Shown here: piece after piece, positions 1 through 64,000 of the stretch
How the letters are laid out: each line of letters begins with the position of its first letter
Position numbering within the stretch: the stretch's first letter is position 1
From: Massilia sp. erpn
GTDB taxonomy: Bacteria > Pseudomonadota > Gammaproteobacteria > Burkholderiales > Burkholderiaceae_D
Direction of reading: 5' to 3'
DNA: 64,000 bases
Assembly: GCF_024400215.1 (NCBI RefSeq)
Contig: NZ_CP053748.1
Span: 2,666,001 to 2,730,000 of the forward strand
The notes under the pieces: model-generated
Seen by the model: the letters and a program-made list of their open reading frames with translations, nothing else
Databases searched by the model: none
What the model was told of the DNA's origin: nothing
Translations under genes and position numbers: made by a program

Positions 1-428
1 CCATAGCGCAGCATCACCGGCAGCGAGATCAGGCCCATGGAAATCACCGAGGCTGCCACCACACCGGTGGTCGCCGCCAGCAGGGCGCCGACAAAGATCA
101 CTGCGTACGCCACGCCGCCGCGGATCGGGCCGAACAACTGGCCGATGGTGTCGAGCAGGTCCTCGGCCATGCCCGAGCGTTCCAGGATCAGGCCCATGAA
201 GGTGAAGAAGGGGATGGCCAGCAAGGTGTCGTTGGCCATGATGCCGTAGATGCGGTTGGGCAGCGCCTGCAGCAGCTCGGGTTTCAGCAGGCCCAGCTCG
301 ATGCCCACCAGGCCGAAGAACAGGCCGTTGGCCGCCAGCGAGAAGGCCACCGGAAAGCCCGACAGCAGGAATACCACCAGCGCGCCGAACATGATGGGCG
401 CGATGTTCGCAATGATGAAAGCTTCCAT
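1..428 (-). CDS. TRAP transporter large permease (DctM family), C-terminus outside window
   Basis: The reverse strand reads in frame from an ATG at 428 to the window edge without a stop, giving about 142 residues. The start MEAFIIANIAPIMFGALV, a long hydrophobic segment, and later GFPVAFSLA and TTGVVAAS stretches are typical of the DctM/SiaM large subunit. That subunit is the ion-coupled carrier of tripartite ATP-independent periplasmic transporters in the inner membrane. The small permease gene lies directly upstream on the same strand (30-bp gap). The substrate-binding protein is not visible, so the substrate (an organic acid or similar) cannot be named. The family call is firm; completeness cannot be judged. 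Confidence 0.9.
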   Translation of the reverse strand, partial: MEAFIIANIAPIMFGALVVFLLSGFPVAFSLAANGLFFGLVGIELGLLKPELLQALPNRIYGIMANDTLLAIPFFTFMGLILERSGMAEDLLDTIGQLFGPIRGGVAYAVIFVGALLAATTGVVAASVISMGLISLPVMLRY

Positions 429-458
429 ATCTTTTATTGTCCGTTCTTGTCAGAGATT

Positions 459-1037
459 TCAGTTCATCTTGTTGGCAGCCTTGATCGCCTCGATTTCCTC
501 TTCGGGTGTGGCGACCTGCTTGGAGAAGGCGCTGGCGTCGAGCTTCCCGTTGAGGAAGGCGATGCGCTTGATGATCTCGGACAGTCCCTGCAGAACCATC
601 AGAATGAAGCCGACCGGCACCAGGATCTTGGCCGGCCAAACGATCAGGCCACCGGCATTGCTGGACATCTCGCCGCTGCGCAGAGACTCGAGGGCGAAGG
701 GCACGCCGTAGTACAGGATGATCAGCGAGATCGGCATCAGGAAAAACACAAAGCCGAACAGGTCGATCCAGACCTGGGTGCGTTTGGAGAAGCGGCCGGC
801 GATGACGTCGATGCGCACATGCTCGTCGCGCCGCAAGGTGTGGCTGGAGGCCAGCATGAAGACGGCGGCGAACAGATACCACTGGATTTCCAGCCAGGCG
901 TTGGAGCTGGCGTTGAAGGCGTAGCGTATCAGCGCATTGCCGGTGCAGATGATGACGGCAAGCAGCAGCGCCCAGGAAACGGCCGCTGCCACCTTGTCGT
1001 TGAGTGTATCGATTGCCCGCGAAACTGGCATGAACAT
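459..1037 (-). CDS. TRAP transporter small permease (DctQ family)
   Basis: A protein of about 192 residues with four predicted membrane segments: near residues 18-40 (SWALLLAVIICTGNALIRY), 50-70, 93-115 and 130-155. The motif LEIQWYLFAAVFMLASSHTL followed by DEHVRIDV is characteristic of DctQ small subunits, which pair with DctM in the inner membrane. An in-frame ATG at 1052 would add five residues, but GGAGGAG then sits inside the coding region about six bases before the ATG at 1037, so 1037 is preferred. The C-terminal tail (about 40 residues) is charged and probably cytoplasmic. It forms an operon with the downstream large permease. argH lies about 95 bp upstream on the same strand, possibly a separate unit. 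Confidence 0.9.
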   Translation of the reverse strand: MFMPVSRAIDTLNDKVAAAVSWALLLAVIICTGNALIRYAFNASSNAWLEIQWYLFAAVFMLASSHTLRRDEHVRIDVIAGRFSKRTQVWIDLFGFVFFLMPISLIILYYGVPFALESLRSGEMSSNAGGLIVWPAKILVPVGFILMVLQGLSEIIKRIAFLNGKLDASAFSKQVATPEEEIEAIKAANKMN

Positions 1038-1131
1038 TCTTGTCTCCTCCATCCTCTTCTAAGGGGCGCTGCGTTGGCGCCCAGGTTCGGGTAAATGCTT
1101 TGTGATGCCGCGTGACGGTGTGCCGCTGTAT

Positions 1132-2529
1132 TTACATGGCGAGCTGGCTCCTTACGCGGGCGATGGCGGCGCGCACCTGGTTCGGCGCGGTGCCGCCGAC
1201 GTGGTCGCGCGCGGCGACCGAGCCCTCCAGCGTCAGCACGGCGAACACGTCGTCGCCAATCAGCGGCGAGAAGGTGCGCAGCTGCTCGAGCGACAGGTCG
1301 GCCAGGTCGCAGCCGAGGGTATCGCAGGCGCGTACGGCGTGGGCCACGGCTTCGTGGGCGTCGCGGAAGGGCAGGCCTTTTTTCACCAGGTAGTCGGCCA
1401 GGTCGGTGGCGGTGGCATAGCCTTGCAGCGCGGCGGCGCGCATGGCGTCCGGCTTGACGCTGATGCCGCCGGCCATGTCGGCGAAGATGCGCAGGGTGTC
1501 GACCACGGTGTCGACGGTGTCGAACAGCGGTTCCTTGTCTTCCTGGTTGTCCTTGTTATAGGCCAGGGGCTGGCCCTTCATCAGGGTCAGAAGGCCCATC
1601 AGGTGGCCGTAGACGCGGCCGGTCTTGCCGCGCGCCAGTTCCGGCACGTCGGGGTTTTTCTTCTGCGGCATGATGGACGAGCCGGTGCAGAAGCGGTCGG
1701 CGATATCGATGAAGCCCACGCGTGGGCTCATCCAGATCACCAGCTCTTCGGACATGCGCGAGACGTGCATCATGATCAGCGATGCGGCGGCCGTGAATTC
1801 GATGGCGAAGTCGCGGTCGGAGACGGCGTCCAGCGAGTTGTGGCAAACGTCGTCGAAGCCCAGGGTTTTCGCCACGCGCAGGCGGTCGATGGGGAAGGTG
1901 GTGCCGGCCAGCGCGGCCGCGCCCAGCGGCAGGCGGTTGACGCGCTTGCGGCAGTCGGCCATGCGCTCGGCGTCGCGGCCGAACATTTCGACATAGGCCA
2001 GCATATGGTGGCCGAAGGTGATCGGTTGCGCCACCTGCATATGGGTGAAGCCGGGCAGGATGGTATCGGCGTTCTTCTCGGCCAGGTCGGTCAGGGCGGT
2101 GCGCAGCTGGTGCAGCAGGGCGCTGATGTCGTCGATGGCCGAGCGCACGTACAGGCGGATATCGGTGGCCACCTGGTCGTTGCGCGAGCGGCCGGTGTGC
2201 AGGCGCTTGCCGGCATCGCCGACCAGCTCGGTCAGGCGTTTTTCAATGTTCAGGTGGACGTCTTCCAGGTCCAGCAGCCATTCGAACTGGCCGGCTTCGA
2301 TCTCCTGCGAGATCTGCGCCATGCCGCGCTGGATTTCGGCCAGGTCGGCGGCCGGGATGATGCCTTGCGCCGCCAGCATTTCGGCATGCGCCAGCGAGCC
2401 CTGGATATCGGCTTTGGCCATGCGGTTATCGAAGAAGACCGAGGCGGTATAGCGTTTTACGAGGTCGGAAACAGGTTCGGAAAAGCGCGCCGACCAGGCT
2501 TCGCCCTTCTTGGAGAGTTGTGCAGTCAT
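1132..2529 (-). CDS. argH: argininosuccinate lyase
   Basis: 465 residues, the normal length for ArgH. It carries the fumarase/aspartase-superfamily signature [12 protein letters not shown] near residue 285, which holds the catalytic serine loop. It also has [11 protein letters not shown] (substrate binding, about residues 115-125) and the [13 protein letters not shown] segment containing an active-site histidine. The enzyme splits argininosuccinate into arginine and fumarate, the last step of arginine biosynthesis, as a cytoplasmic homotetramer. A TATAAT-like box lies about 28 bp before the start (2557-2562 on the minus strand). It is near a predicted cyanophycin-degradation locus that would also yield arginine, but argH is often located alone and the proximity may be chance. 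Confidence 0.97.
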
Positions 2530-2556
2530 GATGGAGGTCCGGTTGTACTTGAACTG

Positions 2557-2562
2557 ATTATA
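2557..2562 (-). promoter_or_regulatory. candidate -10 box of argH
   Basis: TATAAT reads on the minus strand about 28 bases upstream of the argH start codon, which is a normal distance for a promoter with a short leader. No convincing -35 hexamer was found at 16-18 bp, so this is only a candidate. Confidence 0.3.
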
Positions 2563-2667
2563 AACAAGGTTGGCTTGCGGAAGGCTATTGGCGCGGCCAC
2601 TGCGCTACAATGAGTTGCTGATTCGGTAATATTGCGTAGAAATTCAGGCAAGAGGAGAGCGAAGCGG

Positions 2668-3216
2668 ATGAAGAAGATTATGTATACCTTGCTGCTGATG
2701 GCATTGGCGGCGGTGGCGGCGGCCAGCGTGGCCTGGGGCTACCGCCCGCCCCAGCCGATGCCGTCCGATGTGAACAGCATCGACAGCCTGGTGGACGCCT
2801 ATTACCAGACCATGTCCGGCGGCAAAGGGCAGCCGCGCGACTGGAATCGCCTGCGCACCCTGTTCCGCCACGATGCGCGTCTGATCTCCCTGCGCCGCGA
2901 CAAGGAGAGCGGCAAGCTGGTGTCGCGCATGGTCACGGTGGAGGAATACATCGGCGGCAGCGTGAACTACTTTGGCAAGGAAGGCTTTTACCAGACCGAG
3001 ATGCGGCGCCAGGTCGACCAGTACGGACAGATGGCCCATGTGCTGAGCAGTTATGAGGTCAAGCACGAGCGCGGCGACGCCGCGCCTTTCCGCCGCAGCT
3101 TGAGCAGCATCCAGCTGGTGGGCGATGGCGAACGCTGGTGGATCCAGTCCGTGGTCTGGCAATCGGAGGAGGACGCCACCGCGCTGCCGCCGCAATATCT
3201 GAAGCAGACGCCATGA
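2668..3216 (+). CDS. exported NTF2/SnoaL-like protein of unknown function
   Basis: About 182 residues. The start at 2668 is chosen because GAGGAGAG lies 10-15 bases upstream and because translation from there gives a clean signal peptide or membrane anchor (MKKIMYTLLLMALAAVAAAS). The earlier frame opening at 2632 has no ribosome site. The mature part begins with SIDSLVDAYYQTMSG and contains DWNRLRTLFRHDARL, a DGERWWIQSVVW strand and other elements of the NTF2-like/DUF4440 fold, a small alpha+beta barrel often used for binding or simple hydrolysis. No catalytic residues can be assigned. Its stop overlaps the start of the next gene (ATGA), so the two are translationally coupled. The biochemical role is unknown. 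Confidence 0.75.
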   Translation: MKKIMYTLLLMALAAVAAASVAWGYRPPQPMPSDVNSIDSLVDAYYQTMSGGKGQPRDWNRLRTLFRHDARLISLRRDKESGKLVSRMVTVEEYIGGSVNYFGKEGFYQTEMRRQVDQYGQMAHVLSSYEVKHERGDAAPFRRSLSSIQLVGDGERWWIQSVVWQSEEDATALPPQYLKQTP

Positions 3217-3671
3217 GCCGGCTGCAGATCAGCGACGATCCGGCCCTGCTCGACATCGGCCTGATCCACCGCTTCCTCAGCGAACAGACGGCGTGGGCCA
3301 GGGATATTCCGCGCGCCACGGTGGAGCGCGCGCTGGCCAACTCCCTGTGTCTTGGCGGCTATCTGAATGGAAGCCAGATCGCTTTCGCCCGCGTCACCAC
3401 CGACCGCGCCACTTTCGCCTATCTGGCCGATGTGTTCGTACTGCCCGCGCAGCGCGGCAAGGGCTACAGCAAGCAGCTGATAGAGGCGGTGCTGGCCCAT
3501 CCCGATCTGCAGGGGCTGCGCCGCTTCATGCTGGCCACCTCCGATGCGCACGGCCTGTACGCGCAGTATGGCTTTGCGCCGCCGGCCCGGCCGGCGACGC
3601 TGATGGAGCGCTATTTCCCCACCATTTACCAGGATCAGGCTACTGCCATTGCATCAGGCAAGGCGGAATAA
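3213..3671 (+). CDS. GNAT-family N-acetyltransferase
   Basis: 152 residues starting at the ATG that overlaps the previous stop (ATGA). The acetyl-CoA binding motif A is visible as VFVLPAQRGKGYSKQLIEAVL (V-F-V-x5-R-G-x-G-x-S), around residues 70-90. Motif B follows with FMLATSDAHGLYAQYGFAP, the usual 'LYxxxGF' element. GNAT enzymes move an acetyl group from acetyl-CoA to an amine; the acceptor cannot be predicted. It is coupled to the NTF2-like gene. The last 32 bases overlap the end of the convergent YfcC-type transporter gene, so the two transcripts are antisense at their ends. Confidence 0.88.
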   Translation: MSRLQISDDPALLDIGLIHRFLSEQTAWARDIPRATVERALANSLCLGGYLNGSQIAFARVTTDRATFAYLADVFVLPAQRGKGYSKQLIEAVLAHPDLQGLRRFMLATSDAHGLYAQYGFAPPARPATLMERYFPTIYQDQATAIASGKAE

Positions 3672-5028
3672 GCAGCAGCAGGGCCAGCGCCAGGTAGATC
3701 AGCTGCAGCGGCACCATCCAGCGCGCCCAGGTCAGCCAGGGAATGCGCGCCAGGGCCAGCACGCCGACGGTGATGCCGGAAGTGGGGATCATGGGCGTGG
3801 TGAACTCGCCGAACTGGTAGGCCAGGATGGCAGTCTGGCGCGTTACGCCCACCAGGTCGGCCAGCGGCGCCATGATCGGCATGGTCAGCGCGGCCTGGCC
3901 GGTGCCGGAGTGGATGAAGAAGTTGATCACAGACTGGATCAGGAACATCTTCTGCGCCGCGAACACCGGGCTGGAAGACTGCACCAGGGGCATCAGGCCG
4001 TGCAGCATGCTGTCGATGATATTGGCATCGCGCGCCAGGATCATGGTACCGCGCGCCAGCGCGATCACCAGCGCCGTGGTCACTAGATCGCGCGCACCCT
4101 GCAGGAAGGACGCCACCATCTCGTCGGTGCCGAGGCGGCCGACGATGCCGACCAGGATGGCCATGCTCAGGAACAGGGCGGCGATCTGCTCGATATACCA
4201 GCCGAACTGCACCACGCCGAACACCATGGCGCCCAGGGTGGCGACGAAGATCCACAGCACCAGGCGGTGCTGCAGGGTCATGCCGCTGAAGCCGCTCAGG
4301 TCGAGCTGCTGTTCCTTGCGCTTTTCGCAGTCCAGCACCCAGGTCGGGCTTTTCTCGGGATGGCGCTTGATGCGCGCCGCATACCACATCAGGAAGACGA
4401 TGGTGACGGCGGTGGCGATGACCCACACGATGATGCGGTAAGCCATGCCGGAAAACACCGGCAGCCCGGCGATGCCCTGGGCGATGCCGACATTGAAGGG
4501 ATTGAGGAAGGCGGCCGAAAAGCCGACCTGCGAGCCGACAAAGGGAATCGACACGCCCACCACCGAGTCATAGCCCAGCGCCAGCGCCAGCGGCACGAAG
4601 ATCAGGATGAAGGGAATCGCTTCCTCGTTCATGCCGAAGGTGGCGCCACCCAGCGAGAACATGGTGACGAAGACCGGAATCAGGGCCGCGCGCACGAAGC
4701 GCGAATGGCTGTGGGCGCGCGCGATGGACTTGATCAGGGCGTCGATGGCTTCGGTTTTTTGCAGCACGGCGAAGGCGCCGCCCACGATCAGCACGAAGCC
4801 GATGATCAGCGCCGCCTCGGCAAAGCCCTTGATGGGCGCCATCATCAGTGCCGCCAGTCCCTGCGGCTTGCTGTCGATATAGTGGAAGGAGGCCGGATCG
4901 ATCAGCTGCTTGCCGTTGACCAGATGGGTATCGTATTTGCCGCCGGGGACCAGCCAGGTCGCCAGCGCGATCAGGGCCAGAATGGCGAACAGCAGGACAA
5001 AGGTATTGGGCAGTTTGAATTTTTTCAT
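3640..5028 (-). CDS. YfcC-family inner-membrane carrier (DcuC-like superfamily), candidate beta-Asp-Arg or amino-acid transporter
   Basis: 462 residues with about 12 hydrophobic segments, starting MKKFKLPNTFVLLFAILAL. The FGMNEEAIPFILIFVPLALALGYD region and GSQVGFSAAFLNPFNVGIAQGIAGL are hallmarks of the YfcC/C4-dicarboxylate anaerobic carrier-like (PF03606) group. That group also contains arginine/ornithine exchangers and related carriers for anionic or zwitterionic amino compounds. The gene lies 21 bp downstream of, and on the same strand as, the zinc hydrolase gene. Together they diverge from an RpiR regulator and a TonB receptor/cyanophycinase operon. From this context, import of cyanophycin dipeptide or its products is a reasonable inference, not something the sequence proves. 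The 3' end overlaps the convergent GNAT gene. Confidence 0.85.
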   Translation of the reverse strand: MKKFKLPNTFVLLFAILALIALATWLVPGGKYDTHLVNGKQLIDPASFHYIDSKPQGLAALMMAPIKGFAEAALIIGFVLIVGGAFAVLQKTEAIDALIKSIARAHSHSRFVRAALIPVFVTMFSLGGATFGMNEEAIPFILIFVPLALALGYDSVVGVSIPFVGSQVGFSAAFLNPFNVGIAQGIAGLPVFSGMAYRIIVWVIATAVTIVFLMWYAARIKRHPEKSPTWVLDCEKRKEQQLDLSGFSGMTLQHRLVLWIFVATLGAMVFGVVQFGWYIEQIAALFLSMAILVGIVGRLGTDEMVASFLQGARDLVTTALVIALARGTMILARDANIIDSMLHGLMPLVQSSSPVFAAQKMFLIQSVINFFIHSGTGQAALTMPIMAPLADLVGVTRQTAILAYQFGEFTTPMIPTSGITVGVLALARIPWLTWARWMVPLQLIYLALALLLLIPPCLMQWQ

Positions 5029-5049
5029 GCGAGTCCTTGGCAGTTCGCC

Positions 5050-6180
5050 TTATTGGCTCAGCAGGTCGCCGGCGCGGTAAGCCTGCACCCCCGCCACCTT
5101 GCCCACGTTCCAGCCGCGCAGCACATGGCGGTGCGCCGTGCGGGCGTAGAAGATGCCATCCACCGTGCAGCGCAGCGGCGTGGTATGGCCGCTCACCGGA
5201 TCGATCACGTCGGCCACCACCTCGCCGGCCTTCAGGCGTTCGCCCAGCTGGCGGTGGTAGACCAGCACCCCCGCATGCGGCACGATGATAGGTTCCGAAC
5301 CTTCCAGCGGCGTCATGGCGCACAGCGGCGCGGGCAGGGCGGCGGCTACGCCGGCCGCATCGCCGTCGATCACGCCGTTCAGGGTCAGGTAGCAGAGCAG
5401 GGCTTCAGCATCGCGTTCGGCCAGCTCGTAGTGCACGTCCATCTCGCCGCGCAGTTCCACCGTCACCGCCATGCAGGATGGTGGAATCGGCGTGGCGGAG
5501 CCGAAATGGCTTTGCAGATCCCACCACAGGCGGCTGCAGGCTTCGTCGAAAGGTTCGCCGCCGGCGGCCAGCGAGAGCAGCACGGCCTGGGCGCCCATCA
5601 GGCGCGCCAGCGGCGCCACGGCCGGCGCCAAGGGCGTGCCGGCGTAGATATGCAGCGTGGCTTCGTTATCGCAATGCAGGTCGAACACGAAGTCGGCATC
5701 GATGGCCATGTCCAGCAGATGCTTTTTCAGCGTTTCGGCATCGCTGGCCGGTTGCCAGCGCGCGATGGACTGGCGCGCATGCGCGCGCACCAGGCCAATG
5801 TTTTCCTGCGCATCGCCGCCCAGCAGGCCGGCCAGCGATTGTTTGAGTTCGTCGGCCACATGCTTGAAGCCGCGGTTGAAATTGATGCCGCTGGCCAGCT
5901 CGAAGCGGCCGAAGGGCGCGCCGTGCACGGCCTGCGCCAGGCCGATGGGATTGGCGGCCGGCACCAGGATGATTTCGCCGCGCACCTTGCCCTCGGCCTC
6001 CAGTGCGATCAGGCGCTTGCGCAGGAACTGGGCCACCAGCATGGCCGGCACCTCGTCGGCATGCAGCGAGGCCTGGATATACACCTTCTTGCCCTGGCCG
6101 GGCGTGCCGAAGTGGAAGCTGTGGAGCGCATAGCTGGCGCTGCTGTGCGGCGCCGAAATCGGATGTGTGTGTGCTTGCAT
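5050..6180 (-). CDS. zinc hydrolase of the succinylglutamate desuccinylase/aspartoacylase (M14-like) family; candidate cyanophycin-dipeptide hydrolase
   Basis: 376 residues from the preferred ATG at 6180. An in-frame ATG at 6222 lacks a ribosome site. Zinc-ligand pattern: SLHADE (H40-x-x-E43) and, after a GINFNRGF substrate-binding segment (N102, R103), FDLHCD with H169. This is the order found in AstE/AspA enzymes. The C-terminal third (about residues 290-376) resembles the beta-rich lid domain of the family. Members cleave amide bonds of N-acyl amino acids such as aspartyl or glutamyl derivatives. As I recall, an enzyme of this M14-like type (CphZ) hydrolyses beta-Asp-Arg, the product of cyanophycinase. 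The neighbouring tandem cyanophycinases make that activity the leading hypothesis. It has no signal peptide, so it is cytoplasmic, downstream of uptake. Confidence 0.85.
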   Translation of the reverse strand: MQAHTHPISAPHSSASYALHSFHFGTPGQGKKVYIQASLHADEVPAMLVAQFLRKRLIALEAEGKVRGEIILVPAANPIGLAQAVHGAPFGRFELASGINFNRGFKHVADELKQSLAGLLGGDAQENIGLVRAHARQSIARWQPASDAETLKKHLLDMAIDADFVFDLHCDNEATLHIYAGTPLAPAVAPLARLMGAQAVLLSLAAGGEPFDEACSRLWWDLQSHFGSATPIPPSCMAVTVELRGEMDVHYELAERDAEALLCYLTLNGVIDGDAAGVAAALPAPLCAMTPLEGSEPIIVPHAGVLVYHRQLGERLKAGEVVADVIDPVSGHTTPLRCTVDGIFYARTAHRHVLRGWNVGKVAGVQAYRAGDLLSQ

Positions 6181-6244
6181 GGGTTGCCCTGTGTTGGCGC
6201 CGCGGTGGAAATTTCGCCCCATTATGTAGCACGATTTTCACAAA

Positions 6245-6356
6245 GTAAATTGATGTAAATATTCCTGCAGAAAAATATTGAGTTTTGCGCATGATGTGCG
6301 TAAAGTCGGATCTAGTTGATTTTTTCGCCACCGTAAATTCTGTAAATCGATTTACA
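6245..6356. promoter_or_regulatory. divergent control region with GTAAAT boxes and a perfect 16-bp palindromic operator
   Basis: The gap between the zinc hydrolase (minus) and rpiR-like gene (plus) carries a perfect palindrome, TGTAAATCGATTTACA, at 6341-6356, just upstream of the regulator start at 6379. Further GTAAAT half-sites occur at 6245-6250, 6255-6260 and 6333-6338. The spacing places one cluster near each divergent start. RpiR/MurR-type proteins bind palindromes in divergent regions next to their own gene, so this is the likely operator set. Assignment to this regulator is inference. Confidence 0.65.
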
Positions 6357-6378
6357 TGCATGCAGTGCCGGGAGAGTA

Positions 6379-7287
6379 ATGAAACCATCCATCGCCGCCG
6401 AAGCTTCCTCGCCTGAAGTGGCTTTCGCCCACTCGGCATTGGGCCGGCTGCTGCTGCGCGTGCTGGCCGACGACGGTTCTTCCCACACCAAGAAAACGCT
6501 GGCGAACTATCTGCTGCGCCATCAGATGCGCGTGACCGCGCTCGGCATCGAGGAACTGGCCGAGAGCTGCAAGGTCTCGACCGCCACGGTCAGCCGCTTC
6601 GCGCGCGACATCGGCTTTCGCAATTACGCCGCCATGCGCGGCGCCGTGGCCGACACCCTGCAGGAAGTGCTGCAGCCGGTGGAAAAACTGCGCAGCTCCA
6701 TCGAACAGCGCCGCCGCACCTCGCCGGTGGCCGAGTCGCTCGAATACGCGCTCGCCAATATCACCACCACGGCCAGCAATCTGGCCCAGCCCCAGATCGA
6801 AGCCGTGGTGCGCAAGCTGACCAAGGCTCGCACCGTGTATGTGATGGGTTTCGGCCTGTCCTCGCATCTGGCGGGCGCCATGGTGCAGCACCTGCAGCCT
6901 TTCTGCGCGCATGTGGTGGAGGTGGTGGGCATAGGAGGATCGGAGGTGGCCGCCGGCCATCTGGTGAATATCTCGGAGAAGGACGTGGTGGTGGCCATCT
7001 CCTTCCCGCGCTATACCGTTGACTGCTGCCGCCTGGCCAGCTTTGCCAGGGACCGTAAGGCCGCCATCGTGGCGCTGACGGATTCGCCGGCCTCGCCGCT
7101 GGCGGCGCTGGCCGACCATCTGCTGTGCGCGCAAAGCGTGCATCCGGTGCTGCCCAGCAGCAGCAGCACGGCCCTGGCCGTGATCGAGGCGCTGGCTGCG
7201 GCGCTGATGGTGTCGAACCGCGGCAATGTGGAAAAAGCAGCCCAGTTAACGGAGGTGATCGCCACTTACCTTTATGGCAAGCGCTAA
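6379..7287 (+). CDS. RpiR/MurR-family transcriptional regulator (HTH + SIS domain)
   Basis: 302 residues. An N-terminal winged HTH of the RpiR type (about residues 20-95) includes RVTALGIEELAESCKVSTAT and VSRFARDIGFRNYAAMR, the usual recognition-helix pattern. A SIS sugar/phosphosugar-type ligand domain follows (about residues 135-270), with VYVMGFGLSSHLAGAMVQHL, VVVAISFPRYT and a SSSSTALAVIEAL phosphate-loop-like region. The gene diverges from the hydrolase-carrier pair and precedes the TonB receptor and cyanophycinases by 47 bp. It is therefore the probable local regulator, acting through the palindrome just upstream. SIS domains usually bind phosphosugars; here the effector may differ. The start ATG at 6379 follows GGGAGAG. 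Confidence 0.9.
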   Translation: MKPSIAAEASSPEVAFAHSALGRLLLRVLADDGSSHTKKTLANYLLRHQMRVTALGIEELAESCKVSTATVSRFARDIGFRNYAAMRGAVADTLQEVLQPVEKLRSSIEQRRRTSPVAESLEYALANITTTASNLAQPQIEAVVRKLTKARTVYVMGFGLSSHLAGAMVQHLQPFCAHVVEVVGIGGSEVAAGHLVNISEKDVVVAISFPRYTVDCCRLASFARDRKAAIVALTDSPASPLAALADHLLCAQSVHPVLPSSSSTALAVIEALAAALMVSNRGNVEKAAQLTEVIATYLYGKR

Positions 7288-7334
7288 GCAAGCGATAATA
7301 AGTACTTCTACAATAAAAAATGGGGATTGACCGA

Positions 7335-10085
7335 ATGAGCAAGCCACACCCGCAGCAAGGCAGCAAGCACTTACCTCTTTCCACTTTGACCCTGTCGGTG
7401 CGCCTGGCGCTCGGCGCGGGCGTCGCCGCCGGCCTGCTGGCCCAGGGCGTGCAGGCGCAGAATGCGCCCGTCCTGCCGCGCGTGGAAATCACCGGTTCGG
7501 CCATCAAGCAGATCGAGTCCGAAACCCCGCTGCCGGTGCAGGTGATCACCCGTGCCGAAATCGACAAGACCGGCGTCACCACGGCGGCTGAACTGATGAC
7601 GCGCATCAGCGCCAACGTGGGCGGCCTGACCGACGGCGCCAGCATCAATGTGGGCGGCGACCAGCGCGGCTTCAACAGCGCCAATCTGCGCGGCATCGGC
7701 ACCTCCTCCACCCTGGTACTGCTGAACGGGCGCCGCATGGCCAATTTCGCCTCGCCCGGCGACGATACCGGCGTGGACCTGAACAATATTCCGGCGGCCG
7801 CCATCCAGCGCGTGGAAGTGCTGCTGGACGGCGCCTCCTCGCTGTACGGCACCGACGCCATCGGCGGCGTGATCAACTTCATCACGCGCAAGGATTTCCG
7901 CGGCGTGGAGCTGAATGCCTACGGCCTGAAAACCGACGAGGGCGGCGCCGGCAAGCGCACCGTGTCCATCAGCGGCGGCATTGGCGACTTGCAGGATGAT
8001 GGCTATAACGTCTTCGCCGTGTTCGATGCGCAGCGCACCGACCGCCTGAGCACTTCGCAGCGCAAATTCGTCTCCGAGTTGCAGGTGCCGCAGCGCCTGG
8101 GCCATCTGCTGTCCAGCTTCACCAGCCCGGGCAACATCCGCCTGAGTTCGGCCCAGCGCGACCATCTGCAGGAGATCGGCTTCCAACTGAACGGCAAGCC
8201 GATCACCAACCGCATGATCAACCTGGCCATCCCGAAATGCAGTCCGCCGGCCAATCTGTATCTGCCTGGCGGCACCGGTGGCCAGGATGCCTGCACCTAC
8301 GATTACATGGGCGACACCGAGCTGTATCCCAAGACCGAGAAGCAGAACCTGCTGAGCCGCGGCGTCTTCAAGATCAATAGCGATACCCAGGCCTATGCCG
8401 AGGTGGCGCTGAGCCGCTCGCGCAGCTACTACGTCGGTTCCGCCGCGCGCGTCACGGCCGCCATCGATTACCGCAAGATCCCGCAACTGGCCAATACCGG
8501 CCTGGATACCCTGGATGAGGAGGATGCGGGCGAACTGGAAGTGCGCGTGCGCCTGAACGAAGCGGGCCGCCGCACCAGTGAACTGACCAGCGAAGGCCAG
8601 CGCTATGTGCTCGGCGTCAGCGGCGTGCTTGGCGGCTGGGACTACGACGTGGGCTTCAACCACAGCGTCAACACCGTGAAGGATAAGGATACCCACGGCT
8701 ACCTGCTGTACAAGGAACTCAAGCAGGGCATCGCCGATGGCCGCATCAATCCCTTCGGCCCATCCAGCCCCGAAGGCCAGGCACTGATCGACAGCATCCA
8801 GGTCAACGACGTGGTGCGCCGCGCGCGCGGCACCATGGACAGCCTCGATATGAAAGCCTCGCGCGCCCTGACCACCCTGGCGGGCGGCGAACTGTCGCTG
8901 GCCGTGGGTGGCGAGGTGCGCCGCGAGCGCACCGATTTCAATCCGTCGGCCCTGCTGATGAGCAATAACATCAACAACGACGATGCACCCGAAGGTGGCA
9001 AGGCCACCAGCGACCGCCGCCGCGTGGTCGGCGTCTTCGGCGAGCTGCTGGCGCCCTTCACCAAGGAAATCCAGGCCCAGATTTCGGCCCGCTACGACCG
9101 CTACCAGAAGGTTGGCGGCGCCCTCAGCCCGAAAGTGGGCCTGAGCTACACGCCGAATAAATCGCTGCTGGTGCGCGCCTCGATGGGCCGCGGCTTCCGC
9201 GCCCCGTCCATGTCGGAGCTGTACCGCCCCACGGTGTACAGCAGCACGGCGACCCTGCCCGATCCTGTCTACTGCGCCACGGTGGAAAACGACTACTCTG
9301 ACTGCGCTGACAACTGGAACACGCGCCGCTACAGCAATGTCAACCTGAAGCCGGAACGCAGCAAGCAGTTCTCGCTGGGCACCGTGATGGAGCCGGGCCA
9401 GCACCTGACCGTCAGCGCCGACTACTGGAATATCAAGCGCACCAATCTGATCAGCGAAATCGGCGATGACATCATCCTCGGCAACCTGACCAAGTACGGT
9501 TCCCTGGTGCACCGCGACGAAGACGGCAAGATCGACTACATCGACCTGCGCAAGGAAAACCGCGGCGCGCAGAAAGCCAGCGGCATCGACCTGGTGGTCG
9601 ACGTGCACAATATCCACACCGGCGTGGGCCGCTTCGGCGCGCACCTGAACGGCACCTATGTGCTGGCCTCCAAGATCCAGACCGCGCCGGGCGACGCTTT
9701 CATCTCCAACCTGAACCGCTTCGTCACCGAAGGCGTGGTGCAGCGCTGGCGCCACACCGTCAGCTTCGACTGGGACCAGGGGCCATTCTCGGCCACCTTG
9801 TCGAACAGCTTCTCCTCGGGCTATGAAGACCAGAACTCGGCCATCAACCCGACCGATGGCAGCGTGGTCAAGGCTAACCACGTGAAAGCCTATTCGCTGT
9901 GGGATATCTCGGGTTCCTACGCCTGGAGCAAGCAGCTCAAACTGCGCGCCGGCATCCAGAATATGTTCGACAAGAGCCCGCCGTACTCCAACCAGGCATT
10001 CCACTTCCTTTCGGGCTATGATCCAAGCTATACCGATCCGCGTGGACGCCGTTTCTATGCCAGCGCGAACTACGCATTCAAGTGA
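7335..10085 (+). CDS. TonB-dependent outer-membrane receptor, probable cyanophycin/peptide importer
   Basis: About 916 residues from the ATG at 7335, preceded at about 10 bases by GGGGA; an in-frame ATG at 7320 is possible. A Sec signal peptide ends at GVQAQ (about residue 36). The plug domain (about residues 45-165) has RVEITGSAIKQ, TLVLLNGRRMA, IQRVEVLLDGASSLYGTDAIGGVINFITRK, all classic plug motifs. The rest is a beta-barrel with GRGFRAPSMSELYRP and NVNLKPERSKQFSLG, ending FYASANYAFK. Such receptors use TonB/ExbBD energy to bring large ligands across the outer membrane. Position directly before two exported cyanophycinases suggests the ligand is cyanophycin oligomer or dipeptide; this is inference. 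Four cysteines in extracellular-loop-like stretches (about residues 305-320 and 650-665) could form loop disulfides. Confidence 0.93.
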   Translation: MSKPHPQQGSKHLPLSTLTLSVRLALGAGVAAGLLAQGVQAQNAPVLPRVEITGSAIKQIESETPLPVQVITRAEIDKTGVTTAAELMTRISANVGGLTDGASINVGGDQRGFNSANLRGIGTSSTLVLLNGRRMANFASPGDDTGVDLNNIPAAAIQRVEVLLDGASSLYGTDAIGGVINFITRKDFRGVELNAYGLKTDEGGAGKRTVSISGGIGDLQDDGYNVFAVFDAQRTDRLSTSQRKFVSELQVPQRLGHLLSSFTSPGNIRLSSAQRDHLQEIGFQLNGKPITNRMINLAIPKCSPPANLYLPGGTGGQDACTYDYMGDTELYPKTEKQNLLSRGVFKINSDTQAYAEVALSRSRSYYVGSAARVTAAIDYRKIPQLANTGLDTLDEEDAGELEVRVRLNEAGRRTSELTSEGQRYVLGVSGVLGGWDYDVGFNHSVNTVKDKDTHGYLLYKELKQGIADGRINPFGPSSPEGQALIDSIQVNDVVRRARGTMDSLDMKASRALTTLAGGELSLAVGGEVRRERTDFNPSALLMSNNINNDDAPEGGKATSDRRRVVGVFGELLAPFTKEIQAQISARYDRYQKVGGALSPKVGLSYTPNKSLLVRASMGRGFRAPSMSELYRPTVYSSTATLPDPVYCATVENDYSDCADNWNTRRYSNVNLKPERSKQFSLGTVMEPGQHLTVSADYWNIKRTNLISEIGDDIILGNLTKYGSLVHRDEDGKIDYIDLRKENRGAQKASGIDLVVDVHNIHTGVGRFGAHLNGTYVLASKIQTAPGDAFISNLNRFVTEGVVQRWRHTVSFDWDQGPFSATLSNSFSSGYEDQNSAINPTDGSVVKANHVKAYSLWDISGSYAWSKQLKLRAGIQNMFDKSPPYSNQAFHFLSGYDPSYTDPRGRRFYASANYAFK

Positions 10086-10144
10086 TGCGCTGTCATGCTT
10101 GTGTAAAGTTTTTGCAATAGAGTTATCAGTGCAGGAAGGGCAAC

Positions 10145-11440
10145 ATGAACTCTTTATTCTTATCGCTTAAACGTCTGGGCACGACTGCGCTGATCGTGCT
10201 CGCCAGTTTCGGCCTGCAAGGCTGCGCCGAGGCGTCCGCCGTGAAGAACACCAAGACCGTGAAAGCGGCGGTGCCGCCGGCCAAGCCGGTGGTGCAGCCG
10301 CCGAAAGGTACACTGGTCATCATCGGCGGCGGCCTGCGCGCCGACAATGCCGAAGTGTGGCAGCGCATCGTGCAGCTCTCGGGCGGCAAGGGCGCGCGCA
10401 TCGCCGTTTTCGGCGCTGCTTCCATCAACCCGGAAAAATCGGCCAACAGCACCATCGCCAAGCTCAATCAGTACGGCGCCGACGCCTTCTTCGTGCCGAT
10501 TGGCGTGATGTACAGCGGCAGCGACTACCGCAAGGCGGCCGAAGATCCGGTGCTGGTGGAAATGATCCGCAACTCCGCCGGCATCTACTTCGCTGGCGGC
10601 GACCAGGCGCGCATCACGCAAGCGCTGGTGCGCGCGGACGGCAGCCATTCCGCCTTGCTCGACGCCATCTGGGATACGTACCGCCGCGGTGGCGTGCTGG
10701 CCGGTTCCAGCGCGGGCGCCGCCATCATGAGCACCACCATGTTCTACGACGCCAAGCCGGTGCTGGACATGCTGAAGATGGGCGTGACCGATGGCCGCGA
10801 AATCGCTCCCGGCCTGGGCTTCATCGGTAACGACGTCTTCGTCGACCAGCACTTGCTGGTGCGCGGCCGCTTTGCGCGCATGATTCCCGTGATGCTGAAA
10901 AAGGGCTACCACATCGGCCTGGGCATCGACGAGAACAGCGCCATGGTGGTCAACTCCGACCGCGATGTGGAAATCATCGGCTACAGCGGCGCGCTGCTGA
11001 TCGACCTCTCCAGCGCCATCACCGACCGCGGCGTGAAAGGCTTCAACATCAGCAATGCCGCCATCAGCTACCTGGACCGGGGCGACAAGTTCAACCTGGT
11101 GACGCGCGCCTTCACTCCGGCGCCGGACAAGGCCGACGGCAAGCTCGATCCGAACCAGCCCGATATGCGCGAACCCGTGTTCACCAACGATATCCTGGGC
11201 AATAACGCGGTGCTCGACCTGATGGGCAACCTGATCGACAACGCCCAGCAGGAAGCCATCGGCATCGCCTTCGGCAACCCGCGCGACCCGTATCCGGACC
11301 TGGGCTTTGAATTCCGCTTCAGCAAAACCCTGAACAGCGTCGGCTACACCTCCAGCGAAGCGGAAGCGTATTCAGTGCTCAAGCTGCGCCTGGACATCCG
11401 CCCCATCCAGCTGCAGCAACCGCTGTACCGTTATAAATAA
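10145..11440 (+). CDS. cphE: exported cyanophycinase (peptidase S51, CphE-like), lipoprotein form
   Basis: 431 residues. The signal peptide ends in a lipobox (LQGC, cysteine near residue 27), predicting a membrane-anchored lipoprotein. A low-complexity Ala/Lys/Pro linker (to about residue 55) leads to the S51 fold: GTLVIIGGGLRADN, then YFAGGDQARITQAL, and the nucleophile elbow AGSSAGAAIM with catalytic Ser189. The C-terminal extension (about residues 310-431) is shared with the next gene and makes the protein longer than intracellular cyanophycinases of about 270 residues. It matches the size of secreted CphE enzymes. S51 cyanophycinases cut cyanophycin into beta-Asp-Arg dipeptides. A good ribosome site (AGGAAGGG) precedes the start. 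It is 59 bp after the receptor gene, likely the same operon. Confidence 0.92.
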   Translation: MNSLFLSLKRLGTTALIVLASFGLQGCAEASAVKNTKTVKAAVPPAKPVVQPPKGTLVIIGGGLRADNAEVWQRIVQLSGGKGARIAVFGAASINPEKSANSTIAKLNQYGADAFFVPIGVMYSGSDYRKAAEDPVLVEMIRNSAGIYFAGGDQARITQALVRADGSHSALLDAIWDTYRRGGVLAGSSAGAAIMSTTMFYDAKPVLDMLKMGVTDGREIAPGLGFIGNDVFVDQHLLVRGRFARMIPVMLKKGYHIGLGIDENSAMVVNSDRDVEIIGYSGALLIDLSSAITDRGVKGFNISNAAISYLDRGDKFNLVTRAFTPAPDKADGKLDPNQPDMREPVFTNDILGNNAVLDLMGNLIDNAQQEAIGIAFGNPRDPYPDLGFEFRFSKTLNSVGYTSSEAEAYSVLKLRLDIRPIQLQQPLYRYK

Positions 11441-11450
11441 AGGCTGAACC

Positions 11451-12674
11451 ATGCTGGCGCTGCGCAAACTCCTCATGCATTTCGCCCTGGCGGCCATGCC
11501 GCTCATGGGCGGCGGCGCCCAGGCGGCGGAAACGCCGAAAGGTTCGCTGGTCATCATCGGCGGTGCCCTGCGCGGCGACAATGCGCCGGTCTGGCAACGC
11601 ATCGTGCAGCTGGCGGGCGGCAAGGGCGCGCGCATCGCCGTCTTCCCCTCGGCGGCGGCCAATCCGGCGCGCTCCGGCCAGTTCATCGTGGGCCGCCTGA
11701 ACCAGCATGGCGCGGACGCCTTCCTGGTGCCGCTGGCGGTCAAGCTGGAAGGCAGCGACTTCCGCAAAGTGGCCGAGGATGCGGCGCTGGCCGCCTCGGT
11801 GCGCTCAGCCGGCGGGGTGTATTTCTCCGGCGGCGACCAGGCGCGCATCACGCAAGCCATGGTCCGCGCCGACGGCAGCCGCAGCGCCCTGCTCGACGCC
11901 GTGTGGGATGTGTACCGGCGCGGCGGCGTGGTGGCCGGCACCAGCGCCGGTGCCGCGATCATGAGCAGCACCATGTTCTACGAGGTGAAAACCGTCTTCA
12001 GCACCTTGCGCAGCGGCGTCACCGAAGGCCGCGAGATCGCGCCGGGGCTGGGCTTTATCGGCGACGATATCTTCATCGACCAGCACCTGCTCACGCGCGG
12101 CCGCTTTGCGCGCATGATTCCAGCCATGCTGAAAAAGGGCTATAAGCTGGGCCTGGGCATCGACGAAAACACCGCCATGGTCATCGACAGCAAGCGCCAG
12201 GTGGAAATCATCGGCTACAAGGGCGCGCTGCTGATCGACCTGACCCGGGCCAGCACCGACCCCAAGGCCATCGGCTTCAATGTCAGCGGCGTCAATCTGA
12301 GCTATCTGGACCGCGGCGACAAATACGATATCGACCAGCGCCGCTTCATTCCCTCGTCGGAGAAGATCGAAGGCCTGCTCGATCCGGCGCGCCCCAGCCT
12401 GAACATGCCCATCTTCACGGCCGACATCCTGGGACCGAACGCCGTCATCGACCTGATGGAAAAACTGATCGACAACGCGCAGAAGGAAGCGGTCGGCATC
12501 GCCATCGGCCACCCATCCGAACCGCTGCATGAACTGGGCTTCGAATTCAGGTTCAGCAAAACCGGCGACAGCGTCGGCTACTCGTCCTCGGTGGCGGAGG
12601 CCTACTCCATCCTCAATATGCGGCTCGACATCCGCCCCATCGAAATACAGTACCCGCTATACCGCTATAAATAA
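11451..12674 (+). CDS. cphE: second exported cyanophycinase (peptidase S51, CphE-like), soluble form
   Basis: 407 residues, clearly a paralogue of the preceding gene along its full length. Shared blocks include WQRIVQL, GGKGARIAVF, GGDQARITQ, REIAPGLGFIG, DQHLL.RGRFARMIP and LRLDIRPI/LPLYRYK-like ends. The nucleophile motif is AGTSAGAAIMS with Ser165. Unlike its neighbour it has a plain Sec signal peptide ending GGAQAAE (about residue 26) and no lipobox cysteine, so it should be periplasmic or secreted. It begins 10 bp after the first cyanophycinase. The pair probably arose by tandem duplication, with one copy anchored and one free. An arrangement with one enzyme acting on intact polymer outside and one on imported fragments is conceivable but unproven. 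Confidence 0.92.
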   Translation: MLALRKLLMHFALAAMPLMGGGAQAAETPKGSLVIIGGALRGDNAPVWQRIVQLAGGKGARIAVFPSAAANPARSGQFIVGRLNQHGADAFLVPLAVKLEGSDFRKVAEDAALAASVRSAGGVYFSGGDQARITQAMVRADGSRSALLDAVWDVYRRGGVVAGTSAGAAIMSSTMFYEVKTVFSTLRSGVTEGREIAPGLGFIGDDIFIDQHLLTRGRFARMIPAMLKKGYKLGLGIDENTAMVIDSKRQVEIIGYKGALLIDLTRASTDPKAIGFNVSGVNLSYLDRGDKYDIDQRRFIPSSEKIEGLLDPARPSLNMPIFTADILGPNAVIDLMEKLIDNAQKEAVGIAIGHPSEPLHELGFEFRFSKTGDSVGYSSSVAEAYSILNMRLDIRPIEIQYPLYRYK

Positions 12675-12723
12675 GGCGCTCTGGGCTAGAATAGCCGGCA
12701 GACTTTTCTACCCAGGAGACCTT

Positions 12724-14148
12724 ATGCCGTTTTCCGCCTTCGCCCGTGCCGGCATCGCCGCCGCGCTGGCGCTGACCAGCTGCGCCGCCATCGCCGCGCC
12801 AGCGCAACCCGCCACCGTCCGCATCGACTACCTCCACAGCGGCAATGCCCTGTCCGAGCATTACGCCATGGAACGCGTGGTGATCGAACCGCTGCCATGG
12901 CCGGGCGATATGTCGCGCACCGTGGACGACACGGATCGCGGCATCAACAAGGTGGAAGTGGTGGATGCGAAAACCGGCCAGCTGCTGTACTCGCGCGGCT
13001 TCTCCACCATTTTCGGCGAATGGCGCAGCACCGACGAAGCGGGCAAGGCCAATCGCGGCTTCAGCGAATCGGTGCGTTTTCCCAAGCCGGAGCAGCCGGT
13101 ACGCGTGCGCATCCTCAAGCGCGACGAACGCAACCAGTTCTCCATCGCCTGGAGCGTGGACGTCGACACCGACGCCCTGGACGTGGTGCGCAAGCAGGAG
13201 CCCGCACCCGCCAAGCCCATCCCGCTGCGCGTGAGCGGCCCCTCGCCGCAGAAGGTCGATCTGCTGATCCTGGGCGACGGCTACACCAAGGCCGACCTGC
13301 CCAAATTCGAACAGACCGCGCGCCGCCTGGCCGACTACCTGTTTACGGTCAGCCCCTTCAAGGAAAGGGCAGGGGACTTCAACGTCTGGGGCTTGGCCGT
13401 GCCGACCCAGGAATCGGGCGTCAGCCGCCCCTCGACCAATGTGCACCACGCCTCCGCGCTCGGCACGCGCTACGACATCTTCGGCAGCGAACGTTACGTG
13501 CTCACCACCGACAACCGCGCCTTGCGCGACATCGCCCAGCACGCGCCATACGAGTTCATCGAAATCCTGGTCAACAACGACACCTATGGCGGCGGTGGCA
13601 TCTACGGCCAGTTCAGCACCGCCGCCGCCAACAGCGACTGGGCCAACTACCTCTTCGTACACGAATTCGGCCACCACTTCGCCGGCCTGGCCGACGAGTA
13701 TTACACTTCGCCCGTCGCCTACGCCACGGGCGGCGAGCGCAGCGAACCCTGGGAGCCGAACGTCACCGCCCTGCGCGACCCTGCGAACGTCAAATGGAAG
13801 AAATTCGTGAAACCCGGCGCGGTATTACCGACGCCCTGGCCCAAAGCCGAATACGAAGAGCACTCGCGCGCCTACCAGAAAACGCGTGCCGAGCTGCGCA
13901 AAGCCAACCGCCCCGAATCCGAGATGAGCAAGCTATTCAAGGACGACCTGGCCTGGACCAATGCATTATTCAGCAAAGCCCCCCACAAGCATGAAGTCGG
14001 CGCTTTTGAAGGCGCCAACTACGAAGCCACCGGCTACTACCGCAGCCAGCAGCAATGCCTGATGTTCGACCGCAGCGAATCCTTCTGTGCCGTCTGCGCC
14101 GACGCCATCAGCGCCACCATCGACCTCTACAGCCGCCCCTCAAAATGA
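12724..14148 (+). CDS. secreted zinc metallopeptidase, M64 (IgA peptidase) family
   Basis: 474 residues from the ATG at 12724, which follows CAGGAGAC; the frame extends further upstream into the previous gene but without coding character. A signal peptide (AALALTSCAAIAAPAQ) is present; the SCAA stretch could also be read as a weak lipobox. The N-terminal domain (about residues 25-165) is followed by the catalytic M64 domain, VDLLILGDGYTKAD, and the zinc motif HExxHxxxGxxDE at H313, E314, H317, G321 and D324-E325, exactly the M64 pattern. A Cys-rich end (CLMF...FCAVC) may form a disulfide. It lies 49 bp after the second cyanophycinase, so it probably belongs to the same operon. It may trim proteins or capping peptides around cyanophycin granules; that role is a guess. 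Confidence 0.9.
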   Translation: MPFSAFARAGIAAALALTSCAAIAAPAQPATVRIDYLHSGNALSEHYAMERVVIEPLPWPGDMSRTVDDTDRGINKVEVVDAKTGQLLYSRGFSTIFGEWRSTDEAGKANRGFSESVRFPKPEQPVRVRILKRDERNQFSIAWSVDVDTDALDVVRKQEPAPAKPIPLRVSGPSPQKVDLLILGDGYTKADLPKFEQTARRLADYLFTVSPFKERAGDFNVWGLAVPTQESGVSRPSTNVHHASALGTRYDIFGSERYVLTTDNRALRDIAQHAPYEFIEILVNNDTYGGGGIYGQFSTAAANSDWANYLFVHEFGHHFAGLADEYYTSPVAYATGGERSEPWEPNVTALRDPANVKWKKFVKPGAVLPTPWPKAEYEEHSRAYQKTRAELRKANRPESEMSKLFKDDLAWTNALFSKAPHKHEVGAFEGANYEATGYYRSQQQCLMFDRSESFCAVCADAISATIDLYSRPSK

Positions 14149-14160
14149 AGAAAGTCTGAT

Positions 14161-14278
14161 CCAAATCAACAAATGTCCCACCCTGGTGTCAGGCACTAAG
14201 GTCGGACATTCTTTGATTTAGATCAGGAAATGTCCGACTCCAGTGCCTGACACCAGGGTGGGACATTGTTTGATTTGG
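14161..14278. repeat. long double-cruciform repeat, copy 1 (type A)
   Basis: A 118-bp inverted repeat between the M64 and parC stop codons. The outer arms are 37 bp and almost perfect, with the shared core CACCCTGGTGTCAGGCAC. Inside, a second inverted pair, GTCGGACATT / AATGTCCGAC, flanks a centre reading TTGATTTAGATCAG. Related copies lie at 33142-33257 and 47178-47292. It sits at a convergent gene end and could act as a bidirectional terminator. Confidence 0.85.
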
Positions 14279-14289
14279 CGCAAATGGCC

Positions 14290-16620
14290 TTAGGTGATGG
14301 GTAGCAGGCCGGTGGGCTTGATGCGGGTCGGCATGGCTTTGCCTTTGCGGGCACGCTTGCCGATGTGCTCTTGCAGGGCGTTGACGCCCATACGCTCTTC
14401 CTTGGCTTTGCTGGCGTTGCCGATGCCTTGCACGATCACGCCTTTCTGGCTGATGGCGCGGGCGGCAACCAGCTTTTCCTTGTCATCGAGGTCGATCAGG
14501 ATGACGCCGCGGCCGCCGTTCGACAGCACTTTCATCTCGTCCATGCCGAAGACGAGCAGGCGCGCCTTCTCTGAAATGACGGCGATGGCGTTGGTGCCGT
14601 CGGCCACCACGGTTGGCGGCAGCGGTTTGGCGTCTTCATCCAGGGTGACGAAGGCCTTGCCGCCTTTCAGACGGCTGACCATGTCGCCAGCCTTGGCGAT
14701 GAAGCCGAAACCGCTGTCGGAGGCCAGCAGCAGCTGGGTGGTGGCGGGACCGGCGAAGTAGTGCAGCAGGCGCGCGCCGCCGGACAGGTCGACCAGGGTG
14801 GTGATCGGGACGCCGTCGCCGCGCGCGTTCGGCAGCGCGGCCACTGGCACGGAATAGACCTTGCCGTTGTCGCCGAAGCCGAGCAGGGTGTCGACCGTGC
14901 GGCACTCGAACGCGCCATACAGCGAGTCGCCTGCCTTGAAGTTGAACTGGGCCGGATCGTGGCCGATGCCGGTACGTGCGCGCACCCAGCCTTTTTCGGA
15001 GATGATGACCGTGACCGGTTCGTCCGCCACCTTCTGCTCGACCACGGCTTTCTGCGCTTCTTCGATCAGGGTGCGCCGCGCGTCGCCATAGGTCTTGGCA
15101 TCGGCTTCGATTTCCTTGATGATCAGGCGCTTCATCGACGATGGATTGTCCAGCAGATCCTGCAGGGTCTGTTTTTCCTTGCGCAGTTCGGCCAGCTCCT
15201 GCTGGATCTTGATCGCTTCCAGGCGCGCCAATTGGCGCAGGCGGATTTCCAGGATGTCTTCGGCCTGGCGATCCGACAGCTTGAAGCGTTCGATCAGCGC
15301 CGCTTTCGGCTCGTCCGAGTTGCGGATGATGTGGATCACCTCATCGATATTCAGCAGGATGGTCTCGCGGCCTTCCAGGATATGGATGCGGTCGTCCACC
15401 TTGTTCAGGCGGAACTGGGTGCGGCGGGTGACGGTGCCGAAGCGGAAGTCGATCCACTCCTGCAGGATGTCGCCCAGGCCCTTCTGGCGTGGGCGGCCAT
15501 CGCCGCCGATCATCACCAGATTCATCGACGCCGAAGTCTCCAGCGAGGTATGCGCCAGCAGCATCAGCATGAATTCGGTCTGGTCCTGGTTCTTCGATTT
15601 CGGCTCGAATACCAGGCGCACCGGCGCATTGCGGCCGGATTCATCGCGGATGGTGTCGAGCGCGCCCAGGATCAGCGATTTCAACGCCAGCTGTTCCGGC
15701 GACAGCGCCTTCTTGCCCATCTTGACCTTGGGATTGGTCAGCTCTTCGATCTCTTCCAGCACCTTTTGCGCCGAGGTGCCGGGCGGCAGCTCGTGCACCA
15801 CGGCCTGCCACTGGCCGCGCGCCAGTTCCTCGATCTTCCAGCGCGCGCGCACCTTCATGCTGCCGCGGCCGGAGGCGTACATGTCCATGATCTGGGTCGG
15901 CGGCGTAATCAGCTGGCCGCCGCCCGGGAAGTCCGGACCTGGAATGAAGGACATCAGTTCCGCATGCTCCATCTTCGGATTGCGGATCAGCGCCACGGCG
16001 GCTTGCGCCACCTCGCTCAGATTATGCGAAGGGATTTCGGTCGCCAGGCCCACGGCGATGCCCGATGCGCCGTTCAGCAGCACCATCGGCAGACGCGCTG
16101 GCAGCAGGCTCGGTTCTTCCGACGAACCGTCGTAGTTGGGCTGGAAGTCCACCGTACCCTGGTCGATCTCGTCCAGCAGCAGGCGCGAGATCGGCGTCAG
16201 ACGCGCCTCGGTGTATCGCATCGCCGCCGCGCCGTCGCCGTCGCGCGAGCCGAAGTTGCCCTGGCCGTCGATCAGCGGATAGCGCAGCGAAAAGTCCTGC
16301 GCCATGCGCACTAGCGCGTCGTACACCGACTGGTCGCCGTGCGGGTGCAGCTTGCCCAGCACATCGCCCACCACGGTGGCGGACTTGCGCGGCTTGGCCG
16401 TGGCGCTCAGGCCCAGCTCATTCATCGAATACAGAATGCGGCGCTGCACCGGCTTCTGGCCGTCGCAGACGTCGGGCAGGGCGCGGCCCTTGACCACGGA
16501 GATGGCGTAATCGAGGTAGGCGCGTTCGGCAAAGGTGGACAGGGTCAGCGATTCGCCGCCATCGCCCGGGCCGCCCGGCTGGGCGGGCGTTGCTTCGTCA
16601 AAGAGGTTTGCTTGAGTCAT
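14290..16620 (-). CDS. parC: DNA topoisomerase IV subunit A
   Basis: 776 residues. The active-site tyrosine is Y136 in [12 protein letters not shown], preceded by [12 protein letters not shown]. The GyrA/ParC breakage-reunion domain spans about residues 30-480 and the C-terminal beta-pinwheel about 520-745. The length and the simplified C-terminal domain, without a GyrA box, favour ParC over GyrA, as does the parE gene upstream. Topoisomerase IV unlinks replicated chromosomes. In the quinolone region the usual Ser of E. coli (position 80) is Gln97 and the acidic residue is Asp101 ([10 protein letters not shown]); this may be a natural lineage variant. It is 31 bp downstream of parE, same strand. 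Confidence 0.96.
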
Positions 16621-16651
16621 TGTGAATACTTGTCTTGATTAGATGCCCGGA

Positions 16652-18652
<2,001 letters not shown>

Positions 18653-18786
18653 ACTTTGAAATGCGGTTCTTGGTTAATGCGGACGCACGCGCATTCTATC
18701 CTCAACGGGAGGAAAGGGCGGAATCCGGGCGCTGGGACGGCATGGGAAACTGTGGTTTAATGTTAAAAAAACCACGGATTAGTCCC

Positions 18787-19658
18787 ATGCAAACGGAGAA
18801 ATATCCCTTCGCTGTGCGTCTGCTCGGTTTTCCGCCGGAAGAAGCGCGCGCCATCGCGCTGGGCCTGCACAGGGCGCCCCGCAAGGGGGCGGCATATTTT
18901 TGCCTGTCCGACGGCAGTTTGCAAGAGCCGGATCTGTATCTGGCCAACGGCGCCGACCTGCGCGCCCTGGCGGCCCTCGATTCGCTGGCCGGCGACATCC
19001 ACCCGGCCCTGGTGCTGGGCGCGCCGCCGGTCTGCCTGCCATATCCCAGCCTGCGCCTGCCGGTGCGCTGGGGCAGCGTCTATTCCGCCCTCGATGAACT
19101 GCTCAAGCGCCGCGCCGGCGCGCTGGACAAGCTGGCGCGCCAGGGTGCACCGCAGCGGCCCGACCGGCGCCGCCGCGAACGGCTCGACCTTGACCTGACC
19201 GAAGTCGCCGACTATGCGGCCATGCGCCACCACGCCCATCGCGGCGCGGTGCTGGTGCTGGACCGTAGCCCGGCTTTCAGCCTGCATGTGGGGCGCTTGC
19301 TGCTGGCGTGGCGGCGGGCCTGCCGCTGGGCCGATAACGAGGATGAGGTGGTCGCCATCTGCCGCCAGGGCGAGGTGGCGCTGGTGCTGATCAATACGGC
19401 CACGCCGGGCATCGACCCATATCGTGTGTGCGCCGCGCCGCGCTGCGCCAGTCCGACGGCCTGCATGGCCTGCGTGGCCGCGACAGTGCGCAATGTGCAC
19501 CGCCGGCCGTGGTCTTTCTGGCGGCCCCGCCCTTTATCTATGATGCCCAGCGCGCCCGCACCGCCGGGGCCGAGGGCGTGCTCGACAAGCCGGTGGCCGA
19601 CCACCACCTGCTCGAACTGCTGCGGCGCGAACTCGATCTGCCTGCGCTGCTGCATTGA
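18787..19658 (+). pseudogene. frameshifted response-regulator-like gene with degenerate receiver domain
   Basis: Reading starts at the ATG at 18787 (MQTEKYPFAVRLLGF) and runs through an Arg/Ala-rich region. It enters a receiver-like domain, GAVLVLDRSPAFSLHVG and later EVALVLINTATPGIDPYRVC, where the phospho-acceptor Asp is replaced by Asn. At about 19430 the frame breaks: homology continues one frame over with AALRQSDGL, PPAVVFLAAPPF, and GAEGVLDKPV (the conserved Lys-Pro), ending at 19658. The DNA there reads g-ccgcg-ccgcg-ctg, so a 5-bp tandem duplication (CCGCG) explains the shift exactly. It is either a real recent inactivation or a sequencing error. Without the duplication the product would be about 289 residues. 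It lies upstream of the ParA-like gene in the same direction. Confidence 0.7.
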
Positions 19659-19661
19659 ATC

Positions 19662-19710
19662 TATACGCGGCGTTTACACGCTGTCCCCGCCTTTTTAGAC
19701 CGTTTTTACG
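19662..19710 (+). promoter_or_regulatory. candidate KdpE operator array upstream of the ParA-like gene
   Basis: TTTACA-type half-sites start at 19662 (degenerate, TATACG), 19673 (TTTACA), 19694 (TTTAGA) and 19705 (TTTACG). Spacings are therefore 11, 21 and 11 bp, identical to the array in front of kdp. OmpR-family regulators bind pairs of direct repeats with about 11-bp period. A GATAAGCTGTCT element at 19719-19730 also matches one in the kdp leader (21312-21323). Confidence 0.6.
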
Positions 19711-19756
19711 GCCCGCTCGATAAGCTGTCTCTCATCGCAACAGCGTGAGAGAGACC

Positions 19757-20368
19757 ATGATTATCGCCATCGCAGGCCAGAATCCCGGTTCGGCCAAAGA
19801 CATCGTCGCCAGCAGGCTGGCCCTGCTGCGCGCGCGCAGCGGCCGCAAGGTGCTGCTGCTCGACACCGATCCGCGCCAGGCTTGCGCGGCGCTGAGCCGC
19901 GAGCAGGCCGGCGCCGTGCCGGCCAGCCGCGCCGCCAAACCGGCACGGCTGGCAGCGCGTGCCATCCACGGCCGCGCCCTGCAGGACGAGCTGGAAATCC
20001 TGCGCTGCCGCTATAACGATATCGTCATCGATACCGAAGGACGCGACACGGCGGAAAGCCGCGCCGCCCTGATCGCCGCCCGCATCGCCGTGGTGCCGGT
20101 TGCGCCCGACCAGGTCGATCTCGCCACCCAGTACAAGCTGATCGCCCGCTTGAACAGCGCGCGCATGTTCAATCCCGGCCTGCGCGTGCTGTTCGTGGTG
20201 CTGGGCGGCCAGTCCGACCCGGACAGCGTGCAGATGGCCGCCGTGCGCGCCTATGTCTCGCGCGTGATGGCCGCCAATCTGTCCGGCACCGTGATTCACC
20301 TGCCCGCCCAGGGCGAGGATGCCGAGGCCGAAATGGCCGCCCTCTATCAAGAAGTATTCGCCTCCTGA
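19757..20368 (+). CDS. ParA/MinD-like P-loop protein with degenerate Walker A motif
   Basis: About 203 residues from the ATG at 19757, which follows GAGAGAGA; a GTG at 19745 in frame would add four residues. The start MIIAIAGQNPGSAKDIVASRLA has the position of the deviant Walker A loop of ParA/MinD ATPases but lacks the usual KGGxGKT pattern. VLLLDTDPRQACAAL (Walker A-prime/switch I region), YNDIVIDTEGRD (Walker B) and VVPVAPDQVDLATQYKL follow as in ParA. No parB partner or centromere-like repeats are nearby, so chromosome segregation is unlikely. A similar frameshifted receiver protein precedes it and a porin gene follows by 27 bp. The function is unknown; nucleotide binding may be altered or lost. 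Confidence 0.75.
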   Translation: MIIAIAGQNPGSAKDIVASRLALLRARSGRKVLLLDTDPRQACAALSREQAGAVPASRAAKPARLAARAIHGRALQDELEILRCRYNDIVIDTEGRDTAESRAALIAARIAVVPVAPDQVDLATQYKLIARLNSARMFNPGLRVLFVVLGGQSDPDSVQMAAVRAYVSRVMAANLSGTVIHLPAQGEDAEAEMAALYQEVFAS

Positions 20369-20395
20369 TTTTTACTCACCCAGAAAGACCGCAAC

Positions 20396-21142
20396 ATGAA
20401 AAAAACAATGCTCGCCCTGGCCGTCATGGCCGCCTGCGCCGCCAGCGTCCACGCCCAGGAGCAGAAGCCCGAACATGAAGTCAGCTTCAATGCCGCCGTC
20501 ACCTCCGACTACCGCTACCGCGGCATCTCGCAAACCCGCCTGAAACCGGCGCTGCAAGGCGGCGTGGATTACGTCAACAATCCCACCGGCCTGTATGCGG
20601 GCGCCTGGGCTTCCACCATCAAGTGGACCAAGGACGCCGGCGGCGACGGTTCGGTGGAAATGGACGTCTACGCCGGCAAGCGCGGCCAGATCAATGCTGA
20701 TATCAGCTACGACGCCGGTGTGCTGGGCTATATCTACCCCTCCAACGACCTGAAACACGTGGCCGGCATGGCCAACGCCAACACCGCCGAAATTTACGGC
20801 CAGCTCGGCTACGGCCCCGCGTACATCAAATATTCCCACTCGCTGACCAATCTGTTCGGCTATGTCGACAGCAAAAACAGCGGCTATCTCGACGTCGGCG
20901 CCAATATCGACACCGGCCATGGCTTTATGGTCAATCTGCACGCCGGTCACCAGAAAGTCCGCCACAACAATGCCGCCGACTACACCGACTGGAAGCTTGG
21001 CGTGACGAAGGATTTCGGCGTGCTGACCGGCGCGCTCGCCGTCATCGGCACCAATGCCAGCAAAACCGCCTATGCCAACGCCCGCAATGGCAAGTTCATG
21101 GGCAAGACCGCCCTCCAGCTCACGCTCAGCAAAACCTTCTAA
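20396..21142 (+). CDS. TorF-family putative porin
   Basis: 248 residues with a Sec signal peptide ending SVHAQ (about residue 20). The mature start EVSFNAAVTSDYRYRGISQTRLKPALQGGVDY is the hallmark of the TIGR02001/TorF (Gcw_chp) outer-membrane family. The rest alternates short beta strands (YAGAWASTIKW, AEIYGQLGYGPAYIKYSHS, LDVGANIDTGHGFMVNLH) and ends TALQLTLSKTF with the C-terminal Phe expected of an outer-membrane barrel. It follows the ParA-like gene by 27 bp, has its own terminator, and precedes the kdp operon. The shared operator pattern suggests expression under potassium limitation and perhaps a role in ion entry; this is inference. Confidence 0.88.
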   Translation: MKKTMLALAVMAACAASVHAQEQKPEHEVSFNAAVTSDYRYRGISQTRLKPALQGGVDYVNNPTGLYAGAWASTIKWTKDAGGDGSVEMDVYAGKRGQINADISYDAGVLGYIYPSNDLKHVAGMANANTAEIYGQLGYGPAYIKYSHSLTNLFGYVDSKNSGYLDVGANIDTGHGFMVNLHAGHQKVRHNNAADYTDWKLGVTKDFGVLTGALAVIGTNASKTAYANARNGKFMGKTALQLTLSKTF

Positions 21143-21161
21143 GCACCAACTACATCTTCCC

Positions 21162-21186
21162 AGCCCGGCCCCGTGCCGGGCTTTTT
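21162..21186 (+). terminator. rho-independent terminator of the parA-like/porin operon
   Basis: AGCCCGGC / GCCGGGCT stem of 8 bp with a short loop, followed by five Ts, 20 bp after the porin stop codon. Confidence 0.85.
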
Positions 21187-21195
21187 GCATTGCTG

Positions 21196-21239
21196 AGCCC
21201 GTGTCCACCTTGGTGCCTGGCACCGATCGGACACGGGCT
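21196..21239. repeat. short hairpin repeat (type B), copy 1
   Basis: A 44-bp inverted repeat with outer arms AGCCCGTGTCC / GGACACGGGCT and an inner GGTGCC / GGCACC pair. It is placed between the porin terminator and the kdp promoter. It belongs to the same family as copies at 39892, 58757 and 58873 and shares core bases with the long type A elements. Confidence 0.8.
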
Positions 21240-21254
21240 GGGCAGCGGCGGATT

Positions 21255-21303
21255 TTTACATCTTGTTTACACGGGGCGGCGAAGTCTTTACACCACTTTT
21301 AGA
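21255..21303 (+). promoter_or_regulatory. candidate KdpE operator array of the kdp operon
   Basis: Four direct half-sites start at 21255 (TTTACA), 21266 (TTTACA), 21287 (TTTACA) and 21298 (TTTAGA). The spacing is 11, 21 and 11 bp, as expected for two tandem dimers of an OmpR-family response regulator on one face of the helix. GATAACCTGTCT follows at 21312-21323, near the likely transcription start. KdpE is encoded at the end of this operon. Confidence 0.7.
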
Positions 21304-21355
21304 CCTCGATCGATAACCTGTCTACTGTCAAAACAAGACCTGTAAAGGGGTGGAA

Positions 21356-21448
21356 ATGGATTTCGTGTTTATTGGGGCGTTGGCCGTCTTCTTTGTCCTG
21401 TGCTGGGGCTTTGCCGCCGGCTGCGACAAGCTGGGAGGCAAGCAATGA
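21356..21448 (+). CDS. 30-residue membrane peptide preceding kdpF
   Basis: A small open frame starting at ATG 21356 after AAGGGGTGGAA, encoding 30 residues: a hydrophobic segment (VFIGALAVFFVLCWGFAAG) and a short charged tail ending GGKQ. Its stop overlaps the kdpF start (ATGA at 21445-21448), so translation is coupled. A single-span peptide at this position, before kdpF, is seen in many proteobacterial kdp operons in my recollection. It is probably an accessory or regulatory peptide of the Kdp complex or a translation-coupling leader. No function is established from sequence. Confidence 0.7.
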   Translation: MDFVFIGALAVFFVLCWGFAAGCDKLGGKQ

Positions 21449-21534
21449 ACCTCTTTTATGTGATCGGCGCTGTCGCTGCCGTGGGTCTGCTGGCCTATCT
21501 GGCCGTGGCCCTGCTGAATGCGGAGGAGCTGTGA
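21445..21534 (+). CDS. kdpF: K+-transporting ATPase small subunit KdpF
   Basis: 29 residues, one hydrophobic span ([19 protein letters not shown]) ending NAEEL, typical of KdpF. This lipid-like peptide stabilises the KdpFABC complex in the inner membrane. The start overlaps the previous small frame and kdpA begins one base after the stop. Both position and sequence support the call. Confidence 0.88.
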
Positions 21535-21535
21535 T

Positions 21536-23350
21536 ATGACTACCCAGTCCATCCTTCTTCTGCTGCTCTTCCTGGCCGTGCTGCTGGCGCTTTCCTGGCC
21601 GCTCGGCATCCTGATGGTGCGCGTGGCCGATGGCCGCCCGGTGCCGGGATTTGGCTGGCTGGCCGGTGTCGAGAGGCTGCTGTACCGCGCCGCCGGCGTG
21701 CCGCTGAATCCGGAAAAACAAGGCCAGGGCTGGAAAGCCTATGCCATCGCGCTGCTGGTGTTTAATACCGTGGGCGCTGTCTTCACTTACGCCATCCAGC
21801 GCGTGCAGGCCTGGCTGCCGCTGAATCCCCAGAATATGGGGAATGTCAGCCCGGATTCATCGTTCAACACCACGGTGAGCTTTGTCGCCAACACCAATTG
21901 GCAGGGCTACGGCGGTGAGCAGACCATGAGCTATCTGACCCAGATGCTGGGCATGACGTGCCAGAACTTCTTCTCGGCCGCCACCGGCATCGCTGTCGCC
22001 TTTGCCCTGATCCGCGGCTTCAGCTCGCGCTCGGCCAAGTCCATCGGCAATTTCTGGGTCGATATGACGCGCTCCACGCTGTATGTGCTGCTGCCGCTGT
22101 CCGTCATCTTCGCCGTCTTCCTGACCGGCCAGGGTGTGATCCAGAATATGTCGGCCTACAAGGAAGTGAGCCTGCTCGATCCCGTCACCTACACCGTGCC
22201 GAAAACCGGCGCCGATGGCCAGCCCGTGCTTGATGCCAAAGGCCAGGCCGTGACCGAAGAGCAGACCGCCACCACCCAGACCCTGGCCATGGGCCCGGTC
22301 GCTTCGCAGGAGGCGATCAAGCTGCTGGGCACCAATGGCGGCGGCTTCTTCAACGCCAATTCGGCGCATCCATATGAAAATCCGACGGCGCTGTCCAACT
22401 TCTTCGAGATGATCGCCATCTTCGTGATTCCTGCCGCGCTGTGCTTCACCTTCGGCCAGATGGTGGGCGACCGCCGCCAGGGCTGGGCCGTGCTGGGCGC
22501 GATGACCTTGCTCTTCGTGGTCGCCGCCTGCGCCGTGATGTCGGCCGAGCAGCAGCTCCATCCCGCCCTGCAAGCCATGGGCGTGGACCAGGGCAGCAGC
22601 GCTCTGCAAGCCGGCGGCAATATGGAAGGCAAGGAAACCCGCTTCGGCATCAGCGCCACCACGCTGTTCGCGGCTGTGACCACGGCGGCGTCCTGCGGCG
22701 CGGTCAACGCCATGCACGATTCCTTCACGCCGCTGGGCGGCATGGTGCCGATGCTCTTGATGCAGCTGGGCGAGGTGGTGTTCGGCGGCGTCGGCTCGGG
22801 CCTGTACGGCATGCTGGTCTTCGCCATCCTGGCCGTCTTCATCGCCGGCCTGATGATCGGCCGCACGCCCGAATACCTGGGCAAGAAGATCCAGTCCTAT
22901 GAGATGAAGATGAGTTCCATCGTCATCCTGGTGACGCCGACCCTGGTGCTGCTGGGGACCGCGCTGTCGGTGATGCTGGACGTGGGCAAGGCCGGCGTCG
23001 CCAATCCGGGCGCGCACGGCTTCTCGGAAATCCTGTACGCCTTCAGCTCGGCCGCCAACAACAACGGCAGCGCCTTCGCCGGCCTGTCCGCCAACACGCC
23101 TTATTACAACGTGATGCTGGCGATCGCCATGTGGTTCGGCCGCTTCGCCGTGATTGTGCCGGTGCTGGCCATTGCCGGTTCGCTGGCCGGCAAGCAGCGC
23201 CTGCAAGCCAACTCCGGCACCATGCCGACCCATGGTCCGATGTTCATTGGCCTGCTGGCCGGCATCGTGGTGCTGGTCGGTGTGCTGAACTATGTTCCTT
23301 CGCTGGCCCTTGGTCCGGTCGTGGAACACCTGCAAATGTATATGAAGTAA
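21536..23350 (+). CDS. kdpA: K+-transporting ATPase subunit A (potassium channel-like subunit)
   Basis: 604 residues and about ten membrane spans. The selectivity-filter repeats of the superfamily of K+ transporters are visible, notably [21 protein letters not shown] near residue 265, with other loops such as [20 protein letters not shown] (about residue 135) and [12 protein letters not shown]. KdpA binds and conducts K+ in the high-affinity, ATP-driven KdpFABC pump. The start at 21536 lies one base after kdpF. An ATG further upstream at 21518 lies inside kdpF and is rejected. kdpB follows after 12 bp with an AAGGAGA ribosome site. Confidence 0.97.
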
Positions 23351-23362
23351 GGAGAACTCTCC

Positions 23363-25474
23363 ATGTCGCAAGCCAATGCAACGCAAAAAGAGATGACGCT
23401 GCCGGTGACGCCCGCGCCGCGCCTCAAGCTGTTCGATTCGCAGCTGGTGGTTCCGGCCATCGTGGATTCTTTCCGCAAGCTGAGTCCTCGCACCCAGTTG
23501 CGCAGCCCCGTGATGTTCGTGGTGTATGTGGGCAGCATCATCACTACGCTGCTGTATCTGCAGTCGCTGGGCGGGAAGGGGGAAGCCAGCTCCGGTTTTA
23601 TCCTCGCCACCGCCGTCTGGCTCTGGTTCACCGTGCTGTTTGCTAACTTCGCCGAAGCCATGGCCGAGGGCCGCAGCAAGGCGCAAGCCGCTTCGCTGCG
23701 CAACCTGAAGCAGAGCGTGATCGCCAAGAAGCTGGCCAGCGCCAAATACGGCACCACCTGGCTGCCTTGCCCGGCCAGCGATCTGCGCAAGGGTAATTAC
23801 CTGCTGGTCGAGGCGGGCGATGTGATCGCCATCGACGGCGAAGTGGTGGAGGGCGTGGCCACGGTGGACGAAAGCGCCATCACCGGCGAATCGGCGCCCG
23901 TGATCCGCGAGTCGGGCGGCGACTTTTCCGCTGTCACCGGCGGCACCCGCGTGCTGTCGGACTGGCTGGTGGTGAAAGTCACGGCCAATCCGGGCGAGAC
24001 CTTCCTCGACCGCATGATCGCCATGGTGGAAGGCGCCAAGCGCAAGAAAACGCCGAACGAGATCGCCCTGACCATCCTGCTGGTGGCGCTGACCATCGTC
24101 TTCTTGATCGTCACCGTGACCCTGCTGCCGTTCTCCCTGTTTTCGGTGGAAGCGGCGCAATCCGGCACGCCGGTCACGATCACGGTGCTGATCGCCCTGC
24201 TGGTCTGCCTGATTCCCACCACCATCGGCGGCCTGCTGTCGGCCATCGGCGTGGCGGGCATGAGCCGCATGATGCAGGCCAATGTGATCGCCACTTCCGG
24301 CCGTGCCGTGGAAGCGGCGGGCGATGTGGACGTGCTGCTGCTGGATAAAACCGGCACCATCACCCTGGGCAACCGCCAGGCGTCTGCCTTCTATCCCGCG
24401 CCTGGCGTCAGCGAGCAGCAGCTGGCCGACGTGGCCCAGCTGTCTTCCCTGGCCGATGAAACGCCGGAAGGCCGCAGCATCGTGGTGCTCGCCAAGCAGC
24501 GTTTCAATATCCGCGAACGCGAGATGGCTTCGCTGCACGCCACCTTCCTGCCCTTCTCGGCCAATACCCGCATGAGCGGCGTGGACGTGGACGGCCGCGA
24601 GCTGCGCAAGGGCGCGGCCGACGCCGTGCGCAAATACGTGGAAGCGGCGGGCCAGAGCTATCCGGCCGAGGTGGTGAAAGTCACCGACGAGGTGTCGCGC
24701 CGCGGCAGCACGCCGCTGGTGGTGGCCGAGAATGGCCGCGTGATGGGCGTGGTCGAGCTGAAGGACATCGTGAAAGGCGGCATCAAGGAGCGTTTCGCCG
24801 AATTGCGCCGCATGGGCATCAAGACCGTGATGATCACCGGCGACAACAAGCTGACCGCCGCCGCTATCGCCGCCGAAGCGGGCGTGGACGACTTCCTGGC
24901 CGAAGCCACGCCGGAGGACAAGCTGAAACTGATCCGCAGCTACCAGGCCGAAGGCCGCCTGGTGGCCATGACCGGCGACGGCACCAACGATGCGCCGGCA
25001 CTGGCCCAGGCCGACGTGGCGGTCGCCATGAGTTCCGGCACCCAGGCCGCGAAGGAGGCGGGCAATATGGTCGATCTGGATTCGAATCCGACCAAGCTGC
25101 TGGAAATCGTCGAAATCGGCAAGCAGATGCTGATGACGCGCGGTTCGCTGACCACCTTCTCGATCTCCAACGATATCGCCAAATACTTCGCCATCATTCC
25201 GGCGGCCTTTGTCGGCACCTATCCGCAACTGAAGGCGCTCGACGTGATGCAGCTGGCCAGCCCGAATTCGGCCATCATGTCGGCGGTGATCTTCAACGCC
25301 CTGATCATCATCTTCCTGATCCCGCTGGCATTGAAAGGCGTGCAGTACCGCGCCATCGGCGCCAGCGCTCTGCTGCACCGCAATTTGCTGGTCTACGGCG
25401 TGGGTGGCCTGATCCTGCCCTTCATCGGCATCAAGCTGATCGACATGCTGCTGTCCGCCCTCAACCTCGTTTAA
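23363..25474 (+). CDS. kdpB: K+-transporting ATPase subunit B (P-type ATPase)
   Basis: 703 residues. The phosphorylated aspartate is D328 in [12 protein letters not shown]. The actuator motif TGESAPV is near residue 174, the nucleotide-domain KGAADAV near 415, and the hinge motif [16 protein letters not shown] near 530. KdpB hydrolyses ATP and drives K+ uptake through KdpA. Membrane helices include the [13 protein letters not shown] segment with the conserved proline. It lies in the standard order kdpF-A-B-C. Nothing unusual was seen. Confidence 0.97.
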
Positions 25475-25486
25475 ACAGGAGCCACC

Positions 25487-26071
25487 ATGGCATCTCCATT
25501 ACGTCCCGCTCTCGTCCTGTTCGGCGCCCTGACCCTGGTTTGCGGCGTGCTGTATCCCTTCGCAGTCACCGGCATCGGCAATGCGGTCTTTCCCGCGCAG
25601 GCGGGCGGCAGCATCGTCGAAGCCGGCGGCAAGCCGGTCGGCTCGCAGCTGATCGGCCAGGCTTTCAGCTCGCCCCAGTATTTCTGGGGCCGCCCATCGG
25701 CCACCGCGCCGATGGCCAATAACGGCGCCGGCTCGGGCGGTTCCAATCAGGGACCACTGAACCCGGCCCTGAGCGACAGCGTGAAAAGCCGCATGGCCGC
25801 ACTGAAAGCGGCCGATCCGGACAACACCGCGCCGGTGCCGGTCGATCTGGTCACGGCCTCGGGCAGCGGCCTCGATCCGGAAGTCAGCTTGGCGGCAGCC
25901 TACTACCAGGCCAAGCGCGTGGCGGCGGCGCGCGGCATGACACATGAGCAGGTGCGCGGCCTGATCGACGCCAACGCCAGCAAGCCCGCGCTGGGCTTTT
26001 TCGGTGAGCCGCGCGTGAATGTGCTGGCGCTGAATCTGGCGCTGGATGGTAAAACCACGCATACTCGCTAA
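25487..26071 (+). CDS. kdpC: K+-transporting ATPase subunit C
   Basis: 194 residues. One N-terminal membrane span ([23 protein letters not shown]) is followed by a periplasmic domain with [34 protein letters not shown], and a C-terminal [20 protein letters not shown]...[10 protein letters not shown] segment. All are conserved in KdpC, the subunit that stabilises ATP binding and complex assembly. The ribosome site ACAGGAG lies 5-11 bases before the start. A strong hairpin without a T-run follows the stop. Confidence 0.97.
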
Positions 26072-26081
26072 AACGATGGAA

Positions 26082-26108
26082 ACCGGGGACGGCGGGTCCG
26101 TCCCCGGT
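26082..26108 (+). other. perfect 11-bp stem hairpin between kdpC and kdpD
   Basis: ACCGGGGACGG and CCGTCCCCGGT pair perfectly around a 5-base loop, with no following T-run. In an mRNA this would be very stable and could protect the kdpFABC 3' end or reduce read-through into kdpDE, setting pump and sensor levels apart. Confidence 0.7.
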
Positions 26109-26130
26109 GTGCGCAAAAACATGATTGAAT

Positions 26131-28872
26131 ATGCTCCCGAACGATAGCCAAAGGCCCGATCCCGATACTTTGCTGGCGCAAGTCCAGGCGCAGGAGCGCA
26201 AGCAGGCGCGCGGCAAATTGCGCATCTACTTTGGCGCCTCGGCCGGGGTGGGCAAGACCTATGCGATGCTGTCGGCCGCGCGCAAATACGCGGCCGGCGG
26301 CGGCCAGGTGCTGGTGGGCGTGGTGGAAACCCACGGCCGCAGCGAAACCGCCGCCCTGGCCGACGGCCTGGAACTGCTGCCGCAACGCCGCATCGAATAT
26401 CGCGGCAAGACGCTGGGCGAATTCGACCTGGACGCAGCCCTGGAACGCCGCCCGCCGCTGATCCTGATGGACGAGCTGGCGCATTCCAACGCGCCCGGCT
26501 CGCGCCACCCCAAGCGCTGGCAGGACGTGGACGAGTTGCTGGAAGCCGGCATCGATGTATACACCACCGTCAACGTCCAGCATCTGGAAAGCCTGAACGA
26601 TGTGGTGGGTGGCATCACCGGCATCCAGGTCAGCGAGACCGTGCCGGACACCGTGTTTGACGCTGCCGACGAGGTGGTGCTGGTGGATATCCCGGCCGAT
26701 GAGTTGCTGGCGCGGCTAAAGGGCGGCAAGGTTTATCAGGCGCCGCAAGCCGAACGCGCCTCCAGGAATTTTTTCCGCAAAGGCAATCTGATCGCCCTGC
26801 GCGAGCTGGCGCTGCGCCGCACCGCCGACCGGGTGGAAGACGATGTGCGCGCCTACCGTGTCGAACAATCGATCGACGCCATCTGGAAAACCGGGGCCGC
26901 GCTGCTGGCTTGCGTCGGCCCGCGTCCCGGCTGCGAGCAGGTGGTGCGCAGCACGGCGCGCCTGGCCGGCCAGCTGGGTACGGCCTGGCATGCGATTTAT
27001 GTGGAAACGCCGGCCTTGCAGCGCCTGCCCGCCGCCGAGCGCGAACGCATCCTGAAAACCCTGAAGCTGGCCGAGGATCTGGGCGCCACCACGGCCGTGC
27101 TGTCCGGCAGCGATATCGCGGCGGCGGCGGTGGATTATGCGCGCAGCCATAACCTGTCCAAGATCACCCTGGGACGCGGCCACCGCACTTGGCCCTGGCG
27201 CCGCTCGCATATCAAGAGCATGGCCGCGCATGCGCCGGACATCGACCTGATCGAGTTGGGCGGCAGCGCCGTCGAGCGCGCGGTGGACCGTTCCGGAGCC
27301 TCGGCCGAGGCGGAGATGGAGCGGGAGCAGGGCGCCCGGGCGCTGGCGCTGTCCTATGCCTGGGCTGGCGCAGCCAGTCTGGCTGCCGCCTTGCTGGCCA
27401 CGCCCATGGTGGCCTATCTCGATCTGGCGAATATCGCCATGCTCTTCATGCTGGTGGTGGTGCTGGTGGCGGTGCGCTGGGGGCGCGGTCCATCGGTGCT
27501 GGCGACCTGCGTCAGCGTGGCCTGCTTCGACTTCTTCTTCGTACCGCCGCGCTTCAATTTCGCCGTCTCCGATTTCCAGTACCTGATCACCTTCGGCGTG
27601 ATGCTGGCCGTGGGCCTGATCACCGGCCACCTGACGGCGGGCCTGCGCTTCCAGGCGCGCGTTGCCTCCCACCGCGAAGCGCGTTCGCGCGCCCTCTACG
27701 AGTTTGCCCGCGAAATGTCGGGCGCTCTGCAAACCGAGCAGATTTTCGACACCACGCGCAGCTTCATCCAGAGCACCTTCCGCGCCCGCGCCACCCTGCT
27801 GTTGCCGGACGACGAAGGCCGCTTGCAGCCGCCAGCCGGCGGTGCGGCAGGCGACGCGCCACGCGCCGAGATCGACAGCGGCATCGCCCAATGGGCTTTC
27901 GACCATGCGGAAAGCGCCGGCCTGGGAACGGACACCTTGCCGGCCAGCCCGATTTTCTACATGCCGCTGGTGGCGCCGATGCGCACGCGCGGCGTGCTGG
28001 CCATCGAGCCGGAAAGGCGGCGCTGGATACTGATTCCCGAACAGCGGCAGCAGCTTGACACCTTCGCCGCCCTGGCCGCGATTGCGCTGGAGCGCGTGCA
28101 CTACATCGAAGTGGCGCAGCAAGCCCTGGTCAATATGGAGTCCGAACGCCTGCGCAACTCCCTGCTGGCGGCCCTGTCGCACGATCTGCGCACGCCGCTG
28201 ACTTCCCTGGTCGGCCTGTCCGAATCGCTGGCCGGTTCGCGCCCGCCGCTATCGCCGCCGCAGCTGGCCCTGGCCGGCTCCCTGCACGATGAAGCCCTGC
28301 GCATGAGCACCCTGGTCTCGAATCTGCTGGATATGGCGCGCATCCAGAGCGGCGAAGTCAAATTCAATCTGCAATGGCAGCCGCTGGAAGAGGTGGTGGG
28401 CAGCGCCCTGCGCGCCAGCGCCCTGCAGCTGAAAGAGCACAAGGTGAGCACCCAGCTGCCTTATGAGCTGCCGCTGCTGCGCTTTGACGCCGTGCTGATC
28501 GAGCGCGTGCTGTGCAATCTGCTGGAAAACGCGGCCAAGTACACGCCGCCTGGTTCGCGCATCGTGGTCGCGGCCGAGCTGCATGGCTTGTGGGCGCGCG
28601 TCCTCGTGTACGATGACGGTCCCGGCCTGCCGCATGGACGCGAAGAAGCCATCTTTGAAAAATTCACGCGCGGCGAGCGCGAATCGGCCAAGCCCGGCGT
28701 GGGACTGGGCCTGGCGATCTGCCGTGCCATCGTGGAAGCCCATGGCGGCAAGATCGACGCGACCGCTTCGCCGCTGGGCGGCGCCGCCTTCGCCTTCACC
28801 CTGCCGCTGGGAACCCCGCCCGCCATGCCGGAAGACGGCGGCGCCGGCCAAATGGAAAGCATGACTGAATGA
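26131..28872 (+). CDS. kdpD: K+-sensing histidine kinase KdpD
   Basis: 913 residues from the ATG at 26131; a TTG at 26125 in frame is an alternative, and neither has a clear ribosome site. The N-terminal KdpD domain begins GKLRIYFGASAGVGKTYAM (Walker A) with DELAHSNAPGSRHPKRW (Walker B-like). A Usp-like domain spans about residues 245-365, then four membrane spans (about 405-500), a GAF domain (about 525-660), and the kinase core with phospho-acceptor H684 in ALSHDLRTPL. N, G1 and G2 boxes follow (NLLENAAKYTP, DDGPGLP, GVGLGLAICRAIV). It controls KdpE phosphorylation in response to K+ limitation. The stop overlaps kdpE (ATGA). Confidence 0.96.
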   Translation: MLPNDSQRPDPDTLLAQVQAQERKQARGKLRIYFGASAGVGKTYAMLSAARKYAAGGGQVLVGVVETHGRSETAALADGLELLPQRRIEYRGKTLGEFDLDAALERRPPLILMDELAHSNAPGSRHPKRWQDVDELLEAGIDVYTTVNVQHLESLNDVVGGITGIQVSETVPDTVFDAADEVVLVDIPADELLARLKGGKVYQAPQAERASRNFFRKGNLIALRELALRRTADRVEDDVRAYRVEQSIDAIWKTGAALLACVGPRPGCEQVVRSTARLAGQLGTAWHAIYVETPALQRLPAAERERILKTLKLAEDLGATTAVLSGSDIAAAAVDYARSHNLSKITLGRGHRTWPWRRSHIKSMAAHAPDIDLIELGGSAVERAVDRSGASAEAEMEREQGARALALSYAWAGAASLAAALLATPMVAYLDLANIAMLFMLVVVLVAVRWGRGPSVLATCVSVACFDFFFVPPRFNFAVSDFQYLITFGVMLAVGLITGHLTAGLRFQARVASHREARSRALYEFAREMSGALQTEQIFDTTRSFIQSTFRARATLLLPDDEGRLQPPAGGAAGDAPRAEIDSGIAQWAFDHAESAGLGTDTLPASPIFYMPLVAPMRTRGVLAIEPERRRWILIPEQRQQLDTFAALAAIALERVHYIEVAQQALVNMESERLRNSLLAALSHDLRTPLTSLVGLSESLAGSRPPLSPPQLALAGSLHDEALRMSTLVSNLLDMARIQSGEVKFNLQWQPLEEVVGSALRASALQLKEHKVSTQLPYELPLLRFDAVLIERVLCNLLENAAKYTPPGSRIVVAAELHGLWARVLVYDDGPGLPHGREEAIFEKFTRGERESAKPGVGLGLAICRAIVEAHGGKIDATASPLGGAAFAFTLPLGTPPAMPEDGGAGQMESMTE

Positions 28873-29579
28873 ATACGCATTTGAACGAGACCCCGCCCAC
28901 CGCTCTGCTGGTGGAAGACGAGCCGCAGATCCGCCGCTTCGTGCGCGCCGCGCTGGAAGAGGAGGGCTGGCAGGTGCACGAATCGGCCAGCATGCAGCGC
29001 GGCCTGATCGACGCCGGCACGCGCAAGCCCGACCTGATCGTGCTCGATCTTGGCCTGCCCGATGGTGATGGCATCGATTTCATCGGAGATATCCGCAAAT
29101 GGTCGAATGTGCCGGTGATCGTGCTCTCGGCCCGCGTCAATGAGGCCGACAAGATCCGTGCCCTGGATGCGGGCGCCGACGATTACCTGAGCAAGCCTTT
29201 CGGTGTGGGCGAGCTGCTGGCACGCGTGCGCGCCACCTTGCGCCGCCAGCGCCAGCCCCAGGCCGACAAGGCGGGACTGGTGCATTTCGGCGATGTGGCG
29301 GTGGATTTGCAGAACCGCCGCGTCAGCAAGGGCGGCGAGAATGTGCACCTGACGCCGACCGAATACCGCCTGCTCTCGGTCTTGGTCAGCAATGCGGGAC
29401 GGGTGATGACCAATCCCCAGCTGCTGCGCGCCGTGTGGGGGCCGGCGCAGTCGGAGAACGGCCACTATCTGCGCATCTATATGGGCCATCTGCGCCACAA
29501 GCTGGAAGACGATCCCACCCAGCCCAAATACCTGCTGACGGAAACGGCGGTCGGCTACCGACTGCTTTTGCCCGTCTGA
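28869..29579 (+). CDS. kdpE: response regulator KdpE
   Basis: 236 residues of the OmpR/PhoB type. The receiver domain (residues 10-125) has acidic pair EDE near 16-18, phospho-acceptor D60 in LIVLDLGLPDGDG, and Lys in YLSKPFGVGELLARV. The winged-helix domain follows with VHLTPTEYRLLSVLVSNAGRVMT and RIYMGHLRHKLEDDP, ending TETAVGYRLL. It activates kdpFABC. The proposed targets are the TTTACA arrays at 21255 and 19662. The end abuts the convergent VWA gene with no spacer, so no terminator sits between them. Confidence 0.96.
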   Translation: MNTHLNETPPTALLVEDEPQIRRFVRAALEEEGWQVHESASMQRGLIDAGTRKPDLIVLDLGLPDGDGIDFIGDIRKWSNVPVIVLSARVNEADKIRALDAGADDYLSKPFGVGELLARVRATLRRQRQPQADKAGLVHFGDVAVDLQNRRVSKGGENVHLTPTEYRLLSVLVSNAGRVMTNPQLLRAVWGPAQSENGHYLRIYMGHLRHKLEDDPTQPKYLLTETAVGYRLLLPV

Positions 29580-30749
29580 CTATTTGCTGAGCGTGCGCAT
29601 GGCGCGCTCCAGCCCTTCCAGTGTGACCGGGTACATGCGGTTGTTCATCAGCTGGCGCAGGATGGCGATCGACTGCCGGTACTGCCACAAGCCTTCCGGC
29701 TCGGGATTCAGCCAGATCGCCTTGGGGAAGGCATTGGTGAAGCGCGTGATCCACTCCGACCCGGCTTCCTCGTTGTTGTACTCGACCGAACCGCCCGGCT
29801 GCAGGATTTCGTAGGGACTCATGGTGGCGTCGCCGACGAAAATCAGCTTGGTGTCCGGCGTGTACTTGCGCAGCACGTCCCAGGTGGGGAAGCGCTCGGC
29901 GTTGCGGCGGCGGTTGTTCTTCCACAGATAGTCGTAGACGCAGTTGTGGAAGTAGAAGAATTCCATATTCTTGAATTCCGTCTTGGCCGCCGAGAACAGC
30001 TCCTCGGTGCGCTCGATATGGTCGTCCATGGTGCCGCCCACATCGAACAGCATCAGCACTTTCACATTGTTCTTGCGCTCCGGCTGCATCTTGATATCGA
30101 GGTAGCCGGCGTTATTGGCCGTGGCGCGGATGGTCTGGTCCAGCGCCAGTTCCTCGGCCGCGCCCTGGCGCGCGAAACGGCGCAGGCGGCGCAGCGCCAC
30201 CTTGATATTGCGCGTGCCCAGTTCGCGTTCCGAATCGTAATCCTTGTAGGCGCGCTGCTCCCAGACTTTGACGGCGGTGCGGTTGCCGCCCTTGCCGCCG
30301 ATGCGCACGCCCTCCGGATTGGTGCCGCCATGGCCGAAGGGCGAAGTGCCGCCTGTGCCGATCCACTTGCTGCCGCCTTCGTGGCGCTCCTTCTGTTCCT
30401 TCAGCAGCTCGGCCAGGCGGTCCATCAGCTCGTCGTAGCCGAATTTCTCCAGCGCGGCGATCTGCTCCGGCGTCAGTTCGCGCTTCATGCGCTGCAGCAG
30501 CCAGTCCAGCGGAATCTCGCCCTTGGTGTCGAAAGCGGCGTTGATGCCCTTGAAGTAGTGGGCGAAGGCGCGGTCGAACTTGTCGAAATGGGCCTCGTCC
30601 TTCACCAGCGTCAGGCGCGCAAGATAATAGAAATCGTCCATCGAACTGTCGATGACGTTTTTCTCCATCGCCTCCAGCAGCGTCAGGAATTCCTTGATGG
30701 TGACGGGAACCTTGGCCTCTTTCAGCGTGAAGAAGAAATCGATCAGCAT
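29580..30749 (-). CDS. VWA-domain protein (CoxE/COG3825-like) partnered with a MoxR ATPase
   Basis: About 389 residues from the ATG at 30749 (MLIDFFFTLKEAKVPVTIKEF); a longer frame to 30800 would run deep into the upstream gene. The C-terminal half is a von Willebrand A domain with VKVLMLFDVGGTMDDHIERT (MIDAS, here D-x-G-G-T rather than D-x-S-x-S), KLIFVGDATMSPYEIL and FPKAIWLNPEPEGLWQY. The middle carries a Gly-rich stretch (GTGGTSPFGHGGTNPEG). Such proteins work with MoxR AAA+ ATPases as metal-insertion or assembly chaperones. The start overlaps the upstream acetyltransferase stop by 7 bp, and the MoxR gene is two genes upstream. The client is unknown. Confidence 0.88.
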   Translation of the reverse strand: MLIDFFFTLKEAKVPVTIKEFLTLLEAMEKNVIDSSMDDFYYLARLTLVKDEAHFDKFDRAFAHYFKGINAAFDTKGEIPLDWLLQRMKRELTPEQIAALEKFGYDELMDRLAELLKEQKERHEGGSKWIGTGGTSPFGHGGTNPEGVRIGGKGGNRTAVKVWEQRAYKDYDSERELGTRNIKVALRRLRRFARQGAAEELALDQTIRATANNAGYLDIKMQPERKNNVKVLMLFDVGGTMDDHIERTEELFSAAKTEFKNMEFFYFHNCVYDYLWKNNRRRNAERFPTWDVLRKYTPDTKLIFVGDATMSPYEILQPGGSVEYNNEEAGSEWITRFTNAFPKAIWLNPEPEGLWQYRQSIAILRQLMNNRMYPVTLEGLERAMRTLSK

Positions 30750-31333
30750 GAACGTCCCCGCGCCAGACGGTATTCCAGATGGGCTTTCACCTGCGGCCAT
30801 TCACCGCGCGCGATGCTGTACATGACGGTATCGCGCACCGTGCCGTCGCGCCGCAGCGCATGGTGGCGCAGCACGCCGTCCTTCTTCGCGCCCAGGCGCT
30901 CGATCGCGTTCTGCGAGGCGTGGTTGAAGATATCGGTGCGGAAGCCGACCAGCTCATAGCCCTTGTCGAAGGCATGGGCCAGCAGCATCAGTTTGCAGCT
31001 GCTGTTGACGTGGCTGCGCTGCACGCTTTTCGCATACCAGGTATAGCCGATCTCGATGCGGCCGATGAGCGGATCGATATCGTGCAGGCTGGTGCAGCCG
31101 ATGACTTTATCGCTGGCGATGTCGATCACCGCGAACGCCAGGCGGGAAGGGCGCATCTCCAGCGCGGTGGCGATGTACTGCTCGGTGTTCTCCGGTTCCG
31201 GCACCGACGTGATGCGCAGCTTCCACAGTTCGCCATCGCTGGCGGCGGCACGCAGGCCATCGGTGTGGCGCGGCTGCAGCGGCTCCAGGCGCACGCCGTT
31301 CAGCTCCAGCGTGACGGGGCTTATCTCTCTCAT
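30743..31333 (-). CDS. GNAT acetyltransferase, RimJ/RimL-like
   Basis: 196 residues: VTLELNGVRLEPLQPRHTDGL start, then IGCTSLHDIDPLIGRIEIGYTWYAKSVQRSHVNS, and LGAKKDGVLRHHALRRDGTVRD, a layout typical of RimJ/RimL N-terminal-residue or small-molecule acetyltransferases. The acetyl-CoA loop is poorly conserved (QRSHVNS instead of the RGxGxA form), as in several members of this subfamily. It is wedged between the MoxR and VWA genes with overlaps at both ends (1 bp upstream, 7 bp downstream), so it is co-translated with them. Whether it acts on the same system is open. Confidence 0.85.
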   Translation of the reverse strand: MREISPVTLELNGVRLEPLQPRHTDGLRAAASDGELWKLRITSVPEPENTEQYIATALEMRPSRLAFAVIDIASDKVIGCTSLHDIDPLIGRIEIGYTWYAKSVQRSHVNSSCKLMLLAHAFDKGYELVGFRTDIFNHASQNAIERLGAKKDGVLRHHALRRDGTVRDTVMYSIARGEWPQVKAHLEYRLARGRSC

Positions 31334-32199
31334 CAGCGGTTCGTCCTCGACATGAATACCAGGCGTTCGAACAGGTGCACGTCCTGCTCGTTTTTCAGCA
31401 GGGCGCCGTGCAGCGGCGGCACGATGGCCTTGGCATCCTTGCTGCGCAGGGCTTCGGGCGGAATGTCCTCGGCCAGCAGCAGTTTGAGCCAGTCCAGGAA
31501 TTCCGAGGTGGACGGCTTCTTCTTCAGGCCCGGCACATCGCGCACCTCGTAGAAGGTTTGCAGGGCCTGGGCCAGCAGCTCCTGCTTCAAGTTCGGATAG
31601 TGGACCTTGACGATAGCTTCCATCGTTTCCTTGTCCGGGAACTTAATATAGTGGAAGAAGCAGCGGCGCAGGAAAGCGTCCGGCAGCTCCTTCTCGTTAT
31701 TGGAGGTGATGATGACCAGCGGGCGGTGCTTGGCCGTCACCATCTCCCGCGTCTCGTAGACATAGAACTCCATGCGATCGAGTTCGCGCAGCAGATCGTT
31801 GGGGAACTCGATATCGGCCTTGTCGATCTCGTCGATCAGCAGTACCACCGGTTCCGGCGCCGTGAAGGCTTGCCACAGTACGCCCTTGACGATGTAGTTA
31901 TGGATATCGCGCACGCGTTCGTCGCCGAGCTGGGAGTCGCGTAAACGAGACACTGCATCATATTCATATAGACCTTGCTGGGCCTTGGTGGTGGACTTGA
32001 TATGCCACTGCATCAGCGGCATATCCAGCGCGGCCGCCACTTCCTCGGCCAGCATGGTTTTGCCGGTGCCCGGTTCGCCCTTGATCAGCAAGGGACGCTG
32101 CAGCGTCAAGGCCGCATTCACGGCCAGTTTCAGGTCGCCGGTGGCGACGTAGTTGGCGGAACCCTCGAAACGGGCGTTAGGACCAGAAGGTGGATGCAT
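31333..32199 (-). CDS. MoxR-family AAA+ ATPase
   Basis: 288 residues. Walker A GEPGTGKTMLAEEVA is near residue 40, Walker B VVLLIDEIDKADIEF near 120, sensor 1 PLVIITSNNEKELPDAFLRRC near 160 (with the arginine finger), and a lid domain after about 190. The family uses ATP to remodel or insert metals into partner proteins carrying VWA domains, and such a partner is encoded downstream. It is the first gene of a three-gene operon (MoxR, GNAT, VWA); its stop overlaps the next start by one base. Confidence 0.93.
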   Translation of the reverse strand: MHPPSGPNARFEGSANYVATGDLKLAVNAALTLQRPLLIKGEPGTGKTMLAEEVAAALDMPLMQWHIKSTTKAQQGLYEYDAVSRLRDSQLGDERVRDIHNYIVKGVLWQAFTAPEPVVLLIDEIDKADIEFPNDLLRELDRMEFYVYETREMVTAKHRPLVIITSNNEKELPDAFLRRCFFHYIKFPDKETMEAIVKVHYPNLKQELLAQALQTFYEVRDVPGLKKKPSTSEFLDWLKLLLAEDIPPEALRSKDAKAIVPPLHGALLKNEQDVHLFERLVFMSRTNR

Positions 32200-32394
32200 G
32201 GGGTGGATTTCTCGGTAAAAGTCGGATTTTCCGAGTATATGCCAGAACCGGAGAGGGGGCGTGGGAGGGTAGTTCTAATGTGGACGTTATGAATCTTCCT
32301 AGGTTAGAATCGCGAATTGCTAGTACATAGATCAAGGTTTCTTAAAATAAATTTGCGTTACTGGAACTAATCCCCACGGATCACTACCAACACC

Positions 32395-32730
32395 ATGAAA
32401 AAACTCTTTGCACTCCTCGTGCTCGCCGGCATCACCCAGGCTGCCGCTGCGGCGGACATCGTTGGAAACGCCAAGGCCGCCCCAGCCAAGATCGAAATGT
32501 GTATCGGTTGCCACGGTATCCCAGGCTACAAAGCAACGTTCCCGGAAGTGTTTCAGGTGCCGATGATCGGTGGCCAATCCGCTAAATTTATCGAAAACGC
32601 GCTGCAAGGCTACAAGAAGGGCGAGCGCAAGCATCCCTCGATGAAGGGCATCGCCGTCAGCCTGTCCGATCAGGACATCGCCGACATCGCTGCGTACTAC
32701 TCGCAGCAAACCGCCACCAAGCAGAAATGA
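32395..32730 (+). CDS. periplasmic monohaem cytochrome c
   Basis: 111 residues with signal peptide cleaved after about residue 20 (TQAAAAAD). The haem site is CIGCH at C36, C39, H40. The axial methionine is probably in HPSM, within GYKKGERKHPSMKGIAVSLSDQDIADIAAYY, the C-terminal helix pattern of class I cytochromes such as c553 or c5. It acts as a periplasmic electron carrier. A second cytochrome gene starts 8 bp after the stop. No oxidase gene is near, so the redox partner is unknown. Confidence 0.92.
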   Translation: MKKLFALLVLAGITQAAAAADIVGNAKAAPAKIEMCIGCHGIPGYKATFPEVFQVPMIGGQSAKFIENALQGYKKGERKHPSMKGIAVSLSDQDIADIAAYYSQQTATKQK

Positions 32731-32738
32731 GGCCAGCC

Positions 32739-33083
32739 ATGATGAAAAAACTGACGATCGCCCTGTTCTGCTCCGCCATGTCCCTGAGCGCCGCCGCTGC
32801 CGGCAACATCACCGCCGGCAAGGCCCTGGCCGAGAAATACAACTGCGCCAGCTGCCACGGCAAAGATTTCAACAGCCCGATCGACCAAAGCTATCCCAAA
32901 TTGGCCGGCCAGCACCGCGACTACCTGGAGCACGCCCTGACCGCCTACAAGCGCGGCGACGGCGCCAATGGCCGCAGCAACGCCATCATGACCGGCCAGG
33001 TCAAGCCGCTGAGCAACCAGGACATCAAAGACCTCGCCGCCTATCTGCACAGTCTGCCTGGCACCCTGGTGATCTCCCGCTGA
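32739..33083 (+). CDS. periplasmic monohaem cytochrome c, second of a pair
   Basis: About 114 residues from the ATG at 32739; an ATG at 32727 lies before the GAGG ribosome site and is less likely. The signal peptide ends AAAAG. The haem motif is CASCH (C36, C39, H40), followed by YPKLAGQHRDYLEHALTAYKRGD, NAIM (probable axial Met) and LSNQDIKDLAAYLHSLPG. It resembles the first cytochrome in plan and is probably co-transcribed with it; a strong terminator follows. Confidence 0.92.
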   Translation: MMKKLTIALFCSAMSLSAAAAGNITAGKALAEKYNCASCHGKDFNSPIDQSYPKLAGQHRDYLEHALTAYKRGDGANGRSNAIMTGQVKPLSNQDIKDLAAYLHSLPGTLVISR

Positions 33084-33105
33084 CCCCGTCTCCGGACAAA
33101 AAACA

Positions 33106-33133
33106 AAGCCCGCAAACTCCGCGGGCTTTTTTT
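33106..33133 (+). terminator. rho-independent terminator after the cytochrome pair
   Basis: AAGCCCGC / GCGGGCTT stem with a 7-base loop, followed by a run of seven Ts, 23 bp after the stop codon. Confidence 0.9.
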
Positions 33134-33141
33134 CGTTTGCG

Positions 33142-33257
33142 CCAAATCAAACAATGTCCACCCTGGTGTCAGGCACCACGGTCGGACATTTGCTGATCCA
33201 GATCAAAGAATGTCCGGTGCTGGTGCCTGACACCAGGGTGGACATTTTTTGCGATTT
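33142..33257. repeat. long double-cruciform repeat, copy 2 (type A)
   Basis: A 116-bp inverted repeat between the cytochrome terminator and the DUF1841 stop codon (2 bp away). It has the same outer core (CACCCTGGTGTCAGGCAC) and inner GTCGGACATT-type arms as the copy at 14161. The centre reads TTGATCTGGATCAG on the minus strand, so the element is inverted or its centre flipped relative to copy 1. Confidence 0.85.
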
Positions 33258-33258
33258 A

Positions 33259-33684
33259 TCAAAGGCGGCGGCGGATGGCTTCGACGTAGGCGGCGCCGTC
33301 GGGCGGCAGGCCTTGGCGCTGGGAGTTCCAGATCATCTCGCCCAGGCATTCCATGATGATGTGGTGGGCTTCGTGCTCGGAGTCGAGCTTGCGCGCCAGG
33401 GTCTGGAAGGCGTCGCGGATGCCGCGCGGCTGGTCGATGGAGACTTGTTCGGCAATCGATAAGTGCATCGACAGGTGCAGGAAGGGATTGGCTTGTCCGC
33501 CTTCGACCGAGTAGTCGCGCGCAATCGCGGCTTCGGCGTCGCTCAGTGCTTCATCGTATTCGGGGTGCTGCTGGACCCAGTCCTGGGCCATGGCTTCGAG
33601 CGGGGTCAGGATTTCGCGCGCGCGCTGTTTGCGGAATACTTCGCAGAAGAAGCGGCGGACGTCGTGGGAGGAGGGCGTGAACAT
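33259..33684 (-). CDS. DUF1841-family protein
   Basis: About 141 residues from the ATG at 33684 (MFTPSSHDVRRFFCEVFRKQ); a frame extension to 33711 is Ala-rich and unlikely. Conserved blocks of the family: LTPLEAMAQDWVQQHPEY, NPFLHLSMHLSIAEQVSIDQP, HEAHHIIMECLGEMIW. The His-rich helices (HLSMH, EAHH...E) could bind a metal, but no activity is known to me. It is a small cytoplasmic protein widespread in betaproteobacteria. There is no clear ribosome site, so the start is uncertain. Confidence 0.8.
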   Translation of the reverse strand: MFTPSSHDVRRFFCEVFRKQRAREILTPLEAMAQDWVQQHPEYDEALSDAEAAIARDYSVEGGQANPFLHLSMHLSIAEQVSIDQPRGIRDAFQTLARKLDSEHEAHHIIMECLGEMIWNSQRQGLPPDGAAYVEAIRRRL

Positions 33685-33734
33685 GGCGGCGGCGGGAACG
33701 GCAAAAAGCAAAGCCGCTTATTGTACCCGTAAAT

Positions 33735-33761
33735 AAAAACGGACAGCCTGGGCTGTCCGTT
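33735..33761 (-). terminator. rho-independent terminator of rppH
   Basis: On the minus strand an 11-bp perfect stem (AACGGACAGCC / GGCTGTCCGTT, 2-base loop) is followed by TTTATTT, 4 bp after the rppH stop. Confidence 0.9.
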
Positions 33762-33765
33762 CTGC

Positions 33766-34410
33766 TTACTTCTCTGCGGGGACCACGAGGCTGGCTTCCT
33801 CGCAGGGCGCCGCAATCTGCACGGCGGCTGCCTGCTGGTTGCGGTTGCCGCCGCCGCCGTTGCTGCCGCCACCGCCGCCCTGGCGCTGGCCATGCGGCTG
33901 GCGCAGGTAGCGCGAGGTGTGGCGGTTGCCGTGCGCCGGCCAGGTCAGGAAGCGCGACAGCTCCTGCAGGGCGCGCTGATACACTTCGCGCTTGAATTCG
34001 ATCACCACGTCCAGCGGCACCCAATAGTCATGCCAGCGCCAGGCGTCGAATTCCGGATGGTCGGTCAGACGCAGATTCACGTCGTTGTCGCGCGCGCACA
34101 TGCGCAGCAGGAACCAGATCTGTTTCTGGCCGCGGTAGTGGCCGCGGATTTCCCGCTTGATGAAATGATCCGGCACCTCGTAGCGCAGCCAGTCGCGCGT
34201 GCGCCCCACAATTTTCACGTGCTCGGGACGTAAACCTATCTCCTCCTCCAACTCCCGGTACATCGCCTGCTCGGGCGTTTCTCCGTACTTGATGCCGCCT
34301 TGCGGAAACTGCCATGAGTGCTCGCGCACCCGCTTGCCCCACCACACCTCGTTATGGGCGTTGAGCAGGATGATGCCGACGTTGGGGCGAAACCCTTCCC
34401 GATCGAGCAT
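33766..34410 (-). CDS. rppH: RNA pyrophosphohydrolase (Nudix)
   Basis: About 214 residues from ATG 34410 ([22 protein letters not shown]), with GAGGTG just upstream. The Nudix box is complete: [23 protein letters not shown], with REL and EExGL spaced correctly, around residues 36-58. RppH removes pyrophosphate from 5'-triphosphorylated mRNA and so starts decay. The catalytic core ends near residue 155. The remaining 60 residues form a Gly/Asn/Gln-rich tail ([14 protein letters not shown]) of unknown role, common in betaproteobacterial RppH. It diverges from proS, an arrangement often seen in this group. Confidence 0.95.
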
Positions 34411-34613
34411 ATTGCACCTCAAACTTTCTGCGGCAGCGCGTCTTTCTTACATTTTTGCCCACAAAATGGCCCACCAGCCAGGCTTTCGGGGTACGAAAGC
34501 GGCCGGAGGGCCTGCAAATGCACGCATTTGTATAAAGATTGGACGCATCAGCCAGCTAATCCTTTAAAATTAGGTTGATTATAACCCTCTCTTTTTAAAA
34601 AGAATTCATCGTC

Positions 34614-36347
34614 ATGCGTGCATCCCGATTTTTTATTTCAACCCTCAAAGAAGCGCCTTCCGACGCGGAAATTGTTAGCCACAAACTTATGATGCGCGCA
34701 GGCATGATCAAGCGCCTCGGCTCCGGGATTTACACCTATATGCCGATGGGTTTGAAGGTGATCCGCAAGGTCGAAGCCATTGTGCGCGAAGAGATGAATC
34801 AGGCTGGAGCCGTTGAATTGCTGATGCCGCTGGTGCAGCCGGCCGAACTGTGGCAGGAAACCGGGCGCTGGGACAAGATGGGCGCCGAGTTGCTGCGCTT
34901 GAAAGATCGTCATGGCCGCGAGTATGCTTTCCAGCCCACTTCCGAGGAAGTGATCACGGATGTTGTCCGTAGTGAAATTAAATCCTACCGTCAAATTCCG
35001 TTGAATTTTTACCACATTCAGACCAAATTCCGCGACGAACGCCGTCCCCGTTTCGGCCTGATGCGCGGCCGCGAGTTCACCATGAAGGATGCCTACTCCT
35101 TCGACCGCGACCTGGAAGGCATGCAGAAATCGTACAAGATCATGTACGACGCCTACACCCGCATCTTCACCCGCTTCGGCCTGCAGTTCCGCGCCGTGGC
35201 GGCCGACAATGGCGCCATCGGCGGCACCGGCTCGCATGAATTCCACGTGATCGCCGGCACCGGCGAGGACGCCCTGGTCTACTGCCCAAGCTCGGACTAC
35301 GCCGCCAATATGGAAGCGGCCGAAGCCCTGGCCACCGGCACCCGCGCCGCTGCCGGCGTCGCACTGGCCAAGACCGCCACCCCGAAAGCCTCGAAATGCG
35401 AGGATGTGGCGGCCCAGCTGAAGATCGACCTGAAAACCACCGTCAAGACCATTGCCCTGACCTCCGAGAAGGAAGTGGACGGCAAGGTCGCCAAGCAGTA
35501 CTTCATGCTGCTGCTGCGCGGCGACCATGAGCTGAACGAAATCAAGGCCGGCAAAGTGCCTGGCCTGAACCCTTACCGCTTCTCGACCGAAGAAGAGATC
35601 AAGGAAGTGTATGGCTGCGCGCCAGGTTATCTGGGTCCGATCGGCACCAAGGCGCCTGTGACCGTGGTGGCCGACCGCACTGTGGCCCTGATGTCGGACT
35701 TCGTGACCGGCGCGAATGAGGTGGACTTCCACTTCACCGGCGCCAACTGGGGCCGCGACATGGCCGAGCCAAGCCTGGTGGCCGACCTGCGCAATGTGGT
35801 CGAAGGCGATCCTTCGCCGGACGGCAAGGGCGTGCTGGCCATCGAGCGCGGCATCGAAGTGGGCCACGTTTTCCAGCTGGGCACCGCCTACTCGGAAAGC
35901 ATGCAGGCTACCTTCCTCGACGAAAACGGCAAACCGGCTCCGTTGCAGATGGGCTGCTACGGCATCGGCATCACCCGTATCCTGGGCGCGGCCATCGAGC
36001 AGAACTTCGACGACAAGGGCATCATCTGGCCAACCTCGCTGGCGCCGTTCGAACTGGTGCTGTGCCCAATGGGTTACGACCGCAGCGAGATGGTGAAGGA
36101 AGAAACCGATAAGCTGTACGCGGCGGCGCAAGCGGCGGGTATCGACGTCATCGTCGACGACCGCGGCCTGCGTCCAGGCGCCATGTTCGCCGACTGGGAA
36201 CTGATCGGCGTGCCGCACCGCGTGGTGATCGGCGAGCGCGGTCTGAAGGAAGGCAATCTGGAATACCAGGGCCGCCGCGATGCCGAAGCCACCCCGGTGG
36301 CGCTGGCCGATATCGTGTCCTTCGTCAAGGGCAAGATCCAGCAGTGA
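34614..36347 (+). CDS. proS: prolyl-tRNA synthetase
   Basis: 577 residues, the length of the bacterial-type enzyme with the inserted editing domain. Motif 2 region: [26 protein letters not shown] (about residues 140-165). Motif 3: [17 protein letters not shown] (about 445). The INS editing domain lies between about 225 and 410, with a conserved KxxK-type lysine region. The anticodon-binding domain follows ([19 protein letters not shown], residues 475-577). It charges tRNA-Pro in the cytoplasm. The lytic transglycosylase gene starts 8 bp after the stop, suggesting co-transcription. Confidence 0.97.
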
Positions 36348-36355
36348 GCTTGGCG

Positions 36356-37021
36356 ATGAGCCGCCTGCCGCGCGCACTGCTGTCCTGCCTGCGGCGCTGG
36401 CGCTTGTCGTCCGCCACAGCGCTGGCGCTGAGCGCCGGCCTGCTGGCGGCGCCGGCGCATGCCGGCAACCAGAAGGAGGAAGCGCTGGGCGACTCGGTGC
36501 GCCTGGCGCTGTCCAACGCCATCCACGATGCGCGACCGCCCAAACCGAGTTTTAGCAATCCCACCGAGCGCCTGCGCTTCGAACAGTGGCTGGGCGAGAT
36601 GTCCGACCGCCTCAAGCGCAAACTGCCCGATGCGCAAAGCCGTATCGAGTTCCTGGAAACGGCCTGGTATGAGGCGCGCCGCGCCGGTCTCGATCCGGGA
36701 CTGGTGCTGGGACTGATACAGGTGGAATCGGCTTACCGCAAATACGCCGTATCGATCGTCGGCGCGCGCGGCTATATGCAGGTCATGCCTTTCTGGACCA
36801 ATGTGATTGGCGACAGCGACCGCCGCAAGCTGTTTAATATGCAGACCAATCTGCGCTATGGCTGCGCCATCCTGCGCATGTATCTGGATATGGAAGGCGG
36901 CAATCTCTATCTCGCCCTGGGCCGCTACAACGGCAGCCGGGGACGACCCGAATATCCGAACGCCGTGCTGGCCGCCTGGAATAACTGGAAGCATGCGGCA
37001 TCGTCCGTGGCTGTGCGCTGA
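36356..37021 (+). CDS. exported lytic transglycosylase (SLT domain)
   Basis: About 221 residues from the ATG at 36356; a GTG at 36344 overlapping proS is a weaker choice. A signal peptide runs to APAHAGN (about residue 38). The SLT domain (about residues 95-215) has GLIQVESAYRKYAVSIVGARG with the catalytic Glu in QVES, then YMQVMPFWTNVIG and LRYGCAILRMYLDMEGGNLYLALGRYNGS, the usual goose-lysozyme-like motifs. The enzyme cleaves peptidoglycan between MurNAc and GlcNAc, leaving a 1,6-anhydro end, in the periplasm. It is coupled to proS, an order found in related genera. Confidence 0.92.
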   Translation: MSRLPRALLSCLRRWRLSSATALALSAGLLAAPAHAGNQKEEALGDSVRLALSNAIHDARPPKPSFSNPTERLRFEQWLGEMSDRLKRKLPDAQSRIEFLETAWYEARRAGLDPGLVLGLIQVESAYRKYAVSIVGARGYMQVMPFWTNVIGDSDRRKLFNMQTNLRYGCAILRMYLDMEGGNLYLALGRYNGSRGRPEYPNAVLAAWNNWKHAASSVAVR

Positions 37022-37092
37022 TCCCTCCCGTACATCAAACTTAGGCCGTTTTCCGCTAAGATTGCAGACTTTGTCTGACAAGAGGAGCAGGA

Positions 37093-38472
37093 ATGGTGTT
37101 GAAGTGGGCGGCCGCCATGGGATTGGCCGCATTGACGGCGGGCTGCGCGAGCACCCAGCCGCAGTCGGCGCAGGGGCCGAAAAACATCCTCCTCTTCGTG
37201 GCTGACGGCATGGGCATCAATACCATGACCGCGGCGCGCATCTTCGCCGTCGGCGAGGAAGGCCAGCTGGCGCTGGACGCCTTGCCGGAAGCGGCCTATG
37301 TCAAAACCTATTCCGCCAATATGCAGGCCAGCGACGGCGCGGCTGCGATGTCGGCCTATCTGAGCGGCGAAAAAACGGCGAATGGCGTGCTGGCCATGAG
37401 CGATTGCGGCACGCCGCAGGCGCGTCCTGTGCCGACCTTGCTGGAGCTGGCCAAGCAGCGCGGCCTGGCGGCTGGCCTTGTCAGCAATGGCAGCGTGACC
37501 GATGCCTTCAGCGCGGCGGGCTATTTCCACCATTGTCCGGCAGGTGTGCATCTGACTGCCGCGCAGGCCAGCAGGCAGGCGCAGTCGGCTGCCGCCGCGT
37601 TGGCGCCGGGCGGCGCGGGCTATAACACGGCGCTCGGCAACGGACTGGATGTGCTGCTGGGCGGCGGTGCGCGCGACTTCAGGCAGCGCGCCGATGGCCG
37701 CGACCTGCTGTCCGAGCTGCGTGCCAAAGGCTATGTTCAGCCTACGAACCTGATGGAACTGAATGCGCTGAAACCGGCTGCCGGCCAGCGCCTGCTTGGC
37801 CTGTTCGCCGACGAGGCGCTGACTGGCGGCAGCACGCGCGACACCAGCCGTCAACCCAGCCTGGCGCAGATGACGCAGCGCGCCATCGCCGGCTTGTCCA
37901 GCAACGGCAAGGGTTTCCTGCTGGTGGTCGGCAACCGCCACATCGAAAAAGCGCTGGCCGATTCCAGCGCCCGCACTGCGCTGGAAGAAGTGCAGGCTCT
38001 CGACCACGCCCTGCAAGCGGCCATCGATGAAATGCAGCGCCGCGATCCTGGCCTGAAAAACACCCTGATCGTCGCCACCTCGACGCATGACAGCACGCTG
38101 GTGCTGAATGGCTATTCCCGGCGCACCGGCAAGACCACGGTGCAGGAACCCGGCGTGCTGGGGCTGCTGAAACGCTACGGCGACGGCAAGCCAGGCAAGG
38201 ATCTGGATGGCGCCCCGTACACTATCATCGGTTTCGGCAACGGCAGTAAGCGCGTGCAGGGCCCGCGCAACAGCGGCTCCGTGCTGGACGATGCCACTGT
38301 CAGCGCCAGCGGCTACGCGCAGGAAGCCGTGGTGCGCACCGCGCCAGGCAGCGCCACGCCGGGCGGCACCGACGTCTGGCTGGGCGCCATCGGTGCGCGC
38401 GCCGAAGACTTCCGCGGCACCATCGACAACACCCGCGTGTTCAACCTGATACGGAATGCGGCCGGCTGGTAA
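37093..38472 (+). CDS. lipoprotein pseudo-alkaline phosphatase (PhoA-like, catalytic residues lost)
   Basis: 459 residues, homologous along its length to the PhoA encoded next. A lipobox LTAGC (C18) replaces the cleavable signal. The first metal ligand remains (D38 in FVADGMG). The nucleophile Ser is Gly82 (ASDGAAAM where PhoA has TTDSAPSM). The HAT metal site is DAF. The VEGGKIDHALH metal block reads VVGNRHIEKALA. The TADHDHT pair is TSTHDST. The final GETHGGGD histidine is missing (SATPGGTD). The frame is intact, with normal codon use, a good ribosome site (AGAGGAGCAGG) and coding up to the stop. It is therefore a maintained non-enzymatic paralogue, perhaps a binding or regulatory protein, rather than a decayed gene. 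Confidence 0.85.
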   Translation: MVLKWAAAMGLAALTAGCASTQPQSAQGPKNILLFVADGMGINTMTAARIFAVGEEGQLALDALPEAAYVKTYSANMQASDGAAAMSAYLSGEKTANGVLAMSDCGTPQARPVPTLLELAKQRGLAAGLVSNGSVTDAFSAAGYFHHCPAGVHLTAAQASRQAQSAAAALAPGGAGYNTALGNGLDVLLGGGARDFRQRADGRDLLSELRAKGYVQPTNLMELNALKPAAGQRLLGLFADEALTGGSTRDTSRQPSLAQMTQRAIAGLSSNGKGFLLVVGNRHIEKALADSSARTALEEVQALDHALQAAIDEMQRRDPGLKNTLIVATSTHDSTLVLNGYSRRTGKTTVQEPGVLGLLKRYGDGKPGKDLDGAPYTIIGFGNGSKRVQGPRNSGSVLDDATVSASGYAQEAVVRTAPGSATPGGTDVWLGAIGARAEDFRGTIDNTRVFNLIRNAAGW

Positions 38473-38488
38473 GCCGTCGCGGATACAT

Positions 38489-39880
38489 ATGAAGAAAGCC
38501 CTTATCCCCAGCCTGCTGCTGGCCCTGAGCGCCACGGCGGTGCAGGCCGCGCCGGCGAAGAACATCATCTTCTTCCTCGGCGACGGCATGGGACCGACCA
38601 CCATCACGGCCGCGCGCATCTTCCAGTACGGCGAAGAAGGCCTGCTCAAATTCGAACGGCTGGAACGCACGGCGCGCATCAAGACCTATTCGAACGATGC
38701 GCAAACCACGGACAGCGCGCCGTCCATGGGTTCCTACATGACCGGCATCAAGATCAACAACGAAGTGATCTCGATGTCCTCCGACACCAAGGCCAGCATG
38801 CCGCAGAAGGATGAACGCGGCAACCTGACCATTGACACCTGCGCCAGCGGCAACGGCAAAGCCGCGCCCACCATCCTGGAACTGAGCAAGGCCGCCGGCC
38901 GCTCGGTGGGCGCCGTCACCACCACCGAAGCGACCCACGCCACGCCGGCATCGACCTATGCCCACAGCTGCCACCGCCAAAGCGGCTACGCCATCGCGCT
39001 GCAGGCCGTACCGGGCGGCGCGGGCTACAACGCCGCGCTGGGCGACGGTCTCGATGTGCTGATGGGTGGCGGCCGGCACCACTTCACGCCTTACGACGCA
39101 GCCAGCAACAGCAAGGGCCGCGCCGACGGCCGCGACCTGCTGGCCGAATTTGCCGCCCAGGGCTATGCCGTCGCCAGCAACAAGATGGAAATGTCGGTGG
39201 CCCGTCCCGGACAGAAATTCGTCGGACTGTACGCGAAGGAAGACCATCTGGAATATGAGCTGGACCGCACTGCCACCCCGCCGCGCGGCGAAGGCGGCAC
39301 CCAGCCCAGCCTGTCCGAGATGACCGCCAAGGCCATTGAGTTAATGAGCGCGAATCCCAAAGGCTTCTTCCTGATGGTTGAAGGGGGCAAGATCGACCAC
39401 GCCCTGCATGGCTCCAACGTCAAGCGCGCCCTGGTCGACACGGTCGCTTTCGACGACGCCGTGCAAACCGCGCTCGATCAAATGAAGCTGCTCGATCCCG
39501 GTCTGGCCAACACCCTGATCGTCGTCACCGCCGATCACGATCACACCCTGGCCTTCAACGGCAATGCGCGGCGCGGCAATCCCATCCTCGACATCGTGCG
39601 CGGCGAAAGCGGCGAAGCCTTGCTCGACGCCGACGGCAAAACCTTCACCACCCTGGTCTTCGGCAACGGCCCGAATCGCCCGGCGCAGCGGACCGACGTC
39701 GGCAGCGCCGAAGCAGGCGGCGACGACTACCACCAGGAGACCGGCGTCCGCCTGCGCGGTGAAACCCACGGCGGCGGCGACGTCAAACTTTACGCAGCCG
39801 GCGCCGGCGCGGCCGCCTTCAAAGGCACGCTCGAAAACACCCGCGTCTTCGACCTGATGCGCGCCGCCGCCGGCCTGTAA
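38489..39880 (+). CDS. phoA: periplasmic alkaline phosphatase
   Basis: 463 residues with signal peptide MKKALIPSLLLALSATAVQA. All catalytic elements are present: D32 (FLGDGMGPTT), nucleophile S76 (TTDSAPSMGSYM), HATPASTYAHS, the VEGGKIDHALHGSN metal block, TADHDHTLAFNG, and GETHGGGDVKL with the last histidine. It hydrolyses phosphate monoesters in the periplasm to supply phosphate. It starts 16 bp after the pseudo-phosphatase lipoprotein gene, so the two are probably one operon. No convincing Pho box was found upstream of the pair. Confidence 0.93.
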   Translation: MKKALIPSLLLALSATAVQAAPAKNIIFFLGDGMGPTTITAARIFQYGEEGLLKFERLERTARIKTYSNDAQTTDSAPSMGSYMTGIKINNEVISMSSDTKASMPQKDERGNLTIDTCASGNGKAAPTILELSKAAGRSVGAVTTTEATHATPASTYAHSCHRQSGYAIALQAVPGGAGYNAALGDGLDVLMGGGRHHFTPYDAASNSKGRADGRDLLAEFAAQGYAVASNKMEMSVARPGQKFVGLYAKEDHLEYELDRTATPPRGEGGTQPSLSEMTAKAIELMSANPKGFFLMVEGGKIDHALHGSNVKRALVDTVAFDDAVQTALDQMKLLDPGLANTLIVVTADHDHTLAFNGNARRGNPILDIVRGESGEALLDADGKTFTTLVFGNGPNRPAQRTDVGSAEAGGDDYHQETGVRLRGETHGGGDVKLYAAGAGAAAFKGTLENTRVFDLMRAAAGL

Positions 39881-39891
39881 AACCCGCAGCC

Positions 39892-39938
39892 GAGCCCGTG
39901 TCCACTTTGGGGTCAGACCCCAAAGTGGACACGGGCTC
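39892..39938. repeat. short hairpin repeat (type B), copy 2, perfect palindrome
   Basis: 47 bp with 23-bp perfect arms around one base, beginning GAGCCCGTGTCCACTTTGGG. The inner core is GGGGTC/GACCCC instead of the GGTGCC/GGCACC of other copies. It lies 11 bp after phoA at a convergent gene end. Confidence 0.85.
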
Positions 39939-39953
39939 AGCTGTCGATGGGCG

Positions 39954-39981
39954 AAAAAAAGCCCCGGAGCAGTGCCGGGGC
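39954..39981 (-). terminator. rho-independent terminator of the SWIB gene
   Basis: On the minus strand GCCCCGG / CCGGGGC forms a 7-bp stem with a 7-base loop, followed by seven Ts, 25 bp after the SWIB stop codon. Confidence 0.88.
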
Positions 39982-40005
39982 GTTTGGCTGGAGTAGTCCA
40001 GGCGA

Positions 40006-40386
40006 TCAGCTCAGGTGGTCGGAGATCAGCTTGGTCATCTCGAACATGGATACTTGCGCTTTGCCGCCAAACACAGCTTTCAGCTTGTCGTCGGCGTTGA
40101 TCATGCGGCGGTTGGCCGGATCCTGCAGATTCAGTTTCTTGATGTAGTCCCAGACCTTCTTGGTCACTTCGGTGCGTGGCAGGGGGCTCGCGCCTACCAC
40201 GGCAGACAGTGCGCTCGATGGCGTCATCGCTTTCATGAAGGCTGCATTGGGTTTGCGTGCGGCGGGTGCTGCTTTCTTCGCTGCTGGCTTGGCTGCTGCT
40301 TTGGCCGGAGCGGCCTTCTTGGCTGGAGCCGCTTTGGCGGCGGCCTTTTTTGCTGGTGCTGCTGGGGTTTTCTTGGCTGTTGCCAT
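40006..40386 (-). CDS. SWIB/MDM2-domain protein with histone H1-like tail
   Basis: 126 residues. The first 45 residues are Lys/Ala/Pro repeats (AAPAKKAAAKAAPAKKA), as in bacterial histone H1-like proteins and expected to bind DNA non-specifically. The rest is a SWIB domain (about residues 48-126): LSAVVGASPLPRTEVTKKVWDYIKKLNLQDP, RRMINADDKLKAVFG, MFEMTKLISDHL. Such fusions occur in betaproteobacteria and chlamydiae and are thought to be chromatin-associated. An AGGAGG-type ribosome site precedes the start. Another Lys/Ala-rich protein is encoded at 57089. Confidence 0.92.
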   Translation of the reverse strand: MATAKKTPAAPAKKAAAKAAPAKKAAPAKAAAKPAAKKAAPAARKPNAAFMKAMTPSSALSAVVGASPLPRTEVTKKVWDYIKKLNLQDPANRRMINADDKLKAVFGGKAQVSMFEMTKLISDHLS

Positions 40387-40555
40387 ATTCGAGCCTCCTT
40401 AACAAACACATGGAAAATTGCGCAAATCGTTCGCACGGCTAATATTGGTGGGGATTTGACTACTATGCAAGCATTTTTCGCTTTTTTCATCGGAAACGAT
40501 ACGTAAACCCCGCCAATGCAGGGCCGCCGCGCCGCGGCGGTGCAAGCGCCCTATG

Positions 40556-40590
40556 AAAAAGCCGCCTGGCGCAGTGCGCGCAGGCGGCTT
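40556..40590 (-). terminator. rho-independent terminator of ffh
   Basis: On the minus strand AAGCCGCCTG and CAGGCGGCTT pair (10 bp, with a partly paired GCGC loop), followed by five Ts, about 32 bp after the ffh stop. Confidence 0.85.
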
Positions 40591-40621
40591 CGGGGCTGTC
40601 GGACAAAGGCGGGAATGCCGG

Positions 40622-41989
40622 TCAGCGCATGCCGGGCATCATGCCTTTCATACTGCGCATCATCTTCATCATGCCGCCGCCGGACAGCTTCTTCATCATG
40701 GTCTGCATCTGTTCGAACTGGTTCAGCATGCGGTTGACTTCCTGTACCTGGACGCCGGCGCCGGCCGCGATGCGGCGCTTGCGCGCGGCCTTGATCAGCT
40801 CCGGCTTGGCGCGTTCCATCGGCGTCATCGAATCGATGATGCCGACCATGCGCCGCACCTGCTTGTCCGCCTGGTCCATATTGGCGCTGCCTGCCGCCTG
40901 CTGGAACTGGGCCGGCAGCTTGTCCATCAGGTTGGCCATGCCGCCCATTTTCTTCATCTGGCCCAGCTGGGCCTTGAAGTCGTTCATGTCGAACTTGCCG
41001 CCGACCTTGATCTTGGCCGCCAGGTCGGCCGCCGCCTTGGCGTCCACGCCTTTGCGCGCTTCTTCCACCAGGGCCAGGATGTCGCCCATGCCCAGAATGC
41101 GGTTGGCCATGCGCGATGGGTCGAAGGCTTCCAGGCCGTCGAGCTTTTCCGAGACGCCGGCAAACTTGATCGGCTTGCCGGTGATGTGGCGCACCGACAG
41201 CGCCGCGCCGCCGCGCGAATCGCCATCGAGCTTGGTCAGCACGATGCCGGTCAGCGGCAAGGCGTCGTTAAAGGCCTTGGCGGTATTGATCGCATCCTGG
41301 CCCAGCATGGCGTCGACCACGAACAGGGTTTCCACCGGCTTGACCGCGCCGTGTACGGCGGCGATCTCGCGCATCATCTCTTCGTCGATGCCGAGGCGGC
41401 CGGCGGTGTCGATGATCAGCACATCGTGGTAATGCTTCTTGGCCCAGTCCAGCGCGGCCAGCGCGATGTCGACCGGCTTGTCCTGCGCGGTGGAAGGGAA
41501 GAAGTCGGCGCCGACCTGGCCGGTCACCGATTGCAGCTGGGCGATAGCGGCTGGACGATACACGTCGGCCGACACGGTCAGCACTTTTTTCTTCTTCTCT
41601 TCCTTGAGGTATTTGGCCAGCTTGCCGACGGTGGTGGTCTTACCCACACCCTGCAGACCGGCCATCAGGATGATGGCGGGCGGCTGTTGGGCGAAGCTGA
41701 GTTGGGCCGCTTCGGCGCCCAGGTCGGCACCCATGATGGCGGCCAGCTCGCGCTGCACCACGCCGACCAGCGCCTGGCCCGGCGTCAGCGAGGAAATCAC
41801 TTCCTCGCCCAGGGCCTTTTCCTTGACCTTGGAAATGAACTCGCGCACGGCCGGCAGGGCGACGTCGGCCTCCAGCAGTGCCAGGCGCACTTCGCGCAGC
41901 ATCTCGGCGGTATTGGACTCGGTCAGGCGGGCCTCGCCGCGCATGGTCTTGACGACCTTGGCAAGGCGTTGGGTCAGGTTGTCTAGCAT
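40622..41989 (-). CDS. ffh: signal recognition particle protein Ffh
   Basis: 455 residues. N domain (1-85), then the SRP GTPase: G1 GLQGVGKTTTVGKLAKYL (about 105), DTAGRLGIDEEMM (G3, about 190), TKLDGDSRGGAAL (G4, about 245). The methionine-rich M domain follows (about 300-455), with FEQMQTMMKKLSGGGMMKMM and KGMMPGMR. Ffh with 4.5S RNA recognises signal sequences on the ribosome and delivers membrane proteins to FtsY. The 4.5S RNA gene was not seen here. In many proteobacteria a ypjD-like gene diverges directly from ffh; here five genes separate them. Confidence 0.97.
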   Translation of the reverse strand: MLDNLTQRLAKVVKTMRGEARLTESNTAEMLREVRLALLEADVALPAVREFISKVKEKALGEEVISSLTPGQALVGVVQRELAAIMGADLGAEAAQLSFAQQPPAIILMAGLQGVGKTTTVGKLAKYLKEEKKKKVLTVSADVYRPAAIAQLQSVTGQVGADFFPSTAQDKPVDIALAALDWAKKHYHDVLIIDTAGRLGIDEEMMREIAAVHGAVKPVETLFVVDAMLGQDAINTAKAFNDALPLTGIVLTKLDGDSRGGAALSVRHITGKPIKFAGVSEKLDGLEAFDPSRMANRILGMGDILALVEEARKGVDAKAAADLAAKIKVGGKFDMNDFKAQLGQMKKMGGMANLMDKLPAQFQQAAGSANMDQADKQVRRMVGIIDSMTPMERAKPELIKAARKRRIAAGAGVQVQEVNRMLNQFEQMQTMMKKLSGGGMMKMMRSMKGMMPGMR

Positions 41990-42337
41990 GGTAAGCCTAC
42001 TAATTAGTATACGGTCAGTTGCGGACGGCGCAGCGGCGCCGCAAAAACGCCCATTTTACCTTATGTGGCGGTGCGTAAAGGCAAGCGCCAGTACAGTCCG
42101 TCCTGCATTGCCGCTGCCGGCTTTGCAAGCCCTCGGAAAAAGTGCTGCCAGCGCGCGATTTTTTGGCGAATTATTCCATTAATAAAGCCTCAATGGTTTT
42201 TTGATTTTATTAACAATTCAAGGAGGCTCAAATTGTGCAGCTCGCCCACCTTATTAATTAGTGATAAAAATCATCTTCCGCTTGGACCGCTTTCCGGTTA
42301 CAGTCTTGTTTCATAGATAATCTTGTTAGGAATATTC
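41990..42337. other. gene-free spacer between ffh and yjgN
   Basis: 348 bp with no supportable coding frame. The half next to ffh is GC-rich; the part from about 42170 is AT-rich (TTTTTTGATTTTATTAAC and TTATTAATTAGTGATAAAAATC) and probably holds the yjgN promoter. An AGGA element lies just before the yjgN start. No RNA gene or repeat recognised. Confidence 0.5.
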
Positions 42338-43399
42338 ATGGATAATATGCAGGCAGCATGGCGGCAGGAAGACCAGGCGCGCGAACTCAAACTGGAATTC
42401 AGCGCCACCGGCAGCGAATATTTCCGCATCTGGATAGTCAATCTGCTGCTCAGCATTGTGACGCTTGGTATTTATTCGGCCTGGGCCAAGGTGCGCAGCA
42501 ATCAATATTTTTATTCCAGCACCCGTTTGGATGGCAGCAGCTTTGAATATCACGGCAATCCGAAAGCGATTTTAAAAGGCCGCATTCTGGCGCTGATCCT
42601 GCTGGGCGGATATAACCTGGCGTTCAAGATTTCGCCCCTGCTCGGCCTGGCCATGATAGTGGCGCTGGCGATCGTGATGCCGGTGCTGGTCTGGCGCAGC
42701 ATGCAGTTCAAGCTGTACAACACCAGCTACCGCGGCATCCGCTTCGGTTTCGACGGCGACAAGCGCAGCGCCTATATCCACTATCTATGGCTGCCGCTGC
42801 TGGTCAGCCTGTCGCTTGGCCTGGCCCAGCCTTTTGTGCACCAGCGCGTCAAACGCTTCCAGCACAGCGAAGCGCGTTTCGGCAGCACCAAGTTCAGCTT
42901 CGACGCCAGCGTGGGCAGCTTCTATCGTCAGTATCTGATCTTCTTTGTGTTCGCATTCATTGGCGCCATTGTGTTCGGCATTGCCGGCGGTTTGCTGGGA
43001 AGCGTCGTTGGCAGCGTGCTGCCGTTCGATGCGCGGGCGGCGATACCGCTGATGGCGATAGGTTTTGTCTATCTTTGGCTCTTCAGCATTTGGCCGCTGT
43101 TCCAGACCCGCCTGCAGAACCTGATCTGGAACCACACCCAGCTGGGCGAGCACGGCTTCCGCTCGGAACTGGCCTGGGGACGCCTGACCTTCATCTACCT
43201 CACCAATCTGCTGGGCGTCATCGTTACCCTGGGCCTGTTCATCCCCTTCGCCAAGGTGCGCGCGCTGAAATACCGTCTGGAGTCGGCCAGCTTGCTGGCG
43301 GCCGGCAGCCTGGATGACTTCATCGCCGGCGTGCAGCAGGACGTGGATTCGACCGGCGAAGGTGTGGCCGACATCATCGATCTGGACCTGGCGCTGTAA
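42338..43399 (+). CDS. yjgN: YjgN-family (DUF898) inner-membrane protein
   Basis: 353 residues from ATG 42338. Two tandem homologous units are visible: FRIWIVNLLLSIVTLGIYSAWAKVRSNQYFYSSTRL near residue 30 and FIYLTNLLGVIVTLGLFIPFAKVRALKYRLESASL near residue 290, each the DUF898 'GIYSPWAKVR..RY' motif. About six to eight membrane spans lie between. The family is widespread but has no settled function. It overlaps by one base (TAATG) the following M48 peptidase gene; this pairing with an M48 protease is common and suggests a joint envelope role. Confidence 0.88.
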   Translation: MDNMQAAWRQEDQARELKLEFSATGSEYFRIWIVNLLLSIVTLGIYSAWAKVRSNQYFYSSTRLDGSSFEYHGNPKAILKGRILALILLGGYNLAFKISPLLGLAMIVALAIVMPVLVWRSMQFKLYNTSYRGIRFGFDGDKRSAYIHYLWLPLLVSLSLGLAQPFVHQRVKRFQHSEARFGSTKFSFDASVGSFYRQYLIFFVFAFIGAIVFGIAGGLLGSVVGSVLPFDARAAIPLMAIGFVYLWLFSIWPLFQTRLQNLIWNHTQLGEHGFRSELAWGRLTFIYLTNLLGVIVTLGLFIPFAKVRALKYRLESASLLAAGSLDDFIAGVQQDVDSTGEGVADIIDLDLAL

Positions 43400-44394
43400 T
43401 GGAACACGAAGTAGCCGCCGCCCGCTATTTCGACGGCAAGACTTCGCGCGCCCACCGCGTGGAAGTGCGGGTGCAAGACGGCATGCTGCATCTGAGCGGC
43501 GAGGCCGAACGCGCCTGCCCGCTGGACCAGCTGCGCGTTTCCGAGCGCAGCACGCATGCGGTGCGCAAGGTCACCTTCGACGACGGCGCCTACCTGGAAG
43601 CGGTGGACCGCACGGCCTTCGACCGGCTGCTGCACGCCAGCGGCCATGGCGACAGCTGGGTGGTGCGCGCCCAGCAAAGCTGGCGCGGCACCGCGCTGGC
43701 AGTGATCGCCACCTTGGCCCTGCTGGGCGCCGTCTATCTGTATGGCTTGCCCGCCGCCGCCACGGTGGTGGCGCGTCACCTGCCGGTGCAGGCCGAGCGC
43801 ATGCTGGGCAGCGGCATGCTGGAGATGCTGGACCGCCATGTGTTTGTCCAGTCGGATCTGCCGGCTGCGCGCCAGGCCGCACTGCGCACCGCTTTTGCCG
43901 GCCTGCGCTCGCCGGAACCAGGTGCGCCCGCCTACCGCCTGCTCTTCCGCAAAAGCGGCATCGGCCCGAACGCCTTTGCCCTGCCATCCGGCGACATCGT
44001 GCTGACCGACGAATTGGCCGAACTGCTGCCGGACGATGGCGCCGTGATGGCCGTGCTGGCGCATGAACTGGGCCATCTGCATGAACGCCACCTGACGCGG
44101 CGCGTGATTCAGGGTTCGGCGGTGGCCGCCGTGACCACGCTGGTGTTTGGCGATGCCTCCGCCATCATCGCCGGCGTCCCGGCCCTGCTGCTCGACCTGC
44201 GCTACTCGCGCGACGCCGAACGCGATGCGGACGACTACGCCGCTGCCATGCTGCGCCATAACGGCTTGCCGCTGACGCATCTGGAACACGTCTTCGAAGT
44301 GCTGGAAAAGCTGGACAAGAATGCCAGCGGCTACCTCTCCAGCCACCCCATCACCAGCGAACGCCTGGCCCGCCTGCGCAACGCCCGCCCCTAG
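43399..44394 (+). CDS. M48-family membrane metallopeptidase
   Basis: 331 residues. The zinc motif HELGH lies in AVLAHELGHLHERHLTRR near residue 220; the third ligand is probably a Glu in the RDAERDADDYAAAML segment (near 275). Membrane segments: about residues 95-120 (ALAVIATLALLGAVYLYGLP) and 235-260 (AVAAVTTLVFGDASAIIAGVPALL). GDIVLTDELAELL just upstream of the motif is typical of HtpX/Ste24-like and BepA/LoiP-like peptidases. It probably degrades or processes envelope proteins. It is translationally coupled to yjgN. Confidence 0.9.
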   Translation: MEHEVAAARYFDGKTSRAHRVEVRVQDGMLHLSGEAERACPLDQLRVSERSTHAVRKVTFDDGAYLEAVDRTAFDRLLHASGHGDSWVVRAQQSWRGTALAVIATLALLGAVYLYGLPAAATVVARHLPVQAERMLGSGMLEMLDRHVFVQSDLPAARQAALRTAFAGLRSPEPGAPAYRLLFRKSGIGPNAFALPSGDIVLTDELAELLPDDGAVMAVLAHELGHLHERHLTRRVIQGSAVAAVTTLVFGDASAIIAGVPALLLDLRYSRDAERDADDYAAAMLRHNGLPLTHLEHVFEVLEKLDKNASGYLSSHPITSERLARLRNARP

Positions 44395-44576
44395 GATATG
44401 CGGCGAATCGAGCGCCGCAGTCGCCAGAAAGGGGCCGCTCTGATAGCCTGAGCAAAACAACCGCGGCACGGTAGCGCAATATATATCTATACGGCAATAT
44501 TTTTTGATATGATCTGCGCGCACGAAAGACCGTGGCCGCGGGCCATATTTCTATCTGACTGGCGAGGAGAGACTGG

Positions 44577-45551
44577 ATGAAACTGAATAAGATCGCAAAG
44601 ACCCTGGCGCTGGCGGCGCTGACCATGGCGGGCAGCGCCCAGGCGCAGGAAGTGGTGCGCCTCGGGAACCTGAAATTCGCCCACTATGGCGCCGTCTCCT
44701 ATATTAAAGAGATCGCGCCCAAATGCGGCATCAAGGTCGAGGAGCATGTCTTCGCCAAGGGGCTGGACGTGATGCAGGCCATCATCGCCGGCGAACTCGA
44801 TGTGGGCAGCACCGCCTCGGAAGCGGCGATCTCCGGCCGCGCCGGCGGCGCGCCGATCTATGTGGTGGCCGGTTTCGCCAAGGGCGGCGCGCGCCTGGTC
44901 GGCCGCACCGATCTGAAAATGAAAACCGTGCGCGACCTGAAAGGCAAGAAGGTCGGCGTCACGCGCGGCGGCATCCAGGAAGTGCTGCTGCTGGCCGAGC
45001 TGCAGCAGGCCGGCCTGACCGCCTCCGACCAGCCGGGCAAGGACGTGCAGATCGTCTTCCTCGCCTACGCCGATTTGAATCAGGCGCTGCTGGGCAAGAA
45101 TATCGACGCCATGATGCAGTCGGAGCCGCAATCCTCGCAATCGATCAACAAAGGCTTCGGCACCGAGATCATCAAGCCTTACGACACGCCGATCGGCGAG
45201 CCGGTGCGCACCATGGTGATGACGGAGAAGTTCTACAAGGAGCGCCGCCCGGTGGCCGAGAAGTTCATGCGCTGCTTTGTCGAAGCCACCCGCACCTTCA
45301 TCGACAAGCCTGACGTGGCCGAAAAATATGTGCGCGAAGTGGTCTTCAAAGGCCAGATCACCAAGGACGATTTCCAGGATGCGATCAGCAATTCGCCGTA
45401 TTCCTACGATATCTCGCCCGAGCATATCCAGGTCACGACCGACGTGATGGCCAAGACCGGCGTCGGCAAGATGGCCAAGCCGCCGGTGGCCAAGGAGTGG
45501 GTCAAGACCGATCTGCTGGACCAGGCCAAAAAGAGTCTGAACGTTAAATAA
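44577..45551 (+). CDS. ABC transporter periplasmic substrate-binding protein (SsuA/TauA/NrtA type)
   Basis: 324 residues with signal peptide ending GSAQAQE (about residue 23). The NMT1/SsuA-like fold is shown by LGNLKFAHYGAVSYIKE, AIIAGELDVGSTASEAAISG, DLKGKKVGVTRGGIQEVLL and DLNQALLGKNIDAMMQSEPQS, the last being the typical cleft-lining 'ALxxGxIDAx..EP'. The natural ligands of this group include sulfonates, taurine, nitrate, bicarbonate and thiamine precursors; the sequence does not decide. Permease and ATPase genes follow. AGGAGAGAC precedes the start, and a TATGAT-like -10 element lies near 44507-44512. Confidence 0.92.
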   Translation: MKLNKIAKTLALAALTMAGSAQAQEVVRLGNLKFAHYGAVSYIKEIAPKCGIKVEEHVFAKGLDVMQAIIAGELDVGSTASEAAISGRAGGAPIYVVAGFAKGGARLVGRTDLKMKTVRDLKGKKVGVTRGGIQEVLLLAELQQAGLTASDQPGKDVQIVFLAYADLNQALLGKNIDAMMQSEPQSSQSINKGFGTEIIKPYDTPIGEPVRTMVMTEKFYKERRPVAEKFMRCFVEATRTFIDKPDVAEKYVREVVFKGQITKDDFQDAISNSPYSYDISPEHIQVTTDVMAKTGVGKMAKPPVAKEWVKTDLLDQAKKSLNVK

Positions 45552-45569
45552 GAAGCAGGGGAGGGCGGT

Positions 45570-46385
45570 ATGGCGAAATTCTCATGGCGTGAAGCGGCCG
45601 TCGGCCTGGTGGTGCCGGCGCTGGTGATCGCGGCCTGGCAGGCGGTGGCCACGCTGGGCTGGGTGAATCCCCAGGTGCTGCCCTCGCCGCTGGCGGTGGT
45701 GCAGAAATGGATCGAATATCTGCTGCCCTTGCAGCCTTACAGCGAAGGCAATTGGCTGGCGTGGGCCTTGTCGGGCGAACTGATTCACGATGCCATGGGC
45801 AGCTTGTACCGCGTGCTGGTCGGCTTTGCCATCGGCGCCGGCTTGGCGCTGCCGGTGGGCCTGGCCATGGGCGCCAGCAACCGCGTCTACGCCTGGCTCA
45901 ATCCCCTGGTGCAGTTGCTGCGGCCGATTCCGCCGATCGCCTATATCCCCTTGTCGATCCTGTGGTTCGGCCTGGGCAATCCGCCGGCCGTTTTCCTGAT
46001 CGCGCTGGGCGCCTTCTTCCCGGTGCTGATGAACACCATCGCCGGCGTGCGCCAGGTGGATGGCATTTATATCCGCGCCGCGCGCAATCTGGGCGCTTCC
46101 GGCACCACCATGTTCCTGCGCGTGATCCTGCCGGCGGCCGTGCCTTACATCCTGTCCGGCGTGCGCATCGGCATCGGCACCGCCTTCATCGTGGTGATCG
46201 TGTCCGAGATGATCGCCGTGAACAATGGCCTGGGCTTCCGCATTCTGGAGGCGCGCGAATACTTCTGGTCCGACAAGATCATCGCCGGCATGATTTCGAT
46301 TGGCCTGATCGGCCTCGCCATCGACGTGCTGATGAACCGCCTGAACAACCACCTGCTGCGCTGGCACCGCGGCCTGGAGAATTAA
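45570..46385 (+). CDS. ABC transporter permease (SsuC/TauC type)
   Basis: 271 residues with six predicted spans. The BPD-type EAA loop reads YIRAARNLGASGTTMFLRVILPAAVPYILSG (about residues 165-195), the contact site for the ATPase. Neighbouring segments PIPPIAYIPLSILWFGLGNPPAVFLIALGAFFPVLMNT and IVVIVSEMIAVNNGLGFRI are characteristic of nitrate/sulfonate/taurine permeases. It follows the binding-protein gene by 18 bp and the ATPase gene starts one base after its stop. Confidence 0.94.
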   Translation: MAKFSWREAAVGLVVPALVIAAWQAVATLGWVNPQVLPSPLAVVQKWIEYLLPLQPYSEGNWLAWALSGELIHDAMGSLYRVLVGFAIGAGLALPVGLAMGASNRVYAWLNPLVQLLRPIPPIAYIPLSILWFGLGNPPAVFLIALGAFFPVLMNTIAGVRQVDGIYIRAARNLGASGTTMFLRVILPAAVPYILSGVRIGIGTAFIVVIVSEMIAVNNGLGFRILEAREYFWSDKIIAGMISIGLIGLAIDVLMNRLNNHLLRWHRGLEN

Positions 46386-46386
46386 G

Positions 46387-47178
46387 ATGAGTCATATCCT
46401 GGTGCAGGACGTCAGCAAGGTGTTCAAGACCGACAGCCGCGAAGTGGTGGCGCTGAAAGATATCGCGCTGGAGATCCCGCAAGGCCAGTTCGTCTGCCTG
46501 CTGGGGCCATCGGGCTGCGGCAAGTCGACGCTGCTGAACGCGGTGGCCGGCTTCTCCCTGCCCAGCAGCGGCCGCATCACCGTCGATGGGCGCGAGGTGA
46601 CGGCGCCCGGCCCCGAGCGCGGCATGGTGTTCCAGGAATACGCCCTGTTCCCCTGGATGACGGTGGCCGAAAACATCGCCTTCGGCCTCGAAATCAAGGG
46701 CTTGGACAAGGCCCGCATCAAAGCCACGGTCGACCAGCTACTGCAGATGCTTTCGCTGGGCGACTTCCGCAGCCGCTACCCGAAAGACCTGTCCGGCGGC
46801 ATGCGCCAGCGCGTCGCCATCGCCCGCGTGCTGGCGCTGGACTCCCCCATCATGCTGATGGATGAACCGTTTGGCGCCCTCGACGCCCTGACCCGCCGCA
46901 ACCTGCAGGATGAGTTGCTGCGCATCTGGGCCGAGCTGAAAAAGACCATCATCTTCGTCACGCACAGCATTGAAGAAGCCATTTACCTGGCCGACCGCAT
47001 CGTCGTCATGACTTACCGCCCCGGCACGGTCAAGCGCGACCTGCTGGTCGAACTGCCGAGGCTGCGCGACCCCGCCTCCGCCGACTTCAACGCCCTCAAG
47101 CGCGACCTCGGCCAGCTCGTGATGGAAGAGCAGCAGCGCCACCACAACGACGAGCTCCGCCTCGCCGCCATTGACTAA
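46387..47178 (+). CDS. ABC transporter ATPase (SsuB/TauB/NrtD type)
   Basis: 263 residues. Walker A GPSGCGKSTLLNAVAGF near 41, Q-loop MVFQEYALFPWMTVAENIAFGLE near 80, signature LSGGMRQRVAIARVLA near 138, Walker B PIMLMDEPFGALD near 158, H-loop IIFVTHSIEEA near 195. The sequence after the H-loop (YRPGTVKRDLLVELPRLRDP) is standard for nitrate/sulfonate/bicarbonate importers. It completes a three-gene importer (44577-47178). A long type A repeat touches its stop codon. Confidence 0.95.
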   Translation: MSHILVQDVSKVFKTDSREVVALKDIALEIPQGQFVCLLGPSGCGKSTLLNAVAGFSLPSSGRITVDGREVTAPGPERGMVFQEYALFPWMTVAENIAFGLEIKGLDKARIKATVDQLLQMLSLGDFRSRYPKDLSGGMRQRVAIARVLALDSPIMLMDEPFGALDALTRRNLQDELLRIWAELKKTIIFVTHSIEEAIYLADRIVVMTYRPGTVKRDLLVELPRLRDPASADFNALKRDLGQLVMEEQQRHHNDELRLAAID

Positions 47179-47292
47179 TCTCAAACAATGTCCACCCTGG
47201 TGTCAGGCACTGGAGTCGGACATTCTTTGATTTAGATCAGCAAATGTCCGACCTTGGTGCCTGACACCAGGGTTGGACATTATTTGATTTGG
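47178..47292. repeat. long double-cruciform repeat, copy 3 (type A)
   Basis: A 115-bp inverted repeat starting at the last base of the ABC ATPase stop codon. Outer core CACCCTGGTGTCAGGCAC with one mismatch in the right arm; inner arms GTCGGACATT / AATGTCCGAC; centre TTGATTTAGATCAG as in copy 1. Unlike the other type A copies it lies between genes in the same direction, 54 bp before ypjD. Confidence 0.85.
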
Positions 47293-47345
47293 CGCAAAGG
47301 GTGGGCAGGGGGCATGGGTGGCGGGCTTTGGTGTAAACTAGCCGG

Positions 47346-48149
47346 ATGCAGACTTACTTTCTGATCGCAGCCGCGTTGCTGTATGTTGTATGTGCCGTCC
47401 TGCCTGCCCGCCAGGCTACGCTGATTGCCGCCGTGACCGGCCTGGCTTGGGTGCTGCACGGGATTACGCTGTCGTTCGATGTGATGGAGCCCGGCTCGCT
47501 GCGCATCGGCTTTGCGACCATGGCATCGTCGGCACTGTGGATTTCGGTGGGCGCCTACTGGCTGGAGAACCGCAATTTTCAGCTCGATGGCTTGCGCCGC
47601 ATGGTGATGCCGTGCGCGGCGATCAGCGTGGCGCTGGAGGCGCTCTTTCCCGGCGCCCTGGTGTCGCTGGAAGGCCGCTCGGGCATGCTGCCCTGGCATA
47701 TCGCCATTGCAACCCTCGCCTACAGCACGCTGACCATCGCGGCTTTCCATGCGGTGCTGATGGCGCTGCAGGAGTCGCGCCTGCATACGCGCAGCGAGCG
47801 CGCCGGCTTCCTGTGGGCGGCGCTGGACCAGCTGCCGGCCCTGCTGACCATGGAGAAGCTGCTGTTCCGCATGATCGGCCTGGGCTTCCTGCTGCTGAGC
47901 CTGACCGTCCTGTCGGGCGTGGTCTTTTCCGAGGAATTGTTTGGCCGGGCGTTGAAGTGGGACCATAAATCGGTCTTCACCCTGCTGTCCTGGCTGCTGT
48001 TTGCGTCGCTGCTGGCGGGCCGCCACTTCCGCGGCTGGCGCGGCAAGACGGCTTTGAGCTTCACGCTGGCCGGGTTTGCGACCTTGCTGCTGGCCTATGT
48101 CGGCAGCCGTTTTGTTCTGGAAGTGGTTTTGCACCGAGGATTCGCATGA
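47346..48149 (+). CDS. ypjD: CcsA-like inner-membrane protein YpjD (cytochrome c assembly family)
   Basis: 267 residues with eight hydrophobic segments. AWVLHGITLSFDVM, LPWHIAIATLAYSTLTIAAFHAVLMALQE and the WDHKSVFTLLSWLLFASLLAGRHFRGWRGKTAL stretch (about residues 200-235) are the conserved core of the YpjD/CcsA group. The group is related to haem-handling cytochrome c assembly proteins, but YpjD itself has no settled role. It overlaps the next gene (ATGA) and probably heads a four-gene operon with the PP0621-family, pilS- and pilR-like genes. Confidence 0.9.
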   Translation: MQTYFLIAAALLYVVCAVLPARQATLIAAVTGLAWVLHGITLSFDVMEPGSLRIGFATMASSALWISVGAYWLENRNFQLDGLRRMVMPCAAISVALEALFPGALVSLEGRSGMLPWHIAIATLAYSTLTIAAFHAVLMALQESRLHTRSERAGFLWAALDQLPALLTMEKLLFRMIGLGFLLLSLTVLSGVVFSEELFGRALKWDHKSVFTLLSWLLFASLLAGRHFRGWRGKTALSFTLAGFATLLLAYVGSRFVLEVVLHRGFA

Positions 48150-48394
48150 CACGTATTTTGTTCTGGCTGGCCCTGATCTTCCTGGTCATCGCCGCCATCC
48201 GCAGCAAGCTGAAGTCGGCCAGCCGGCCGCCAGAGCGGCAGCCGGGCCGGTCGCGCGCCGCCGAGGCGCCGCCCCAGGCCGAGGCCATGCTGTGCTGCAC
48301 CCACTGCGGCGTGCATTATCCGGCCTCGGAAAACGTGGTCTCCGATGGCCGCAATTACTGCAGTCCCGCCCACGCCGGTTTGCCGGCGCCCTGA
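48146..48394 (+). CDS. PP0621-family small membrane protein with a Cys cluster
   Basis: 82 residues. One N-terminal span (ILFWLALIFLVIAAI), a basic linker, then CCTHCGVHYPASENVVSDGRNYCSPAH: a zinc-ribbon-like end with CxxC and a distal Cys/His. This is the layout of the PP0621 family. It overlaps ypjD by four bases (ATGA), and the kinase gene begins 12 bp later. This position between ypjD and pilS is typical for the family. The function is unknown; metal binding at the cytoplasmic face is likely. Confidence 0.88.
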   Translation: MTRILFWLALIFLVIAAIRSKLKSASRPPERQPGRSRAAEAPPQAEAMLCCTHCGVHYPASENVVSDGRNYCSPAHAGLPAP

Positions 48395-48406
48395 TCCCAT
48401 CCTCCG

Positions 48407-50089
48407 GTGAGCACCCGCCCGCAAGTGCTGTCAGCCGAAGCCCGCGAGACGTTCTGGCGCTCGCTGCAAACGCTGACCGGCACGCGGGTGGTGATCGCCA
48501 TCGTCCTGCTGCTGTATCTGAGCTTCGATAGCCGTGGCCTGCGTTCGGCCGGGGATTTCTTCTATGCCGAGATCTGCGCCAGCTACCTGGTGCTGGCCCT
48601 GGCCTTCTCGCTGGCTGCCCTGTATTGGCGGCGCCGCTTCATGCTGCAGCTGCTGTCGCAGATCGCCTGCGACCTGGCCGTGATCTCCCTGCTCTACGTG
48701 GCGGGCGGTGGTGGACGCAGCGGCCTGGCTATCCTCTATCTCTTCCCACTGGCGGGGGCGGCGATCCTGGCGCCGCTGCTGCTGGCGCTGTTCTGCACTT
48801 CGCTGGTCACGCTGTTCATGCTGGGCGAAAGCATCTACCGCGGCCTGCTGCTCGAACTCGATGCTTCGGTGTTGCAGGCCGGCCTGTATGGCGCGGCCTT
48901 TTTCGCCACCGTGCTGGTGGTGAACCGCATGGCGGCGCGCCTGATCGGGCAGGAGGAGCTTGCGGTGCAGCGCGGCATCGAGATCGGTGTGCAGCAGGCC
49001 GTCAACCGCCTGGTGATGTCGCATGCCGGCGATGGCGTGGTGGTGGCGGGCGCCGACGGCCAGATTTATGGCGGCAATCCGGCCGCCCAGCAGATGCTTG
49101 GCCTGGTTGGTCTGCGCCTGGACTTCAAGCTGGGTAGCTCGCCCGCCCTGCATCCACTGGCCCTGGCTTATGCCGACTGGCGCGCCAATCCGGTTCTATC
49201 CACCGTTTTCCTGAGTATCAAGCCTTACACCGATCCGGCCCTGCAGGATGTGACTGCCGCCTGGAGCGCGCGGCGCGACATGGCCTCCCACCTCAAGGTG
49301 CGCTTCGTGGCCGCCGACACGGCCGGCCTGGGCATCGAGCGCAATGTGATCTTCCTGGAGGACGTGACGGCCATCGAAAACCAGGCGCAGCAACTGAAAC
49401 TGGCGGCCATGGGGCGGCTCACGGCCAGCATCGCGCACGAGGTGCGCAATCCGCTGGCGGCCATCGACCACGCCACTTCGCTGCTGGCCGAGGACGTGCA
49501 AGGCCCGGTGCAGATGCGCCTCCTGAAGATCGTGGGCGACAATGTGGCGCGCGTGAACCGCATGGTTGAGGACATCCTGCAGCTCTCGCGCAAGGCGCAA
49601 AGCCATGCCGAGCCGCTGGAACTGCCCGACTTCCTGGCCGAGCTGAAGGCGGAATTCGACGATGTGCAGGGTCTCGACCCGCGCCAGCTGTGCATCGACG
49701 GCGTGGCGCCGGCCACGCTGCGCTTCGATCCGCTGCACCTGCGCGAGGTGCTGCTGAATTTACTCAGCAATGCGGTGCGCTATGCCAGCGCCACGCCGCG
49801 CAGCATCCGTATCTTTATTGTCAATATGCCGGGCCGGGCGCTGGAACTGCATGTGCAGGACGACGGCCCCGGCATCTCGCCCGAGGTGCGTGCCCACCTG
49901 TTTGAGCCTTTTCATACAACTTCGAGCAAGGGAACCGGGCTGGGTTTGTACCTGGCGCGCGAATTGTGTTTGAATAATGAGGCGATGCTGGACTATGAGC
50001 ACCGCTACGATTCCGAGGTGAACCCGGACGGCAGCCGCAAGTCGAGTGGCCGTTTCGTGATTACATTCGCGCGGTCCGCCGCGCGCTGA
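48407..50089 (+). CDS. pilS: PilS-like sensor histidine kinase
   Basis: 560 residues from a GTG start. Six N-terminal membrane spans (about residues 28-180), a PAS-like region (about 195-320), then the kinase core with phospho-acceptor H344 in SIAHEVRNPLAAI. The N box LLNLLSNAVRYA, G1 DDGPGISPE and G2 KGTGLGLYLARELC follow. The many-span N-terminus followed by PAS and the neighbour of NtrC type fit PilS, the sensor that tunes type IV pilus (pilA) expression. No pilus genes are in the window, so the target is inferred. The GTG codon and weak CTCCGG leader suggest low translation. Confidence 0.85.
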   Translation: MSTRPQVLSAEARETFWRSLQTLTGTRVVIAIVLLLYLSFDSRGLRSAGDFFYAEICASYLVLALAFSLAALYWRRRFMLQLLSQIACDLAVISLLYVAGGGGRSGLAILYLFPLAGAAILAPLLLALFCTSLVTLFMLGESIYRGLLLELDASVLQAGLYGAAFFATVLVVNRMAARLIGQEELAVQRGIEIGVQQAVNRLVMSHAGDGVVVAGADGQIYGGNPAAQQMLGLVGLRLDFKLGSSPALHPLALAYADWRANPVLSTVFLSIKPYTDPALQDVTAAWSARRDMASHLKVRFVAADTAGLGIERNVIFLEDVTAIENQAQQLKLAAMGRLTASIAHEVRNPLAAIDHATSLLAEDVQGPVQMRLLKIVGDNVARVNRMVEDILQLSRKAQSHAEPLELPDFLAELKAEFDDVQGLDPRQLCIDGVAPATLRFDPLHLREVLLNLLSNAVRYASATPRSIRIFIVNMPGRALELHVQDDGPGISPEVRAHLFEPFHTTSSKGTGLGLYLARELCLNNEAMLDYEHRYDSEVNPDGSRKSSGRFVITFARSAAR

Positions 50090-50121
50090 GCGCTGACTAT
50101 ATCTATTAGAAGGGCGGCGGC

Positions 50122-51681
50122 ATGAGTTCTCCCCGTGTCCTGGTGGTCGATGACGAAGCGGACCTGCGCGAGTTGCTGGAAATTACCCTGGTCAAAATGG
50201 GCCTGGACGTGGACAGCGCGGAAAACCTGGGACAGGCGCGCAGCTTCCTGACCCGGCACGAATACGCCCTGGTGCTGACCGATATGCGCCTGCCGGACGG
50301 CCTGGGCCTGGAGCTGGTGCGCGAAGTCTCCGCCGCCTGCAAGAACACCCCGATCGCCGTCGTCACCGCCTTCGGCAGCGCGGAAAACGCCGTGGTGGCG
50401 CTGAAGGCGGGCGCCTTCGACTATGTCAGCAAGCCGGTGCAGCTGGACCAGCTGCGCGTGCTGGTGCAGTCGGCGCTCAAGGTCAACCAGGCGCCGCCGC
50501 CGGCTGTACCCAGCCAGGGGCCGGTGCGCAGCCGCCTGCGCGGCAATTCGGCCGTGATCCAGGCCTTGCGCGCCCAGATCGGACGGCTGGCGCGCTCCAT
50601 GGCGCCGATCGCCATCACCGGCGAATCGGGCAGCGGCAAGGAGCTGGCGGCGCGCGAAATCCACGCGCAAAGCTCGCGCGCCGAGCGCCCCTTCATCGCC
50701 GTCAACTGCGGCGCCATTCCCGAAGCGCTGATGGAGGCCGAGTTTTTCGGCTACCGCAAGGGCGCGTTCACCGGCGCCTCCGACGAGCGCGACGGCTTTT
50801 TCCAGGCCGCCCACGGCGGCACCCTGATGCTGGACGAGGTGGCCGACCTGCCCCTGGCGATGCAGGTCAAGCTGCTGCGCGCGATCCAGGAGCGGCGCGT
50901 GCGCAAGATCGGCGCCACGGCCGAGGAGCCGGTCGATGTGCGCATCATCAGCGCCACCCACCAGGATCTGGCGCGCTGCGTGGAGGAGGGCAAGTTCCGC
51001 CAGGACTTGTTCTACCGCCTGAATGTGATCGAACTCAGTCTGCCGCCGCTGCGCGAGCGGCTGGACGACCTGCCCGAGCTGACCGGCGCCATCCTCGAAC
51101 GCCTGGGCAGTTTCGGCGGCACCCCGGTGCTGGGAGCGGGCGTGCTGGAGGCGCTGCGCGCCTATTCCTTCCCCGGCAATGTGCGCGAACTGGAAAACAT
51201 CCTGGAGCGCGCCCTGGCGTTTTCCAGCGACGGCGTGATCGATGCTGCCGACCTGGCGCTCAAGGGCGCAGCGCCGGGACGCGCAGCGCCGCCCGCAGGC
51301 CAGCCGGTGGCCGCCGGTTTGCCGGCGCCGGCAGGCAATACAGCGCCTGCCGGGCCGCAGGCCGCGCCCGCCGATCCCGCGCCCCATGCCGCACCCCAAG
51401 CTGCTCCAGCGCCGCAGGCCGCCGCCGCGCCCCCGGTCGAGGCGCCGCCAGACGCCGCGCCGCTGGCGGCATCGCCCGGCGCGCCGGCCTTGCCGCCGCC
51501 GCTCGACGTCCTGCCCAGCAATCTGCCCGACTACCTGGCCCAGATCGAGCGCGCCATCATCCTGCGCGCCCTGGCCCAGACCCAGTTCAACCGCACCCAG
51601 GCCGCCCAGCTGCTGGGCATCAGTTTTCGCCAGCTACGCTACCAGATGCAAAAGCTGAATATCCAAGAGCCGGAATCCTGA
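50122..51681 (+). CDS. pilR: PilR-like sigma-54-dependent response regulator
   Basis: 519 residues. Receiver domain with D54 (VLTDMRLPDG) and YVSKPVQLDQL. The AAA+ sigma-54 activator domain follows: Walker A GESGSGKELAAREIH (about 170), GAFTGA loop in YRKGAFTGASDERDG (about 215), Walker B TLMLDEVADLPL (about 233), arginine-finger FRQDLFYRLNVIELSLPPLRER. The C-terminal Fis-type HTH is ALAQTQFNRTQAAQLLGISFRQLRYQM. Oddity: about 95 residues of Pro/Ala-rich linker (roughly 385-480) separate the ATPase and HTH, far longer than usual. It pairs with the kinase upstream (32-bp gap with AGGGCGG). Confidence 0.9.
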   Translation: MSSPRVLVVDDEADLRELLEITLVKMGLDVDSAENLGQARSFLTRHEYALVLTDMRLPDGLGLELVREVSAACKNTPIAVVTAFGSAENAVVALKAGAFDYVSKPVQLDQLRVLVQSALKVNQAPPPAVPSQGPVRSRLRGNSAVIQALRAQIGRLARSMAPIAITGESGSGKELAAREIHAQSSRAERPFIAVNCGAIPEALMEAEFFGYRKGAFTGASDERDGFFQAAHGGTLMLDEVADLPLAMQVKLLRAIQERRVRKIGATAEEPVDVRIISATHQDLARCVEEGKFRQDLFYRLNVIELSLPPLRERLDDLPELTGAILERLGSFGGTPVLGAGVLEALRAYSFPGNVRELENILERALAFSSDGVIDAADLALKGAAPGRAAPPAGQPVAAGLPAPAGNTAPAGPQAAPADPAPHAAPQAAPAPQAAAAPPVEAPPDAAPLAASPGAPALPPPLDVLPSNLPDYLAQIERAIILRALAQTQFNRTQAAQLLGISFRQLRYQMQKLNIQEPES

Positions 51682-51708
51682 CTTGGGCGGCCGGAGGCGC
51701 GGATCGTC

Positions 51709-51975
51709 TATAATGCCGCTCCGCCGCGCGCCGGCCGCAGGTCCGGACACTATCCGTAGACCGCCCCGGTTCGCCCGCCGCCGCCCCATTCGTGATCGTT
51801 TCGTCAATACAAAATCGCCACGGATGCGGCGCCTGGTTCCGGTTTTTGCCTACGAAAAAGGCAGCGCCGGGCCGCCCTTTGGCGCAGTGTTAGTGCTTGC
51901 TTACCGCAAGCCTCGCCTGCTGTCCGAAGGAGTTAAAAGTCAACAGAAAAATTGCCCTTTTCGGCAATTTTTTTT
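51709..51975 (+). ncRNA. candidate small transcript between pilR and nrdA
   Basis: A consensus TATAAT lies at 51709-51714 (with TTGGGC 20 bp upstream, longer than ideal), and a strong rho-independent terminator lies at 51946-51975. Between them no plausible protein is encoded, and hairpins such as GCTTGC/GCAAGC occur near 51895. This could be an independent RNA of about 255 nt or the 3' end of pilR mRNA. No known RNA family was recognised. Confidence 0.35.
51946..51975 (+). terminator. rho-independent terminator upstream of nrdA
   Basis: AAAAATTGCC and GGCAATTTTT pair around a short loop and are followed by further Ts. The A/T flanks make it bidirectional. It insulates nrdAB from pilR. Confidence 0.85.
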
Positions 51976-51995
51976 GCCCCACACGGTTTAGTCTT

Positions 51996-52042
51996 GTCCT
52001 ACAATTAGTGTCTAAGCTAGCGCGTTTCACTAAATCTAGTGA
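51996..52042 (+). promoter_or_regulatory. nrdR box: pair of NrdR boxes controlling nrdAB
   Basis: Box 1 (51996-52011) ends ACAATTAGTGT and box 2 (52027-52042) is TCACTAAATCTAGTGA, close to the NrdR consensus palindrome ACACTATATATAGTGT. The boxes start 31 bp apart, three helical turns, which is the spacing NrdR tetramers need. A TACAAT -10-like hexamer (52000-52005) lies inside box 1, so binding would block RNA polymerase. nrdR itself is outside the window. Confidence 0.8.
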
Positions 52043-52125
52043 ATAAACTTGCTACAAATTAAAACCTGCTTTAGAGCAACTAAATCTGTTACCACCCTTT
52101 TTGCACGCTGTTATCGGGAGCTGAA

Positions 52126-55038
52126 ATGCAATCTACTCAGGACATCACCATCAATCCAGCGCCGCAAGTACCGGCTTCGGCCGGCGCTGCCGGCGGCCTG
52201 GCCACTGCGGCCGGCACGCTGGGCGACTACCGCATCATCCGCCGTAACGGCGCGGTGGTTGCGTTCGAGCCCTCCAAAATCGCGGTCGCAATGACCAAGG
52301 CCTTCCTGGCCGTGGACGGCAGCCAGAGCGCCGTTTCCGCCCGCGTGCGTGAACTGGTGGAAGAGCTGACCAGCAGCGTGGTGAATGCCCTGGTGCGCCG
52401 CCAGCCATCCGGCGGCACTTTCCATATCGAAGACGTGCAAGACCAGGTGGAACTGGCCCTGATGCGCTCCGGCGAACATGATGTGGCGCGCGCCTATGTG
52501 CTGTACCGCGCCAAGCATATGGAAGAACGCCGCCTGAAGAAGGAAGCCGCCGGTGCCTCCACCGTCGCCGAGCCGCAGCTGCACGTCACCGAAAACGGCG
52601 CGCGCCGTCCGCTGAACATGCAGGAAGTGCGTGACCTGATCAACGCCGCCTGCTCCGGCCTGGAAAAACACGTCGATGCCGACGCCATCCTGGCCGAAAC
52701 CGTGAAGAACCTGTACGACGGCGTGCCGGTCGAAGAGCTGCACAAATCGGCCATCCTGGCCGCCCGCGCCCTAATGGAAAAAGACCCGGCCTACTCGCAA
52801 GTGACCGCGCGCATCCTGCTGCACACCATCCGTAAAGAGGTGTTCGGCAAGGAAGTGCCGCAAGCGAAAGCCGCCGCCGAATACATCGAGTACTTCCCGA
52901 AATACATCGCCAAGGGCATCGAAGCCGAGCTGCTGGACGCCAAGCTGGCCGAGTTCGACCTGGCCAAGCTGGCCAAGGCCCTGGTGGCCGACCGCGACCT
53001 GCAGTTCGGTTACATCGGCCTGCAAACCCTGTACGACCGCTACTTCCTGCACGTGCGCGATGTGCGCATCGAAATGCCGCAGGCCTTCTATATGCGCGTC
53101 GCCATGGGCCTGGCCCTGAACGAGAGCGAGCGCGAAGCGCGCGCCATCGAGTTCTACCACCTGCTGTCGAGCTTCGACTTCATGTCCTCGACCCCGACCC
53201 TGTTCAACTCGGGCACCCAGCGTTCGCAACTGTCTTCCTGCTACCTGACCACCGTGTCGGACGATCTGGAAGGCATCTACGACGCCATCAAGGAAAACGC
53301 GCTGCTGGCCAAGTTCGCCGGCGGCCTGGGCAACGACTGGACCCCGGTGCGCGCCCTGGGCGCCCACATCAAGGGCACCAACGGCAAATCGCAGGGCGTG
53401 GTGCCGTTCCTGAAAGTGGTCAACGACACCGCCGTGGCGGTGAACCAGGGCGGCAAGCGCAAGGGCGCGGTTTGCGCCTACCTGGAAACCTGGCACATGG
53501 ACATCGAGGAATTCCTCGACCTGCGCAAGAACACCGGCGACGACCGCCGCCGCACCCACGACATGAACACCGCGAACTGGATTCCCGACCTGTTCATGAA
53601 GCGCGTGATGGAAAAAGGCAGCTGGACCCTGTTCTCGCCATCCGACACGCCTGACCTGCACGACAAGGTGGGCAAGGCCTTCGAGCAAGCCTACCTGGGC
53701 TACGAAGCCAAGGCGGCCGCCGGCGAAATCCGCGTCTCCAAGAAGATCGAAGCGCTCGACCTGTGGCGCAAGATGCTGTCCATGCTGTTCGAAACCGGCC
53801 ACCCATGGATCACCTTCAAGGATCCGTGCAATATCCGTTCGCCGCAGCAGCACGTGGGCGTGGTCCACAGCTCGAACCTGTGCACCGAGATCACCCTGAA
53901 CACCGGTCCTGACGAAATCGCCGTCTGCAACCTGGGTTCGGTCAACCTGCCGGCCCATATGAAAGAGGGCAAGCTGGATCACGTCAAGCTGCAGAAAACC
54001 GTCCGCACTGCCATGCGCATGCTGGATAACGTGATTGACATTAACTATTACGCCGTCGAGAAAGCACGCAACGCCAATATGCGCCACCGTCCGGTCGGCA
54101 TGGGCGTGATGGGCTTCCAGGACTGCCTGCACATGATGCGCGTGCCTTACTCCTCGAACGAGGCGGTGGCCTTCGCCGACACCTCGATGGAAGCGGTGTG
54201 CTACTACGCCTACCTGGCCTCCACCGAGCTGGCCGAGGAACGCGGCCAGTACGCGTCCTACAAAGGCTCGCTGTGGGACCGCGGCATCCTGCCGCAGGAT
54301 TCGGTCAAGCTGCTGGCCGAAGAGCGCGGCGGCTACCTGGAACAGGATCTGTCGTCCTCGATGGACTGGACCCCGGTGCGCGAACGCATCGCCAAGTTCG
54401 GCATGCGCAACTCGAACTGCGTGGCGATCGCTCCGACCGCGACCATTTCGAACATCATCGGCGTGTCGGCCTGCATCGAACCGACCTTCCAGAACCTGTA
54501 CGTGAAGTCCAACCTGTCGGGCGAGTTCACCGAGATCAACGCCTACCTGGTGCGCGACCTGAAAGCGCGCGGCCTGTGGGACGAGGTCATGATCGCCGAC
54601 CTGAAATACTTCGATGGCTCGCTGACCAAGATCGACCGCGTGCCGCAAGACCTGCGTGATATTTATGCAACCGCCTTCGAAGTGTCGCCGACCTGGCTGG
54701 TGGAAGCCGCCTCGCGCCGCCAGAAGTGGATCGACCAGGCCCAGTCGCTGAACATCTACATGGCTGGTGCTTCCGGCAAGAAACTGGACGAGACCTACAA
54801 GCTGGCCTGGCTGCGTGGCCTGAAAACCACCTACTACCTGCGTACCATCGCTGCTTCGCACATGGAGAAGTCCACTTCCAAGACCGGCGCCCTGAACGCC
54901 GTGGCGGTGAGTCCAGCTGCGGTCAGCGCCGCGCCAGCCGCCGCTGCCAGCGCAACGACCCCGGAAGTGGCGGAAGGCGCCGCCTGCTACCTGCGTCCGG
55001 GCGATGATGGCTTCGAGGAATGCGAAGCTTGCCAATAA
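52126..55038 (+). CDS. nrdA: class Ia ribonucleotide reductase large subunit
   Basis: 970 residues, longer than E. coli NrdA (about 760). Two ATP-cone domains stand at the N-terminus: YRIIRRNGAVVAFEPSKIAVAMTKAF (about 34-125) and a second after LHVTENGARRPLNMQEV (about 150-245). The catalytic barrel shows SSCYLTTV (first redox Cys), NLCTEITLNT (active-site Cys and Glu), NLGSVNLPAHM, and PTATISNIIGVS. YYLRTIAASHMEKST carries the radical-transfer tyrosines. The C-terminal tail ends EECEACQ, the CxxC that accepts electrons from thioredoxin. It reduces ribonucleoside diphosphates for DNA synthesis. NrdR boxes lie upstream and nrdB downstream. Confidence 0.96.
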   Translation: MQSTQDITINPAPQVPASAGAAGGLATAAGTLGDYRIIRRNGAVVAFEPSKIAVAMTKAFLAVDGSQSAVSARVRELVEELTSSVVNALVRRQPSGGTFHIEDVQDQVELALMRSGEHDVARAYVLYRAKHMEERRLKKEAAGASTVAEPQLHVTENGARRPLNMQEVRDLINAACSGLEKHVDADAILAETVKNLYDGVPVEELHKSAILAARALMEKDPAYSQVTARILLHTIRKEVFGKEVPQAKAAAEYIEYFPKYIAKGIEAELLDAKLAEFDLAKLAKALVADRDLQFGYIGLQTLYDRYFLHVRDVRIEMPQAFYMRVAMGLALNESEREARAIEFYHLLSSFDFMSSTPTLFNSGTQRSQLSSCYLTTVSDDLEGIYDAIKENALLAKFAGGLGNDWTPVRALGAHIKGTNGKSQGVVPFLKVVNDTAVAVNQGGKRKGAVCAYLETWHMDIEEFLDLRKNTGDDRRRTHDMNTANWIPDLFMKRVMEKGSWTLFSPSDTPDLHDKVGKAFEQAYLGYEAKAAAGEIRVSKKIEALDLWRKMLSMLFETGHPWITFKDPCNIRSPQQHVGVVHSSNLCTEITLNTGPDEIAVCNLGSVNLPAHMKEGKLDHVKLQKTVRTAMRMLDNVIDINYYAVEKARNANMRHRPVGMGVMGFQDCLHMMRVPYSSNEAVAFADTSMEAVCYYAYLASTELAEERGQYASYKGSLWDRGILPQDSVKLLAEERGGYLEQDLSSSMDWTPVRERIAKFGMRNSNCVAIAPTATISNIIGVSACIEPTFQNLYVKSNLSGEFTEINAYLVRDLKARGLWDEVMIADLKYFDGSLTKIDRVPQDLRDIYATAFEVSPTWLVEAASRRQKWIDQAQSLNIYMAGASGKKLDETYKLAWLRGLKTTYYLRTIAASHMEKSTSKTGALNAVAVSPAAVSAAPAAAASATTPEVAEGAACYLRPGDDGFEECEACQ

Positions 55039-55126
55039 GCTGTTGAGTAGCCATCTATAGAGCATAGTCAGAATCGCGCCGGGCCTGCCCGGCCGATTCT
55101 TTTACAGATTGATAAGGAAAGAAACC

Positions 55127-56230
55127 ATGTTGTCCTGGGATGAAGAAGCCGCGCCGGTGGCGCAGAACCAAGTGAATGCCGAAGCCAGCGAAGGCACGGC
55201 CGAGCAGATCGCCCTGCGCGTGAACGCCGACGACAAGCGCATCATCAACGGCAAGACCGACGTCAACCAGCTGGTGCCCTTCAAGTACAAATGGGCCTGG
55301 GACAAATACCTGGCCGGCTGCGCCAACCACTGGATGCCGCAGGAAGTGAATATGCAGCGCGACATCGAGCTGTGGAAGAACCCGAACGGCCTGTCCGAAG
55401 ACGAGCGCCGCCTGGTGAAGCGTAATCTGGGCTTCTTCGTCACCGCCGACTCCCTGGCCGCCAACAACATCGTGCTGGGCACCTACCGCCATATCACGGC
55501 GCCGGAGTGCCGCCAGTACCTGCTGCGCCAAGCCTTCGAAGAAGCGATCCACACCCACGCCTACCAGTACATCGTGGAATCCCTGGGCCTGGACGAGCGC
55601 GAAATCTTCAACGCCTACAACGAGATCAAGTCCATCCGCGACAAGGATGAGTTCCTGATCCCCTTCATCAACACCCTGACCGACCCGGCTTTCGTCACCG
55701 GCACCATCGAAAACGACCAGAAGCTGCTGAAGTCCCTGATCGTCTTCGCCTGCCTGATGGAAGGCCTGTTCTTCTACGTCGGCTTCACCCAGATCCTGGC
55801 GCTGGGCCGCCAGAACAAGATGATGGGCGCCGCCGAGCAATACCAGTACATCCTGCGCGACGAGTCCATGCACTGCAACTTCGGCATTGACCTGATCAAC
55901 ACCATCAAGCTGGAAAACCCGCAACTGTGGACCCCGGCCTTCCGCGACGAGATCAAGGCGCTGTTCCTGCACGCCGTGGACCTGGAATACGCTTACGCCG
56001 AAGACACCATGCCGCGCGGCGTGCTGGGTCTGAACGCCACCATGTTCAAAGGCTACCTGCGCTTCATCGCCAACCGCCGCGCGGTACAGATCGGCCTGGA
56101 GCAGTTGTTCGACCAGGATGAAAATCCATTCCCGTGGATGAGCGAGATGATCGACCTGAAGAAGGAGCGCAACTTCTTCGAGACCCGCGTCACCGAGTAC
56201 CAGACCGGCGGCGCGCTGAACTGGGACTGA
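55127..56230 (+). CDS. nrdB: class Ia ribonucleotide reductase small subunit (tyrosyl radical)
   Basis: 367 residues from ATG 55127 (AAGGAAAG upstream); an in-frame TTG at 55109 is unlikely. Diiron ligands are recognisable: D108 ([12 protein letters not shown]), E139 and H142 in [12 protein letters not shown], later the E in EGLFFYVG and DESMHCNFG. The radical tyrosine is Y146, four residues after H142, as in class Ia R2. The N-terminal WDEEAAP stretch and C-terminal [14 protein letters not shown], which docks to NrdA, are conserved. It follows nrdA by 88 bp and ends with a strong terminator. Confidence 0.96.
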
Positions 56231-56254
56231 CCCTTTCCGTTTTTCGCTTCTCCC

Positions 56255-56285
56255 AAAAAGCCCGGCATATGCCGGGCTTTTTTTA
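56255..56285 (+). terminator. rho-independent terminator of nrdAB
   Basis: A perfect palindrome with GCCCGGCAT / ATGCCGGGC stem, flanked by A and T runs, 25 bp after the nrdB stop. Confidence 0.92.
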
Positions 56286-57088
56286 TGCGCGCTTTTTACG
56301 CCAAGTCGCGTCGAGATGATGCGCGGGCGTTTTTTTTCTTGTCGTTTAATCGCGACGACAAAAATGCCGGCGCAGCGGCGCGGCGCGCACGCGCATATTC
56401 TTCTTCCGGATTTTTTGAAAACGCATAACGCCTTTAGGTAAAGGCGTTATGCGAAGCGCGTGCGTGCAATGAGGTGAGCGAGGAGGGTGCGCAAGCAGCA
56501 TCGGCGGGCCTTCTTCAGCGTTTGAATGTGCGTTGACGCGCTCAACTCAATGAAAAAAAGAAGGTGAAAATCAATTGTTCCGGTTGCGCATCGACAAGGT
56601 TTTCGTGTACTTTACGAACTTGAAAATACTTGAATTTGCAAGCGCTCTTTTTTGAGTGTGTTGTAAGCGCAAAGATCGACGAAAAAAACGGGATACAAAT
56701 TCGCACAGATATGCACAAGACCACACCGTTATCGGGAAGCCGTCTTGCCTGAATCCGATCAGGCGGGGCGGTTTTTTCTTTGAACTTGATGACGTGATGT
56801 GGCTGCGGCGCGGGATCGAATGGAGCTGAGCACACGCCCTCGAACCGGAACGTGCCGTAACAAGATTTTGAAGCTGCCGCCGAAAGCACCCTGTGGTGCG
56901 GCGGCAGAGTCGATGGCTGAAGCGCTGCAAACGTGAGGAGTTGCAGCAGTTCAGCTGGTGCCGCATTCATTAGCGCAAACCCCGAATTGTTTGCGCCGAT
57001 GAATAATTCGCCTATCTTCCATTGGGGAGGAGGGGCGGGTTTACATCTTGTGCGTATAAGTTCTCATCTCAGATGAAGGAGAAAAAAA
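56286..57088. other. 803-bp gene-free stretch upstream of the histone H1-like gene
   Basis: No frame with convincing coding character on either strand. Contents seen: T-rich segments, a perfect 15-bp-arm hairpin at 56422-56453, an A-rich section at 56640-56780, and an AAGGAGA ribosome site directly before 57089. It is less GC-rich than its surroundings and could include a long 5' leader or an unrecognised RNA. Confidence 0.5.
56422..56453. repeat. perfect 32-bp hairpin in the gene-free stretch
   Basis: CGCATAACGCCTTTA and TAAAGGCGTTATGCG are perfect 15-bp complements around GG. There is no T-run on the plus side; on the minus strand it is followed by TTTTCAAAAAATCC, which could serve as a weak terminator tail. 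No other copy was noticed in the window. Confidence 0.75.
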
Positions 57089-58129
57089 ATGGCAACAGCC
57101 GCTAAAAAAACCGAAGCAAAGAAACCAGCCGCCGCAAAGGCCGCTCCTGCCGCTAAAAAAGCAGCTACCAAAACCGCTGCTGCTAAACCAGCTGCTAAAA
57201 AAGCTGCCGCTAAACCAGCAGCCAAGAAAACCGTCGCTAAAGCCGCTGCCAAGCCAGCAGTGAAAAAAGCCGTCGCCGCTAAACCAGCAGCGAAAGCCGC
57301 AGCCAAGCCAGCAGTGAAAAAAGCCGCTGCCAAACCAGTAGCGAAGAAAGCCGCAGCGAAGCCAGTGGCCAAGAAAGCCGCTGCCAAGCCAGCAGCAAAA
57401 CCAGCAGCGAAGAAAACCACTGTCAAGGCAGCCGCCAAGCCAGTAGCGAAGAAAGCCGCAGCGAAGCCAGTCGCCAAAAAAGCGGCCGCCAAGCCAGCAG
57501 CGAAAAAAGCCGTAGCGAAAACCGCAGCTAAACCAGCAGCGAAAAAAGCCGCAGCGAAGCCAGTAGCCAAGAAAGCCGCTGCCAAGCCAGCAGCGAAAAA
57601 AGCCGTAGCGAAAACCGCTGCCAAGCCAGCAGCCAAGAAAGCCGCTGCTAAACCGGCCGCTAAGAAAGCTGCTGCCAAACCAGCTGCCAAAAAAACCGTA
57701 GCGAAAGCCGCCGCTAAACCAGCAGCGAAGAAAGCCGCCGCCAAGCCAGCCGCCAAGAAAGCTGCTGCGCCTAAAGCTGCTCCGAAAGCTGCCGCTAAAC
57801 CAGCTGCAAAACCAGCCGCCAAGAAAGCCGCTGCTCCTAAAGCTGCTGCCAAGCCAGCCGCCAAACCAGCTGCCAAAAAAGTCGCTGCTAAACCAGCCGC
57901 CAAGCCAGCTGCAAAGCCGGCCGCTAAACCAGCCGCCAAACCAGCTGCTCCAGTAGCTGCGAAACCAGCTGCCAAGCCAGCCGTTAAAAAAGCCGCACCG
58001 AAGAAAGCCGCCGCTCCTAAGAAAGAAGCTGCTGCCAAACCGGCCGCCGCCGCTGCTGCCCCAACCGCGAAAACCGTGCTGGCCCCAGCTGCCGCATGGC
58101 CTTTCCCAACCAGCACCCGTCCTTCCTAA
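57089..58129 (+). CDS. histone H1-like Lys/Ala/Pro repeat protein (AlgP/HctB-like)
   Basis: 346 residues built almost entirely from AAKPAAKKAAAKP-type repeats, with KKA and KPA units every 4-8 residues from residue 5 to about 320. Almost no other residue types occur except Val, Thr and a few Met/Glu. The C-terminus ends AAAWPFPTSTRPS, a short non-repetitive tail. It resembles AlgP of Pseudomonas and other bacterial H1-like nucleoid proteins that bind and condense DNA through the lysines. The nucleotide repeats are near-identical, so the length is likely to vary by slippage. The ribosome site AAGGAG and the terminator at 58159 frame a single-gene unit. An overlapping frame on the other strand is ignored. 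Confidence 0.9.
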   Translation: MATAAKKTEAKKPAAAKAAPAAKKAATKTAAAKPAAKKAAAKPAAKKTVAKAAAKPAVKKAVAAKPAAKAAAKPAVKKAAAKPVAKKAAAKPVAKKAAAKPAAKPAAKKTTVKAAAKPVAKKAAAKPVAKKAAAKPAAKKAVAKTAAKPAAKKAAAKPVAKKAAAKPAAKKAVAKTAAKPAAKKAAAKPAAKKAAAKPAAKKTVAKAAAKPAAKKAAAKPAAKKAAAPKAAPKAAAKPAAKPAAKKAAAPKAAAKPAAKPAAKKVAAKPAAKPAAKPAAKPAAKPAAPVAAKPAAKPAVKKAAPKKAAAPKKEAAAKPAAAAAAPTAKTVLAPAAAWPFPTSTRPS

Positions 58130-58158
58130 GCAAAGCGCTTAGGCCCGGATGAGGCGAC

Positions 58159-58194
58159 AGCCGCTGTGTGAGACAATCACACAGCGGCTTTTTT
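58159..58194 (+). terminator. rho-independent terminator of the histone H1-like gene
   Basis: AGCCGCTGTGTGA pairs perfectly with TCACACAGCGGCT (13 bp, 5-base loop), followed by six Ts, 29 bp after the stop. Confidence 0.93.
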
Positions 58195-58207
58195 ATGGAG
58201 GGTCCAC

Positions 58208-58738
58208 GTGCTTAGTATTGTTATGTTGATTGTCGACACCGCCGCCAGTGTGCTGGCCGGTGTTCTGTTGCTGCGCTTCTGGATGCAAGCGATCCGCGTC
58301 CGTCCACCATCTTCGGTGGCCCAATTCACTTTCCAATTATCCGACTGGCTGGTGCGCCCTTTGCGCCGGGTAGTCCCCGGCGTGGGCGGCTATGACTGGG
58401 CCAGTCTGCTGGGCGCATTCCTGATTGTCCTGCTGGCGAGTTCCGTGCTGTTTGTGGCCGGCCTGCCGCCGGAAACCGTGCTGCTGATGGCCCTGCACCG
58501 TTTCCTGAACTGGATACTGTATGGTTTCATGGCGTTGCTGGTGATCGAAGCGATCTTCAGCTGGATCAACCCGCACGCGCCCACCGCCCCCTTCATCCGC
58601 GCGCTGAACGAGCCGCTGCTGCGGCCCCTCCGCCGCGTTGTGCCCCTGGTTGGCGGCCTCGACCTGTCGCTGCTGGTCGCCCTGATCCTGCTGCAAATCG
58701 CCCAGCTCGTGCTCGGCATGCTCTTCGGCGGCCGCTAA
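58208..58738 (+). CDS. YggT-family membrane protein
   Basis: 176 residues from a GTG start preceded by GGAGGGTCCAC. Two YGGT repeats are visible: LLRFWMQAIRVRPPSSVAQFTFQLSDWLVRPLRRVVPGVGGYDW (about 20-70) and VIEAIFSWINPHAPTAPFIRALNEPLLRPLRRVVPLVGGLDLS (about 110-160), each followed by a hydrophobic segment. The protein has about four spans. The family is linked to membrane integrity, osmotic response and division in some bacteria, but its action is unsettled. It begins 13 bp after the previous terminator. Confidence 0.9.
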   Translation: MLSIVMLIVDTAASVLAGVLLLRFWMQAIRVRPPSSVAQFTFQLSDWLVRPLRRVVPGVGGYDWASLLGAFLIVLLASSVLFVAGLPPETVLLMALHRFLNWILYGFMALLVIEAIFSWINPHAPTAPFIRALNEPLLRPLRRVVPLVGGLDLSLLVALILLQIAQLVLGMLFGGR

Positions 58739-58756
58739 GCCCGCCCACCGTCGCGT

Positions 58757-58794
58757 CCGTGTCCACCCTGGTGCCAGGCACCAATCGGACACGG
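58757..58794. repeat. short hairpin repeat (type B), copy 3
   Basis: 38 bp with arms CCGTGTCC / GGACACGG and inner GGTGCC / GGCACC. It lies 18 bp after yggT at a convergent gene end and is paired with an inverted copy 78 bp away. Confidence 0.8.
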
Positions 58795-58822
58795 CCTCAA
58801 CAGTCCAATCCTTGCAGTAATG

Positions 58823-58846
58823 AAAAAGGCCGGGGAGTTCCCGGCC
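58823..58846 (-). terminator. rho-independent terminator of the PfkB kinase operon
   Basis: On the minus strand GGCCGGG / CCCGGCC forms a 7-bp stem with a 5-base loop followed by five Ts. It lies between the two short repeats, about 80 bp after the kinase stop. Confidence 0.75.
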
Positions 58847-58872
58847 TGGTATGGCTGCGTCTATGGTTCAGC

Positions 58873-58909
58873 CCGTGTCCGATCGGTGCCAGGCACCAAG
58901 GTGGACACG
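58873..58909. repeat. short hairpin repeat (type B), copy 4, inverted relative to copy 3
   Basis: The same element read on the other strand: arms CCGTGTCC / GGACACG, inner GGTGCC / GGCACC. With copy 3 it makes a head-to-head pair around the terminator, resembling the paired REP units of other bacteria. Confidence 0.8.
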
Positions 58910-58924
58910 AGGTCAGCCGTGGGC

Positions 58925-59866
58925 TTAGAAGCGGTAGCCGAAGGCGGCTTCGAAGCGGTCGGCGATCTGCTCTTTGCTCAGCACATGGTTTTGCGCGCCT
59001 TTGTGGGCGATCTTGATGGCGCCCAGCAGGCTGGCCAGACGGCCCGTAGTTTCCCAGCCGAGCTCGTTGGTCAGGCCGTACAGCAGGCCGGCGCGGTAGG
59101 CGTCGCCGCAGCCGGTGGGGTCGAGCGCTTCGTCGACCGCGACGGCGGGAATGTCGATGCGCTTGCCATCGGTGTAGATCTCGGAGCCTTTCTCGCCGCG
59201 CGTGACGATCAGCGCCTGCAGGCGGCTGGCGATCTCGGGCAGGGTCAGGCCGGTGCGGTCCATCAGCAGTTCGATTTCATAATCGTTGCAGGTGACGTAA
59301 CTGGCTTTGTTGATGAAGTCGATCAATTGCTCGGGCGTGAACATCGGCATCTGCTGGCCCGGGTCGAAGATGAAGGGGATGTTCAGCTTGGACAGGTCGT
59401 CGGCGTGCTTGAGCATGCCCAGGTGGCCGTCGGGCGAGATGATGGCGATGGCGGCCGGGCCGGCCTTGGCGATCTCGTTTTCGTGGGCGAAGGACATGGC
59501 GCCCGGGTGGAAGGCGTTGATCTGGTTATTGTCCGAGTCGGCCGTGACGAAGCACTGGGCGTTGTAGGCGTCCTTCTTGATCAGGATGTTCTCGGTCGAG
59601 ATGCCGAGCTGTTGCAGGCGCTCCAGATAGGGCGCGCAATCCTGGCCCATGACGCCGACGATGCGCGGCTCGCCGCCCAGCAGCTTCAGGTTGTAGGCGA
59701 TATTGCCGGAGCAGCCGCCGAACTCGGTGCGCATGGTCGGCACCAGGAAGGAGACGTTGACCTTGTGCAGCTGGTCGGCCAGCAGGGTGTCGCCGAAGCG
59801 GCCTTCGTATTGCATGATGATGTCGATCGCAAGCGAACCGCAAATCAGGGAGGTCTTATTCTTCAT
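58925..59866 (-). CDS. PfkB-family carbohydrate/nucleoside kinase (adenosine kinase-like)
   Basis: 313 residues. The N-terminal start SLICGSLAIDIIMQYEGRF and FGGCSGNIAYNLKLLGG (signature 1 region, about residues 48-65) match ribokinase-like sugar kinases. Signature 2, LDPTGCGDAYRAGLLYGL (about 250), holds the catalytic Asp and anion hole. The MRTEFGGCSGNIAYNL form and lack of long inserts resemble bacterial adenosine kinase-like PfkB proteins, but the phosphate acceptor cannot be fixed from sequence. It is the last gene of a minus-strand run from accB. The zinc-ribbon gene ends 8 bp before its start, so the two are likely co-transcribed. Confidence 0.9.
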   Translation of the reverse strand: MKNKTSLICGSLAIDIIMQYEGRFGDTLLADQLHKVNVSFLVPTMRTEFGGCSGNIAYNLKLLGGEPRIVGVMGQDCAPYLERLQQLGISTENILIKKDAYNAQCFVTADSDNNQINAFHPGAMSFAHENEIAKAGPAAIAIISPDGHLGMLKHADDLSKLNIPFIFDPGQQMPMFTPEQLIDFINKASYVTCNDYEIELLMDRTGLTLPEIASRLQALIVTRGEKGSEIYTDGKRIDIPAVAVDEALDPTGCGDAYRAGLLYGLTNELGWETTGRLASLLGAIKIAHKGAQNHVLSKEQIADRFEAAFGYRF

Positions 59867-59874
59867 GATAGATT

Positions 59875-61239
59875 TTATGGGTAGAAAATTGCGATGTGAT
59901 AGCCCGATGCTTTGAGCTGGCGGAGTTCGAAGTACAGTTTAACGGTTTGCTCGCTGCGTGGCGTGAAGCCTTTGTCGACCTCGGCCGGCGTGGCCAGGTA
60001 CTCGCGCGGCGCGAAGACGCGGCGCAGCAGCGGCTTGTCGGCGCTGTCGTTGAGGATCAGTTCCAGGTGCGGCCAGGCCTGGGCCGTGCGCGATTGGTTG
60101 CGCAGCACGGTCGCATAGCTGAAGGTGCTGTCCGTCATGGCTTGCAGTTCGCCTTGCTCGACGCTGAGGGCGTCGATCTGGGTGGGGTAGTCGACCTTGC
60201 AGCCGACGCTGGCGCACAGCGCGACCAGGGCCGGCTTCAGCTCCGGCACGCTGGCGGCCAGGCTGTTGCGGAAGGTGGTGAGGCCTTGCAGCAGCAGGCC
60301 GCCCAGCAGCAGGGGCAGGGCGCAGGCCATGACCACACGCGCCGCCTTGCCCAGCTGCTGGCGGCGGCGGTCGCGTTTGATGAAATCGGGTTCGTCCTGA
60401 TGTGTCTCGGCGGCGCTGGCGGCAGTGGCTGCGCGCTCGTCCGCGCCGGATTTGGCATCCGCAGCGGCGACGATCTCGTCTGCGTCGGCATCCACAGCGC
60501 TGGTGGCATCGGCGCTGAACCAGGCTGGCGCGGCGTCGGCGCTGCTGGCGGCCGGGATGGCGGCGGCAGCGGCCAGGTTCGCGGTAAGAGGCGTTTCCTG
60601 CAGCTCGTCCTCCACTGGGAGGCGGATGGCCGGCGCCAGGCGGCTGGCACGCAGGGCGGCGGCGGCAGGTGCCGTGCTGCTGGCGATGACGCTGCGCGCG
60701 GCATCGAGCGCATCCGTGGCTTCGGCCGCCCCGTCATCGCGCAGGTCTTCTGCGCTGATGCTGGCCGTGCTGTGCATCTCGTCCGCATCAAAGTGGTGCA
60801 GCTCATCGAGCGCAACGGCGACGATGTGTTCCTGCGGCGTATCGAAGCCCGGCTCGCGGCGGCCATCCGCCAGCATCTCCGCAGCGCTCGCCGCTTCGGC
60901 CATGGCGGGCAGTTCCTCGTCCACGTTCAGGTCGAGATCGAGGTCGATTTCCTGGTCCAGCGGCAGTTCGGCCGCGTCGGCCTCCTGCTCGGGATCGGCC
61001 AGCGCGCTTTCTACCTGCTCGGCTTGCAGCTCGAGCGCTTGTTCGGCCAGCTCGGCGGCGGGCAGGGGATCGGCAGGGGGGAGAATGGGCGGACGGCTGG
61101 GCGGCTCAAGCAGGGCCGCATTGCCGTCGAAAACTTCATTGCAGGCGCCGCAGCGCACGATGCCCCCACGCAGTTTCAACTGGTCGTGTGCGACCCGGAA
61201 GACTGTGTTGCAGTGGGGGCATTTGGTGGCGAGCGCCAT
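59875..61239 (-). CDS. zinc-ribbon and DUF3426 membrane protein
   Basis: 454 residues. The N-terminus is an MJ0042-type zinc ribbon: KCPHCNTVFRVAHDQLKLRG then VRCGACNEVFDG (C-x2-C...C-x2-C, residues 7-38). A long acidic Ala/Glu/Asp-rich, low-complexity linker (about 45-305) follows, then one membrane span (about 310-335, VVMACALPLLLGGLLLQGL). The C-terminal DUF3426 domain (about 345-454) has VGCKVDYPTQIDAL, TFSYATVLRNQSRTAQAWPHLELIL and FAPREYL. The layout is conserved downstream of prmA in betaproteobacteria; the role is unknown. Confidence 0.92.
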   Translation of the reverse strand: MALATKCPHCNTVFRVAHDQLKLRGGIVRCGACNEVFDGNAALLEPPSRPPILPPADPLPAAELAEQALELQAEQVESALADPEQEADAAELPLDQEIDLDLDLNVDEELPAMAEAASAAEMLADGRREPGFDTPQEHIVAVALDELHHFDADEMHSTASISAEDLRDDGAAEATDALDAARSVIASSTAPAAAALRASRLAPAIRLPVEDELQETPLTANLAAAAAIPAASSADAAPAWFSADATSAVDADADEIVAAADAKSGADERAATAASAAETHQDEPDFIKRDRRRQQLGKAARVVMACALPLLLGGLLLQGLTTFRNSLAASVPELKPALVALCASVGCKVDYPTQIDALSVEQGELQAMTDSTFSYATVLRNQSRTAQAWPHLELILNDSADKPLLRRVFAPREYLATPAEVDKGFTPRSEQTVKLYFELRQLKASGYHIAIFYP

Positions 61240-61257
61240 CGCGTTAAGGAGGGAACC

Positions 61258-62193
61258 TTAGCGTGCGGGTGGAACGGTATCGCTGCCCAGGCGGCCATGC
61301 AGGGCGACCCAGCCATCCTGCTCGGCCCAGACGCCCAGCTTGATGAAGGGAGCATAGGCTGCCGCCACTTCCTCGGCCTGGCGTGCCAGCACGCCGGACA
61401 GGATCAGGGAACCGCCTTCGGCCACGCGGCCGGACAGCATCGGCGCCATCAGCTTCAGCGGCGAAGACAGGATGTTGGCCACCACCACGTCGAAACGCTG
61501 TGCGGCGTGGGCGGACGTGGCGAATTCATCGGGCAGGAAAAAGGCGATATCGGCCACCTGGTTGCGCTGCGCATTGTCGCGCGCCGATTCGATGGCCTGT
61601 GGATCGATGTCCACACCGGCCACCGGGGTAGCGCCCAGCTTGCGCGCCACCATGGCCAGGATGCCGGAGCCGCAGCCGTAATCGAGCACGGTCTTGCCCG
61701 GCGCCGGATGCGCTTCCAGCCACTCCATGCACAGACGGGTGGTCGGATGGCTGCCGGTGCCGAAGGCCAGGCCCGGATCCAGTTCCAGGATCAGGGCGTT
61801 GGCGTCGGGCGCTTCGTGCCAGCTTGGCACCACCCAGATATTCTTGCCGATGTGGATGGGTTCGAACTGCGACTGGGTCAGACGCACCCAGTCTTCGTCC
61901 GCCACCGGGCGCAAGGCGAATTTCGGGACGGCCGTCAGGCCGACGGCGGCAGCCGCTTCAGCCACGATGGCGGCCTGGTCGGCATCGACGTCGGTCAGCG
62001 CCACCACGCGGCTGTGGTCCCAGGCCGCTTCCTCCGGTTCCATGCCCGGCTCGCCGAACAGGGGTTTCTCGGCGTCGGTGCCTTCGTCGGCATCCTCCAC
62101 CGAGACGGAGAGGGCGCCCGCTTCCATCAGCGCGTCGGACAGGGCCTCGGCGTGGTCGCGTGCGACTTCGATAACGATTTCAGTCCAGCTCAT
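61258..62193 (-). CDS. prmA: ribosomal protein L11 methyltransferase
   Basis: About 311 residues from the ATG at 62193; a longer frame to 62541 runs through accC and is not coding. The N-terminal substrate-recognition domain (1-95) is followed by the SAM-binding fold: [22 protein letters not shown], motif [14 protein letters not shown] (about 175), [19 protein letters not shown] and [17 protein letters not shown]. It trimethylates ribosomal protein L11. The start overlaps the accC stop (ATGA), so the two are co-translated, an order common in betaproteobacteria. Confidence 0.96.
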
Positions 62194-63548
62194 GAACCCG
62201 CCTTCGGCATCTCGGCCAGTTTCTGCTCCAGATAATGGATATTGGTGCCGCCTTCGATGAAGCGGGCATCGACCATCAGCTCGCGGTGCAGCGGGATATT
62301 GGTCAGGATGCCTTCCACCACCATCTCGGACAGGGCGATCTGCATGCGGCGGATGGCCTGTTCGCGCGTCGCGCCATAGGTGATCAGCTTGCCGATCATC
62401 GAGTCGTAGTTTGGCGGTACATAGTAACCCGCATAGGAGTGCGAGTCCACGCGCACGCCGGGACCGCCCGGGGTGTGCCAGGCGGTGATGCGGCCGGGCG
62501 ACGGGGTGAACTTGAACGGGTCTTCGGCATTGATGCGGCACTCGATGGCGTGGCCGGACAGCATCACGTCGCGCTGGCGGAAGCGCAGCTTCTCGCCGCA
62601 GGCGATGCGGATCTGTTCCTGCACGATGTCGATGCCGGTGATCATTTCGGTGACCGGGTGTTCCACCTGGACGCGGGTGTTCATCTCGATGAAGTAGAAC
62701 TCGCCGTTCTCGTACAGGAACTCAAAGGTACCCGCACCGCGGTAGCCGATCTTGCGGCAGGCTTCGGCGCAGCGGTCGCCGATCTTCTCGATCAGCTTGC
62801 GCGGAATGCCGGGGGCCGGCGCTTCCTCGATGACTTTCTGGTGGCGGCGCTGCATGGAGCAGTCGCGCTCGCCCAGCCAGACGGCGTTCTTATGCTCGTC
62901 GGCCAGGATCTGGATTTCCACGTGGCGCGGATTTTCCAGGAACTTCTCCATATACACTTCCGGATTGCCGAAAGCGGCCCCGGCTTCGCTCTTGGTCATG
63001 GTCACGGCATTCAGCAGCGCCGCTTCGGTATGCACCACGCGCATGCCGCGGCCACCGCCGCCGCCGGCCGCCTTGATGATCACCGGATACCCGACCTTGC
63101 GCGCAATTTGCACGATCGCCTTGGGATCGTCCGGCAAAGCGCCGTCCGAACCTGGCACGCAGGGCACGCCGGCCTTGATCATGGCCTGTTTCGCCGAGAC
63201 CTTGTCGCCCATCATGCGGATCGAGTCGGAACGGGGGCCGATGAAGACAAAACCGGATTTTTCCACGCGCTCGGCGAAGTCGGCGTTTTCCGACAGGAAG
63301 CCATAGCCGGGGTGGATCGCTTCGGCGTCCGTCACTTCCGCCGCGCTGATGATGGCGGGCATGTTCAGATAGCTGAGCGTGGAGGCGGCCGGTCCGATGC
63401 ACACGGACTCGTCGGCCAGCTTGACGTACTTGGCGTCTTTATCGGCTTCCGAATGGACCACAACCGTCTTGATGCCCAGTTCGCGGCAAGCGCGCTGGAT
63501 ACGCAGGGCAATTTCACCGCGGTTGGCAATGAGGATTTTTTCAAACAT
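62190..63548 (-). CDS. accC: acetyl-CoA carboxylase, biotin carboxylase subunit
   Basis: 452 residues. [29 protein letters not shown] is the biotin carboxylase start. The ATP-grasp domain has [14 protein letters not shown] (about 160), and the later [36 protein letters not shown] and [18 protein letters not shown] segments supply Mg, bicarbonate and catalytic residues. It carboxylates biotin on AccB with ATP and bicarbonate, the first step of fatty-acid synthesis. accB lies about 97 bp upstream on the same strand. Confidence 0.97.
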
Positions 63549-63645
63549 GGCAGGTTCGTATGTTTGCGGGCATCCGGCGAACCGGACGCGCCTTGTAGAT
63601 GGGGATAGAGCAGGTGGGGGCAGCCGATCGGGCCGCGCGCCGCAC

Positions 63646-64000
63646 TTAGCCGATCACGAACAGGGGTTGGCCGAATTCGACCGGCTGGCCGTTTTCCACC
63701 AGAATCTGGGTCACGACACCGGCTTTTTCCGAGTCGATTTCATTGAGCAGCTTCATCGCTTCGATGATGCACAGGGTATCGCCTTCCTTGATGGTCTGGC
63801 CCACTTCGACGAAAGCGGGATTGCCAGGGGCGGAGGAGCGGTAGAAGGTGCCGACCATCGGCGATTTCACCACGTGGCCGCTCGGTTCGGCGGCAACGCT
63901 GGTGGCCGGGGCGGCGCCGGCGACAGGGGCGGCCACCGGGGCGGCGGCTGGCGCGAAGTGGGCCGGCATGCCTTGCGGCTGCATCATGACGACCTGGTTC
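63646..64000 (-). CDS. accB: acetyl-CoA carboxylase biotin carboxyl carrier protein, N-terminus outside window
   Basis: The reverse strand is open from the window edge; the visible 117 or so residues end FGQPLFVIG. The biotin-accepting lysine lies in [12 protein letters not shown], within the hammerhead domain [32 protein letters not shown]. An Ala/Pro-rich linker ([16 protein letters not shown]) precedes it. The reading continues upstream beyond 63987 (NQVV before MM), so the MM near 63987 is internal. It delivers carboxybiotin to the transferase and is co-transcribed with accC. Confidence 0.95.

Follow-up and report, generated by a model that had tools for sequence, protein, structure and literature searches.

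A 10.5-kb block at positions 3640..14148 of the window (the whole 64,000-nucleotide stretch analysed here, from the soil-type bacterium Massilia sp. erpn) is probably a regulated locus through which extracellular cyanophycin is acquired and catabolised. All seven genes that the initial annotation had placed in this block are present, and their core order is repeated in relatives. The minus strand carries a DcuC/YfcC-family inner-membrane carrier (3640-5028) and CphZ, an AstE/AspA-type zinc hydrolase predicted to be cytosolic (5050-6222). Across the intervening gap, the plus strand carries an RpiR-family regulator with profile matches to HTH_6 and SIS (6379-7287), a TonB-dependent outer-membrane receptor with plug and barrel (7335-10085, with an in-frame ATG also at 7320), two predicted cyanophycinases of family S51 with export-type leaders, S51a (10145-11440) and S51b (11451-12674), and an M64 peptidase (12724-14148). 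Because the same genes stand in the same order in relatives, the core grouping is, on genomic comparison, not due to chance. Taken together, the export-type leaders, the CphZ-type hydrolase, the co-conserved receptor and carrier, and the shared operator region make an acquisition locus for cyanophycin (or for beta-Asp-Arg) the best reading, as first proposed.

The two S51 proteins exceed the TIGR02069 equivalog cut-off of 126.6 bits (S51a 135.5, S51b 145.8) and have the cyanophycinase fold, and the nucleophiles first assigned to them, Ser189 and Ser165, are confirmed. When judged by the catalytic Ser/His/Glu and the binding Gln, Asp and three Arg given in the available text of PMC3235067, both retain the full set: Q154, S189, D234, Q235, H236, R240, R242, R245 and E263 in S51a (catalytic Ser189, His236 and Glu263), and Q130, S165, D210, Q211, H212, R216, R218, R221 and E239 in S51b (catalytic Ser165, His212 and Glu239). 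Family membership and intact predicted active sites are thereby shown at the sequence level for S51a and S51b, and likewise for CphZ (below). Hydrophobic leaders, judged by eye, are present on both proteins and on many of the relatives listed, and that of S51a includes a possible lipobox, LQGC. It is also worth considering that the substrates of the S51 and CphZ-like enzymes might not be cyanophycin but other beta-aspartyl or acidic peptides, such as isoaspartyl debris or peptidyl-nucleotide compounds. Family S51 is broad, some of its peptidases are reported to act on a peptidyl-nucleotide antibiotic (PMC9239234), and the best structure match of the S51 proteins, 7uqv, is titled 'pseudo-CphB', so that likeness to it is no proof of S51 activity; we nonetheless consider this alternative quite unlikely.

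The initial annotation had cast the zinc hydrolase as the enzyme that splits beta-Asp-Arg, and by sequence and fold it does appear to be of the CphZ type, the characterised CphZ being its closest counterpart in both respects. Conservation begins at Met15 (6180), which is therefore the likely start. The zinc-ligand motif and the catalytic glutamate are found as HADE at 54, His183 and Glu256; HADE at 54 and His183 we take to be the zinc ligands, and Glu256 aligns opposite the E251A site of 8eip. The locus thus clusters cyanophycinase and an isoaspartyl dipeptidase with a transporter, as a cyanophycin utilization locus does, the dipeptidase being CphZ and neither IadA nor IaaA; a search of the genome gave no match for IaaA and none above cut-off for IadA. 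CphZ homologues occur in plasmid records too.

The carrier was originally typed as YfcC, an assignment that holds at the level of the broader family (Pfam DcuC, 339.8 bits) and fails at that of the NCBIfam YfcC equivalog (PRK11588), where it scores 382.8 bits against a cut-off of 500. It adjoins CphZ in many module loci, and we propose that it is an importer of beta-Asp-Arg or an arginine exchanger, a substrate that would follow from this context; a search for solved structures related to it by sequence found none.

The question of which of these genes belong together is best addressed by comparison with relatives. Among 294 family genomes, cyanophycinase is found in 135, CphZ in 129, both in 115 and neither in 145 (Fisher p about 1e-43 for their co-occurrence, a value that ignores kinship). 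S51, CphZ and the TonB receptor stand together in 27 of 59 regions chosen around CphZ or S51 matches and in 36 of 80 named loci, two sets with some genomes in common. Of these, 11 regions and 12 named loci lie away from argH/parC, although two of the 12 are probably at that site. The receptor or RpiR is missing from many loci that have CphZ or S51; rpiR is present in 27 of the 80 named loci and in many other regions. Of the seven families, the receptor and carrier are conserved together with S51 and CphZ; M64 is tied to argH-parC.

The M64 gene (Pfam M64, 393 bits; HEFGH at 313; start at 12724, the listed open reading frame from 12529 being over-extended) had been presented as a partner in the system, and one can imagine that it frees cyanophycin or its carrier proteins: it lies 49 bp downstream of S51b on the same strand and has an export-type leader. 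However, M64 is present in 27 of 28 regions at the argH/parC site and in 0 of 31 others, and in 47 of 52 named loci at that site and 2 of 28 others; of the two exceptions, L163 lies on a contig equal in length to that of L090, which shows argH, and L162 was judged alike by analogy. M64 also accompanies S51 where CphZ is absent. A functional role in the system is accordingly very improbable, membership of the system was rejected because of the tie to argH-parC, and we judge M64, from its genomic distribution, to be a positional neighbour outside the module.

The place of the receptor deserves closer attention. Beta-Asp-Arg is small enough to pass porins, and the need for a receptor is thus not self-evident. 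The subfamily to which it belongs frequently adjoins CphZ or S51, and a sample of 369 genomes of the class gave no occurrence of it outside the family. Among the matches listed, the share lying no more than 10 kb from CphZ or a listed S51 is 42/69 at bit scores of at least 1201, 36/43 at 722-965, 6/7 at 591-611 and 0/31 at 563 or below, with classes cut at gaps in the match list after viewing it, four fragment rows dropped from the 150 CphZ rows listed, and S51 represented by the 89 rows below 160 bits among the matches listed. The alternative is that the receptor is unrelated to cyanophycin, for instance a siderophore receptor, and merely located here. Consistent with that, 35 of the 119 matches listed in the three upper classes have neither CphZ nor a listed S51 nearby, 13 of the 18 of these that were inspected showed no module gene, and close relatives do occur alone in some genomes. 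Among solved structures, the closest to the receptor are CirA, BtuB and siderophore receptors, mostly via the plug. Against it, the subfamily tracks CphZ/S51 at several chromosomal sites, rearranged ones included (L120-L123), whereas the weaker homologues listed do not, and the receptor belongs to the arm leading off from the gap that bears the operator. On balance we regard a merely coincidental receptor as unlikely.

This gap holds three copies of an operator-like element: copy 1, TGTAGCACGATTTTCA, at 6225..6240, matching TGTAA-N6-TTACA at 8/10 and conserved in relatives; copy 2, TGTAAATATTCCTGCA, at 6254..6269, 29 bp from copy 1 and scoring 8/10 in the near-identical relative L071; and copy 3, TGTAAATCGATTTACA, a perfect 16-bp palindrome at 6341..6356 and a candidate RpiR site. 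The same 29-bp spacing is found in 18 of 33 operator loci, a set filtered for redundancy without gaps in which related Janthinobacterium loci remain, so that a figure of 24/33 overstates independence. Of 16 hand-picked named loci, 12 have a best gap-6 site of score 9-10 and 4 have one of score 8, and the 29-bp pair is present in 8 of the 16; motif and gap were picked once the window palindrome had been seen and gaps 2-9 had been given a first look. Loci with the receptor and without RpiR gave 0/22 operator matches of 9/10 at gap 6; in these an 8/10 site recurs, mostly TGTAGCACTATTTTCA, and a gap-9 match is found in 6/22. Likewise, for S51 genes in loci without CphZ, an operator at 9/10 was found in 0/41 loci, duplicates included. 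These comparisons show, as far as DNA sequence can, that grouping and operator are both conserved, and we infer that RpiR is the protein that binds the operator. A relaxed pattern occurs at 11 places in the genome, among which copy 3 is the sole perfect TGTAA-N6-TTACA; a backwards control also gave 11, and hence no genome-wide RpiR regulon is claimed. Promoter-like sites numbered 3, where shuffled sequence gave 1.9 on average, and terminator-like sites numbered 4, against 9.7 shuffled. A literature search found no paper joining three or more of RpiR family, TonB-dependent receptor, peptide utilization and operator.

In the acquisition route that we propose, S51a and S51b, putatively exported and CphE-like, would act at the surface or in the periplasm, reducing the polymer to beta-Asp-Arg and short pieces; the receptor would move fragments, or scarce dipeptide, through the outer membrane; the DcuC/YfcC carrier would import beta-Asp-Arg to the cytosol; and CphZ would split it there to Asp and Arg. 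Arginine could then enter ordinary catabolism, for which arginine succinyltransferase genes are present (AstA is encoded twice), and RpiR would control both divergent arms via the TGWAA-N6-TTWCA sites in the gap. The substrate, the ligands of receptor and carrier, and the order of steps are those that the gene content suggests. This would constitute a complete path by which extracellular cyanophycin yields cytosolic Asp and Arg, in a family that commonly has the parts, would give a TonB-receptor subfamily a candidate ligand, and could provide a regulator-operator pair that reports on cyanophycin sensing.

Where the polymer comes from is a separate matter. The observation that the block contains no cyanophycin synthetase holds, although the genome does encode one: full-length CphA1 lies at C1:4571494-4574040 and scores 1001 bits against a cut-off of 850, and another CphA-like protein is encoded as well. 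The genome therefore falls outside the cphA1-free scavenger type of PMC10206079, as its available text defines it, and it does not follow that only foreign polymer is used, which weakens the original proposal of scavenging. A possible, if less probable, origin is kin or self recycling, in which the exported enzymes recover cyanophycin from lysis of the cell's own polymer-making population. In its favour, besides the two synthetase-type proteins, the window pair are the only recognisable cyanophycinases of the genome, both export-type by appearance, and 248 of 294 family genomes have a cphA match with an E-value of 1e-120 or better; on the other hand, users of exogenous cyanophycin occur in soil and fresh-water sediment (PMC10206079, available text), and sequence cannot separate foreign from own polymer. 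Self recycling is compatible with the acquisition reading and differs from it in polymer origin. A bolder idea, which we think doubtful, is that Oxalobacteraceae are cyanophycin makers which, where the genome resembles this one, lack a recognisable cytosolic cyanophycinase and mobilise polymer outside the cell via RpiR-controlled, TonB-driven import, such that cyanophycin would be a shared, lysis-released nitrogen currency and not a private store; if true, this would be relevant to the report that most beta-proteobacteria with cphA1 lack cyanophycinase. How cyanophycin-making beta-proteobacteria degrade their polymer is an open question in the available text of PMC10206079, one that is sharpened by a genomic synthetase alongside cyanophycinases that without exception look exported. 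No cyanophycinase was recognised next to the cphA genes of this genome. The neighbouring genes that have a Pfam family encode an ABC exporter-type protein, a LacI-type regulator, an Hsp70-like protein and an exonuclease; a further three open reading frames, of 604, 509 and 542 aa, have no Pfam match.

It is informative to compare the locus with known systems, since the idea itself is known already and, judging from its gene content, it is the outer-membrane receptor and shared control site that make this a distinct CphE/CphZ version. CphZ is the cyanophycin dipeptide hydrolase of Acinetobacter baylyi (PDB 8ein, 8eip; PMC10206079, PMC10687191, available text); the window CphZ differs in lying beside cyanophycinases with apparent export leaders, a carrier and a receptor, 1.9 Mb from the genome's cphA. 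CphE denotes the extracellular cyanophycinases of Pseudomonas, and by the residues given in the available text of PMC3235067, S51a and S51b resemble CphEal in their apparent export leader, length (about 400 residues) and Ser-His-Glu with binding Gln/Asp/Arg; unlike CphEal, they form a tandem pair and have Gln in place of Thr223, as in CphB. The cyanophycin utilization locus of Ben Hania et al., as cited in the available text of PMC10206079, likewise joins cyanophycinase, isoaspartyl dipeptidase and transporter for scavenging, whereas the window has CphZ for IadA, a TonB receptor and RpiR with its operator, in a genome with cphA1. A receptor gene next to a cyanophycinase gene is already in print, given that in Citromicrobium sp. 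JLT1363 the two were reported close together in 2012 with cyanophycin as the proposed substrate (PMC3400609); in its available text that report concerns the neighbourhood only, and CphZ, carrier, regulator and conservation are features of the window locus.

The block at 3640–14148 had been described in the initial annotation as a seven-gene locus for scavenging cyanophycin, and open-reading-frame and family-profile searches confirmed its gene set. On the reverse strand lie the genes for a YfcC/DcuC carrier (3640–5028) and CphZ, a predicted β-Asp-Arg hydrolase (5050–6222); on the forward strand are those for an RpiR regulator (6379–7287), a TonB receptor (7335–10085), two S51 proteins predicted to be cyanophycinases with export-type leaders (S51a, 10145–11440; S51b, 11451–12674) and an M64 peptidase (12724–14148). 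The gaps given by these coordinates are short: 21 bp between CphZ and carrier, 10 bp between the S51 genes, 49 bp between S51b and M64, and 59 bp between receptor and S51a. Sequence, structural and comparative evidence gives good support to the prediction that this is a cyanophycin-acquisition locus. Among the matches listed, the closest named relatives of S51b belong to Pseudoduganella violacea and Massilia sp. BJB1822 (98% identity). Because the S51a leader (10145–10250) contains, by eye, a possible lipobox (LQGC), a motif that L071, a near-identical relative, also has and the remaining leaders listed do not show, the two paralogues may differ in final location, one anchored and one soluble.

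Several parts of this system had been described before. Ben Hania et al. (cited in PMC10206079) reported utilization loci combining cyanophycinase, iadA and a transporter, and both an extracellular enzyme, CphE (PMC3235067), and CphZ are known; in Citromicrobium, one TonB receptor lies near a cyanophycinase gene, with cyanophycin given as its possible substrate (PMC3400609). Scavenging through a secreted cyanophycinase was proposed for Pseudoalteromonas tunicata (PMC2536512) and extracellular cyanophycin use for Thalassotalea (PMC7564069), while a Janthinobacterium genome note places cyanophycinase under storage metabolism (PMC5690324). What is new here is the receptor inside a CphZ/CphE module, plus an operator. 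No description of a locus with CphZ, CphE, TonB receptor and RpiR, or of its operator, was found in the literature searched, a weak absence given that subscription papers lay mostly outside that scope.

Recurrence of the module was examined in 59 regions, picked non-randomly around listed CphZ or S51 matches (60 were taken, and L111, the genome's own cphA locus, was excluded), and in 80 named loci; the two sets overlap in genomes and are not independent. S51, CphZ and receptor occur together in 27 of the 59 regions, 16 at the argH–parC site occupied by the window's module and 11 at other places, and in 36 of the named loci, which are the best 80 of at least 546 confirmed S51 relatives (24 and 12, respectively; two of the 12, L163 and, by analogy, L162, probably sit at the argH–parC site as well). 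L163 is so placed because its contig matches in length that of L090, where argH is visible. Away from this site the order YfcC-CphZ-RpiR-receptor-S51 is retained in some loci, for example L182, L207 and L228–L230. In L120–L123 the module is rearranged (YfcC-like carrier, receptor, S51, CphZ; for example L122:2579–13194), and in L122 it is accompanied by an M20 peptidase, an AraC regulator and an enolase-superfamily (MR_MLE) protein that could be a dipeptide epimerase. Many loci contain only part of the module. M64 follows the site: it is present at argH–parC in 27/28 regions and 47/52 named loci, versus 0/31 and 2/28 elsewhere. M64, initially taken as a module partner, therefore belongs with the site, and we have dropped it from the module.

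The gap between CphZ and RpiR contains a perfect 16-bp palindrome (6341–6356), a related site (6225–6240) and a third copy (6254–6269), the last read in the window sequence and scored in L071. Other loci were tested after the palindrome had been noticed; TGTAA-N6-TTACA is matched at 9/10 or better in 24 of 33 loci having both RpiR and receptor, whereas no alternative gap between 0 and 12 was matched in more than one of the same 33, and in 300 Markov simulations the number of matching loci averaged 0.36 and peaked at 3. At this threshold the motif was found in none of 22 loci with receptor and without RpiR, 26 with neither, or 51 argH upstream regions, although a single weaker copy is often retained where RpiR is missing. 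Paired copies (at least 8/10) at 29-bp spacing occur in 18/33 loci (the runner-up spacing in 3). Among named loci, pairs of this kind are seen in Pseudoduganella, Massilia, Janthinobacterium, Duganella and Undibacterium. Because the motif accompanies rpiR and is similar to HexR-type sites, we propose RpiR as its candidate binder.

Proximity of the receptor to the module was counted by score class. Among 150 receptor matches listed, CphZ or a listed S51 lies within 10 kb for 42/69 scoring at least 1201 bits (61–100% identity), 36/43 at 722–965 bits (45–52%), 6/7 at 591–611 bits (40–45%) and 0/31 at 563 bits or below (37–41%). Counting against linkage, 35 of the 119 in the three upper classes lie apart. 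Inspection of 18 of these found 13 without any module gene, two (G210, G067) adjoining an S51 missing from the earlier S51 listing, one (G009) on a short contig with an adjacent RpiR gene, and two (L142, L144) with open reading frames poorly resolved by the ORF finder. All 26 genomes with an unlinked top-class receptor hold a cyanophycinase match somewhere. Twelve stand-alone relatives of the window receptor (L131–L138, L140, L141, L143, L145; 60–78%) come from genomes having cyanophycinase, and mostly also CphZ, elsewhere. The subfamily occurs in 149/294 genomes of the host's family; at E 1e-100 none was found outside it, the sole match among 369 class genomes being the window's own.

In the same 294 genomes, cyanophycinase is present in 135, a count that includes a separate class (~205–277 bits) beside cphA1 in several genomes, CphZ in 129 (E 1e-20 or better) and CphA in 248 (E 1e-120 or better). 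Cyanophycinase and CphZ occur together in 115, cyanophycinase alone in 20, CphZ alone in 14 and neither in 145, uncorrected for kinship.

The step from the lack of a synthetase in the block to a foreign polymer fails because the source genome (6.15 Mb, one contig) codes, 1.9 Mb from the module, for CphA1 (1001 bits against a cut-off of 850) in tandem with a 726-aa CphA-like protein (L111; G000:C1:4569281–4574040). The export-type leaders still suggest that the polymer is met outside the cytosol, and its source may be foreign, kin-derived or both. No cyanophycinase was recognised near the tandem cphA genes, the genome's only matches being the window's S51 pair. Cyanophycinase is reported in only 2.8% of cphA1-bearing β-proteobacteria (PMC10206079), and a Herminiimonas paper records two synthetase genes and cyanophycinase as absent (PMC5670224).

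CphZ relatives in L112, L113, L114, L118 and L119 are found within amino-acid ABC-transporter-type gene sets or next to them (assigned by Pfam for the first two, by similarity for the others), which suggests uptake of ready-made dipeptide; these genomes mostly contain no recognised cyanophycinase. In L250 (G662, a different family of the same class), the neighbours of an S51 with an export-type leader (34% identity) include an RpiR regulator (44%) and two small proteins resembling, by eye, amino-acid binding proteins, so the S51–RpiR link may extend past the host's family. Elsewhere the window holds an ordinary potassium-uptake operon (21518–28872; KdpA, a P-type ATPase that is KdpB by position, and KdpD sensor kinase, from Pfam), two tandem alkaline phosphatase genes with overlapping ORF ends (37093–39880), and both ribonucleotide reductase subunits, large and small (52126–56230), with two ATP-cone stretches in the large subunit.
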